64,000 nucleotides of DNA. It comes from Tomocerus qinae (Eukaryota; Arthropoda; Collembola; Entomobryomorpha; Tomoceridae). Location: positions 74,896,001 through 74,960,000 of the forward strand of contig CM034546.1 of assembly GCA_020055645.1 (NCBI GenBank). Direction: 5' to 3'. The notes beneath the pieces are model-generated. The model had not been told where the DNA came from, made no database searches, and saw only the letters and a program-made list of their open reading frames with translations. Positions within the stretch are counted from its first letter, which is position 1. Every line of letters starts with the position of its first letter. Position numbers and translations under genes: made by a program. Below, one piece after another: positions 1 through 64,000 of this stretch.

Positions 1-1890
1 ACTGGTGGGGTGAGCACTATTTATTCCATAAATTATTTTTTCGTAAGTTGTTGTACTCGTGGAATTTGCACGTTTTTCCATTATCCCGAAATCATATTTT
101 TCTGATTTTTTAAGGAGAACTTTTGGGGTGTTTATTAAAAATAGAGTCTTTAAGTGTTCCCTGTATTGGTTACTACGATCTACAGTTATTATTTTGGTTT
201 AGCAACTTCCATTTGACCCTCAATTGTTTTTGTTATTGTAATGGGTGGCCTGCTGAATTTCTCTTGAGTACTAGATTTGCCCCTTAGCTGGGATCACTAA
301 GTTATACTAACAACATAAATTCTTGATATTGTATTTGTAAAAATACAATTATAAATAAAGGGATATGTTTAGATTGAACCCGTCTTACGTAGTATAGAAT
401 TGATGCAAGTCGGTCTCCTTTTCTTCTGAAATATTCACAATCATCATTGTTTAATTATTATTATGCTGGTGCTTCATGCGGGATATCAGAATATTATACA
501 ATTACAGTTTCAAAACATATTTTCGAAAACTTACACCTCTTCTTGCTCAATAGTGTCCATAAACTTTGATAAACAAAATTCAAAAAAACAATTAAAATTT
601 TCATACTAATATTTGTAATAAAAATAGTTCAAACTTGCTACTAATGAAAAATTCATACTTGAGAATTAAAAATATTATCGTAATGCGGATTGTAGTGTCC
701 CCCAATCCCATAACTGGTAACTTGTAAATCTTCTGCAGCATCCTCCCTTGCAAATTCATTCCTGTGATTAATTGGGTAAGTTTAGGAAGATGTGCAAACT
801 CGAGATGCTCTTTTTCTGCAATCCACGTGGTCGTTGATGTTCTCACGGCAGAAATGATTTCTGAGTTTTTTGCAACCCCTTGAACTTTCGATCGAGCCAT
901 TCGAGAAAAGGTTTTATTAAGTATGCTTGAAATAACAGAATTTGACAAAATGTTGTAATACTGCAGAACGGGTGGGTCTTCGTGGTGTTTCTCGACTTGT
1001 ATGGGATCGAGAACAAAGGTCCATCCTCTCGTGTCCAACCAACATTTTAAATCTTTAGTTAATTTTGGAGACTGCGGTCCATGGAAGAATTAAAATCATG
1101 AATTCCTAGTAGCATTCAACTATTCATAGTAATAATAAGAAAACGTACTCTGAGATTTTCTCCACGGCAAAGAGCGGCGAAATTAGTGAGATCGTGTACA
1201 GAATCTTGTTTTTCATAGAGTTTATATTTTTTGGAGTCAATAACTCTTTGGCGAACGTTCCAATTGGACAGATTTGCATTAATACTCGATTGAAAGACAT
1301 AGGAATTCATTGGCATCACGTTCCGCACTTTGTTATGCTAATGAGACAAATGCAGTGGATTATTTATAGGAAGTATTCAGAAGTTGAAAGTTAGTTACCA
1401 GTGCAATGGCCTTTTGCATTTGTTTGAATACGACTTCTGTCGATATAGTTTGGGGATGCTCTTTGGTTGATAATTGGTATGCAGCAAGTAGCCATTCGAT
1501 TGCCCTCGTGTAAATATTGGAATTCAGTGAATACACTCCAATGTAATTCATATCGGCAGCCGTCAGACCAGAATCCGTCTCAAAGTTCACGAATTTCCCA
1601 CTGCCGAACTGTAAATTATATGCATGAAGTACGAAATGTAAAGAATTTCAATGAAGTAAATCATAAAATAACATTTGACTACAAGTTTTCCATAAATTCA
1701 TGCGATAAAATGAAGAACAACCATAAAATTACACACCATACATCATACAAACAGCTTTTTCTAATTTTTAGAAATGTTGAACAAAATGTGTTTTAATTGC
1801 CATTTTCAACCAATCGATGCACACTGCTATTTTATATAATTTTACAACTTAATGGATTATCGAAGACTACAAACACTTGAAAGATTAGAT

Positions 1891-2377
1891 CAGTGTACAA
1901 AACACCATTTACAATTTACCAGTGGTAAGGGGTTTTTAATGGTATTTAATGCTATTTACCACCAACTAAAAATTGGTGGTAAATGGTATAATTGGTAAGA
2001 AATGGAAATTTGAATTAAATTCGCCGGAGCTGACGATTGTCAGAGTCAACCAATTGGGACAAAATCGTCCTTGTTTACTTAATGAACAATCAATTTCAAA
2101 TACCTAAATCAGTATTTTTTCTAATTAAATGTAAGTTGGTTGTACCAAGCGAATAAATATGTCGTTTAAATGACATTTTCCCCCACTTTCAGTAGACATT
2201 CAAATATAGATTTTAATTTGAAATATCTTAGAGAAAATAGAGCGTAAAAATTTATTTTATTGTGTCTTTTGTGGATCTCTGCTAATTATTCACTATAATT
2301 TACCAATTTTACCATTAAATGAATTTTTACCACTGTGATGGTAAAAAAGGTAATAAAGTGGTAAATTTTGTACACTG
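1891..2377. mobile_element. Non-autonomous hAT-type MITE (TACCA family), left-arm copy
   Basis: It begins CAGTGTACAAAA and ends TTTTGTACACTG, with long imperfect terminal inverted repeats made of TACCA/TGGTA motifs. It is flanked by the perfect 8-bp direct repeat GATTAGAT (1883-1890 and 2378-2385). An 8-bp target duplication with CAGTG termini is typical of the hAT superfamily. No transposase frame. It lies in intron 3 of the left P4HA copy, and the same insertion is present in the right arm, so it predates the duplication. Confidence 0.85.
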
Positions 2378-2385
2378 GATTAGAT

Positions 2386-3584
2386 AGTTCTATCGGGAAA
2401 ACTAAAGAACTTGATGGTCATTGCTTGCCCAGTGAATGACAAATATAATAAACTAGCTGAAAACCTAGCACAAGGTGCTTGAATAACGTTGAAATATAAA
2501 TTTCTAGCGATTGCACATAGCATAAAAGTTACACATATTCCTTGCACCTGCGTACCAACACGATTACAATATTATAGCTGTTTTTTTGAAGTCGTACAAT
2601 ACATGCATTAGTCCGATCAGGATATTCAATAACGGCTTTTATGTAGAAAACAAGCTTTTACACGATGTTGCAGAATGAATAGAAACGAATAGTTGCGTCG
2701 ATTTTTAATTATTTTTAATTTTTGAACTCTTCTTTGGACGTGTCACCGATTTTGCCCATTTAGTAACTCGGCCTCCGTATTTACCCGTAGATTGTACCCT
2801 GAAAATTTGAACAGTCTAGCTCAATTTGAGTGACACTGTTTAAATTTTCAACTGTTTGAGCTTAAAACTATACAATCAGATAAATTGTTTTGAATAATCA
2901 TATATTATTATAACATTAGAATGCATGCATTTATGAAAGATCGCCTTATTTATTACCGTATGCATAATATTTTAGGACAGTGTTTATTGTTGCGCTTAGT
3001 CCCTAACATGTGGAAGCGTAGAGAATTAATTCACGTTCTACCGCAGACTGATGTTACGGCTGATGAACGAGAATAACGCCAGGCTAAGCCAGGCTCCCGC
3101 CATTAATTTCTACTTCAAGCTATACATATAATAAAAATAATCTCTTATATTATAAGCACAGAAAAGTTAAAGCAATAAATTTACCAATCTATCTATGTAT
3201 GTATGTCTAATGTCTGGTAAGACAGCCTAGGAAACCTGTACAATATTATCTTCAAGATGCGTGTCAACGTGAGCCAGTTTACGTTTATACTATAGTAGTG
3301 ATAGTGATATAAACAAATAAGCCCTGTAGGCAAAACGTTTCCCGAGTGAGAGATTGAGTGTGAGATGAAATTCTTGTTTCGATGTGCTTATAGGATGCGG
3401 ATCGAATCTAAATCCTTTATTATAAATGATCCTGCATTGATCTTGTTTACTCCTAATTGTTTATTGCCCTACGTGGACGTGAATTGACGTCCCTAACTTG
3501 CGAATTTGCTGGGAGTTGCGAAACGTACGTGACAGTAATCAATTAGCAGAATTTATCCGACAAGAGTTCAATTATTTTACTTAC
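2386..3584. other. Intron 3 sequence of left P4HA, no further feature seen
   Basis: Non-coding sequence shared with the right arm (58902-60156). I see no ORF of note, RNA gene or tandem array in it. Confidence 0.6.
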
Positions 3585-4529
3585 ATCTGACACATCCACA
3601 TCGTAAGCGTCTTGAACTCTGAGCAAAGCTTCAGTAGCTCCATTCACATCTTCAGTTTTTGGCAGAACTTGGCCCTTACGAGTTTTCTCTAATATTCGCA
3701 AAAATCCTGCAAAAAAAGATGGTGCGGATAAAATCGATTCTTCATAAAATGACTTAAAGTTGCATAGCCATAATTGCAATAAACTTAGGTAGACAGAAAA
3801 ATGCAATGATAATAAAAGTGATACCTTTTTCGTGGTCTTTTCTCAAGTTCTTTTCTATGTCTGGAAGGTCTTGAGCAAATCTGCGAATAAGCCGAAAGGT
3901 CATCAATGGATGTGCGGTAATTTTTTCAGTCAACCTCCTTTTGGATTCTCCACTATCCAATTTCAGTTTTTCTTGAATGTTTGTGGTAGAAGGAGTGTCC
4001 ATACTTTGAGGTATGTCCACAGTGGAGGGCAATACACTCGTTTTATAATCGCTTATATATCTATTCAAAAGACAATAAAACGACAAGACCAATTTTTAAG
4101 CATAAGTAACGAGTATAATTTTCAATAGTAATTTTGTAGGAGGCAGTGCAGTGGCTATAAATTTAGCAAAAACGCTTTCTGATAAATGGAAATGTAGTTT
4201 ACAGCAGGAATACATTGAAATCTTACTACTCTCACTCTCAGTTCAGTCTGAAAAAAGCTTATAAATAAAACTCCGACGTCTGGTAATAATTGTATTTTGT
4301 ATTCACTCCATTTTGTCAACATTAAAATGTCAACAAAGCAAAAAAATCAAAAAACATTTTTGGCAACAACAGTTTCCCTTTTTTAACACCACCTTTATTT
4401 CTAGCATATTTAACAAGCAGTCAAATAAGTATGAGGTAGAGAACCAGATTAGTAAACTTGGTATATCGTATAAATAATCAGTCTAATAAGCAAATGAGAT
4501 TAAAGCAGTAAGAATTTAATCATTTAAGT

Positions 4530-4860
4530 CAATTTAGCCACTGGTTAACAAAGAATTTTAAACGGTCGGCAATTATAGCTAGCCATTTAAGCTAATTCAG
4601 CTACTGATTATAAATAATTTCAACCGGCCGGCCATTTTAGCCAGCCATTTAAGCTAATTTAGTCACTGGTTTAAAAGTAATTTCAACCGGCCGGCCATTT
4701 AAATTAATTTAATCACTGGTTAAAAAATAATTTCAACCGGCCGGCGATTTTAGCTAGTCGTTTAAGCCAATTTAGCTACTGGTTAAAAAATAATTTCAAC
4801 CGGCCGGTCATTTTAGCTACTCATTTAAGCCAATTTAGTCACTGGTTAAAAAATATTTTT
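4530..4860. repeat. About 63-bp minisatellite (CCGGCCGG units) in P4HA intron 1
   Basis: Five or so degenerate units, each with CAACCGGCCGGC followed by a TTTAAGC..AATTTAG..CACTGGTTAA segment; unit starts near 4621, 4684, 4734 and 4798. The same array is in the right arm at 57540-57920. Related GGCTGGCTAAAATGG sequence forms parts of elements at 21504-22310. Confidence 0.8.
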
Positions 4861-6799
4861 GGATTCTGGGGCGATTTTTTTCCTTACAAGGATTGCATTT
4901 TTCTTCAAGAGTATTACTATCAACATACACTAATGCGTGTAATGTGTAATACAAGATGATGGAGTGGAGGAGGAAGCCTACGACGCCGGAGTACGTACTC
5001 CATACTCCAGCCTCCGCTTCGGGGCTTTATGTTCATGCGCCCTATGAGAAATTAGTGAAATACTTGAGGAAGGTCAATCTGAAATCGGCACTTTTAATTT
5101 TTCAAATTCGACACCTGGATAAGTAGTCAACAAGTCCGTTAACTGGAAAGCCTTAATGAAATAAGTTTGTGGAATTAAGTTTAGCAATTCCAAATGAGGT
5201 CATAATGAATGCATTTCTTACACCGAACAATTAAAATACTTGGATGCCAACTGAAAAAAAATTGAGACTATTTTGTGCACAAAACGAAAAGCGCATTGAA
5301 GCTAAATGTTCCATAAGGACGCAATGTTTCGTAAAATGATTATCAAATTTACTTAGGACCCATAATTACAAACATCCCCAAGCTTTAAATAGCAATGTTT
5401 AAACTAAACTCATTTTAAGGACTTACTTTTTGGCCAGTTGAACTCGACTCTCCAGATTTTCAACGTAGTCAGTCAATGCTTTGAGAATCTCTTGCTCAAA
5501 TGACACTAGTTTCTGTATATTATAAAGTGATGTGTAGTAATCCTCCGAAGACAAGGAGAAAGGAAGGAAATGGCAGGAAAGAAACAGAATGTAACAGCAT
5601 TGCACAAACTGATTCATGTTATCTAAGGGCTTTGGCAATGAGTAAAGGTATAAGGTTGGTTGCACTATTTAGTCACAATAAATTGGTAACTTTTGCTAAT
5701 TGTAAACCTGTTTAGGTTGGTAACCATTTTTTCTATTTATGTAAATAAAAAATCCATGAACAGCTCCAAATACAGAATCATAAAATAATTAATTCTCATC
5801 GCAAAAAAGTATGCAATACTATTTTAACGTTTCATTGTGAAAATTAATTTTGAAGTCCTTAAAACAATTAAACACCTAGCCGGTTTTTAAATGCATATAA
5901 TTGCAATTTTACATTTTCAGCACAGCACACCGTTAACTACAAAATATTTCCAGTTTATAATGACCACTTTACACTCAAAACAATTTATTATTGAACTTTA
6001 TATTAAATGTATTACGAAATGTCAATTAAATTTAACTAGAACATACTACTTTCAACGAAATGTATTTTGCGTGCGTTTTATTATGAGGTAAACAAAATCC
6101 TCGAGTGCAGAATGTAAACCGATAGGATGCAATATCTAAACTGAGTCGGTTAAACCAGTTAACAGGGAAAAGACTACATCTGTGCAGCCTAAAATCTCAT
6201 TTATAGGCTACACACCCGACGAGACTCGATCCTTCACAAATCCCTTGCACGTCTTGCACGTGGACAGACTTGAAGCAAGCCCCCTCAATGAAGTCACAAT
6301 GTAATGACCAGGCATAAGAATTTGCAAGATTTCTGTTTATGAAAGAACGGAGGTTTGAGTGCAGCTGCAGAATCAGGTAACATGTTCCCAATGCAGACTT
6401 TTTTATCTCTATAAGCTGTATGTATGGTATTCGCTTATCTCAACTTTGCAATAAATAACGGCACAATAGGGTCAGGGTACATATCCGACTGCCGAATGGT
6501 AGATAGCCGACCGCTGAAACGTACATATGCGAAAGCCGAATGGTATTTAACCGAATCCGAAAGCTCCCGAAAGGGTATATATCCGAATCCGAAGGGGTAC
6601 CTAGCCGAATCCGAACAAAAATGCTTTCGGAAATCCTGGATACATATCTGAATCTTAACCTACCCTACCAAAAATGTAGAGGTGGGCATAATTTCCCGAC
6701 CAGGTTCAAGTGTCCAAAAAACCAATATTTTGCATTTCATCAATAAAATCATAAAATCTGAAACTATTCAACAAATTTTTTAAAAGTTTGGGCATATGC

Positions 6800-8340
6800 T
6801 AATAAATAATGACAAAATCCAAGCATATACTCTTTATGCAAAAAAACCAAGCATATGCTCCTTAATACTAATAAATCAAAGCATTATTAATCAAAGCACT
6901 CATTAATACTAACAAATCCAAGCATAAACTCATTAATACTAACAAATCCAAGCATAAACTCATTAATACTAACAAACCCAAGCATATGCTCCTTAGCACT
7001 AACAAATCCAAGCATATGCTCCTTAACACTAACAAATCCAAGCGTATGCTCCTTAACACTAACAAATCCAAGCATATGCTCCTTAACACTAACAAATCCA
7101 AGCGTATGCTCCTTAACACTAACAAATCCAAGCATATGCTACTACTTAATACTAACAAATCCAAGCATATGCTACTTAATACTAACAAATCCAAGCATAA
7201 ACTCATTAATACTAACAAACCCAAGCATAATATGCTCCTTACCACTAACAAATCCAACCATACACTCAATAATACTAGCAAATCCAAGCATATACTCAAT
7301 AATACTAACAAATCCAAGCATATGCTCCTTACCACTAACAAATCCAACCATACACTCAATAATACTAGCAAATCCAAGCATATACTCAATAATACTAACA
7401 AATCCAAGCATATGCACCTTAATACTAACAAATCCAGGCATATGATCCTTAATACTAGCAAATCCAAGCATACTATGCTGCTTAGTATGAACAAACCCAA
7501 GCATAATATTATGCTCCTTAATACTAACAAATCCAAGCATATTATCAGTGTACAAAATACCATTTACCACTTACCAGTGGTAAGTGGTTTTTAATGGTAT
7601 TTAACGTTAAATACCACTACCGAAAAAGTAGTGGTAAGTGGTATAAATGGTATAAATGGTAAAAAATAGTTTCATTTAAATTTCGTGTTTGAATTTTGAA
7701 TAAAATACGGTGCCAAAGTATGAAATAGCTTAACAGATGATCATTGTTGTCACAAATTGACAAGTGTTCATCAATCAGAGTAGGATTCAACCAATAGGGG
7801 CGCTAACAACCCTTGCCGATTGAGAAATTAATTGCAATTGGCGATACCAAATACAATCTTTCTTTCTTCATTTTTATAACTTTTGGTGTACAATCAAATA
7901 AATATGATTAATTTAATTGATTAAGGAGCTAATTAGAAATATCTCATAGAAAATAAAGTTTTAAAACTTATATTTTAGGAAGTCTAGTCTAGTGTATTTT
8001 TACTCAGCTGTATAATCAATCGCTAAAATTTACCATTTTTACCATTAAATGCATTTTTACCATTAAGTGCATTTTTACCACTGTGATGGTAAAAAAGGCT
8101 AAAAAGTGGTAAATTTTGTACACTGCATATTATGCTCCTCAATACTAACAAATCCAAGCATATTATGTTCCTTAATACTAACAAACCCAAGCATATTATG
8201 CTCCTTAAAACTAAAAAACCCAAGCCTATGATCCTTAATACTAACAAATCCAAGCATATGCGTAATAATACTAACCAATCCAAGCTTATGCGCAATAATA
8301 CTAACACATTCAAGCATATGCTCATTAATACTAATAAGTT
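6800..8340 (+). repeat. 30-bp tandem array, left arm of foldback element
   Basis: Units read CTCCTTAATACTAACAAATC then CAAGCATATG, with variants in which CTCCTT is CTCATT or CTCAAT. A hAT MITE interrupts the array at 7546-8125. Because 30 is divisible by three, every frame of the array stays open and gives spurious repetitive ORFs on both strands. Confidence 0.92.
7546..8125. mobile_element. Non-autonomous hAT-type MITE (TACCA family), nested in 30-bp array
   Basis: CAGTGTACAAAAT at the left end and ATTTTGTACACTG at the right; 8-bp target duplication CATATTAT at 7538-7545 and 8126-8133, taken from a repeat unit of the host array. The internal sequence is closest to the copy at 62960-63556. 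No coding capacity. Confidence 0.88.
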
Positions 8341-9179
8341 GATCTATTGGTGCAAAAAAGTTAAGAGGCAATGTGATAGTCAGAGTAATTTGCCGGTTGC
8401 CAACGGACGCTTCCCTTTAGTGTGACTATCAGTGGAGGTTTAGCTCCTCCCACAAGTACATCAATGCTAGCAAAAGCAAAGCTAACTGCACTGCACTGAA
8501 AATTAAATCCTTCCCTGCTGTAAAGTAGTCCCATTGGCACTCCAAATTCCGCCACCACAAAATTACATTTACCTTCGCTTACAAGCCACAGATTAGATAG
8601 ACTATTCATACCTTTATAAAATCCGGATATATTTTCAAACGGATCAAAAATCGGTAAGAAAGACGGAACTAGGTCAGAAAATAAATATATAGTTTGTTTA
8701 GAGTGTGCTCTGTAACCTGTAACTCTAGTTCCATAACTTGTTTTGTGGACTCTGCCACTCTAGATTTGTGGGTTGTTCTCTGATGGTTTTGCTTTTACAT
8801 TTTTTCAAATTACACACCTTAAGAATAGTGAACATAAATCAAAAAATAATCGACCGATTTCGTTTCGGTAAATTTTGTGTTGATCCCCTAGCATTTGTCT
8901 GGAACATGCGGCTCTCAGATTTTTAAATTATTTTATTGTAATAAAAATACATTACAACATTGTCGCAGAATATTTTCGCGCCCTTTTTCAATAAATTGGT
9001 TTTTGAAACGCTATTTATGACCCATTTTGTGTGGTTTTGGAAATTCGGAGGGCCACATGTTCCAGGGAAATGTGAAATAATCTTTCCAACAATAGTCACC
9101 AAAATGTTGTACGTGCAGTATTACTTAAGATATTTCCACTTTCCTGAGATAGGAAATTAAAATTACTGATAGTCAACCT
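8341..9179. other. Central loop of foldback element
   Basis: Unique sequence between the two inverted 30-bp arrays. On the minus strand there is an 82-codon open frame (8361-8609, ATG at 8609) without recognised homology; the rest is AT-rich. It could be captured host DNA, but I cannot assign it. Confidence 0.5.
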
Positions 9180-10560
9180 TAAGGAGCATAATATGGTTCA
9201 ATTTGTAACTATTAAGAAGCATATGTTTGGACTTCTTAGTATAAAGGAGCATATGCTTGGATTTGTTAGTATTTAAGTAGCATATGCTTGGATTTGTTTG
9301 TATTAATTTAGTTGATGCTTGAATTTGTTAGTATTAATTTAGTTGATGCTTGAATTTGTTAGTATTAATGAGTTTATGCTTGGATTTGTTAGTATTAATG
9401 AGTTTATGGTTGGATTTGTTAGTAATAATGAGTTTATGGTTGGGTTTGTTAGTATTAACGAGCATATGCTTGGACTTATTAGTATCAAGGAGCATATGCT
9501 TGGACCTATTGGTATTAAAGAGCATATGCTTGGATTTTTTGCATGAAAGAGTATACGCTTGGATTTTGGCATTAATTATTAGCATATGCCCAAGCTTTAT
9601 GCTTGGATTTGTTAGCATTATGGATCATATGCCTGGATTTGTTAGTATTAAGGAGCATATGCTTAGATTTGTTAGTATTAAGGAGCATATGCTTAGATTT
9701 GTTAGTATTAAGGAGCATATGCTTAGATTTGTTAGTGTTAAGGAGCATATGCTTGGGTTTGTTAGTATTAAGGATCCCATTATTTCATGTGCGGGAAAAT
9801 TTGAAAATTGGACCATTTACATATAAAATAAAAGTCGCAAAGGCTTTTTAACTAATTGCTTAATTGAAAAAAATAAAGAGACAAAAAATGTTTTTCATAT
9901 TGTCATCTAAAAAGTGAAGTAGTATTTTGACGATAGCACAATTCCTTCCCACTTTGGAAGGCTGTAAAATGGGAAGGAAGTGGGCTATCGTCAAAAAGCT
10001 ACTTCACTTTATAGATGACAATATGAAAAACATTTTTTGTCTCTTTATTTTTTTCAATTAAGCAATTAGTTAAAAAGCCTTTGCGACTTTTATTTTATAT
10101 GTAAATGGTCCAATTTTCAAATTTTCCCGCACATGAAATAATGGGATACTTAATGAGTTTATGCTTGGATTTGTTAGGATTAATGAGTGTATGCTTGGAT
10201 TTGTTAGTATTAATGAGTGTATGCTTGGATTTGTTAGTATTAATGAGTGTATGCTTGGATTTGTTAGTTTTAATGAGCATATGCTTGGATTTGTTAGTAT
10301 TAATGAGTTTATGCTTGGATTTGTCAGTATTAATGAGTTAATGCTTGGATTTGTTAGTATTAAGGAGCAAATGCTTGGATTTATTAGTATTAAGGAGCAT
10401 ATGCTTGGATGTTTTGCATTAAAGAGTATATGCTTGGATTTGTTAGTATTAAGGAGCAAATGCTTGGATTTATTAGTATTAAGGAGCATATGCTTGGATG
10501 TTTTGCATTAAAGAGTATATGCTTGGATTTTGTCATTATTTATTAGCATATGCCCAAACT
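9180..10560 (-). repeat. 30-bp tandem array, right arm of foldback element
   Basis: The same unit as at 6800-8340 but inverted (GTTAGTATTAAGGAGCATAT then GCTTGGATTT), with subfamilies GAGTTTATG, GAGTGTATG and GAGCAAATG. A palindromic insertion splits it at 9772-10149. Confidence 0.92.
9772..10149. mobile_element. 378-bp near-perfect palindrome flanked by TTAA
   Basis: Starts GGATCCCATTATTTCATGTG and ends with the near inverse, finishing GGGATAC. The arms of about 175 bp pair almost perfectly around a short centre near 9950-9970. TTAA flanks both sides (9768-9771 and 10150-10153), which would fit piggyBac-type TTAA insertion; the host repeat itself contains TTAA, so the flank is weaker evidence than it looks. 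A second partial end of the same family lies at 11236-11276. Confidence 0.7.
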
Positions 10561-10904
10561 TTTAAAAACTTGGTTGAATAGTTTCAGATTTTATGATTTT
10601 ATTGATGAAATGCATAATATTGGTTTTTTGGACACTTGAACCTGGTCGGGAAATTATGCCCACCTCTATAACTTTGGTAGGTTAAGATTCGGATATGTAC
10701 CCAGGATTTCCGAAAGCATTTTTGTTCGGATTCGGCTAGGTACCCCTTCGGATTCGGATATATACCCTTTCGGGAGCTTTCGGATTCGGCTAAATACCAT
10801 TCGGCTTTCGCATATGTACGTTTCAGCGGTCGGCTATCTACCATTCGGCAGTCGGATATGTACCCTGACGTGACGGACTCTGTTTTCTGTACATATATAT
10901 TCAT

Positions 10905-11165
10905 ATAGCCGGTCACAGGGCCCAGGCCCTGTTATAAATACAGCTAGTGTGTATTCCAGGGCAATATTGTACAATGTAATTCAGTATTTCAGATAAATAA
11001 AATATTCCAAAACCACCCCTTTTGTCAACATTTTGTTTAGAAATAGAATTGTGGCTAATAAAGCAAATTACTCAGTTCACCCACCATGATTACATTTTTG
11101 ACTCAGATACTTTGAATCCCCATAATAATATTATACATACTGCCATCACCAATGGGAGTAAAACT
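10905..11165 (-). mobile_element. Helitron-like element, copy 1 (fragment)
   Basis: Shares about 250 bp with the elements at 11881 and 20252, including the hairpin ACAGGGCCCAGGCCCTGT (10915-10932) and later blocks on a CACCCACCATGA / ATTATACATA theme. On the minus strand the hairpin is followed by GACCGG and then CTAT instead of the CTAG seen in the other copies. It is truncated or degenerate. Confidence 0.6.
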
Positions 11166-11235
11166 GACTCTTTTTTTAGGAATCTATCTATTTTTAAAAC
11201 AATTAAAAACGTCAAGGTAAAAGGCCAAATTGAAT

Positions 11236-11276
11236 TTTCCCGCACATGAAATAATGGAAACCTTAAACGCACTGAA
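11236..11276. mobile_element. Solo end of the TTAA palindromic element
   Basis: TTTTCCCGCACATGAAATAA followed by TGG matches the right end of the palindrome at 9772-10149 and is again followed within a few bases by TTAA (11273-11276). The other end was not found nearby. Confidence 0.55.
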
Positions 11277-11880
11277 AGCTGGAAAAATTTGCATACAGAA
11301 TGCATCCATTATTTCTGTTATGAAATATTTTTGTGCCTTGTAACTCGTAGGAGACTATATAGAGCGCAGTGTATAATTCCTCACTAGCACGAAGTTGTTC
11401 TGCTTCGGACGTGTTGGAATTTGTCTCATTATGTGCGTTGTTGTGTGCTTGGCTGGGTTTTAGAATTACGGCAAATCAACACACAGAAGTACAAACAAAC
11501 CTACGGAATTAGACTTTTGCCGTTTATTTATAAGGATGTTGTATAGCCTTGGACAAAAATCCATAATGTGGTTCCAGAGGACCGAAGCATATAACACAGT
11601 GCCACATTTCATAAATGGTGTCGTTTATATGATGATTTGACCTCTCAAATAAATACTTGCACTGTACATTGAGAAGGCTTATATCATTCGAAGTGCACGA
11701 ATGTTGTCTCAATGTTGTAAACGATGATGAACCCATCCGTAAAATGGTAGTGCAGCCCAAGTCAGAATTTCATTAATTTTGAATTTATAAATTTCAAAAT
11801 GTGATTTCATGCTAATATTATAATTTTATATTACTAGGCCACCAGTACTATTACTGCATTTTAAAATGATTATATAGGAA
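11277..11880. other. Non-coding stretch, no assignable feature
   Basis: An open frame of 78 codons on the minus strand (11524-11760) has no recognised homology and no supporting splice structure. Otherwise nothing stands out. Confidence 0.4.
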
Positions 11881-12361
11881 CTAGCCGGTCACAGGGCCCA
11901 GGCCCTGTTATAAATTAAGCTAGTGTGTATTCCAGGGCAATATTGCAAGATGGATAGAATGTATTTCAGAAACTTATTTCCGTCACCCACCTGGTGCGTG
12001 AGGGGAAGCAGTTTATTTGCTTGGTCGGATAAAACAGAATAACACTTGGCAGCATAGGGGTAAGTTGTAGGTAAACATCCCATCCAATGCAAAAGATGGA
12101 ACATCAAACCCCTTCCATCCCATCATCACCAAACACCCAAGAAAAGATCAACATCTTATCCAGCCCACCACCAATATTCAAATAAAGTAATCCATCTAAT
12201 ATAGCCCATCGCCAGTTTCCAAATAAAGTATCATTTCAGCCATCACCAACACATCCCTTTCAGCCAATTCATACACCTGGATGGGGATGTTGGGTATAAT
12301 GGATGGGATGCTTACATCTAAGCTTGGCAGACATTGGCAGTATCCATAATGATGAGTCAGA
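11881..12361 (-). mobile_element. Non-autonomous Helitron-like element, copy 2
   Basis: Read on the minus strand, the 3' end is a GC hairpin (ACAGGGCC TG GGCCCTGT), then GACCGG, then CTAG at 11884-11881, followed by T: the canonical Helitron 3' layout. The other end, shared with the copy ending at 23354, starts TCTGACTCA on the minus strand, and TC is the expected Helitron 5' dinucleotide. The flanking base there is not the expected A. No Rep/helicase frame. Internal CATCCAGCCCA-type repeats (12108-12250) are shared with copy 3. Confidence 0.62.
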
Positions 12362-12828
12362 GTAACGTAGACGTAACATTATACCCCAAGTCAAAAATGT
12401 GACCATAATGGGTGACCAGAGTAAGTACCGATAGTCACAATAAAATTCCAACACAAAAATATTGGCCCTTGGTCGTAATAAGCTGAAGTTTTAGAAAATT
12501 TTGTTTTTTTGATTTGGAATAACTAATTACATATACTATCGTTTATAGTGTCAATGCAAGGAAAATGTCAACTTCCATGAGATTCATGACTATGACCAAC
12601 GAAAATGGAATCACATTAAAGAAATATTCTACATTCATAAATATTCACCCACCTAAACTTTTTAAGGGCTACTTATACTCTTCCTAATCCTATCTTCATC
12701 ACGATTTGTGACGTCATATTAGAAGTCATAATTTTATGATAATAAATCTCCTTAACACATATGTGGCAGATTCAAAACGTACACATTTGAAATAAAAAAT
12801 AGTTTACCACTTCATCCCGCTCTGAATA
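12362..12828. other. Non-coding stretch, no assignable feature
   Basis: AT-rich with a short local duplication around CCATAATG..GTGACCAGAGTAA near 12346-12430. No gene seen. Confidence 0.4.
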
Positions 12829-12842
12829 TTTTCTATTTAAGA

Positions 12843-14145
12843 ATGGACTTAGTTTTAGCTCGCCTGAATAAGGCAGCTTATAGAACCGCACAGTCCGTCC
12901 GTCCGTCCGTCCGGACCCACGATAACTTTCGAACGCATTGACCGAAGTTGACCAAATTACGCATAAACAATGCCTATGGACTAGTGACGAACCCTATTGA
13001 TTTTGGTTCAAATCGGTCCATAAGTTGCTGAGATACCGCGCGCTCACTTTGTCTTTATTTGATAGTCAAAGCAGAAAATAGGCCATAAAAATTTCAATTG
13101 TGTTTCCTATTAATTGTTAGCGGGATAGTATAAAATATTTAACTCCGCTTCTACCAAATTTAAAATTTTATAATAACGTAAATAAAACTGCAAAATAACC
13201 ATTATAGAACGAAAATAAATCAATTTCGAATTTATATTCAAATTGATAGTAAAATTTAAATTTTTCGATTTCCTTTTAATTTTGTTAGTCATTATTAACC
13301 GACTTTAAATTTCTGTTGATTTTACTACTCATAATCATTCAAAGTTGAATATCTGTTGATTTTCATAGTCAACATTAATGTACTTTGATTTTTTGTTGAT
13401 TTTCATAGTCAACATTAATCAATTTTGATTTTCGGTTGATTTTGATTGTCAACATTAATCAATTTTGATTTTCGGTTGATTTTCATTGTCAACATTAATC
13501 AATTTTGATTTTCGATTGATTTTTATAGTCAATATTAATGTAATTTGATTTTCTGTTGATTTTCATAGTCAACATTAATGTACTTTGATTTTCGGTTGAT
13601 TTTGATTGTCAATATTAATCAATTTTGATTTTCGGTTGATTTTTATAGTCAATATTAATGTAATTTGATTTTTATAGTCACCGTTAAAATGTACTTTGAT
13701 TTTCTGTTGATTTATATGGTCAACATTAATGTACTTTGATTTTCTGTTGATTTTTATAGTCAACTTTAATGTACTTTGATTTTCGGTTGATTTTGATTGT
13801 CAACATTAATCAATTTTGATTTTCATTGTCAACATTAATCAATTTTGATTTTTGGTTGATTTTCATTGTCAACATTAATCAATTTTGATTTTCGATTGAT
13901 TTTCGTGGTCAGCAATCATCAATTTTGAATTTTTGTTGACATTTCAAATGATATAGCTTCGTTTCCTTATAATATCAATGTCTGAATTTTTAATATGTCG
14001 TAGATACATATACAAAGACTCCATTCTGAAAGTTTGATCAAAATCCGTACGCTCAGTTTTGTGTAACGTGCGAGTACATCTCGCTACTAAAATGTGTACA
14101 CGGTAAACTTTACTCAGGCGAGCTTCTGTTACGGCTTGCTGTAGG
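12843..14145. mobile_element. 1.3-kb repeat element flanked by 14-bp direct repeats
   Basis: The exact 14-mer TTTTCTATTTAAGA stands on both sides (12829-12842 and 14146-14159), which looks like a target duplication. The head has CGCACAGTCCGTCCGTCCGT and an ACGATAACTTTCGAA segment, the middle is a 40-bp tandem array (13300-13925), and the tail is GCGAGCTTCTGTTACGGCTT. Head and tail fragments recur at 55230-55680, and a related head at 33440-33560. No protein is encoded. A target duplication of this length suggests integration by a retroposition-like route, but no poly-A tail is visible. Confidence 0.6.
13300..13925. repeat. 40-bp tandem array
   Basis: About 15 copies of a unit containing AATTTTGATTTTCGGTTGAT and TTTNATNGTCAACATTAATC; period 40 is exact over 13440-13520. 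Part of the surrounding 1.3-kb element. Confidence 0.88.
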
Positions 14146-14159
14146 TTTTCTATTTAAGA

Positions 14160-14740
14160 CGTAAAACATTTTTAACCTCCTATTAGCTTAAAACCATTTG
14201 CGAATTGAAAAAATGTAGTTTTATTATGAATAGCCAATTTTTAAACTTTCCTGCGTATAAAGGTCACGGCACGGTGTATTAAATTGAAAGAAAGAGTATC
14301 AACTACCACGTCTCACAACAGTGACTTTCATAATTTTATCACCGCGCAAGCGTGTATGCAGTTAGTAAGTTCTATATGGATGGAATTTAGCATATTCAGC
14401 AAATAAACCAAATTGTGTTGTTAATACATTTTGAAATAATGTTACGGTGGCCGAGAAACATTCATAATTACATAAGATCCGTGCACACAAACATACAACA
14501 TACATTTCGATGACGTTTATATTATAGAGTGATGATGATACTATTTGAAAGTCGCATGTCCACGTATGTGTAGCCCGATGACTCATCGTATCGCTTGCTT
14601 TGCTTTCCTTTCACTCGGTTCACTCAGCCGAAGCTAAAGGTTCGGCGGAGCCTAAAGTGTTATGAGACCTCTATGCTAGACCCAATCTTATTTAGTCGAA
14701 CATGAATACAACCAACACCTGACTATTTTCGGAGCACCAT
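14160..14740. other. Non-coding stretch, no assignable feature
   Basis: No coding, RNA or repeat structure recognised, apart from a CTCAGCCGAAGCTAAAGG / TTCGGCGGAGCCTAAAG short local repeat near 14625-14660. Confidence 0.4.
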
Positions 14741-14900
14741 TTGAATTCCTCCGAACAAATTCGAGCACCTCCGAATAAATTCGAGCACCTCCGAACAAAT
14801 TCGAGCACCTCCGAATAAATTCGAGCACCTCCGAACAAATTCGAGCACCTCCGAACAAATTTGAGCACCTCCGAATTAATTCGGAGGTGCTCGAATTTGG
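14741..14900. repeat. Short 20-bp satellite array (miniature of the 9.6-kb block)
   Basis: Seven to eight units of GAGCACCTCCGAANAAATTC, homologous to the GAGTACCTTCGAATAAATTC monomer of 23355-32970 and in the same orientation. The last monomer is inverted (flip point near 14878-14882), making a small palindrome at the array end. Confidence 0.85.
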
Positions 14901-14918
14901 CAAAAACAATACCTATGG

Positions 14919-15283
14919 TTATTTCTATTGATTATTATTTGACATTTATTTCTATTGATTATTATTTGACAATTATTTCTATTGAGTATTATTTGACAAT
15001 TATTTCGAGTGATTATTATTTGACAGTTATTTCGATTGATTATTATTTGACAATTATTTCTATTGATTATGATTTGACAATTATTTCTATTGATTATGAT
15101 TTGACAATTATTTCTATTGATTATTATTTGACAATTATTTCTATTGATTATTATTTGACAATTATTTCTATTGATTATTATTTGACAATTATTTCTATTG
15201 ATTATTATTTGACAATTAATTCTATTGATTATTATTTGACAATTATTTCTATTGATTATTATTTGACAATTGTTTCTATTGAT
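14919..15283. repeat. 27-bp tandem array
   Basis: About 14 units of TTATTTCTATTGATTATTAT then TTGACAA. A 1.5-copy remnant of the same unit stands at 33563-33605, in the same position relative to the flanking modules. Confidence 0.92.
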
Positions 15284-15995
15284 TCTGGAATACATCCGTC
15301 CATTCCATTGCTTTTGAGATACCGCTCCCTTACTTTGACTTGATTTTGATAGTCCAATTAGAAAATAGGCATTAAAAATTTAAATTGTTGCCTGATAGTA
15401 TTAAATATGTCACATTGGTTCTAACAAACTTAATATTTTATAATAAGCCATTGAAAAACGGAAATATAACTTACGTTCGAAATTATTATACAGAGGGATT
15501 TCCGGACGGACAGACAAAAAACGTATTAGCATACAAAGCATATATACTAATTTGAATAAAGCAAATAAAACTAGGAAGTTGTGGGATAAGAACGAAATTT
15601 GCCTATTTCGGATTTATATTAAATTTTACAGTCAAATATTATTAATCGAATTCCTATTCATTTTGATGGACACCCTACTTTGATTTCATTAAGATTTTTA
15701 TAGTGAATAATAATCTACTTTGTCTTTATTTCGAATTTGATGGCCAATATTATTAATCTATTTTAATTTACTTTGATTTTTATAGTCAACAATAATAGTT
15801 TTCTGTTGATTTGATTAATTAATGTACTTTCAATTTCCATTCATTTTGATATTTTATATCAATCTATTTACAATTTCTTAGCACTATTCGACTTTCTCTT
15901 AATAATATTGATGTACTTTTACTTTGTATCCATATTGATAGTCAATATTAATCTAATATTAGTCAATTAATTTTTTAGCACTTTTCGTCTTCCTT
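15284..15995. repeat. Dispersed module following the 27-bp array (copy 1)
   Basis: Starting at GATTCTGGAATACATCCGTC this segment matches 33600-34110 over more than 500 bp with a few percent divergence, including CGGACGG.CAGACA and ACAAAGCATATATACTAATT blocks. Non-coding in both copies. Confidence 0.82.
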
Positions 15996-16609
15996 CATTC
16001 TGCTACTTTATACGTACACTTTTCACTGCTTTTTCAACGAAATATTCGAATGAAATAGGTACAAATATTGAATTTGGTTTTGAATTGATTTGAATTGCCC
16101 TGTCTATCTGTAGACACGAAAGAGGTGTGCGATCTTGCGTTGTTTAGTTATAGAAAAGGAGATTTAAACAAAGTCTGTCCCATAATTTTAAACCGGCCAT
16201 TCATTTTACTTTGTCAAAACGAAAAGTTATCCCCAAGGGCGGGAGTAAATATATAGTTAAACGTATAGAAAAATTGCAAAATGACTAATGCACGGTATGC
16301 AGAAGTTATTGAAGCCTAGACCTAAAACTTGATGGTCAAAAAATGAGAAATGCGGCTGTTATTATTAACAAAAAATATATTTTTCAATTATCTAATCATC
16401 TAACCGCCATTCGAAATAAGCTAGATTCCTTTGTGTGAATTTATTCACATTGTTGTTACCGCCAGGGTTTATTGACGGGCTCGTATTCATATAATATTAT
16501 TTTAAAAACGTATGTCTATAGTCTTTGATTGATGGCTATTCGTATTACTATTACCTCACGTTCCTTCATTACTATAAACATAACTACTAACTCAACTACC
16601 AAAAATACT
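15996..16609. other. Non-coding stretch, no assignable feature
   Basis: AT-rich sequence without recognisable gene or repeat. Confidence 0.4.
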
Positions 16610-16800
16610 AAACGAAGTTAGACTAATTTTAGACAAACTTAGACTAATTTAGACGAACTTGGACTAATTTAGACAAATTTATACTAATTTAGACCAATTT
16701 AGACGAACTTAAACCAATTTAGACCAATTTAGACAAACTTAGAGCACTTAGACCAATTTAGATGATCTTGGACCAATTTAAGACGAACGACAAAACTAAG
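16610..16800. repeat. Degenerate short tandem array (TTTAGAC)
   Basis: Alternating units AACTTAGACTAATTTAGAC and AATTTAGACC with a period of about 21 bp or its half. Confidence 0.75.
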
Positions 16801-16939
16801 TATAATTCGTTATTATAGTGTCGGATTCGTTAAATTTCGTTATTTACATGATTATCATTAAAATAATGCTAATATGCTACCTAGGTATATAGCTTAGTCA
16901 AGATTGTCTAGAAATGGGGCATTTTTTGAAACTATTGCG

Positions 16940-17683
16940 CAGGGTTGTGGGTCGGGTTTTTTATGGGTTGGGGTTTTTTGGGTTTTTTGGCAAAAAACCA
17001 CCCCGCTTTACTTAAAAAACCCCGGGTTTATTGGGTTTTTTACAAAACATACAAAAATGTGCACTACAGCTCCATCTAGATACGTAATACATACTAATTT
17101 CTATTCAAAAATGTAAACAAATGCATAGTCAGGTGAAAACAAATATAGCTTCTACACTTCTACGGGTAATTAATGTATCGTAATGTGAGGACTATAATAA
17201 TATTAGTTTTGTGTATACTTTAGTCATTGCATTGTGAAGATTATATTTATAATATTGTTGTACACATAATTTCAATTTATCATTTACATAATATTCATTA
17301 CTGTAATGCTTTGCAATTAAAGCTTCAAATTAACAAAGGAATAATTTCATAAAGTCAATATAATCAGTAAAATATTATAATGCTAAATATTTCACTAGTT
17401 GTTATCAAACAGTAACAATAATGTAGGTGTTCACAAAAATACTGCATTTGCTACGTTACAACATAATAAAATTAAACTTTTATGCTTTTATTTTTCATTT
17501 CATTGACGTAAGTAATAGTAGTTGACACGGTTGTTGTTGTTGTCAGCTGTAGTTTTCATATATGGTATAGTATATGCTTGTATTTATACCTATAGTTATA
17601 TAAAAAACCCTTAAACCCAAAAAACCAAAAAAATCGGGGGTCGAGGGTTTTTTCCTAAAAAACCCGGGGTTTTCGATACCTTG
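16940..17683. mobile_element. hAT-type non-autonomous element with GGGTTTTTT ends
   Basis: Left end CAGGGTTGTGGGTCGGGTTT, right end complementary to CAAGGTATCGAAAACCCCGG. The perfect 8-bp duplication CTATTGCG lies at 16932-16939 and 17684-17691. G- and T-run subterminal repeats (GGGTTTTTT, inverted at the far end) fill roughly 100 bp at each side; the AT-rich centre has no ORF. Confidence 0.85.
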
Positions 17684-17691
17684 CTATTGCG

Positions 17692-18024
17692 TGTCGTTGC
17701 CCTACCAGACTTACATAATATAGATACATATAGTACGTATAATAAGGTACATTGGTAGGTAAATTTAACCCATCCGTTACGGAATTATTTTTTTTGAGGC
17801 TCGGATTTGATATTTCAGTATCAAACTACTTTGGGGTAGAGAAACATTTTTTACATTGATCATATGATTGAAATCTGCAACGCCCCGGAGATAATGCCCG
17901 TTACCATATGGCAACGCTAGGAACATGTGGGGTCAAAAATAAATGTTACGCAAAATGTGGAATAAATATAATTCATGGCGAATGTGTTCAGAAATCGACT
18001 AAAATATGAAATTTATGAAAATCA
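17692..18024. other. Non-coding stretch, no assignable feature
   Basis: Nothing recognisable between the hAT element and the next MITE. Confidence 0.4.
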
Positions 18025-18207
18025 GCAAGCATGCATCAAGTAGGGGGCGGGGTGGTCGCAGCGCCCCACCCCTAAATCTAAGAAAAAGAGAAAATTTTTC
18101 CCAGGAAAAAGCCAAAAATAGCAAAAAACTTCCGTGCATTGCGCGAATGTCTCATTTTGCATTATTTTTGTTTGCGCCCCCTTTTAAATTTCTGGGTACG
18201 TGTCTAG
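18025..18207. mobile_element. Small palindromic MITE (GGGGCG/CGCCCC), copy 1
   Basis: The ends are imperfect inverted repeats: AAGTAGGGGGCGGGG at the left and GCGCCCCCTTTTAAATTTCT then GGGTACGTGTCTAG at the right. Homologous to 19953-20127, with a degenerate partner at about 53510-53650. Confidence 0.6.
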
Positions 18208-18458
18208 AAAGCAGCAAAGCATTTTTCGCACAAACCGACGTCCCACTTCTTGCACATGTCAGGATTTTTGTTCACATCGTCATATTTAATTGTCGACCGT
18301 CTGTGCAGCGTAAAACTCATCTGAACATTTGTAAGCTTGGTAAAACCAACGACGTCACCTAATGATAGCGTATCCAGAGTCTGCCTAGTTACATAAAACC
18401 TAACCCATCCCAGCTCTTTCGAATACCTTCCAAGGGATACTTCAAATGAAGAGGGACT

Positions 18459-18816
18459 GGATTTAGGCAGCGTGATCTCGTTTCCCCAATTGTTCCCGTT
18501 GCGTCTGCTACCGACGTTGCACCCGTGGCCCCAAGTTTGGCCACTTAACCTGTTACCTTAATTTATTTCCTTCGTTGCCTTAAATGTTTCTAATGTGCAT
18601 TACAATCTATTGAACTGTTGCCCCATCTGCCCCCAATATAGTGCACATATACTACTATTTACTACGCTTGGGGCGACGGCGGCAACGAATTCAATAGATT
18701 AGATAGGCACATTAGATTAATATAAAAGTACTTGGAATAACGGGGAAAAAATTAATGTAATAAGTTAAGTGGCCAAACTTGAGGGGGGGGGGGCAAAGTG
18801 ATCGATGCCTAAATCC
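18459..18816. mobile_element. Palindromic MITE, about 358 bp
   Basis: GGATTTAGGCA at the left end and TGCCTAAATCC at the right. Internal blocks CAAGTTTGGCCACTTAAC (left) and GTTAAGTGGCCAAACTTG (right) pair, as do segments around ATCTATTGAA and TTCAATAGAT. There is a poly-G run at 18784-18793. No coding sequence. Confidence 0.65.
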
Positions 18817-18963
18817 AACCTAAAAATGGTTCGGAGGGGGTGAAGATGGGTGGGGATTTGTTGAATGGGTCGATATCTATCCAAATCCAGTGGAATCTCA
18901 TTTTGCCCCAACCTCCCCACCCACCTTCTAGGGGGTGGGTAGATTAGGAGCGTGACCTCTAGG

Positions 18964-19375
18964 CAGTGTTGTACTGTTGACCACTTTTTTGCATTTTGAC
19001 CGGGCCACTGGTCAAAATGGTCAAAATGGTCAAAATGGCTAAAATGGTCAAAATATCAGCATACAGTTACTTAGGCTAGCAAATGAAATTTAAAATATTT
19101 AGAGAATGAAATATGGCCTAAAGCCAATGAAACACTATTCTACTAACATCAGACTACAGAATGACACTCTCTAATCATTTTTAACTGCAATCTTTAGAAA
19201 GTTGTATTTGTTGTTTACTATTGCAGTAAAAGCTACCTTGGGGTCTCAATTAACCCCAAACAGGCATTTTGTCCATTTTGACCATTTTGACCACTTTTTA
19301 ATTTTTTTTGACCGGGCCATTTTGACCATTATGACCATTATGACCACTAGTGGTTTTAACCACTGCACAACACTG
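18964..19375. mobile_element. hAT-type MITE with TGGTCAAAA subterminal repeats
   Basis: Ends CAGTGTTGTACTGTTGACCA and ...CAACACTG; perfect 8-bp duplication CCTCTAGG at 18956-18963 and 19376-19383. GGTCAAAATGGTCAAAATGG repeats at one side are mirrored by CATTTTGACCATTTTGACCA at the other. Confidence 0.88.
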
Positions 19376-19383
19376 CCTCTAGG

Positions 19384-19952
19384 TCACTTCAATAAAGAAT
19401 CGATGAAACATTTAGGGTCATGACTAAATATAGTGAGATATAGAGGTGGTTTGGTACTAACTGCCACACACAGCTTGCTGCACTCATATCATCCTAGAGT
19501 ATCCAAATGGTAACACTGACGCTTGCAGCGACACAGCGCTCAAAGCGTTTAGTGAATTTTGAAATTTAGTCTATTTCCGATAATTATAGATACTGAAAAC
19601 TCATTCAAACACCAACTGGGATACCTTTATTTCCTATTTCGTATATATTAATTTTTAAAAAAAATTCCTTAACTTTGCAGATAAGATTCGGATGCATAAA
19701 TTCAAAATTTCATAAAAAATCAAAGAAAGGACAAAATTTGAAATTCTTTTGTAAAATGTGGATGGACATGCATTAGTGATGATTCATAAGTGGCGGCATT
19801 CATTTATTAAATCTTGTCTACAAAATAAAAATATTTGAATTAGATGTCCTTGACTGTTACCATATGGTTACCGTAGTAAGGAACGGGTAAAGCTTTTTCA
19901 AGTCTATGATTATAATATTATAGACCACACTTACATTACACATTATAGTATA
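19384..19952. other. Non-coding stretch, no assignable feature
   Basis: No gene or repeat structure recognised. Confidence 0.4.
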
Positions 19953-20127
19953 GCAAGCACGTATTTAGTAGGGGCGGGGGGGCGCAGCGCTCCCCCTAAA
20001 TCTGAGAAAAAGAGAATTTTTTTCTCAAAAATGGCCTAAAATTGTAAAAATTTCGCGCGAATATGTCTTGTTTTTGGTATCATTTTTGCTTCCGCCCCCC
20101 CTTGAACAAATTTCTAGATACGTGTCT
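19953..20127. mobile_element. Small palindromic MITE (GGGGCG/CGCCCC), copy 2
   Basis: CACGTATTTAGTAGGGGCGG at the left end and CCGCCCCCCC...TTTCTAGATACGTGTCTG at the right form terminal inverted repeats. The interior matches 18025-18207 (CCCTAAATCT, AAAAAGAGAA, TTCGCGCGAATATGTC). Confidence 0.65.
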
Positions 20128-20879
20128 GTAGTATAGTTACCTGTCCTATTACTGACTAGTAACAACTGATACATCTGCCATTTGACAATATTCTCAGAAT
20201 TCGAGCGAACGTAAGATAGAAAGAAGAAACAAAAGGCCTTTTTATACAATACTAGGCAGTCACAGGGCCCAGGCCCTGTTATAAATAAAGCTAGTGTGTA
20301 TTCCGGGGCAATATTGTACGATGAGTAGAATGTATTTCAGATACATAAATTTTTATATTCATTCCAATTGACTTCTTTGGTTACTACTTTGGTGGGCCAG
20401 TGGTAGATGTTTTACATTGATAGAGAGTCAAGAAATATTCCAAAACTTCGCTTTAGTACGACCTAGGGTCAACTTTTGTTTTTAAATTGAAATGTGGGTA
20501 TTGGCAACTTACTCCGGCCACCCACCATTGACACCTGACTCGGGGTTTACTGAACTCTGAACCATCATTATACATATTGCCATTAATTCAACACTATGAG
20601 ACAAACTTACTGGATATCAAAGATTAGAAGCTTAAATGATACTTTCGTAATAAGTATCTACGTAAAATTTGCTTAATTAAACAATTATTTGCGTCTGTGT
20701 GAACGCAAATTAGAAAAATAACATGTACCATTTCTTGCGGTCGGTTATTTCGAATACTGCAGTCCTGAATATAAGATTCTTGGAAAATATAGATGCATTT
20801 GGTATGACTTAAAAACAACCGATACACTCCAAAGGATGTGACAAAAAAACCCTATCCCATCCAGCCCATCACAAACATT

Positions 20880-22740
20880 AAGGCGCATCTTTTAGCTTGC
20901 ATGGAAAACTTGTCAACTTAGATTCCAAGATCCGGTCGTTCTACAACAGCTACAGAGTCGAAAAATACCTCGTTGAAAAGCTAAAGAAATAGATTGGTTC
21001 GTAAAGGTCCATAAGGTCGCAATTTTAATTGCATTAACCACATATCCCCTCTTATGGGGAATCAGGGTACAGATATAAAGAATAACGGAACTTCACGAAC
21101 CAAGTTATCATCCGACATTTCCAACGAGCTCTTATTTGACTTTGTAGCTGTTGTAGTTCAGCCTGTGGACGGTCACAAAAGGTCAAATGATGACCCCATA
21201 ACTAGACTAAATAAAAATCATGAATGTTATGAAATGAGATGGCCCTAGAAGTGCGAGCGTTGGTGTGTAGGTGGTAGGCTACCTAAGCTAGGCACTTCCA
21301 TGTACATTGCATTGCACCTCTACATCAACAGCTAGAGCTACATTGCTACTTGCTACATTCACGGTTTTTATGGTGATTGAGCGGGTCTAGCCAATGGTGC
21401 AAAATCTTAACTCTTATCTGAACTTCTGATATGCATTGCATATCAACAACAACAGCTAATAATACCTTTGCTTGCTGCATTTTGCATTCTTGGTATTCCT
21501 AGGCAGTGTTTGATGACCAGCCGGCTGGTTGGTTAAAATGGCTGGCTAAAATGGCCAGCCGGCTGGTTGAAATTCTTGGTTAGGCAGAGGCTAAAATGGT
21601 CGAAATGGCTGAAATGACCAAAAACAGTCAAATAGGGCTATGTGAACTGAGAAAATCATCCTTGATTTGGCGGGAAATTTAAAAATTCATGATTTTTGGC
21701 CATTTTGGCCACTAGCCATTTCAGTCACTTTAGCCGGCTGGCTGGTCAAAATCATTTTTAGCAGGCTAAAATGGAACACTGTTCATGGGTTCGCCACCCA
21801 GTGCTCAGTGACTAGCCGGCTGGTCGGATAAATTGGCTGGCTAGCCGGTTGGTTGAAATTCTTTATGAAAAAATTTTTGATTCATTCAAATTTTGTTAGT
21901 TTTCAAATAAAAGTAAACTTTCGGACAGAATCTATAACCACTGTACAGTAAACCGGATCAGTTTAAAAAAATATACATTCAGCTCAGATTTGGCCCATGA
22001 ATCTCCATATTATAATCGTTGACTTGATAAAGCAATACATTTATCTGTATATATATTTATGTGGGTGTGCCACTGTTCCATTTTAGCCGGCTAAAAGTGA
22101 TTTTGACCAGCCAGCCGGCTAAAATGGCTAGTTGCCACAATGGCCAAATATCATGGTTTTGTAAATTTCTTCTAGTAAAGTATGATTTTCTCAATTTCAA
22201 CCGGCCGGCCACTTAAGCCAGCCATTTAAGACAGTTTAGCCACTGGTTAACAAAGAATTTCAACCGACCGGCCATTTTAGCCAGCCATTTTTCGGCTGGT
22301 CACCGAAAACGAAAACTAGTATAATAATATTACATGAAGAGTAACAACATCAACAAAATGCGTGTAATGTGTAACAAGACGATGGAGTGGAGGAGGGAGC
22401 CTTGTATCAATATCAATATTATTATCAACAATCAACATACAACAACTAATGCGTTGTAGTGGTCTGGTAAAGGTAACATATACTAAGAGGTGAAGTGGCG
22501 GTGGAGGGGTGACGACGCCTGAACTCCCAACAGCTCCGGAGCTCCAACCGCTCCAACAGCTCCGGAGCAGTTGGAAAGGGTTGGAAAGACTCCAAACTCA
22601 TTTGACCCCATGCGCCTATGTGAGAAATAAACGAACTTTTTGAGGAAGCTCAATCGCTCCATCGGCACTTTTGATTTTTAAATGCGACACCTGGATAAGT
22701 AGTCAACAAGTGCATGCGTAGAAAAGCCTTAAAAGAAATT
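20880..22740. other. Insertion within Helitron-like copy 3, mosaic of repeats
   Basis: Holds a hAT-type MITE (21504-21781), more GCCGGCTGG-type sequence at 21810-22130, and at about 22195-22730 a diverged copy of the P4HA intron-1 segment (4700-5145), recognisable from AATGCGTGTAATGTGTAA and ACCTGGATAAGTAGTCAACA. So P4HA intron 1 itself carries a dispersed repeat. No gene. Confidence 0.6.
21504..21781. mobile_element. hAT-type MITE with GCCGGCTGG repeats
   Basis: CAGTGTT...AACACTG ends and subterminal GACCAGCCGGCTGG / GGCTAAAATGG repeats. Flanks TTCCTAGG and TTCATGGG agree at 6 of 8 bases, a decayed target duplication. Confidence 0.65.
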
Positions 22741-22835
22741 CAACTATCCCATCCAGCCCATCAACAACATCCAAGAAATTGTTCTTATCCCATCCAGCCC
22801 ATCAACAACATCCAAGAAATTCTCCACATCCCATC

Positions 22836-22999
22836 CAGGGTTGCGTTTTGTCCGGATAAAATTGGTTTTGTCCACTGGACAAAACCATTTCGTCCACTAG
22901 ACATAACCATTTTGTCCGGATAAAAATAATTTTATCCAGTGGATAAAAACCATTTTATCCAATTCGTCCACACCTCTCTATCCGGATACCGCAACCCTG
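22836..22999. mobile_element. Small hAT-type MITE with TTTTGTCC repeats
   Basis: Ends CAGGGTTGCG and CGCAACCCTG; perfect 8-bp duplication ATCCCATC (22828-22835 and 23000-23007), drawn from the CATCCCATCC host repeat. Internally there are alternating TTTTGTCC and TTTTATCC motifs with GTCCACTGGACAAAACC. Confidence 0.87.
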
Positions 23000-23354
23000 A
23001 TCCCATCTAGCCCATTACCGATATCCTAACAATTGTCACCATCCAATCTTAATAATTGTCACCATCCAATCCTAATAATTGTCACCATCCAGCCCATTAC
23101 CAATATCCTAATAATTGTCACCATCCAATTCTAATAATTATCACCGTCCAGCCCGTTACCGATATCCTAATAATTGTCACCATCCAGCCCATTACCGACA
23201 TCCGAGCGAGTAATTGTACTATTGTACCCATTCCTTCCAGCCCAATTCTAAACATCCGGATGGAATGGTGGATGTGATGGAAATATGGAATGTTGAGTAA
23301 AATGGTTGGGATAGTTACATCTATGCTTGGCAGTATGGACAATGGTGAGTCAGA

Positions 23355-26300
23355 CCTTCGAATAAATTCGAGTACTTTCGAATAAATTCGAGTACCTTCG
23401 AATAAATTGAGTACCTTCGAATAAATTCGAGTACCTTCGAAAAAATTCGAGTACCTTCGAATAAATTCGAGTACCTTCGAATAAATTGAGTACCTTCGAA
23501 TAAATTCGAGTACCTTCGAAAAAATTCGAGTACCTTCGAATAAATTCGAGTACCTTCGAATAAATTCGAGTACCTACGAATAAATTGAGTACCTTCGAAT
23601 AAATTCGAGTACCTACGAATAAATTCGAGTACCTACGAATATATTGAGTACTTTCGAATAAATTGAGTACCTTCGAATTAATACGAGTACCTTCGAATAA
23701 ATTGAGTACCTTCGAATAAATTGAGTACCTTCGAATAAATTGAGTACCTTCGAATAAATTGAGTACCTTCTAATAAATTCGAGTACCTTCGAATAAATTT
23801 GAGTACCTTCGAATAAATTCGAGTTCCTTCTAATAAATTCGAGTACCTTCGAATAAATTCGAGTACCTTCGAATAAATTCGAGTACCTTCTCATAAATTC
23901 GAGTACCTTCGAATAAATTCGAGTACCTTCTAATAAATTCGAGTACCTCCGAATAAATTGAGTACCTTTGAATAAATTGAGTACCTTCGAATAAATTGAG
24001 TACCTTCGAATAAATTGAGTACCTTCGAATAAATTGAGTACCTTCGAATAAATTGAGTACCTTCTAATAAATTCGAGTACCTTCGAATAAATTGAGTACC
24101 TTCGAATAAATTGAGTACCTTCGAATAAATTGAGTACCTTCTAATAAATTCGAGTACCTTCGAATAAATTTGAGTACCTTCGAATAAATTCGAGTACCTT
24201 CTAATAAATTCGAGTACCTTCGAATAAATTGAGTACCTTCGAATAAATTGAGTTTCTTCGAATAAATTCGAGTACCTACGAATAAATTGACTACCTTCGA
24301 ATAAATTCGAGTATCTTCGAATAAATTCGAGTATCTTCGAATAAATTCGAGTACCTTCGAATAAATTCGAGTACCTTCGAATAAATTCGAGTACCTTCGA
24401 ATAAATTGAGTACCTTCGAATAAATTCGAGTACCTTCGAAAAAATTCGAGTACCTTCGAATAAATTCGAGTACCTTCGAATAAATTCGAGTACCTTCGAA
24501 TAAATTGAGTACCTTCGAATAAATTCGAGTACCTTCGAAAAAATTCGAATACCTTCGAATAAATTCGAGTACCTTCGAATAAATTCGAGTACCTTCGAAT
24601 AAATTCGAGTACTTTCGAATAAATTCGAGTACCTTCGAATAAATTGAGTACCTTCGAATAAATTCGAATACCTTCGAAAAAATTCGAGTACCTTCGAATA
24701 AATTCGAGTACCTTCGAGTAAATTTGAGTTTCTTCGAATAAATTGAGTACCTTCGAATAAATTCGATTACCTTCGGATAAATTCGACCACCTTCGAAAAA
24801 ATTGAGTACCTTCTAATAAATTCGAGTACCTTCGAATAAATTCGAGTACCTTCGAATAAATTGAGTACCTTCGAATAAATTCGAGTACCTTCGAAAAAAT
24901 TCGAGTACCTTCGAATAAATTCGAGTACCTTCGAATAAATTCGAGTACCTACGAATAAATTGAGTACCTTCGAATAAATTCGAGTACCTTCGAAAAAATT
25001 CGAGTACCTTCGAATAAATTCGAGTACCTTCGAATAAATTGAGTACCTTCGAATAAATTCGAGTACCTTCGAAAAAATTCGAGTACCTTCGAATAAATTC
25101 GAGTACCTTCGAATAAATTCGAGTACCTTCGAATAAATTCGAGTACCTTCGAATAAATTGAGTACCTTCGAATAAATTCGAGTACCTTCGAAAAAATTCG
25201 AATACCTTCGAATAAATTCGAGTACCTTCGAATAAATTCGAGTACCTTCGAATAAATTCGAGTACTTTCGAATAAATTCGAGTACCTTCGAATAAATTTG
25301 AGTACCTTCGAATAAATTCGAGTACCTTCTAATAAATTCGAGTACCTTCGAATAAATTGAGTACCTTCGAATAAATTGAGTTTCTTCGAATAAATTCGAG
25401 TACCTACGAATAAATTGACTACCTTCGAATAAATTCGAGTATCTTCGAATAAATTCGAGTATCTTCGAATAAATTCGAGTACCTTCGAATAAATTCGAGT
25501 ACCTTCGAATAAATTCGAGTACCTTCGAATAAATTGAGTACCTTCGAATAAATTGAGTATCTTCGAATAAATTCGAGTATCTTCGAATAAATTCGAGTAC
25601 CTTCGAATAAATTCGAGTACCTTCGAATAAATTCGAGTACCTTCGAATAAATTGAGTACCTTCGAATAAATTGAGTACCTTCGAATAAATTGAGTACCTT
25701 CGAATAAATTCGAGTACCTTCGAATAAATTCGAGTACCTTCGAATAAATTCGAGTACCTTCGAATAAATTCGAGTACCTTCGAATAAATTCAAGTACCTT
25801 CGAATAAATTGAGTACCTTCTAATAAATTCGAGTACCTTCTAATAAATTCGAGTACCTTCGAATAAATTGAGTACCTTCGAATAAATTCGAGTACCTTCG
25901 AAAAAATTCGAATACCTTCGAATAAATTCGAGTACCTTCGAATAAATTCGAGTACCTTCGAATAAATTCGAGTACTTTCGAATAAATTCGAGTACCTTCG
26001 AATAAATTCGAGTACCTTCGAATAAATTCGAATACCTTCGAATAAATTCGAGTACCTTCGAATAAATTCGAGTACCTTCGAATAAATTCGAGTACTTTCG
26101 AATAAATTCGAGTACCTTCGAATAAATTGAGTACCTTCGAATAAATTCGAGTACCTTCGAATAAATTCGAGTACTTTCGAATAAATTCGAGTACCTTCGA
26201 ATAAATTGAGTACCTTCGAATAAATTCGAGTACCTTCGAAAAAATTCGAGTACCTTCGAATAAATTCGAGTACCTTCGAATAAATTGAGTACCTTCGAAT

Positions 26301-29300
26301 AAATTCGAGTACCTTCGAATAAATTCGAGTACTTTCGAATAAATTCGAGTACCTTCGAATAAATTGAGTACCTTCGAATAAATTCGAGTACCTTCGAATA
26401 AATTCGAGTACTTTCGAATAAATTCGAGTACCTTCGAATAAATTGAGTACCTTCGAATAAATTCGAGTACCTTCGAAAAAATTCGAGTACCTTCGAATAA
26501 ATTCGAGTACCTTCGAATAAATTGAGTACCTTCGAATAAATTCGAGTACCTTCGAAAAAATTCGAGTACCTTCGAATAAATTCGAGTACCTTCGAATAAA
26601 TTCGAGTACCTTCGAATAAATTCGAGTACCTACGAATAAATTGAGTACCTTCGAATAAATTCGAGTACCTACGAATAAATTCGAGTACCTACGAATATAT
26701 TGAGTACTTTCGAATAAATTGAGTACCTTCGAATTAATACGAGTACCTTCGAATAAATTGAGTACCTTCGAATAAATTGAGTACCTTCGAATAAATTGAG
26801 TACCTTCGAATAAATTGAGTACCTTCTAATAAATTCGAGTACCTTCGAATAAATTTGAGTACCTTCGAATAAATTCGAGTTCCTTCTAATAAATTCGAGT
26901 ATCTTCGAATAAATTCGAGTACCTTCGAATAAATTCGAGTACTTTCGAATAAATTCGAGTATCTTCGAATAAATTCGAGTACCTTCGAATAAATTCGAGT
27001 ACCTTCACGAATAAATTCGAGTACCTTCGAATAAATTGAGTACCTTCGAATAAATTGAGTACCTTCAAATAAATTGAGTACCTTCTCATAAATTCGAGTA
27101 CCTTCGAATAAATTCGAGTACCTTCTAATAAATTCGAGTACCTCCGAATAAATTGAGTACCTTTGAATAAATTGAGTACCTTCGAATAAATTGAGTACCT
27201 TCGAATAAATTGAGTACCTTCGAATAAATTGAGTACCTTCGAATAAATTGAGTACCTTCTAATAAATTCGAGTACCTTCGAATAAATTTGAGTACCTTCG
27301 AATAAATTCGAGTACCTTCTAATAAATTCGAGTACCTTCGAATAAATTGAGTACCTTCGAATAAATTGAGTTTCTTCGAATAAATTCGAGTACCTACGAA
27401 TAAATTGACTACCTTCGAATAAATTCGAGTATCTTCGAATAAATTCGAGTATCTTCGAATAAATTCGAGTACCTTCGAATAAATTCGAGTACCTTCGAAT
27501 AAATTCGAGTACCTTCGAATAAATTGAGTACCTTCGAATAAATTGAGTACCTTCGAATAAATTGAGTACCTTCGAATAAATTCGAGTACCTTCGAATAAA
27601 TTCGAGTACCTTCGAATAAATTCGAGTACCTTCGAATAAATTCGAGTACCTTCGAATAAATTCAAGTACCTTCGAATAAATTGAGTACCTTCTAATAAAT
27701 TCGAGTACCTTCGAATAAATTCGAGTGCCTACGAATAAATTGAGTACCTTCTAATAAATTCGAGTACTTTCGAATAAATTCGGGTACCTATGAATAAATT
27801 GAGTACCTTCGAATAAATTCGAGTACCTTCGAATAAATTCGAGTACCTTCGAATAAATTCGAGTACCTTCGAATAAATTAAGTACCTTCGAATAAATTGA
27901 GTACCTTCGAATAAATTCGAGTACCTTCGAATAAATTCGAGTACCTTCTAATAAATTCGAGTACCTTCGAATAAATTCGAGTACCTTCGAATAAATTCGA
28001 GTACCTTCAAATAAATTGAGTACCTTCGAATAAATTGAGTACCTTCGAATAAATTCGAGTACCTTCGAATAAATTCGAGTACCTTCGAATAAATTCGAGT
28101 ACCTTCGAATAAATTCGAGTACCTTCGAATAAATTCGACCACCTTCGAAAAAATTCGGGTACCTTCGAATAAATTCGAGTACCTTCGAATAAATTCGAGT
28201 ACCTTCGAATAAATTCGAGTACCTTCTAATAAATTCGAGTACCTTCTAATAAATTCGAGTACCTTCTAATAAATTCGAGTACCTTCGAATAAATTCGAGT
28301 ACCTTCGAATAAATTCGAGTACCATCGAATAAATTGAGTACCTTCGAATAAATTGAGTACCTTCTAATAAATTCGAGTACCTTCGGATAAATTCGAGTAC
28401 CTTCGAATAAATTCGAGTACCTTCGAATAAATTCTAGTACCTAAGAATAAATTGAGTACCTTCGAATAAATTGAGTACCTTCGAATAAATTGAGTACCTT
28501 CGAATAAATTGAGTACCTTCGAATAAATTGAGTACCTTCGAATAAATTCGAGTACCTTCGAATAAATTCGAGTACCTTCGAATAAATTCGAGTACCTTCG
28601 AATAAATTCGACCACCTTCGAAAAAATTCGGGTACCTTCGAATAAATTCGAGTACCTTCGAATAAATTCGAGTACCTTCGAATAAATTCGAGTACCTTCT
28701 AATAAATTCGAGTACCTTCGAATAAATTCGAGTACCTTCGAATAAATTCGAGTACCATCGAATAAATTGAGTACCTTCGAATAAATTGAGTACCTTCTAA
28801 TAAATTCGAGTACCTTCGAATAAATTCGAGTACCTTCGAATAAATTCTAGTACCTAAGAATAAATTGAGTACCTTCGAATAAATTGAGTACCTTCGAATA
28901 AATTGAGTACCTTCGAATAAATTGAGTACCTTCGAATAAATTCGAGTACCTTAGAATAAATTCGAGTACCTTAGAATAAATTCGAGTACCTTCGAATAAA
29001 TTCGAGTACCTTCGAATAAATTCGAGTACCTTCGAATAAATTTGAGTACCTTCGAATAAATTCGACCACCTTCGAAAAAATTCGGGTACCTTCGAATAAA
29101 TTCGAGTACCTTCGAATAAATTCGAGTACCTTCGAATAAATTCGAGTACCTTCTAATAAATTCGAGTACCTTCAAAAAAATTCGAGTACCTTCGAATAAA
29201 TTCGAGTACCTTCGAATAAATTGAGTACCTTCGAATAAATTGAGTACCTTCTAATAAATTCGAGTACCTTCGAATAAATTCGAGTACCTTCGAATAAATT

Positions 29301-32300
29301 CTAGTACCTAAGAATAAATTGAGTACCGTCGAATAAATTGAGTACCTTCGAATAAATTGAGTACCTTCGAATAAATTGAGTACCTTCGAATAAATTCGAG
29401 TACCTTAGAATAAATTCGAGTACCTTCGAATAAATTCGAGTACCTTCGAATAAATTGAGTACCTTCAAATAAATTGAGTACCTTCTCATAAATTCGAGTA
29501 CCTTCGAATAAATTCGAGTACCTTCTAATAAATTCGAGTACCTCCGAATAAATTGAGTACCTTTGAATAAATTGAGTACCTTCGAATAAATTGAGTACCT
29601 TCGAATAAATTGAGTACCTTCGAATAAATTGAGTACCTTCGAATAAATTGAGTACCTTCTAATAAATTCGAGTACCTTCGAATAAATTTGAGTACCTTCG
29701 AATAAATTCGAGTACCTTCTAATAAATTCGAGTACCTTCGAATAAATTGAGTACCTTCGAATAAATTGAGTTTCTTCGAATAAATTCGAGTACCTACGAA
29801 TAAATTGACTACCTTCGAATAAATTCGAGTATCTTCGAATAAATTCGAGTATCTTCGAATAAATTCGAGTACCTTCGAATAAATTCGAGTACCTTCGAAT
29901 AAATTCGAGTACCTTCGAATAAATTGAGTACCTTCGAATAAATTGAGTACCTTCGAATAAATTGAGTACCTTCGAATAAATTGAGTACCTTCGAATAAAT
30001 TCGAGTACCTTAGAATAAATTCGAGTACCTTAGAATAAATTCGAGTACCTTCGAATAAATTCGAGTACCTTCGAATAAATTCGAGTACCTTCGAATAAAT
30101 TCGAGTACCTTCGAATAAATTCGACCACCTTCGAAAAAATTCGGGTACCTTCGAATAAATTCGAGTACCTTCGAATAAATTCGAGTACCTTCGAATAAAT
30201 TCGAGTACCTTCTAATAAATTCGAGTACCTTCTAATAAATTCGAGTACCTTCTAATAAATTCGAGTACCTTCTAATAAATTCGAGTACCTTCGAATAAAT
30301 TCGAGTACCTTCGAATAAATTCGAGTACCATCGAATAAATTGAGTACCTTCGAATAAATTGAGTACCTTCTAATAAATTCGAGTACCTTCGGATAAATTC
30401 GAGTACCTTCGAATAAATTCGAGTACCTTCGAATAAATTCTAGTACCTTCGAATAAATTGAGTACCTTCGAATAAATTGAGTACCTTCGAATAAATTGAG
30501 TACCTTCGAATAAATTCGAGTACCTTCGAATAAATTCGAGTACCTTCGAATAAATTCGAGTACCTTCGAATAAATTGAGTACCTTCTAATAAATTCGAGT
30601 ACCTTCGAATAAATTCGAGTGCCTACGAATAAATTGAGTACCTACGAATAAATTGAGTACCTTCGAATAAATTCGAGTACCTATGAATAAATTGAGTACC
30701 TTCGAATAAATTCGAGTACCTTCGAATAAATTCGAGTACCTTCGAATAAATTCGAGTACCTTCGAATAAATTGAGTACCTTCGAATAAATTGAGTACCTT
30801 CGAATAAATTCGAGTACCTTCGAATAAATTCGAGTACCTTCTAATAAATTCGAGTACCTTCGAATAAATTCGAGTACCTTCGAATAAATTGAGTACCTTC
30901 GAATAAATTGAGTACCTTCGAATAAATTCGAGTACCTTCGAATAAATTCGAGTACCTTCGAATAAATTCGAGTACCTTCGAATAAATTCGAGTACCTTCG
31001 AATAAATTCGAGTACCTTCGAATAAATTCAAGTACCTTCTAATAAATTCGAGTACCTTCGAATAAATTCGAGTACCTTCGAATAAATTCGAGTACCATCG
31101 AATAAATTGAGTACCTTCGAATAAATTGAGTACCTTCTAATAAATTCGAGTACCTTCGAATAAATTCGAGTACCTTCGAATAAATTCGAGTACCTTCGAA
31201 TAAATTCTAGTACCTAAGAATAAATTGAGTACCTTCGAATAAATTGAGTACCTTCGAATAAATTGAGTACCTTCGAATAAATTGAGTACCTTCGAATAAA
31301 TTCGAGTACCTTAGAATAAATTCGAGTACCTTAGAATAAATTCGAGTACCTTCGAATAAATTCGAGTACCTTCGAATAAATTCGAGTACCTTCGAATAAA
31401 TTCGAGTACCTTCGAATAAATTCGACCACCTTCGAAAAAATTCGGGTACCTTCGAATAAATTCGAGTACCTTCGAATAAATTCGAGTACCTTCGAATAAA
31501 TTCGAGTACCTTCTAATAAATTCGAGTACCTTCGAATAAATTCGAGTACCTTCGAATAAATTCGAGTACCTTCGAATAAATTGAGTACCTTCGAATAAAT
31601 TGAGTACCTTCTAATAAATTCGAGTACCTTCGAATAAATTCGAGTACCTTCGAATAAATTCGAGTACCTTCGAATAAATTCTAGTACCTAAGAATAAATT
31701 GAGTACCTTCGAATAAATTGAGTACCTTCGAATAAATTGAGTACCTTCGAATAAATTGAGTACCTTCGAATAAATTCGAGTACCTTCGAATAAATTCGAG
31801 TACCTTCGAATAAATTCGAGTACCTTCGAATAAATTCGAGTACCTTCGAATAAATTCGAGTACCTTCGAATAAATTCGAGTACCTTCGAATAAATTCGAG
31901 TACCTTCGAATAAATTGAGTACCTTCGAATAAATTCGAGTACCTTCGAATAAATTCGAGTACCTTCGAATAAATTCGAGTACCTTCGAATAAATTCGAGT
32001 ACCTTCGAATAAATTCGAGTACCTTCGAATAAATTCGAGTACCTACGAATAAATTGAGTACCTTCGAAAAAATTCGAGTACCTTCGAATAAATTCGAGTA
32101 CCTTCGAATAAATTCGAGTACCTTCGAATAAATTCGAGTTTCTTCGAATAAATTGAGTACCTTCGAATAAATTGAGTACCTTCGGATAAATTCGACCACC
32201 TTCGAAAAAATTCGGGTACCTTCGAATAAATTCGAGTACCTTTTGAATAAATTCGAGTACCTTCGAATAAATTCGAGTACCTTCGAATAAATTGAGTACC

Positions 32301-32970
32301 TTCGAATAAATTGAGTACCTTCGAATAAATTCGAGTACCTTCGAATAAATTCGAGTACCTTCGAATAAATTCGACCACCTTGGAAAAAATTCGGGTACCT
32401 TCGAATAAATTCGAGTTTCTTTGAATAAATTGAGTACCTTCGAATAAATTGAGTACCTTCGGATAAATTCGACCACCTTCGAAAAAATTCGGGTACCTTC
32501 GAATAAATTCGAGTACCTTCGAATAAATTCGAGTACCTTCGAATAAATTCGAGTACCTTCGAATAAATTCGAGTACCTTCGAATAAATTCGAGTACCTTC
32601 GAATAAATTCGAGTACCTTCGAATAAATTCGAGTACCTTCGAATAAATTCGAGTACCTTCGAATAAATTCGAGTACCTTCGAATAAATTCGAGTACCTTC
32701 GAATAAATTCGAGTACCTTCGAATAAATTCGAGTACCTTCGAATAAATTCGAGTACCTTCGAATAAATTCGAGTACCTTCGAATAAATTCGAGTACCTTC
32801 GAATAAATTCGAGTACCTTCGAATAAATTCGAGTACTTTCGAATAAATTCGAGTACCTTCGAATAAATTCGACCACCTTGGAAAAAATTCGGGTACCTTC
32901 GAATAAATTCGAGTATCTTCGAATAAATTCGAGTACCTTCGAATAAATTCGAGTACCTTCTAATAAATTC
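23355..32970. repeat. 9.6-kb satellite block, 20/19-bp monomer
   Basis: Uninterrupted head-to-tail array, roughly 480 units of GAGTACCTTCGAATAAATTC, mixed with a 19-bp variant that lacks one base (AAATTGAG for AAATTCGAG). Point variants (TTCTAATAA, CTACGAATAA, TTCGAAAAA, CACCTTCGAAAAAATTCGGG) recur in ordered blocks: the segment near 27060-27520 repeats near 29460-29920, and the CGACCACCTTCGAAAAAATT marker recurs at 28138, 28617, 29067, 30125, 31428, 32191 and 32470. That is a higher-order repeat. No unit is interrupted by other DNA. Confidence 0.97.
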
Positions 32971-33425
32971 GAGTTCTATGAATACATTCGAGTTCTATGA
33001 ATACATTCGAATACTACGAATACATTCGAGTACTACGAATACATTCGAGTACTACGAATACATTCGAGTACTACGAATACATTCGAGTACTACGAATACA
33101 TTCGAGTACTACGAATACATTCGAGTACTACGAATACATTCGAGTACTACGAATACATTCTAGTACGACGGATACATTCGAGTACTACGAATACATTCGA
33201 GTACTACGAATACATTCGAGTACTACGAATACATGATAGTTCTACGAATACATTCGAGTACTACGAATACATGATAGTTCTACGAATACATTCGAGTACT
33301 ACGAATACACTCGAGTTCTACGAATACATGCTAGTTCTACGAATACGTTTGAGTTCTACGAATACATTCGAGTTTTACGAATACATTCGACTTATTTCGA
33401 ATAGATTTAAGGTCCTGCGAATAAA
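32971..33425. repeat. Related 19-bp array at the satellite edge
   Basis: About 22 units of CTACGAATACATTCGAGTA, clearly derived from the neighbouring 20-mer (CGAATA-ATTCGAGTA core). It becomes degenerate towards 33425, as expected at an array margin. Confidence 0.92.
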
Positions 33426-33439
33426 TTCGAGTTCTAAAA

Positions 33440-34110
33440 TATATATCAGTGTCATTTTAGTCATCCCAACGAGCTTAGAGCCACTCAGTCTGTCCATATC
33501 CACGATAATTTTCAAATGGAATGAGGAATATTGGCCAAATTTGGAAAAAGCAATGCGTAAGGTTATTTCTATTGATTATTATTTGACAATTATATCTATT
33601 GATTCTGGAATACATCCGTCCATTCCATTGCTTTTCAAATACCGCTCCCTCACTTTGACTTTTATTTTGAATGTCCAATTAGATCGTAGGCAAAAAAATT
33701 TAAATTGTTGTCAGATAGTAGTAAATATGTCACATTGTTTCTAACAAACTTAATATTTTATAAGAAACCATTGAAAAACGGAAATATAACTTAATTCCAC
33801 AATTTATCATAATCAGGGAATTGCGGACGGGCAGACATAAACCGTATTAGTATACAAAGCATATATACTAATTTGAACAAAGCAAATAAAACTAGGAAGT
33901 GTTGGAATAGGAACGAAATTTATCTATTTCGGATTTATATTCAATTTTACAGTCAAATGTTATTAATCGAATTTCTATTCTTTTTGATAGACACCCTACT
34001 TTGCTTTCATTAAGATTTTTATAGCGAATAATAATTTACTCTGCCTTTATTTCGAATTTGATGGTCAATATTAATCTGTTTTAATTTACTTTTTAATTTA
34101 TTAATTTATT
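33440..34110. repeat. Dispersed module downstream of the satellite (copy 2)
   Basis: Begins with a head related to 12870-13030 (CAGTCTGTCC, CCACGATAATTTTC), then 1.5 units of the 27-bp repeat (33563-33605), then about 500 bp homologous to 15284-15790. Short reading frames across it are not conserved between the copies. Confidence 0.8.
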
Positions 34111-35249
34111 AACTTATTAATCTATTGAATTGGGATTGTGAATAAAAAGTTAATTATCTACCTGGAGAAACCTCGTTAACGCATTTTGGTATCTACATGA
34201 AGAGGCAAGTTTTGTAAGTTCAAAAGAGTCTCGTCTTGCCCCTTGTCTGAGTTTGGGATCTCTACAGTGAGACAAGACGTGTAAGTTCGAAACAGTCTTA
34301 TCTGTTCTATTTGCTTGAGCTTATCACTCGTTCCTACACTTTTACATGAAAAAAAGATAGGGACAGTAGGAATCTCGTTAATCCATTCATGCGCTTCACT
34401 AAATAGATGACGAGGATTTGGCTAATTTAAGATAGTCATATTTACTCCCGAAGGAGTAAAGCCTACTCTCTTTCCTACAGCCAGCCTCCTATACCTTTCT
34501 TAATGTTAAGTAGTATAGTTTCTAGCCGTACGCATGTAATGCATTGATAACTACCTATCTATGTATAGTGCCTAGCTTAGCATAGTATGTAGCATAATAT
34601 GTATGTGTATCTAGTACACTAGTACCTACCTATATCTAGTAGTGTAGCCCTATCTACCTACCTATTAGATGTAGTACAAAAAGTAAGATTTTGGCGTAGC
34701 ATGAATTCAGTAGCACGTGGAACCTCATAGAAGCAGCACGTTCTTTTTGTGTCAGTTCTTCAACTAATTAATTTGCCCAATTAATTATCTTAAGTGCTAC
34801 CCTAATTACTTACCTGTAATTATTATCAGTTAAATTGATTGTGTTTTTGCTGTTTATGTGTGCCATTTCTTTTTACATAAATAAAATCGTGTTTTTTACA
34901 CAAAATAAATTCGCGAAAAAGCACACTTTACATTGAAGCATCCTGGTTTGGCATAATTTGGTTTGGACTCAACCTGCAAGCGATATCGAAGTCAGCCCTC
35001 TTCACTACGTATCTACTTAAATGAATGAAAAGCGTTGTAAAACATGCAATAAAGTAAAATTTATTGTAACAATTAACGGCCTTATAAACTGCAAATTACA
35101 AGTAGTAGTAAGTAGTACTATAGTATATATCAACATATTTCTCCACATCAAAGCAAATGTTTTCAAGGTCGACAATTTACATTTTTTGTTGCATATATCA
35201 TTATATTTAAACATTTTATGCAATTAAGTAAATTAAATAGTTCACCATT
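34111..35249. other. Intergenic, no gene seen
   Basis: Low-complexity CTATCTATGTA / CTACCTACC stretches at 34550-34680; otherwise AT-rich without features. Confidence 0.4.
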
Positions 35250-36085
35250 TATGTGAATATCTAACATTGAAAGATACCACCCTCGAGTCAATGAAATCTA
35301 AACAACTTTTTGTTTAAATAAGATGATTGCAGAAGCGTTCAGGGCATAACTATGGACCTAACTATATTGCGCCAATAATAAACTTAATTATTATACTATG
35401 AATGTAAAATTACTGGTAAAATTGTTAACTTTTGTAAATTTAGGAAACTAATGATACTAATTTTTTATGGATGTCAAAATCCATCATTTTTTAATAAATT
35501 TCTGTTAAATTACAATAAAGATGTTTCCATTTAAGCTAATAATGATTGAATCGAGTTAGTAGCACCTGTTTGGTGCCAGTGCAGTACATCATTTATGTGA
35601 GTATCTAGTAGTTAAGATATTTATACTCATTCGACTTTGCGTTTCCGTTGTGAAACAGTGAATGAATTAAGAGTCTCAGGTCCAAAAACTGTCTCCGGTG
35701 GAGCAAATTCTGTCTCCACCAGGCTTATATATTTTCATACTTCATCAGCCGCGCCACAGAATAGAATTACAAACCGACAAGGGAAACCGCCTCGTCAAAG
35801 AGACGGATAGTTAGACACTGCGGCGGGGAAGCCTACAAACATTCGGCTGAGTGTTTTATTCTTTTTCCCAAAAATATGGTACCTTGCTTTGCGGTTAGTT
35901 TTAAATATCATAGTCAGTAGACCCCTAGACTAAGTATCTAGCATTGAAAGATACTGTCCTCGAGTCAATGAAATCTAAACAACTTTTGTTCAATTAAGAT
36001 GATTGCAGAAACGTTCAGGGCATAACTATATATCTAATTAAATTGCGCTTAATATAAATTGAATTATGATAGGTTAGAACTCTAG
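35250..36085. repeat. Pair of direct repeats of about 150 bp
   Basis: About 35255-35410 and 35938-36085 share ATTGAAAGATAC, CCTCGAGTCAATGAAATCTA and GTTCAGGGCATAACTAT. The intervening sequence has no recognisable gene. Confidence 0.7.
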
Positions 36086-36783
36086 CTCTAGCTGGAGGTA
36101 ATGAACTGAAAAGATGTTGTACACTAAGACAACCTTTTCTTTGTTAATTATCTTATCTCCTTGTATATTTTTCTTATATGATATATTTTGAACTTGCCAC
36201 TGTATTGCCATAAAATCTTAACCCTGTAAATCCACCCAAGTATTAACGCCACATTAACATTGTCATGCGTACAAAATGTTTTTGTATATGGAAAGATAAT
36301 ATTCAATAGATTGTGGTATACTGGTGTTAGAGAGCAGAGCTCCCCACAATTCATACACTAAAAGGAGCGAACAGTCTAGTGCGCCGTTCCCTCCAACCTA
36401 ATATTCCTTCTAGCAGAGGAAATACAAATTGTCGTAGTAGTCGACATGCTGCTCAGCTTCAGTCTACACTTCCATTCGGTCAGCCATTGCACCAACACTG
36501 AGAACCTCGTCTTCTCCAGTAGTTCTATACTCTAAATTCAATTATCGATCTTTGTCAATTAACTAACTGTCAGATTAAACTTGTGCTTCTTTAAACTAAA
36601 CTACGGAAGTCTAATTGGCATCGGATAGATTGGGCAAGCACGTAACCTAACCCCGAGATACTTAGAATCATAATTCATATTATTTAATTATCTAATATTC
36701 GGTAATACACATCATACAACATTACATACACATTCCCTAAAATGATTATGAGTTTGATGATACTACAGTTGTTTGGGTTTTTA
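36086..36783. other. Intergenic, no gene seen
   Basis: No coding or RNA feature recognised. Confidence 0.4.
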
Positions 36784-37004
36784 GTTTTGTAGAATTATAA
36801 AATGTAGAATTTATATAATGCTTTTGAGTTTTGTAGAATTATAAAATGTAGAATTTATATAATGCTTTTGAGTTTTGTAGAATTATAAAATATAGAATTT
36901 ATATAATGCTTTTGAGTTTTGTAGAAATATAAAATGTAAAATTTATATAATGCTTTTGAGTTTGTAGAATTATAAAATGTAGAATTTATATAATGCTTTA
37001 GGTC
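36784..37004. repeat. 44-bp tandem array
   Basis: Five units of GTTTTGTAGAATTATAAAAT then GTAGAATTTATATAATGCTTTTGA; unit starts at 36784 and 36828, and so on. Confidence 0.92.
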
Positions 37005-37599
37005 CAAGTGTATTATAATATGAATGTAGTGGATATAGTACAGCACATGCGCAAATGATATTTTTAAAACGTTTGAATGATGTGAGAATCGTGGTAATGA
37101 ACGTATGAGTGAAGCGTGTGTGCGAGCGGACTAGAAAAGTATCAGTATGTCTTTGGACTTGAGCGAGTGAAGTACTTGTTAACTTCAGTGCGAAAGAGAT
37201 TTTGTGTGCGTGTGAAATTGATAGTATTTTTGGAATTGTGATTCGATTTCAAGAAGAAGAACAAATTAATTGTGTGAATGGACATTTTGGTCTAAGTTAT
37301 TTATTCCTAGTTGCGATTAGGACAGATTAAGCATTAATAGAAAAGTGCATTTTTTAGAGATTTAGATCATACATTGAAAATTGACATACACGCATTCAGA
37401 CATACTTCTAGCTCTTTAATTTCAGCCTTACAACCAGGGATTAAATCTAGTAGATAGAAACAATAAAAACCTATCCTACCAACTCCGAACAACAGTAGAG
37501 CAGCGGCAGACTCATAATACTAGTCGGTTTAAGTTTATTAAGCAAAATTCATCAATCAAATGCACGATTCGAAATTAATCTGGTATCTCAAATACGAAA

Positions 37600-38330
37600 A
37601 TTTTGAAGCTTTCTGCAACTTTGACACCGTCATTTTTATTATCTTTGTGATATGCATGACAAATCGAGGTAGAAATAGAAAAGACATTTGCATGAATTTC
37701 GGCTAGGTATGAGTTTTAAAAAAGTGGATCAGACCAAAAATGCTCTACGGTTATTCAAAAATGATTACAAATATAGTAAAAGAAATAAATAAGAGACACA
37801 GAGGATAATAATACTGATGAAATTAATGCAAACATCAATGATATGAGAGAATGTGATGTTCAATCAATAGGAAAAGTGTATTACTTAATTTACACTTAAA
37901 AGTTTAAAGCACTACTGTGAGTATTTTTAGACTAGATTATGTTACTACTACCTAAAGTTGATTTGTGGCATGTTTATGGTAACCGTTCTGTTTTAATCTT
38001 TTGTGTAATTCTGTGCAGAAAAAAATAAACGCAGACGAATAAACAAAATAACATGCATTAATCGTTACTAGAATATTTGCCTTAGAATAGCTAAATGACA
38101 CCGTAGTGCACATAACGTTGCAGTTTCTGCTTTTCTAGATAACAGTGTACCATGGATAATAATAAATAATTGATATCATGTTCTCAGGATTATATCATCT
38201 CGTATGACTAGTAGCAGGACGTCAAGGAAACTTTATTGGCACGAATGCTGAGATTAGAGAATGGGCGCGACAGAAAAGGGGAAATTGGGAATTACCATAA
38301 ATGATAATTTGTGGAAGAAATGTTGAAATG
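37600..38330 (+). pseudogene. Decayed duplicate of the NB-ARC gene tail and its 3' flank
   Basis: Matches 49450-50560 in the same orientation. It contains pieces of the second membrane segment and the following helix (AATCGAGGTAGAAA, CATTTGCATGAATTTCGGCT, AAAATGCTCTACGGTTATTC), the C-terminal codons (GATGAAATTAATGCAAAC), the 3' UTR with AATAAA, and the downstream GTAGCAGGACGTCAAGGAAA block. Large internal segments present in the parent are missing and the frame is broken, so no product is expected. It lies tail to tail with the CARD-F-box gene. Confidence 0.8.
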
Positions 38331-40138
38331 TTGTGGAAATCATTTGAGTTAACTGAGAGTTCTGTAGCGCCACTCATCTCCCCGCCTAAGCACAATTTTG
38401 TGTTAGTTTCTGAATTCAATGGCGAATTAGATAACCATGGAGTAATGTCAAAACTTTTAACGCTTCTCCAATCATCGTCAACTAAATATAAGTCTGACGT
38501 CTCAAGCTTGGTAATGTACTTTTTTTGATTCCGAAAGAAATAATTCAATTCCTCTATCGGCCATGGATTTTTGCTATCTTGCTCACAAAATGTAAAGTGG
38601 TTGAAGGGAAAAGTTCTATTTTCTTCGTTCCGTTCAGGAAAGACTTGTGTAAACTGGAATCGAAAGTAATTTTTGAGCGAGGTATCAAAACATTAAGACC
38701 AACTGATGACCATTCTTTGGAAACTAAACGAGATGTTTTGATTTCTTCAAAATTCAAATACTGAAGTATACACTTGATGACCTAAATTTGCAATAAATAA
38801 ATACAAATTTTGTTATTGACAGGCAATGACTAAACAAGAAATAAATATTTACATGACGTACCAAACCAATTGTGTGTTAGGGGGAGAGCACAGCTACTAC
38901 TATTGATTAGTAGAGCTATGCTACCGCTCAAGCCGCGAGGAGCTTACTTGCAGTGACTCCCGGAACAACTTTACTAAGTGTACAGACTTACACGAAGAGA
39001 CTTAGTACTGAAGAGTACTGAACCATGAGACGGAACGACTCAACACTGTCCCGCAACTCGATCTGGTGGGCAGTCAGAGAGGGACCGGAACATGCAAGCC
39101 GACCGCCAGTGACCACAGACAAATCACTTACAGCAGTCTACTTCAATCCACCTTATCACCTCATGTGCATCCCATTGTCCAGACTTGTGCTAGGTAGAAC
39201 TCGTAGCACGTATACAGACCAACAGAACAATCCATACACTACAGACAGGGCATTGATAGATAATCATATTGTCACCAAGATAGGCAAATCAATGCTAATA
39301 ACGAATATACGGCAATGACAGCTTCTCCCAGCTCCAGACTACTACCTTATAGACCTGAGGCGCTCCAGAGATTCGAACTCCAGACCTCAGCCTGAGAAGC
39401 GGCTGTTTAGACCACTAGACAGACCTGTACGCCCTACCAAACCAATTAGCAACGGATTCTTAATTATTGCATTAACGTATTCCTGAGTGTCTTCAACATC
39501 ATCATCATCACAATTGACATCTGTGCCATTTTCTTTTCCGTTGATATTTTCGGCTTCAAGCTGTCCCTTCTTAAAATTTCAAATAATGTTTAAGTTCGTA
39601 GAAAAAGATATTGAAAAATTGCCGCATATATTAGTAGCCATTATCACTTATATTCTAAAGAAACTCCAGGATTATTACTTACAAACTTTAACATCTCTTC
39701 TTCAGTGGCGAGACCCTTATTGAATAAATTGAACATAATTTTCGGCAAAAACAGATTCTCATCTCCAACTGGAACTTCTGGAGTATTCATGCCTTGAATG
39801 CATCTCATGGATAATAATAATCTTGCAGCGTTGTCATCACATTCCATTGTATTCACCAAATCAAGTATTGCAATCTTTTTATCTTTGAGTGCCGTTGTGG
39901 TTTTCTAAAATATAGAGATAAATATACACACCAACTGCCAAGCCATTACTCAATACAATAATGGTAAATACACAGTAAATAATAATAAGAAATCATTATA
40001 CGATTGTAAATTTGAAAACCGAAGTAAGCAACTTTTACTTACAATTTGATGTTTTTCATTTTCAGTGATCCATCCTTTTTCACAGCTGAGATTTAAAGGC
40101 ACAATCAGTAACTCCTCTTCCTTACATGCCATGGTCAA
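38222..40138 (-). CDS. CARD-like/F-box protein (spliced, exon 4 frameshifted)
   Basis: Four exons with consistent phase-0 junctions: 40043-40132 (ATG 40132; an in-frame ATG also at 40138), 39683-39904, 39438-39569 and 38781-38222. Exons 1-2 (104 residues) have CARD-like helical spacing: GWITENEKHQI, then KIAILDLVNTM, then AARLLLSMRCIQG. Exon 3 is an acidic linker (DDDDVED). NPLLIGL at its end joins VIKCILQYLNFEEI, KTSRLVSKEW in exon 4, which fits the F-box consensus that binds Skp1 in SCF ubiquitin ligases. At 38568-38572 (a five-base A run on the coding strand) the frame is lost to a stop at 38554; the other frame (NPWPIEELNYFFRN onward) continues to 38222. One missing base would explain this. 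The substrate-binding C-terminus looks truncated at the edge of the duplicated block. CARD assignment is by pattern only. Confidence 0.6.
38872..39434 (-). mobile_element. tRNA-headed SINE-like insertion at a splice donor
   Basis: Flanked by the 13-bp direct repeat TACCAAACCAATT (38859-38871 and 39435-39447). On the minus strand the 5' end carries pol III-type internal promoter motifs: GTGGTCTAAACAGC (A-box-like) and GAGTTCGAATCTC (B box), near 39370-39420. No poly-A tail is visible, so the class is tentative. The insertion lies at the exon 3/intron 3 boundary of the CARD-F-box gene: the target duplication contains the donor GT. Confidence 0.7.
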
Positions 40139-43100
40139 ATGTCAACTTTCCATATAGTGCTGACTGCGTCTTCGATGTTGATGATGGAGTACAAAAGTAC
40201 TATTTCTCAATTTCTTAAATCAGTCCAAAATTTTGACACCCCATCAGCCAACACAATTTTTATAGCTTCACTACCTGTCTTACGTTACGGTGTCAGAAAA
40301 TCAGAATCAGGAAAACAACACAAAACGCCAAACAAAGACAGGTCTTTTAGATTTCGCGCCTTATATACTTTAGACTTTGTGACTTCTACGACTACAAGGA
40401 CATCTAAATCTTCGTAATTAACGTTTTTACTTATGACCCCAACAACGCATACGTTATTTATGTACTATAATTTACTCGTACGGTGGTAAGTAAAAACATT
40501 AATTCAGAGCAGGCTGGAAGCTATTATGCTCCTGTAATTTATTTTTTCACTTTCTCCAGTTTATGAAGCCAAACCCTGTACTTTTTATATAATATGACAT
40601 TTTTTGACGAGAAACAAAGCACCAATATCATACAAACCCGGATTTATAACAAAGGAATGTATTGTTTTTATAATACAAATGTATGCAACAATCTTCATTG
40701 ACAAACATTGTACTCCATTTCTAAGCTCTGATTATATTACCCTATACCGACTCAATGGCGTAGCCAAGATAATTGGCTAGAACACACTATACACTTTAAG
40801 CAACTCTTTCGACTATTCGAAAAAATATAAAACTCATGTGTTTGCCATATAAGTTAATTCGCATCAACTTTTTTGATATTTTATTTCCAAACAACCAGCT
40901 ATGTAATAATAATATATCCAGGCTAGTTCACACACTCTGATGGCATCAACAGCAACATCGTACAAACTTTCACTTGGCATATTATTATTATTTTCTAGTT
41001 TTTATTGCAGTTTTGTATAAATGATATCTATTCTCTTACTTTTAAATAATTCCCACAGCGAAGGTACAATCATTTTTAGAATCACCCTAAAGTTTATACA
41101 ATATTTGTACGTATTTCCAACTAATATTATTTGGTTAAGCATTCCGAGGTCTTTGAAAAAAATTATTAACAGTCACACATTACATTATACATCAAATTTT
41201 CTCATCCAATAAATATTTTTAGTATTTTTAGTATTACCCACAACATTCTCATTTAAATGGTCGTTGAAATTAAAAAAAATACTCATACATCATACATATT
41301 ATAAAAGATTGCTTTTCAGCAGCCCAAAAGCTGATTATCCAATATAGATTACATAGAATTATTCAGACAAATACATGCAAAAATGAGGAATATGGAATCG
41401 GGTAAAATTGGAGTTTCCGGGTTGTATCTGCCAAAGGTACAAACTGCTGGTTGCAAGTGAGTTGTTTGGATGAAATAATTTGCAAATAAAAATGCTGCCA
41501 CCTAAGCTAATTTTAGTTTCATACTACACCTGTATCTCATAGTCATAGTTTCTTAGTGATTTTATTTCATCGATTTTGTATGATCTACAAAAATATAGAC
41601 ATGAACAATACAGCAATAGAAATTACAAAAGTATTTACAATTGCACTATTTATAATATTTAATGACTATACACACAGCAGTGCAGATATTTCTTTTTCTT
41701 TGCAACAAAAGCCAATAAAGCGGACAAGTTTGGTAGACGATGAAGTAATAGTAAAGCGTTGGACGGCTAAAAATAGTTTAACAACATCTCTAAGGGATTT
41801 TATTACAGAGTTGCTAGAAAACTTCGTTATTTTTGCTTGTATTTATTTAAACCTCAATTAGAAATGCAGTTTTAATTATCAATATAGCTTAATTGAGATT
41901 AGTGCTATAGAAATGGAATGGTATATATGGTAACTAGTAAATTTTCCCGGATAACAAACAACAAAATAAAAAATCTGCAATTTACTAATTTCCGCGAATA
42001 TTTCCAAAATGTGAAACATGTTGTGTTATAACTTACTCTATAACCGACTTATTTGATCTGATGTAAATAATCTCTTTTAATTCAGCAGTATCTAGGACCA
42101 TTCACAAGCTGAGTTAAATATAGGTTAGATAGAATACATAGCGAAATCTGAGCAGTCTAAAATTATATAGACTTAAATGAGTGGAAAAGGGAGTCAATGG
42201 TGTGGATACAACAAGAATGCAGAAATAACAATGCTGTATGTACTTACATTAATTTCTGGCATAATTCCACGGCTACTATTGCATTGTCTTATTCTCGGTG
42301 TAATCCACTCTGACTCTCTTTTGATCACTAGACTAAAAGAGAAGCTCTCCTCAACTCGTCCTCTCCAGCCTTCAAGCTTTTATCAGGTACTATTTCCTTC
42401 CATTCCATTTACTTATTTTTCAATCAAAAAATTTAAATCACGGTAAATATTGATTACATTTTAATGGCATCTGAAAATATTGTTTTATTATAAAACATGC
42501 ATTTTTCAATTAGAGTTTTTACATGGAATACCTAGTATTGAAATTACTCTGATAAAACAAATTATTAAAATAAAAGAAATTACTGAAATAATTAAGATAA
42601 TTAAAATCAATACTAAACTTAAATGAAATTATTGGTATGAAATAATAAGCATAAGTAAATGAAATAATTAAAGCGAATGAAATTATTAGACTAAAATAGG
42701 AATAATTAAATTAAAAGATGTTTTAAATTTATTCAATTTCAATTTTCAAGGAAAAGTCTGGAAAATAGTGAATTGATTCACCCTTTGATTTCTGGGACAC
42801 GTTTCAATCAAGTTCCAACACTGGCATGTTATATAGGGACTTTGCAATCAGGAATTAAGTTCATCGCGGCCATGTGTCTGGCTCAGAGTTATAATTGGAA
42901 CAAGAGATCCAAATCCCCGGAAAATAGTACACTATGTATTGTGATACACAAAAAATAGGCTCAGTGTCGCTTAGCTATTGTTGTCTTACACAAAGTAGTC
43001 TTTTCACCTACTATCTAGGTATTTGGATTGAATAAATTGAGAAACTCCTATAACATACAAACATGATATCACTGTCTTTGTTCACTATACCTATAACGTT

Positions 43101-43619
43101 CCGCTATACTCCATGTCGCTTTAATTCCAACACTTAGATTATTTTCTAAGACAAAATTTTTGGATACTATTTTTAAGGATATTAAAAAACAGACATGTTC
43201 TTTATGCTGCAATAATGGGAAAATTAGGTGGAAATAAATTTAACTTGTGGTTATAAACAATGGAACCAGAAACAGCAGAAATAGATGCATGTACATACAA
43301 ACACACAAATACAAAAAATGGATATGGGGATGTTGCTTCTTGAATATTGAAAGCCTATTTGATGCAATATTTATTTTAAAACTAATCGCTGACTTGAGCC
43401 TACATTTTTTGTTAGTGAAAATTGGATATTTAATACAATATCGAAATTTCTGATGCAACTACAACTTAATTACAGTTTTAAAATCGAAAATAAGACATCT
43501 GAGACAATTATTGCAGTGTCTAAACAATATAGTATACGATAAGGTGTTTAAATTATGTTAAATTGTTGTATAAATTTATTAGCAATTAATTTTTCTAAAT
43601 TTTTATATTTGTGTTTCAG
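40139..43619. other. Intergenic region between CARD-F-box and tropomyosin genes
   Basis: Short ORFs at 40139-40417, 41556-41861 and 42177-42446 lack recognisable domains or splice support. 42530-42720 is low-complexity (GAAATTATTNAAATAA). A 3' splice site TTTCAG at 43614-43619 suggests an upstream non-coding tropomyosin exon and promoter somewhere here; I could not locate them. Confidence 0.5.
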
Positions 43620-43658
43620 ATTTTTCTGTTAGTAGAAGGGCATAAATAAACCGGCGCG

Positions 43659-45118
43659 ATGGAGGCGATCAAGAAGAAGATGCAGTCGATGAAGGTGGAG
43701 AAGGATGACGCGATGGAGAAGGCCGAGGCTAAGGAGGCCCAAGCGCGTGAGGCCCAAGCTCGAGGAGACAAGGCTGCTGAAGAAGTTCAAGGCTTGGAGA
43801 AGAGGAAGATCGTCTTGGAAAGTGAATTGCACAATGCCCAAGAAGCGTTGATCAAAGCTAATGCTGAACTGGAATCCAAAGAAAAGAAATTCGCTGCTGT
43901 CAGTTGGATTAATTTCTACTAACATTTTTCTGTTACATAATATAGTTAGTTATAGTTTTTATATTTTTAATTTTAACTAACAGACGGAAAAAGATCTTTT
44001 TGAATTGGGCCGCAAAGTCCAACAAATTGAAGAGAAATTTGAAACCACTGAAGAGAAATTGAAGGCAACACAACTTAGCTTGGCTACCACTTTGCACACT
44101 GGTGATGAAGCTGCGCGGTAAATTATCAGTTATTCATACTTTTCAAGCTCTGTTCCCTTGTTAAATTCAATCTTGTTTCCTTTATGTAGTATTTCTAAGG
44201 TGTTGAAAGACCGTAATCAGTCCGATGCTACCAAGATCCAATCCCTTGAAGATCAGTTGAAGGACATTAACGCACTTGCTGAAGAAGCTGACCGAAAATC
44301 CGATGAGGTTTCTTGACTTTTAATTTAATAAATTATTAAATAATACATTATTCTTGATTTTGTATATAACTTTACAATTGAAATACTTATTCGGTGAAAT
44401 CAGGTGTCCCAGAAGCTGGCCATGGTTGAAGCTGATTTGGAAATGGCTGAAGATCGTGCCCAAACCGGAGAATCGTAAGTGCAACACTGATCATTGTATT
44501 AAAACAATTTTCTTCTGCAAATACACTATATATAATAATGTAAACTAAATTTCAGCAAACTTCTTGAGCTTGAAGAAGAGATGAAGGTCGTAGGAAATAA
44601 CCTCCGCTCTCTTGAAGGCACCGTAGAAAACGTATGTCATTAACTGATTTTTATTTACATTTTTAATATTCAGTGTAAAATTTTCCAATGATTGATTGGT
44701 AATGCAGGCCCGCCAACGTGAGATCGAATACAAAAGACAGATCCAGACTCTGACCTCCAAACTGAAGCAGGTAAACTGAATCGCATTAATTGCTAATTAT
44801 TAATTAACATATTTTCTTGATTTTTATTATGTTATTATTTTGTCTCAAATTGATCTAAATAATGAAACGGCATTATGATTTGTGCAGGGTGAAGCCCGTG
44901 CTGAGTTTGCCCAGAGGACTGTGATTAAGCTGCAGAAGGAAGTTGACCGCATTGACAGTACGATTATATCTTTTTACCTATGCATTTTGTACAATCCAAA
45001 AAAAAGCATCTAAAATAATTAATTTGCAATTGCAGACGAGTTGGTCCTTCAAAGCGAAATTTACAAGGGCATTACCACTGAGCTGGATAACACTTATGCT
45101 GAGATGACTGGATATTAA
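43659..45118 (+). CDS. Tropomyosin
   Basis: Eight exons: 43659-43898, 43984-44117, 44190-44307, 44404-44474, 44556-44631, 44708-44770, 44888-44957 and 45036-45118. All have GT-AG junctions and together they give exactly 284 residues, the standard length of muscle-type tropomyosins. The protein is one continuous heptad coiled coil that lies along actin filaments and regulates myosin access. Family signatures are MEAIKKKMQ at the N-terminus, QKLAMVEADLE, ELEEEMKVVGNNLRSLE, ARAEFAQRTVIKLQKEVDR and the overlap end AEMTGY. Introns fall after about codons 80, 125, 164, 188, 213, 234 and 257. The central part (residues 85-160) is unusually diverged, suggesting a paralogue. No mutually exclusive exons are visible. 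Coding GC is well above that of the flanks. A splice acceptor at 43619 precedes a short 5' UTR. Confidence 0.97.
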
Positions 45119-45235
45119 TCCCGCCGATCCACCCACATCCCTTTCTTTCTGTTTTACTTAAAGAATTCTCTTCTCATTCTGATTCTCCATCCATTCTCAT
45201 TCTTATCGAGAAAGCATGAAGGTAAAGCCTACTGA

Positions 45236-45241
45236 AATAAA
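45236..45241 (+). terminator. Tropomyosin polyadenylation signal
   Basis: AATAAA 118 bp after the TAA stop; further AATAAA hexamers lie at about 45413 and 45721, which could give longer 3' UTRs. Confidence 0.6.
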
Positions 45242-46760
45242 TGTATAATACAATGAATGGTGCGGAATGAATTGACATGCAACTCTGAAACTCTACCCTT
45301 GATAAAAATCCATTTCGCAGGCTAAGGGTTATTTGGTAATACAATTAGGGCTACATTAAGTGTTGAGTTTCACTTCACTTCATTCCGCGTCCCTTTTATG
45401 TATAAAATACTGTAATAAAGTACTAAACTACTAAGATAATACTAAATACAGATGATAAAATACTAAATATAGAAAATAAAATACTAAACTGAGCAAATAC
45501 AAATATGATATCGTGCAATTACATTATTATTTCGCTAGGCTATCTGTACAATAACAATTTTGAATAGGTGGGTGTAAAGAAGAAAGTTGATGAATTGAAA
45601 TTTGGGCTGCTCATCGCAAAACTACTTCCAGTCAACCATTGCCAAATTAAGTACTAAGAGTTACAGTCTACTCATTTTTCACATCATTGTAATTGAAATG
45701 CCAAAGCCATTGTACATCCTAATAAAGTTAATTCTGCAACGTGAGTGAGACATCTTGTTCGAGAGGAAAACTAATGCTCGATTTGTATGACAGACTTATT
45801 CCTAGCTAATAACATAATTTTATCTTTTCGCAAAATAATTAAAACGTATGTAATGATAGTGATATTAAATCGCTGCAGATGGAAGTCACATATTTTCAAG
45901 CTTCAATTTGTACAAATAGAATTTATTCACCTTAAAATATACAAATTCGCTTTTACACTCCTCAGAGCAGAGTGGCCACTTTTAAGCCGAAGCGAAAACA
46001 TGCATGATTGATGTGATGACCAAAAAATTTTTCAAATTTTTGAAATTTTTGTTCATCTACTTGCCTAAGATTTTAAAATAATACGTCTAATAATACGTAA
46101 ATAACACTTATTTTTAGGGTAATTAAAAAGGACTTAAAATTATCTTTAAAATACTGACAACCCACATGGCTATTTATTAACTAAGTAGAAGTAGGTACCT
46201 GAGGTGAAGTTGGTAATTTGCTGGCCAAAAGAATTTTAACAACATATTTATCAAACAGATTATAAATTAGATAGCTCCCTACTTATAAGTAAAAAGTGTA
46301 TCATTACTCATCGTTAAATAATAACGATTATAAATTACAATGATCATTCGAATCGCCACACATAGTCAGTATTTAGATAACTAATTCAGCGATACCTTAT
46401 TTACAATAGTTGTAATAAATAATTCAGTCTTGTTCCATACACATACTCAGCTGCGGATAACATTACTTACGTATTAGGTATTAAAAACAACGTTCTCCAT
46501 GCGTGCCGCAATGTAGATTTGTTTTCACTTGGAAATGAAACATTATAAAAGGTTAAATCATTTCAGTAAGTAATCTGAGTAATATCTATCTAGGTACTCA
46601 TCCGGTAAATCCCTGCTTCGCTCAGCCCATAACAGCATGGGCGCATTTATGCAGGTTTAAACAGCTTAAGTACGTTTCTATAGAATAATTACCATTGCGT
46701 CAATACCAATAAATATGGCTTTAAAGACTTATGGGTCAAAACCTTATCTTTATTTTAGTA
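45242..46760. other. Intergenic, no gene seen
   Basis: AT-rich; a short ORF at 45787-46011 has no support. A TATAAAAGG at about 46545 is a possible but unplaced core promoter. Confidence 0.4.
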
Positions 46761-46763
46761 TGT

Positions 46764-46801
46764 TATATAAGTTATATATTAACAGTTATAATATTGTCAG
46801 T
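46764..46801 (+). promoter_or_regulatory. Likely core promoter of the CARD-NB-ARC gene
   Basis: TATATAA at 46764-46770 is followed 33 bp later by TCAGT (46797-46801), the arthropod initiator consensus, at the expected spacing. The first ATG of the gene (46893) would then follow a 5' UTR of about 95 nt. Confidence 0.5.
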
Positions 46802-46892
46802 GTGCAAGTAAGCAACTGGTAGTGCAGTGTGTGTATAAACTATAAACGTTCAGAGCAGTTTCTTCAAACGGAAGTTCACTTAATTATAATTA

Positions 46893-49800
46893 ATGAAAAT
46901 GGAATCAGAAGCGATTTTATCTAATATAGTGTACTTAGCTGAACACCTCACTAATATCTCGTCTGTATTGACACGGCTGGAACGGGAAGATATAATTTCC
47001 AGGCATGAACGCGAAAAAATTGTGAGTACTAAGTAAAAACAGGCATTATGTTATAAATAAATATGTTATTATAATAATATGGTAAATGACGCACTACTAA
47101 CTATGAAGTCGTATATGACGGGAACTTTAAGGAATTCAGCCGCACTAAACTCAAAGAAAGGAATTTTTTAAATACTAAAAATTTTACTTAATAATACTTT
47201 ACCATTACTAATCAATGGAACCCATGCCCATGCTATAATTTAAAGCTCTTTTAAATTAGTATTTAGGTCAACTGAATCTAAATTGTAGTAGATACAATAT
47301 ATTTAGCAGGTATATTATATAAAAATATATTGGTAGTAAGTAGTAGGTAACCGAATTTAGATGTCCATTCTATAAGACTTTGGAGTTAAAGCTCTTACCT
47401 CCTTTGGGGGTGAATGAAAAAGTTATTGTAGTACTTAAAATGCCGAAACTCATTGCGGAATTCCTCACAATACGAAGCCATTTCGGGCAATTTTAAATAC
47501 TTGCCACTGCGTTATACCTTTTTTGGATAAAAAATTAAAATTGAGATGTATATCATATAATAATAGAATATCTATCTTAAGTCAGTAGTGTGTTTAGAAA
47601 GGGCGGGTATTTTTTGTCTTCGTCTTTAACGACCGACACCATGAAAACCATTCAAGTAAATTCACTCAACTGTAGCATTTATCTTCTAATTTGCAGTTAC
47701 CATTCAATTATTATCCTCCTAATTAAAACCTCTCTTTCTACTGAGTCAATTTAAAATTTGATAAAGAAATTTTAAAAATTGTTCACGTTAAGAAACTAGA
47801 TCTTTTTCACACTGAATAATCAATAATGGTCCTTTTTTATTCGAATAGCTAGCAGATGGAGTGACCAACGACCAAAATTCTCGTCTGTTCATATTGCTTC
47901 ATAGAAAAGATTGGAATAGGATCGAAAAAGTGACTCTGAAAATTCTGGTTATAACTGGAAATAAGCATTGCGCTAACAGGCTTTTAGGAATACCTACTCG
48001 TCCTCTAGACAGTTACATCACCGCCCTAGGAGATAAATGGTGGCCAGAGGAAAAAAGGACTTCAGAAGCGTTTATTGAAAGAACAACTGGCAACGATATT
48101 CTGGTAGAAGTCTTGTATGCAAATTTGCGAATTATTACAAAGAATTATACAATTATATCGTTTGGATTGACTGTGGCGCAGATAAGTACTGGAACCAATC
48201 AGAAGATAATTTGTGGAAGCCGTTTGAACACTTGGCCATAGATCTGGAAATCAATCCAGACGCATTCAACCTCAAATGGCTTGTGAAAAAGGTTTACGAG
48301 AAACTTTCCGCATTCCAAAGTAGTTGCTTGTTAATATTTGACAACGCTACTGAATACACGAATGGACTTAAAGATGTTCTTCCAGAAACAGGGAAATACA
48401 ATTTCCACTGCATAATTACATCACGAAATCGACAATGGGGCTTTAACACTGGGCATGGGGAGATCACACAATTTCCATTAGACATATTTAGTAGCAACGA
48501 CAGCGTCAAATTACTACAGAACCATTTAACTATCCCCTTCGATGATACCGAATTAGAATCCTTAGCTAGATTGCTCGGAAATCTGCCCCTGGCTATGCAA
48601 ATTGCTTTAGCAAAATTAAATAACGACGGAATGACAATCGGAGAATATATACAAAAACTTACAACAACAGATACAATCATTGAATCGAATTTGAAAGTAG
48701 ACGACTATGAAAAGACAATTAACAAGACAATGCACATTTCTTTTGAGGTTATCAGAAAAGAGGGAGAATGTGGAAAAATCGCAATGGATATCCTTCAAGT
48801 TTTTGGTTTTCTGCGACCAGATGCTGTTGAATTGCAAACATTCGCAGATGTCTTGGCAGTCAAAATAGAAAACGTGGAAGAAGCTGTAGATTTGCTTCAA
48901 AAATTTTCGTTAGTCACAAAGAATGGAAGAATTAACAAAGAAGTCGTTGCTCCTCCCACTTGGTGTGGAATTTTCTTTTGGCGGGTGATACGGCCATTGT
49001 CGTGGTTTTGTTCAGTGTGCACGTACAGTCCAGTGATTTTTCCTTATACCCCGAAAACTGCCCTAGTGAAAACAATGGTTGAGTTTCAAATAGCAAGCAT
49101 GCATAGGCTAGTTCAACAGGTCCTGCGTTATAATTCCAAAACAGAGAGAAAATCCATTTTGAAGAAAATACTTAAAAGTAAAGCATCTACCGAAAACAAA
49201 ATAGTTCCATATGGCCATGCAGAGAAAGATAAAGACCTGGCATGCTTTTTAAGGTTTCGTAGAATTGAAATGTACTACCATCAGGGCACTGAAGGAGTTG
49301 AAGCACTTATTAATGCAGGTAAATTCGACGAAGCTATACAGTTGTCAAAGTTAAAGCAGTCGCAGAATACGCTCCATGCATTGCAAATTCTTTCTATAGT
49401 TGGTTACCTTGCTTTCATTCTCATTCTCATAGCTGTTCTCTATGATTTTAATTTTGAAGCCTTTGTCTATTCTGAGCTTTTTACAACATTGACACCGTCA
49501 TTTTTTATTTTAATCTTAGTTATATGCATAAAGAATCGAGGTAGAAACAGAAAAAGACATTTGCATGAATTTCGGCTAGCTATGAGTTTTAAAAAGGTGG
49601 GCCAGAACAAAAATGCTCTACGGTTATTCAAAAACCTTTATAAATATAACAAATATTCGGCAAATTGTGGTAGCTTTAGTTGGTGTGCTGAAAAGCTTAG
49701 ATCAGCTACAGCCACAGTGGAATTAGATTTATCTCTTTCTAGTATGCCAAACAAACTTGTCGTTTCATTTTGGATTGTGTACTTGCAGTCAGAAATAGGG

Positions 49801-50013
49801 ATAGAATTTAAAAAGATTGCCAAGAAACCGCTGGCTGTAATAAAGGAACTACAATCAATTAAAATCCGGGGAATTGAATTCTCTGGAAACGAAAATATCT
49901 TCGATTTGTTGAATAGTATTAATGTACAATGGGAACTAATTGGCACCAATGATAATAATTCTGATGAAGTTAATGCAAACGTCAATGACATAAAAGAATG
50001 TGAAGTTGTATAG
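46893..50013 (+). CDS. CARD-like/NB-ARC STAND ATPase with two membrane segments
   Basis: Exon 1, 46893-47021, and exon 2, 47849-50013, join in phase 0 and encode a CARD-like helical domain (ILSNIVYLAEHL, LTRLEREDIISRHEREKI, LFILLHRKDW, then a LKILVITGN helix). The NB-ARC part shows a P-loop-like SGRSLVCKFANYYKE, then YIVWID, Walker B CLLIFDNA, HCIITSRNRQW and NLPLAMQIA, followed by a winged-helix-type ASMHRLVQQVLR. This is the layout of APAF-1/NLR-type switches that oligomerise on nucleotide exchange. Two hydrophobic spans (about 49380-49445 and 49470-49535) predict membrane anchoring, which is unusual. Two oddities: the frame shifts by one base between 48089 and 48100, inside the P-loop, and the P-loop lysine appears as arginine (GRS). 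The remaining 630 codons are open, favouring recent damage or a consensus error. No WD40 or LRR tail is visible. Confidence 0.75.
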
Positions 50014-50108
50014 GTATGAACAATGAACTTAGTACATTTATTATGTCCATGGGATCCTTTCTGATCTTTTGTGCAATTCTAATTCTGTACATAAATACTA
50101 AACAGACG

Positions 50109-50114
50109 AATAAA
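50109..50114 (+). terminator. Polyadenylation signal of the NB-ARC gene
   Basis: AATAAA about 95 bp after the TAG stop, with another at about 50122. The same region is duplicated at 38020-38050. Confidence 0.55.
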
Positions 50115-50379
50115 GAATTATAATAAAATATGTGCTTGAATTTTGACAATTTTGAGTGCTTTATTCTTTGTTACAATAATAAAATTGCTGAACGACACAT
50201 CACACTGCATATCAAGTTGCAGCTTCTGATATTTGTGCAAGTCCCTATATATGGTCCAATTTTCAACTAAGCTTTCAGAATTTAGTCGCCGTACTCATGC
50301 ATGACCAGGGCGGCTAAATTCTGAAGGCTTACTCGAAAATTGGCCAATTTAAAAATGGATTTACACATTTCTGTTTTTC

Positions 50380-50727
50380 TATCAGATAAGAGATAACAGT
50401 GGGCAATGGATAATAGTTATGATGTCATGTTTTTTCCAGGATTGTTGTGGTGTAACTAGAGAGTAGCAGGACGCCAAGGAAAATTCATTGGTACGAAGGT
50501 AACGAATTAGAGAAAGGACATTCACAAAAAAGGGAGAATTGGGAATTACCACAAATGTCAATTGATGGCAGACAGGAAAGGTCAATTCGAAAGTATGAAA
50601 GTAGTATTCCAAAGCCGCAGCGTGAAATTCTATGAAAGCATGAAAAGCGTACGCAAATCGTTCCATCAAAATTGAACCATCGGACCTGAAACGAAATTAT
50701 TATGTCGGCCCATAATTCTAATTCCAC
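50380..50727 (-). pseudogene. Tail fragment of an F-box-type gene, duplicated block
   Basis: The minus-strand reading ICGNSQFSLFCE (within 50485-50727) corresponds to IYGNSQFPLFCR at the 3' end of the CARD-F-box gene (38222 side), and the surrounding DNA matches 38130-38330. Only the tail is present: no F-box or CARD exon lies upstream. It is probably a remnant of a second F-box gene or of the duplication event. Confidence 0.55.
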
Positions 50728-53037
50728 CTCTTGAAAAATATTGAAACATTTATTTATGAGGGTCTAAACCAGGGAGTACTAAAAAGTGCTACTTTTTCAC
50801 AAATAACACTAAGTACTACTTTTTTACACAAATGTAAAATTACTAGTGAACCCAGCTAAGGGGTAACCCTAGCCCTCAAGAGAAATTCAGCAGGCCTAGG
50901 GCCGCCCGGAGGCATGGGCAAGCAGGACAACCGCCCGGGGCTGCAAAATTCCAAAGTTAGCATACATAATTTGGCAAATTTAGCTAGAACAGTTAAAATT
51001 TTCTATGTCGAATTGTATTTTTATTTTGGAGAATCGTTAAAAAATCAATAAAAAAATCAATTACAAAAAATAGTTCTCTAAACAAATGATTCGCTCATAA
51101 TATCGGTCATTCATACCGATATAACTTATTATACAAAGCATTTGAGTCATTGCAGATCAGGGCCGTATTCCAGGAATCGAAGTAAATAAAAGTCATATAC
51201 TAGAAACGTTATACGATTTTAGCTCAATTTTGACTCTTTTGTCAAAATAATCTAATTACATTAAATATGTATATTTGTATATTGCAGTACCGTAGTTATA
51301 ACTCAATTTTGGTACGGTAGGGTGGTATGACGTCATAAAGCCAGATATTTATTAACAATTTTCGGGAAAAAATGGCTTATTTTGTCCAAAATGAGTCAAA
51401 AATTGGTTAAAAATGACTTCGTACGAAAGCAAATTTTTTTGTATTTTACAAAAGAAATTTGCTTTTTTCTTGAAGTTTGTGGGGTGTGGGCTGTACTTCC
51501 TAGGCCCCAATAAATAAGGCCTTGTATCATTGAGTCATCTTCTCTCAAATCGGCTACTATTACTTTAAAAGGGCAATTACATTAATAAATACCATAAAAC
51601 AATTAACCAGAAATATAAAGATATTTAAAGATTTGCTGAAAATCCTAATTCATCAATCATAAACCATGACATTTTTACGCCAATGAAGACCAACATGATT
51701 CAAAAGCACTTTTTAGTAACTTAAACATAACTGAATTTCGTGAAGGGTTAAAATATATAGATATTTGTAGAACATATATTTGTAAGTACCGTAAAAACTG
51801 TTTGCTTTCTCCGACGAAAATTCGTCAAAAATGTCCTAAACATGACTGATAATTGCGCGGGGTGCGAAAAGCTTTGCTATTTTGAGAAAAAAAGTTTTTA
51901 AATTTTGGGGGTGGGTGCCCTCAATGCGTAAGTTATGTTTCGTAGCGAGGATATAATTATAGTGAAAATGTTCATGAGGGGCGGTATTTATATTTAGCTC
52001 AGACAGGGTGACAATTAAGCTCGGGGCGGGCGTGGAGAACAGTTAAATATTCTCATTTGTCAGTGAGTTGACATTTATATAGTTGAACTGACAACTGCGG
52101 CAGTTAATTAAATAGGTACTTGGTATCATGTCATAAAATCGAACTCGGCAAAAAGTTTTTGGGCCACAATCACTTGAAGTGATTCACTTCAACTGATTAC
52201 CAGTTCCTTAAATTGAGACAGGCCTAACAAGTTATTAGTTTAGTGATCTTTGCACAGTAGTAACATTAATTGGCAACACAATGTCATTTATTGTTATAAT
52301 TGACTTGAGTATTGAAGCAACAGATGAAATGTTTATGGCCCAGTGCATTTTATATAGCTAGAAATGTAATTTTGACATTAAAATCCGTAAATGTTTTAAA
52401 ATGAACTCTCGTCTCAGCCTCCTTCAGTCGAGCATTTTTATGTCTTATATTATAATTTTGTGGTATAACCGTGTAATCATCATCACAAAAAAGTAATAGG
52501 ACGCAAAAGGGCATGATTACATATTACATGATAATATCTTACATATAGTCATATAGTATTACTTAACATCACATAAGTAGGAAAGCATGGGAATGGACTT
52601 GACTGTATAGAATAAATGAGCATGTTAATATAAAAGGTAAGGTCACCCACCCTGGGGGCTGCCTGACTTCAGTTTCAGTCAACGGATTACTACGAGGAGG
52701 TTTCCTCATGTCTCTGTGGATTCTGTACCTCAACATCTGACTGTGTTAAGTCGAAAGATGTTGGAAACTCACGAAATATAGCAATGAATTGCTAATTCTT
52801 AAATCTGTTCGTATCATGTGGCGTGTGTTGGTCCCTTTATATTTGTATCAACTGACGTGTCAAACTGTTCATATAGGTTTTACAGCAAAACTAACGAAGA
52901 ACTCACCCAGAAGCTTTTTAGAGACTTGCTTGGCATGGGCGTCATTCCATCCATTCCATGGCCAAAGATGAAAATAAATACACCAGAAATTAAAAAAATA
53001 TTGATGTCATCCATATTATAAAATGGAAAAACCCTAA
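50728..53037. other. Intergenic repeat debris, no gene assigned
   Basis: 50852-50903 (AGCTAAGGGG..., CTCAAGAGAAATTCAGCAGG) is a dispersed repeat also found near both outer ends of the inverted arms (about 246-314 and 62237-62305). A 67-codon frame at 52818-53021 has a protein-like composition but no recognised family. Confidence 0.5.
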
Positions 53038-53235
53038 TTGTCAACATCTTTTCGACAAGCCTTTTTTGTCAACATCTTTTCGACAAGCTTTTTTTGTCAA
53101 CATCTTTTCGACAACCCTTTTCGGTCAACAAAATTTTTAACGGTTTTTTGTCAACACCTTTTTGTCAAAAACATTTTAACGGCTTTATTGCCAACAACAT
53201 TTTCAACGGTTTTTTTGTCAACACCTATTTGTCAA
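53038..53235. repeat. 28-bp tandem array
   Basis: Units of TTTTTGTCAACATCTTTTCG then ACAAGC, with unit starts 28 bp apart at 53040 and 53068; degenerate towards the right (GTCAACACC, AACGG). Confidence 0.85.
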
Positions 53236-55229
53236 CACGTTATAAGGAAAAGTACTCCCTATAAATGTAGTCAGTTCACGCATGCAGTTAATTTAAGATA
53301 TTGTGTTTTGTTGTAACTTTCCTCTCCTAATCTAAGTTACTGCCTAGTTTCACCAAATTGCTTGCTTGCTTGATCCTGAAGCTAAACCGACAGCAAAATA
53401 TTTTTATTCTACTTATGTCGGGTCTGCATGGAACCCTCATCTTTTTGACATTAAGACGTGGAACATTAGGATTAGGCTATTTTCTGATTGCCCGAGGACA
53501 ACAAATTTTGTTTAAGGATGGCCAAGGTCGCGAGGGGGGACCAGGGCACGTGCTCCCCCCCCTAAATCGAGAAAAATCGAGAAATTTTTGTCTATAAATA
53601 AAAAAACGGTGCCCCCTCCGAAATTTTTTTCTGGCTGCGGCTCTGAGGATGGCACAATATGTTCCGTAGGAAGATGGTTACAAGTCGTCCTGCAATGTGG
53701 AAATTCATCAATGTACTACAAAAAGAGCAACATAGAACCGAAAATACTTTAGCCAGAATCATTGTACAAAACTAAAATGTCATTCTCAGTATGGATTTAC
53801 ACATTAGCGAACAAATTATAATATTATTAAGTATAAATTATTTTTCTGCTACATTTAACTATTCTTCGACTCAATTCTTAAGCTCGGATGCTTAATTGTC
53901 ACGTATATTAATATTGCTTGTTGTCTTGTTGTATGACTTACTCAATTATTATTATCTTATAAATACTTTACATTCCCATTATTGCTTGCATTATAAATTC
54001 ACTTATTCACTCAATACAATTTCTAGTACAATGAATAAAAACTTCTGTTGACAAAACTGGAACAGGATTTTAGTGATAACAATAAGGAGGTGAATCTATA
54101 AAATCTATACATTTAGTACACGATATAGTTTGATGCCACAGTTAAAAACAGTATAATATCTTGTAATCACTACTATAGTATAAACCTATTAAAGTGACTC
54201 ATTCGCATTGCATTCTGTGTATTAATGTCGGTATGTATGTCAGGCAACAAAAAATATTTGACAACCTGGTTAACTCAAATTGATTAAGTAATGTTATCAT
54301 TTATTTATTTACATCGTGAGCTATAACAATAAAACACCACTTTTACATTTTACTTTGTAATAATGGATAATTACAAATATTTGAGTTGATACATGCAGTT
54401 AATTGTACCGATCATGTGATAAATTATTTGTTCAGTGTGTAATTTTCACGACATAGTAATTTAATATAATAATATAATTTACGGGCAATTGTGCCACCAT
54501 AAAAAAATAATCAGGTTTGCATGGTATTTAAATTTTGAACCCAAGACGCTGAAACTTTTCACGGCCACAGAGGGACTAAGACGTGAAGGTATGGAGAGAC
54601 TTTAGCATAAAGTTTTAGACCAGGCAACTCTTTAACGCTTACATAAATATGATAAGGACAATAAGGAGATGCCACAGGAATTTTTTATTTTGTTATAATA
54701 CTGAGTCATAGTCATACATGTATGTATGTATACTTGTATACTGTATACCTATCTACTCATATTATAGTAACCCACTTACTTATAACGTTTCAAGACTCTT
54801 TCAAGTATATAGACAAAGAAAGTATCATAATATGAACAAGCAAAACGCAACGGTGCGTCTTATCATGTTTATGTCTTCTCCGTCTCAATTTTCGTGGTTT
54901 CTGGCTGCGTCTCACATTCTTTTCTTCTCCATCTCTTCAGACTAGTCTCATTCTGCTTTACCTATTTCATAATTCGACATTTTCCTGTTCTCGCTATATT
55001 ATACTCTTATGCATCTATGCTCCACTCCTTGTTTTTCCTTACGCATTCATATCAGTAAAGAGATACTACTACTAATTTGTTACTCGTACGCGTACAGAAG
55101 TTTAGGTAGCACTCTATGAAGTTCACACTGTAATTATTGATAAAGATTTTTTCAATGCAGATATCATTCCCATAAAAGAATCATTAATAAATTTGTAACG
55201 TTAGGAAAGCTGAAGTTTTCAATAGGCGT
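53236..55229. other. Intergenic, no gene assigned
   Basis: Contains a degenerate GGGGG/CCCCCC MITE relative at about 53510-53650 and a TATGTATGTATA low-complexity patch at 54715-54750. No supported coding region. Confidence 0.45.
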
Positions 55230-55680
55230 TGTCACAGGTCGATAGGGAATGTTTTCGCCAAGTTTAGTTCAAATTCATCAATGTCTTCAAAAGTTATCTT
55301 GTACACGGACAGGCTGTGCGGTTCTATAAGCTCGCTCCCTCAGGCGAGCTTAAAATAGGTTTTATTGACTATCAAAATCAACAGAAAATCAAAAATTTAG
55401 AATGATTATCAAATTAAACAATAAAACCACAAAATATAAACAGACTATCAAAAATCAAAAGAAACTCAAAATAGATTAATGTTAATTATCAGAATCAAAA
55501 GAAATTAAAATCGATCAATATTGATTATCAAAACTTATTCTATTGATAGATTCAATAGAATTAATCAATCAATGATTGATTGATTGATTACTATTCTTCT
55601 ACCAAGTGTGCATACCCTACAGAAGCTCCCCTTTTACTCAGGGGAGCTTCTGTTACGGCTTGTTTCAGGTTTTTAGTTAA
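55230..55680. repeat. Fragments of the GCGAGCTT / CTGTTACGGCTTG element
   Basis: A head in inverted orientation (CTGTGCGGTTCTATAAGCTC, matching the complement of 12865-12895) is joined to a tail in direct orientation (GGGAGCTTCTGTTACGGCTT, matching about 14120-14140), with degenerate TTGATTATCAAAA repeats between. It resembles a rearranged relative of the element at 12843-14145. Confidence 0.6.
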
Positions 55681-56758
55681 TATTTTTTCTTTCTATACAA
55701 GTGTTTTCATTATAATTTTACTATTAAACCCTGCGATTGAAAATTTTAATTTATAATCTTAACGATAAACCCCATACTGAGCTGCGTACATTAACTAAAG
55801 CACCATTTACAGGCTCACACCGGACAGGCCATACTGCAGATTGACTTAAAGGTAGACAAATTTACGTATAAAAGTAGTGAATAAACGTGTTATATAGTAA
55901 TATCCTTGTGCCGTTATTTATTGCAAAGTTGAGATAAGCGAATACCATACATACAGCTTATAGAGATAAAAAAGTCTGCATTGGGAACATGTTACCTGAT
56001 TCTGCAGCTGCACTCAAACCTCCGTTCTTTCATAAACAGAAATCTTGCAAATTCTTATGCCTGGTCATTACATTGTGACTTCATTGAGGGGGCTTGCTTC
56101 AAGTCTGTCCACGTGCAAGACGTGCAAGGGATTTGTGAAGGATCGAGTCTCGTCGGGTGTGTAGCATATAAATGAGATTTTGGGCTGCACAGATGTAGTC
56201 TTTTCTCTGTAAACTGGTTTAATCGACTCAGTTTAGATTTTGCATCCTATCGGTTTACATTCTACACTCGAGCATTTTGTTTACCTCGCAATAAAACGCA
56301 CGCAAAATACATTTCGTTGAAAGTAGTATGTTCTAGTTATCGAAATTTAATTGACATTTCGTAATACATTTAATATAAAGTTCAATAATAAATTATTTTG
56401 AGTGTAAAGTGGTCATTTTAAACTGGAAATATTTTGTAGGTAAAAGTGTGCTGTGCTGAAAATGTAAAATTGCAATTATATGCATTTAAAAACCGGCTAG
56501 GTGATAAATTGTTTTAAGGACTTCAAAATTAATTTTCACAATGAAACGTTAAAAAAGTATTGCATACTTTTTTGCGATGAGAATTAATTATTTTATGATT
56601 CTGTATTTGGAGCTGTTCATGGATTTTTTATTTACATAAATAGAAAAAATGGTTACCAACCTAAACTGGTTTACAATTAGCAAAAGTTACCAATTTATTG
56701 CGACTAAATAGTGCAATCAACCTTATACCTTTACTCATTGCCAAAGCCCTTAGATAAC

Positions 56759-59700
56759 ATGAATCAGTTTGTGCAATGCTGTTACATTCTGTTTCTTTCC
56801 TGCCATTTCCTTCCTTTCTCCTTGTCTTCGGAGGATTACTACACATCACTTTATAATATACAGAAACTAGTGTCATTTGAGCAAGAGATTCTCAAAGCAT
56901 TGACTGACTACGTTGAAAATCTGGAGAGTCGAGTTCAACTGGCCAAAAAGTAAGCCCTTAAAATGAGTTTAGTTTAAACATTGCTATTTAAAGCTTGGGG
57001 ATGTTTGTAATTATGGGTCCTAAGTAAATTTGATAATCATTTTACGAAACATTGCGTCCTTATGGAACATTTAGCTTCAATGCGCTTTTCGTTTTGTGCA
57101 CGAAAAAGCCTCAATCCATTTTTCGTTTTGTGCACAAAATAGTCTCAATTTTTTTTCAGTTGATATCCAAGTATTTTAATTGTTCGGTATAAGAAATGCA
57201 TTCCTTATGACCTCATTTGGAATTGCTAAACTTAATTCCACAAACTTATTTCATTAAGGCTTTCCAGTTAACGGACTTGTTGACTACTTATCCAGGTGTC
57301 GAATTTGAAAAATTAAAAGTGCCGATTTCAGATTGACCTTCCTCAAGTAGTTCACTAATTTCTAATAGGGCGCATGAACATAAAGCCCCGAAGCGGAGTC
57401 AGCGGAGGCTAGAGTATATGGAGTACGTACTCCGGCGTCGTAGGCTTCCTCCTCCACTCCATCATCTTGTATTACACATGATTACATGCATTAGTGTATG
57501 TTGATAGTAATACTCTTCATATATACTAGTTTTCGGTGACCAGCCGGCGTGTTGGATAAAATGGCTGGCTAAAATGGACTGCCGTTTGAAATATTTTTTA
57601 ACCAGTAGCTAAATTGGCCTAAATGACTAGCTTAAATGACCGGCCGGTTGAAATTATTTTTTAACCTGTAGCTAAATTGGCTTAAACGACTAGCTAAAAT
57701 CGCCGGCCGGTTGAAATTATTTTTTAACCAGTGATTAAATTAATTGTAATGACCGGCCGGTTGAAATTACTTTTAAACCAGTGACTAAATTAGCTTAAAT
57801 GGCTGGCTAAAATGGCCGGCCGGTTGAAATTATTTATAATCAGTAGCTGAATTAGCTTAAATGGCTAGCTATAATTGCCGACCGTTTAAAATTCTTTGTT
57901 AACCAGTGGCTAAATTGACTTAAATGGTTAAATTCTTACTGCTTTAATCTCATTTGCTTATTAGACTGATTATTTATACGATACCAAGTTTACTAATCTG
58001 GTTCTCTACCTCATACTTATTTGACTGCTTGTTTTATATGCTAGAAATAAAGGTGGTGTTAAAAAAAGGAAACTGTTGTTGCCAAAAAGGTTTTTCGATT
58101 TTTTTGCTTTGTTGACATTTTAATGTTGACAAAATGGAGTGAATACAAAATACAATTATTATTTCCCTCTGTGCCACAAATATTTTTACTTTCTTATTGC
58201 TTATTACCAGACGTCGGAGTTTTATTTATAAGCTTTTTTTAGACTGAACTGAGAGTAGTAATATTTCAATGTATTCCTGCTGTAAACTACATTTCCATTT
58301 ATCAGAAAGCGTTTTTGCTAAATTTATAGCCACTGCACTGCCTCCTACAAAATTACTATTGAAAATTATACTCGTTACTTATGTTTAAAAATTGGTCTTG
58401 TCGTTTTCTTGTCTTTTGAATAGATATATAAGCGATTATAAAACGAGTGTATTGCCCTCCACTGAGGACATACCTCAAAGTATGGACACTCCTTCTACCA
58501 CAAACATTCAAGAAAAACTGAAATTGGATAGTGGAGAATCCAAAAGGAGGTTGACTGAAAAAATTACCGCACATCCATTGATGACCTTTCGGCTTATTCG
58601 CAGATTTGCTCAAGACCTTCCAGACATAGAAAAGAACTTGAGAAAAGACCACGAAAAAGGTATATCACTATTATTATCATTGCATTTTTCTGCCTACCTA
58701 AGTTTATTGCAATTATGGCTATGCAACTTTAAGTCATTTTATGAAGAATCGATTTTATCCGCACCATCTTTTTTTGCAGGATTTTTGCGAATATTAGAGA
58801 AAACTCGTAAGGGCCAAGTTCTGCCAAAAACTGAAGATGTGAATGGAGCTACTGAAGCTTTGCTCAGAGTTCAAGACGCTTACGATGTGGATGTGTCAGA
58901 TGTAAGTAAAATAATTGAACTCTTGTCGGATAAATTCTGCTAATTGATTACTGTCACGTACGTTTCGCAACTCCCAGCAAATTCGCAAGTTAGGGACGTC
59001 AATTCACGTCCACGTAGGGCAATAAACAATTAGGAGTAAACAAGATCAATGCAGGATCATTTATAATAAAGGATTTAGATTCGATCCGCATCCTATAAGC
59101 ACATCGAAACAAGAATTTCATCTCACACTCAATCTCTCACTCGGGAAACGTTTTGCCTACAGGGCTTATTTGTTTATATCACTATCACTACTATAGTATA
59201 AACGTAAACTGGCTCACGTTGACACGCATCTTGAAGATAATATTGTACAGGTTTCCTAGGCTGTCTTACCAGACATTAGACATACATACATAGATAGATT
59301 GGTAAATTTATTGCTTTAACTTTTCTGTGCTTATAATATAAGAGATTATTTTTATTATATGTATAGCTTGAAGTAGAAATTAATGGCGGGAGCCTGGCTT
59401 AGCCTGGCGTTATTCTCGTTCATCAGCCGTAACATCAGTCTGCGGTAGAACGTGAATTAATTCTCTACGCTTCCACATGTTAGGGACTAAGCGCAACAAT
59501 AAACACTGTCCTAAAATATTATGCATACGGTAATAAATAAGGCGATCTTTCATAAATGCATGCATTCTAATTTCTAATGTTATAATAATATATGATTATT
59601 CAAAACAATTTATCTGATTGTATAGTTTTAAGCTCAAACAGTTGAAAATTTAAACAGTGTCACTCAAATTGAGCTAGACTGTTCAAATTTTCAGGGTACA

Positions 59701-62700
59701 ATCTACGGGTAAATACGGAGGCCGAGTTACTAAATGGGCAAAATCGGTGACACGTCCAAAGAAGAGTTCAAAAATTAAAAATAATTAAAAATCGACGCAA
59801 CCATTCGTTTCTATTCATTCTGCAGCATCGTGTAAACGCTTGTTTTCTACATAAAAGCCGTTATTGAATTCAATTCCTTATCAATTCCTGATCGGACTAA
59901 TGCATGTATTGTACGACTTCAAAACAGCTATAATATTGTAATCGTGTTGGTACGCAGGTGCAAGGAATATGTGTAACTTTTATGCTATTGATAATAATCT
60001 GTCTGTCGATGAATTTTGGTACTATGTGCAATCGCTAGAAATTTATATTTTAACGTTATTCAAGCACCTTGTGCTAGGTTTTCAGCTAGTTTATTATATT
60101 TGTCATTCACTGGGCAAGCAACGACCATTAAACTCTTTAGTTTTCCCGACAGAACTATCTAATCCAGTGTACAAAATTTATTACCTTTTTTACCATCACA
60201 GTGGTAAAAATGCAAATGGTAAATTTGGTAAATTATATTGAATAATTAGCAGAGATCCACAAAAGACACAATAAATTAAATTTTTACGCTTTATTTTCTC
60301 TAAGATATTTCAAATTAAAATCTATAATTGAATGTCTACTGAAAGTGGGGAAAAAGTCATTTAAACGACATTTATTCGCTTGGTACAACCAACTTTCATT
60401 TAATTAGAAAAAATACTGATTTAGGTAATTGAAATTGATTGTTCATTAGGTAAACAAGGACGATTTTGTCCCAATTGGTTGACTCTGACAATCGTCAGCT
60501 CTGCAAAGGTATTTTAAGTACTAGCGGCGAATTTTATTCAAATTTCCATTTCTTACCAATTATACCATTTACCACCAATTTTTAGTTGGTGGTAAATAGC
60601 ATTAAATACCATTAAAAACCCCTTACCACTGGTAAATTGTAAATGGTGTTTTGTACACTGATCTAATCTTTCAAGTGTTTGTAGTCTTCGATAATCCATT
60701 AAGTTGTAAAATTATATAAAATAGCAGTGTGCATCGATTGGTTGAAAATGGCAATTAAAACACATTTTGTTCAACATTTCTAAAAATTAGAAAAAGCTGT
60801 TTGTATGATGTATGGTGTGTAATTTTATGGTTGTTCTTCATTTTATCGCATGAATTTATGGAAAACTTGTAGTCAAATGTTATTTTATGATTTACTTCAT
60901 TGAAATTCTTTACATTTCGTACTTCATGCATATAATTTACAGTTCGGCAGTGGGAAATTCGTGAACTTTGAGACGGATTCTGGTCTGACGGCTGCCGATA
61001 TGAATTACATTGGAGTGTATTCACTGAATTCCAATATTTACACGAGGGCAATCGAATGGCTACTTGCTGCATACCAATTATCAACCAAAGAGCATCCCCA
61101 AACTATATCGACAGAAGTCGTATTCAAACAAATGCAAAAGGCCATTGCACTGGTAACTAACTTTCAACTTCTGAATACTTCCTATAAATAATCCACTGCA
61201 TTTGTCTCATTAGCATAACAAAGTGCGGAACGTGATGCCAATGAATTCCTATGTCTTTCAATCGAGTATTAATGCAAATCTGTCCAATTGGAACGTTCGC
61301 CAAAGAGTTATTGACTCCAAAAAATATAAACTCTATGAAAAACAAGATTCTGTACACGATCTCACTAATTTCGCCGCTCTTTGCCGTGGAGAAAATCTCA
61401 GAGTACGTTTTCTTATTATTACTATGAATAGTTGAATGCTACTAGGAATTCATGATTTTAATTCTTCCATGGACCGCAGTCTCCAAAATTAACTAAAGAT
61501 TTAAAATGTTGGTTGGACACGAGAGGATGGACCTTTGTTCTCGATCCCATACAAGTCGAGAAACACCACGAAGACCCACCCGTTCTGCAGTATTACAACA
61601 TTTTGTCAAATTCTGTTATTTCAAGCATACTTAATAAAACCTTTTCTCGAATGGCTCGATCGAAAGTTCAAGGGGTTGCAAAAAACTCAGAAATCATTTC
61701 TGCCGTGAGAACATCAACGACCACGTGGATTGCAGAAAAAGAGCATCTCGAGTTTGCACATCTTCCTAAACTTACCCAATTAATCACAGGAATGAATTTG
61801 CAAGGGGAGGATGCTGCAGAAGATTTACAAGTTACCAGTTATGGGATTGGGGGACACTACAATCCGCATTACGATAATATTTTTAATTCTCAAGTATGAA
61901 TTTTTCATTAGTAGCAAGTTTGAACTATTTTTATTACAAATATTAGTATGAAAATTTTAATTGTTTTTTTGAATTTTGTTTATCAAAGTTTATGGACACT
62001 ATTGAGCAAGAAGAGGTGTAAGTTTTCGAAAATATGTTTTGAAACTGTAATTGTATAATATTCTGATATCCCGCATGAAGCACCAGCATAATAATAATTA
62101 AACAATGATGATTGTGAATATTTCAGAAGAAAAGGAGACCGACTTGCATCAATTCTATACTACGTAAGACGGGTTCAATCTAAACATATCCCTTTATTTA
62201 TAATTGTATTTTTACAAATACAATATCAAGAATTTATGTTGTTAGTATAACTTAGTGATCCCAGCTAAGGGGCAAATCTAGTACTCAAGAGAAATTCAGC
62301 AGGCCACCCATTACAATAACAAAAACAATTGAGGGTCAAATGGAAGTTGCTAAACCAAAATAATAACTGTAGATCGTAGTAACCAATACAGGGAACACTT
62401 AAAGACTCTATTTTTAATAAACACCCCAAAAGTTCTCCTTAAAAATCAGAAAAATATGATTTCGGGATAATGGAAAAACGTGCAAATTCCACGAGTACAA
62501 CAACTTACGAAAAAATAATTTATGGAATAAATAGTGCTCACCCCACCAGTTCAGTTATTTAATTCCAAAAAATAGGTGTCCAAACTGGCAAAAGGAAATC
62601 AAGGGGGCAGTAAAAAGTAACACCAACTCTTCTAAAAATGCTACAAAATGTATCGATATAGCAGAACTAACTTAAATTTGAAGTTTTAAAATGCTAATTA

Positions 62701-64000
62701 ATACGCCTATTACCATCACTACGAAATGTCTTCTTCAGCTAGTCATTTTCATTCAATCACCAATAAGCGTCTTATGTAAATTTGCATTATTGTTCTGATG
62801 TTATAATAATATAAAACAACTCATTTCGGGGGTTTAGAGAGAGAGGGCATGAGCATTTTGCTTTTTTTCTTTCAAGGAACGTGCATATATTACGTTTACA
62901 GTTGATGGGAGGAGGCGATACCCAAAAGTGTTACAGCTAGCACTTGCCTTACACTTGGGCAGTGTACAAAATTTACCACTTTTTAGCCTTTTTTACCATC
63001 ACAGTGGTAAAAATGCACTTAATGGTAAAAATGCATTTAATGGTAAAAATGGTAAATTTTAGCGATTGATTAGACAGCTGGGTACAGATACACTAGACTT
63101 CCTCAAATATAAGTTTTAAAACTTTATGTTCTATGAAATATTTCCAATTAGCCCTTTAATCAATTAAATTAATTATATTTATTTGATTATACACTAAAAG
63201 TTATTAAAAAAATGAAGAAAATAGATTGTATATGGTATCGCCCATTTAAAATTGGTGCTAATTTTAATTGCAATTATTTTCTCAATCGGCATGGGTTATT
63301 ATTGCCCCCATCCCCATTGGTTGAATCCTACTCTGATTGATGAACACTTATCAATTTGTGACAACAACGATCATCTGCTAAGCTATTTCATACTTTGGCA
63401 CCGAATTTTATTCAAAATTCAAACACGAAATTTAAATGAAACTATTTTTTACCATTTATACCACTTACCACTGCTTTTTAGGTTGTGGTGTTTAACGTTA
63501 AATACCATTAAAAACCACTTACCACTGGTAAGTGGTAAATGGTATTTTGTACACTGCACTTGGGAGAGGGGTTTACGTTACGTAATATATGCAGGTTCCT
63601 TAGGCTCTCCTATACCAAACATAGATAGGCAGGTAATTTTTTTCAAGTCTACGATTATGTTATAGAATGTTAAGTTACTATTTGATTTGTTTAGTTGTCA
63701 GAGGTATCTGCTGGAGGAGGAACAGCTTTTCCAAAACTAGGAATCCTAGCCCAACCTGTCAAAGGATCGGCAATATTTTGGTATAATTTGAAACGAAATG
63801 GAAAGAAAGAATTTTTATCTCTGCACGGAGGTTGTCCTATTTTATATGGAAATAAAATAGGTAAGGCCCATTCCAATTCACATTTAATGAAGTTTTATAG
63901 TAGCATAAGTACACCTAGTATCAAAGAAAAAATATTTGTTTGTATTTACAGTCGCCAATAAATGGATTCGTTCAAATTCTCAGATGTTTACTAGAAAATG
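56759..64000 (+). CDS. Prolyl 4-hydroxylase alpha subunit (3' end beyond window)
   Basis: Hydroxylates proline in X-Pro-Gly repeats of procollagen in the ER lumen, using Fe(II), 2-oxoglutarate, O2 and ascorbate; the animal enzyme is a tetramer with protein disulfide isomerase. Exons: 56759-56949, 58424-58659, 58780-58901, 60943-61152, 61214-61402, 61480-61893, 61989-62017, 62127-62163, 63695-63860, and 63952 to the edge. All are phase-consistent and give about 548 residues so far, near the family length. The signal peptide is MNQFVQCCYILFLSCHFLPF. The N-terminal domain has FRLIRRF and ATEALLRVQDAY; the TPR-like peptide-binding domain follows, with ALCRGENLR before the catalytic domain. The HxD pair sits in HYNPHYD, the distal histidine in LHGGCP, and the 2-oxoglutarate lysine in GNKIVANKW, so catalysis looks intact. 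Exons 7 and 8 are only 29 and 37 nt. Confidence 0.95.
57540..57920. repeat. About 63-bp minisatellite in P4HA intron 1, right arm
   Basis: Counterpart of 4530-4860: units with GGCCGGTTGAAATTATTTTT and AACCAGTNNCTAAATTNGCTTAA. Confidence 0.8.
60165..60660. mobile_element. hAT-type MITE (TACCA family), right-arm copy
   Basis: The same insertion as 1891-2377, inverted, with the perfect duplication ATCTAATC at 60157-60164 and 60661-60668. It keeps about 19 bp (around GGTATTTTAAGTACTAGCGG) that the left copy has lost. Confidence 0.85.
62960..63556. mobile_element. hAT-type MITE (TACCA family) in P4HA intron 8
   Basis: CAGTGTACAAAAT...ATTTTGTACACTG, perfect 8-bp duplication CACTTGGG at 62952-62959 and 63557-63564. 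Interior close to the nested copy at 7546-8125. It lies outside the part of the inverted duplication that can be compared here. No coding capacity. Confidence 0.88.

Follow-up and report, generated by a model that had tools for sequence, protein, structure and literature searches.

A four-exon gene copy and its surroundings

By the window we mean the whole 64,000-nucleotide stretch of Tomocerus qinae DNA analysed here (contig CM034546.1, positions 74,896,001 to 74,960,000). It carries one copy of a gene in which a CARD-like region, an acidic linker and an F-box follow one another over four exons:

40043..40132, minus strand: exon 1, 30 codons, with the start codon, the portion of the CARD-like domain that covers helices 1-2, and a phase-0 donor, GTAAGT
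39683..39904, minus strand: exon 2, 74 codons, the remainder of the CARD-like domain
39438..39569, minus strand: exon 3, 44 codons, the acidic linker and the first F-box residues; its donor, GTAGGG, is changed by an insert
38557..38781, minus strand: exon 4, the F-box frame, 75 codons open and then a stop

Exons 1-3 have GT/AG ends, all in phase 0, bearing out on the minus strand the exons of 30, 74 and 44 codons given in a preliminary description of this DNA. The acidic linker proposed there is found in exon 3, which is indeed acidic, and the last ~34 residues of exon 2 resemble exon 1. The F-box had been placed across an exon boundary. It does start in exon 3, with exon 4 beginning at about position 8 of the PF00646 profile, and the proposed comparison of the exon 3-4 junction with F-box models gave 21.5-22.1 bits against a cut-off of 20.5 (Pfam; two slightly different cuts). 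The complete 223-residue product scored 18.9 bits with PF00646, below that same cut-off, and a Pfam search of it returned no match to PF00619, the CARD model. With exons 1-3 open, such a 223-residue product could possibly be made from the window copy. The preliminary description contained neither the large family to which this copy belongs, nor the damage that the copy has suffered, nor the further C-terminal domain of about 460 residues, which we describe below.

Elsewhere in the window, a satellite with a 20-bp unit occupies 23354-33432 in about 512 copies (93% matches) and is the reason for long spurious reading frames there. A prolyl 4-hydroxylase alpha N-terminal region lies at 58389-58943 (PF08336, 1.5e-15), and part of it is mirrored at 3754-4095. 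Matches to TTAGG arrays numbered 400, against 0 in the reversed control, a result in keeping with an arthropod but no more specific than that.

The arrangement recurs as a multigene family

Searching the window's own 334-Mb genome with the 104-residue product of exons 1 and 2 returned 87 rows, 55 of which are copies of exon 2. When we paired these with F-box exons within 8 kb, the F-box exon lay downstream on the same strand in 52 of 55, at 354-3758 bp (median 777 bp); F-box exons upstream on the same strand accompanied 11 of the 55, and 4 had one within that distance on the opposite strand. The F-box exon itself gave at least 132 rows genome-wide (150 of 221 candidates scored), and among the matches listed a CARD-like exon was found upstream in 50 of 129 F-box rows and went undetected in 79. 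The 50 CARD-linked F-box exons, which take in the window copy, its inverted twin and the near-identical pairs on contig C36, have an open frame of at least 480 codons in 35 cases, of 300-479 codons in 5 and a shorter one in 10. Twenty-eight loci, 27 paralogous ones and the window copy, were analysed in detail with a script that picked exon 3 by a simple score. Eleven of them are complete four-exon genes (nine by script, L023 and L043 after exon 3 had been read by eye), and in the complete loci exons 1-3 end in phase-0 donors. L027, L029, L031 and L035 are among the intact loci. Since the order recurs in nearly every exon-2 row, 35 of the 50 linked F-box exons are long and open, and 11 of the 28 loci are complete, the succession of a CARD-like domain, an F-box and a C-terminal domain of about 460 residues is a real multigene architecture rather than a product of chance, present in about fifty copies in this genome.

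A second, divergent CARD-like query led back to loci of this set; around the F-box clusters at C1:62.1-62.8 and 63.1-63.7 Mb it matched nothing. Contig C36 (61 kb) holds the near-identical member pairs L025/L060 and L026/L056, the F-box frame of the second member being short in each pair, at 111 and 60 codons respectively; these pairs reflect recent duplication or redundancy of the assembly.

The F-box unit also occurs without a CARD-like exon, because 79 of the 129 listed rows have none detectable upstream, as would be expected if two separate genes or units merely adjoined one another by coincidence. Order and strand are nevertheless kept in 52 of 55 rows over a spacing of 354-3758 bp, the phase-0 donors run through exons 1-3 of the complete loci, and the two ends diverge together: over 12 loci the distances between CARD-like parts correlate with those between C-terminal parts (r 0.83), a value reached in 0 of 5000 permutations. 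The recurrent order and the correlated distances argue for one joint gene, as the preliminary description had it, and a chance meeting of two units is very improbable.

A clear CARD gene nearby and the CARD repertoire of the genome

For comparison with the N-terminal region, the window offers a second gene:

46893..47021, plus strand: exon 1 of the neighbouring gene, first half of a true CARD (PF00619), 43 codons, with a phase-0 donor
47849..50013, plus strand: second half of that CARD and a long frame, with a change of frame between 48079 and 48241

This is the gene 7 kb away that had been described as a CARD-like STAND gene. Its CARD stands, with 29.7 bits to PF00619 against a cut-off of 23.9; its assignment to the STAND class is that of the preliminary description, and the region 48079-50013 gave only sub-cut-off matches to AAA_35 and DUF7779 in Pfam. 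The change of reading frame at 48079-48241 is either an unrecognised intron or a frameshift.

Together with three further loci (L083, L084 and L085), this gene matches PF00619 in 4 of 4 cases, at best with 1.5e-12, and a PDB profile search with these four CARDs returned CARD8, cIAP1, NOD1, CED-3 and Apaf-1. The CARD model has 83 matches in the genome at E <=1, of which 16 exceed the cut-off. A split near profile position 38-42 recurs among the matches, and 11 second CARD halves sit in frames of 400-1020 codons. Judged by these matches, the genome holds a large CARD repertoire.

The N-terminal region is probably a CARD

Direct comparison with domain models gave little. The preliminary description had proposed checking the product of exons 1 and 2 against CARD models: 3 of 17 family members do match the Pfam CARD (best E 4.5e-4), but all fall below the gathering cut-off (20.6 bits at best against 23.9), and the window copy is not among them. 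PF00619 was not matched in 14 of the 17 members, nor in any of 5 divergent members. Rival Pfam models were equally weak: RNA_pol_Rpb1_7 matched 4 of 17 members, at best with 0.0043, and DUF7779 matched one divergent member with 6.1e-4. A helix-turn-helix reading of the N-terminus was set aside: the sole Pfam match of this kind was to TrmB, a winged helix, and came from one of the 17 members with an E value of 0.21. Among PDB profiles, the paralog alignment A1 found no CARD, and alignment A2 found a designed protein first (0.017) and CARD8 only at 0.21. AlphaFold, given exon 2 alone and no alignment, returned four helices at a confidence too low for use (pLDDT 55.4, pTM 0.34).

Comparison of profile with profile was more informative. 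Aligned by hhalign, 22 family members scored 19.7 against the four CARDs of the genome, with shuffle maxima of 16.1 and 18.7. Against eight CARDs (the same four and segments of CARD8, cIAP1, NOD1 and NLRP1) they scored 24.7, and the maximum of 200 column shuffles was 18.7. In each of four such comparisons the score exceeded 200 of 200 column shuffles, at hhalign probabilities of only 4-27%. Adding seven members known from exon 2 only lowered the scores from 19.7 to 18.5 and from 24.7 to 23.3. Single pieces did less well: for exon 1 alone 15 of 150 shuffles reached the score against CARDs, and for the middle of exon 2 alone 8 of 150 did. The gene structure points in the same direction as the profile scores, as the junction of exons 1 and 2 falls, in phase 0, in the same aligned column as the intron of the neighbouring CARD gene, L083, L084 and L085 (the exon-2 acceptors of these comparison genes were read by eye).

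The genome's CARD genes whose second exon is long (window 46893-50013 and L083-L085) thus agree with the family in where a phase-0 intron interrupts the CARD, and show a detectable profile similarity to it. They differ from it in that they are clear CARDs followed by long frames, with no F-box after the CARD in the window gene, and the CARD-like domain of the family is much more diverged than these. Taken together, the profile similarity above shuffles and the shared intron site make it probable, from sequence comparison, that the region encoded by exons 1 and 2 is a CARD. The CARD-like helical bundle of the preliminary description thus gains these two lines of support, and its Pfam matches stay below threshold.

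The likeness of exon 1 to the end of exon 2 bears on this assignment in two ways. Compared by hhalign, the two segments match with a probability of 77% and a score of 22.6, the maximum of 150 shuffles being 17.2. The architecture could therefore be real and its N-terminal helical region something other than a CARD, namely a repeated helical-hairpin domain (one unit in exon 1 and a second closing exon 2) or some other helical domain acquired by capture, perhaps serving as a general protein-binding module of the kind proposed for the helix-turn-helix (HTH) of Caenorhabditis F-box A2 proteins. The weak or absent Pfam CARD matches, the failure of exon 1 alone against shuffles and the DUF7779 match of one divergent member would all fit such a domain. 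Against this, the end of exon 2 taken singly also resembles CARD helices 1-2, with a score of 17.9 where 150 shuffles reached no more than 15.9, which is what a tandem CARD would give. True CARDs have their intron at this same site, and the score climbs from 19.7 to 24.7 once CARDs from outside the genome join the profile. We consider a non-CARD domain unlikely, though the likeliest of the alternatives weighed here. On the CARD reading, the resemblance of exon 1 to the end of exon 2 suggests that one whole CARD and then half of another may stand in succession here, with a phase-0 intron closing each.

Split F-box and C-terminal domain across the family

The F-box assignment extends beyond the window copy. 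Junction pieces of exons 3 and 4 match PF00646 in 9 of 10 members, 3 of them over the cut-off of 20.5 bits (Pfam), and exon 4 alone gives an F-box match in 7 of 17 members, at best with 0.0035; no F-box match was obtained from Pfam for L029, a full-length intact member. Genome-wide there are at least 75 F-box matches (150 of 429 candidates scored). Among those listed, 37 of 75 begin at profile position 8, and a split of the F-box at this position looks common in the genome.

The C-terminal domain is harder to place. In Pfam, 5 of 17 members match the FNIP repeat, with 0.004 as the best value, and a profile search found no PDB match at E 1. No Pfam LRR model appeared among the matches of the 17 members, and LRR-type motifs numbered 93, against a mean of 79.5 and a maximum of 100 in shuffled sequences, so that an LRR reading of the domain was not supported. 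Nor was membership in the FBXL class, as Pfam, PDB and the motif count gave no sign of LRRs after the F-box in the members analysed.

Constraint differs along the protein

Paralog comparisons place the two N-terminal modules and the C-terminal domain under different regimes. The CARD-like part has a median dN/dS of 0.31 (134 pairs of 17 paralogs), and so has the F-box part (133 pairs of 17 paralogs). In the C-terminal part the median is 0.51, from 66 pairs among 12 loci, one of which, L033, has an exon 3 that was read by eye as broken. Among the six closest pairs the C-terminal ratio reaches 0.73-0.83 in five and 0.43 in one. Pooled over six close pairs, local pN/pS is 0.25-0.66 in the CARD-like part and 0.26 in the F-box, and rises to 0.94-1.67 within residues 316-490, numbered along the L029 concatenation; pS is low, at 0.086, in the stretch that gives 1.67. 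Constraint thus acts on the CARD-like and F-box parts and only loosely on the C-terminal part; the high C-terminal ratio, obtained by simple counting, is compatible with relaxed as well as with positive selection.

The window copy is damaged

Two further features of the window bear on the state of its own copy:

38872..39434, strand unassigned: SINE-like insert of 563 bp, flanked by 13-bp target-site duplications at 38859-38871 and 39435-39447
38331..38645, minus strand: what is left of the C-terminal domain, in a different frame; homology with L045 runs out near 38331

Relative to L045, its nearest sister copy (C1:75593194), the window copy carries a 40-bp frameshifting deletion in exon 4 near 38644, and because homology to L045 stops where it does, the C-terminal domain is about 340 residues short of its normal length. 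The SINE-like insert, which may carry a tRNA-like B-box, has one diverged 103-bp relative, in L037. It starts three bases into intron 3, so the exon-3 donor now reads GTAGGG; the donor is GTACGT in L045 and mostly GTACGT or GTAAGT in the paralogs. An inverted twin of the window copy at C1:74867231 (99.9% identity, 4 gaps over 3.2 kb) also has the 75-codon exon-4 frame. Both copies are most likely pseudogenes, encoding at best a truncated CARD-like/F-box protein without the target domain.

Such a protein might still work, competing with full-length members for Skp1 or for CARD partners: exons 1-3 are uninterrupted and their splice sites usable, the F-box residues lie inside the 75 open codons of exon 4, and the CARD-like part of the window copy shows a dN/dS of 0.30-0.58 against 17 paralogs. 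These pairwise ratios, however, largely reflect the history of the paralogs. Further, the same 75-codon frame is present in the inverted twin, and a single gene here combines a frameshifting deletion, a truncation and an altered donor. A working truncated gene is therefore improbable, and we keep to the view that the copy and its twin are most likely pseudogenes.

The sister copy L045 has kept its long open F-box exon, and genome searches did not detect a CARD-like exon there; its N-terminal part may have been lost or exchanged. On a larger scale, positions 1-6466 of the window form an inverted repeat with 55906-62550, in five pieces of 94-98% identity around a satellite. Together with the inverted twin at C1:74867231, this repeat suggests nested palindromes, either real or made by the assembly.

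Discussion

F-box proteins bind Skp1 and pass targets to the SCF ligase. The order of domains, their recurrence and their unequal constraint make it probable that the genes described here form an expanded family of SCF-type substrate receptors, composed of a CARD-like domain, an acidic linker, a split F-box and a fast-evolving C-terminal domain of about 460 residues, of which the window holds a damaged copy. Two conserved N-terminal modules joined to a loosely constrained C-terminal domain are the pattern of a receptor with a changing set of targets. In such a receptor the F-box would bind Skp1/Cul1, and the C-terminal domain would select targets that change quickly. The CARD-like domain would act as a tether, binding to or polymerising with CARD proteins, many of which appear to be encoded in the genome. 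Ubiquitylation would thereby be tied to a CARD signalling complex, and a CARD partner could be removed through SCF.

Death-fold adaptors and F-box receptors both serve immunity and cell death, and the family of about fifty copies offers a concrete and testable link from CARD signalling to ubiquitin-mediated removal. Some 35 members are candidate CARD-tethered ubiquitin-ligase receptors. That these are directed at changing pathogen or selfish targets, with the CARD coupling the ligase to CARD signalling complexes, is a tentative and rather doubtful proposal. If it were true, such a diversified receptor repertoire would wire immune receptor assembly and proteolysis into one protein.

Known relatives in architecture share parts of this plan. 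In the FBXL and other F-box substrate receptors of SCF ligases, the F-box is followed by a long C-terminal domain. The family resembles them in its PF00646 matches and its long C-terminal domain, and differs in its CARD-like N-terminus and in a C-terminal domain that is not assignable to LRR. A fusion of CARD and F-box did not appear among the titles and abstract openings listed from the literature searched, a collection with few subscription articles and no preprints.

Of the known systems that we came across, the nearest is the F-box A2 family of Caenorhabditis (HTH - F-box - FTH), whose genes acquired an N-terminal HTH by capture (Almeida et al. 2025, PMC12062965). According to the main text of that paper, which contains none of the words CARD, springtail and Collembola, purifying selection predominates in the F-box and the HTH, positive selection is better evidenced in the C-terminal domain, and a role as a protein-interaction platform is proposed for the captured HTH (PMC12062965). 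As described there, the F-box A2 N-terminus is a transposase HTH held in one exon, whereas here a CARD-like region extends over two exons, and the C-terminal domain of the springtail family, unlike that of F-box A2, matched no FTH model. Both are multigene F-box families with an N-terminal helical domain, in which the N-terminal and F-box parts are constrained. On the published account of F-box A2, the springtail family thus parallels the capture of N-terminal domains by Caenorhabditis F-box genes.
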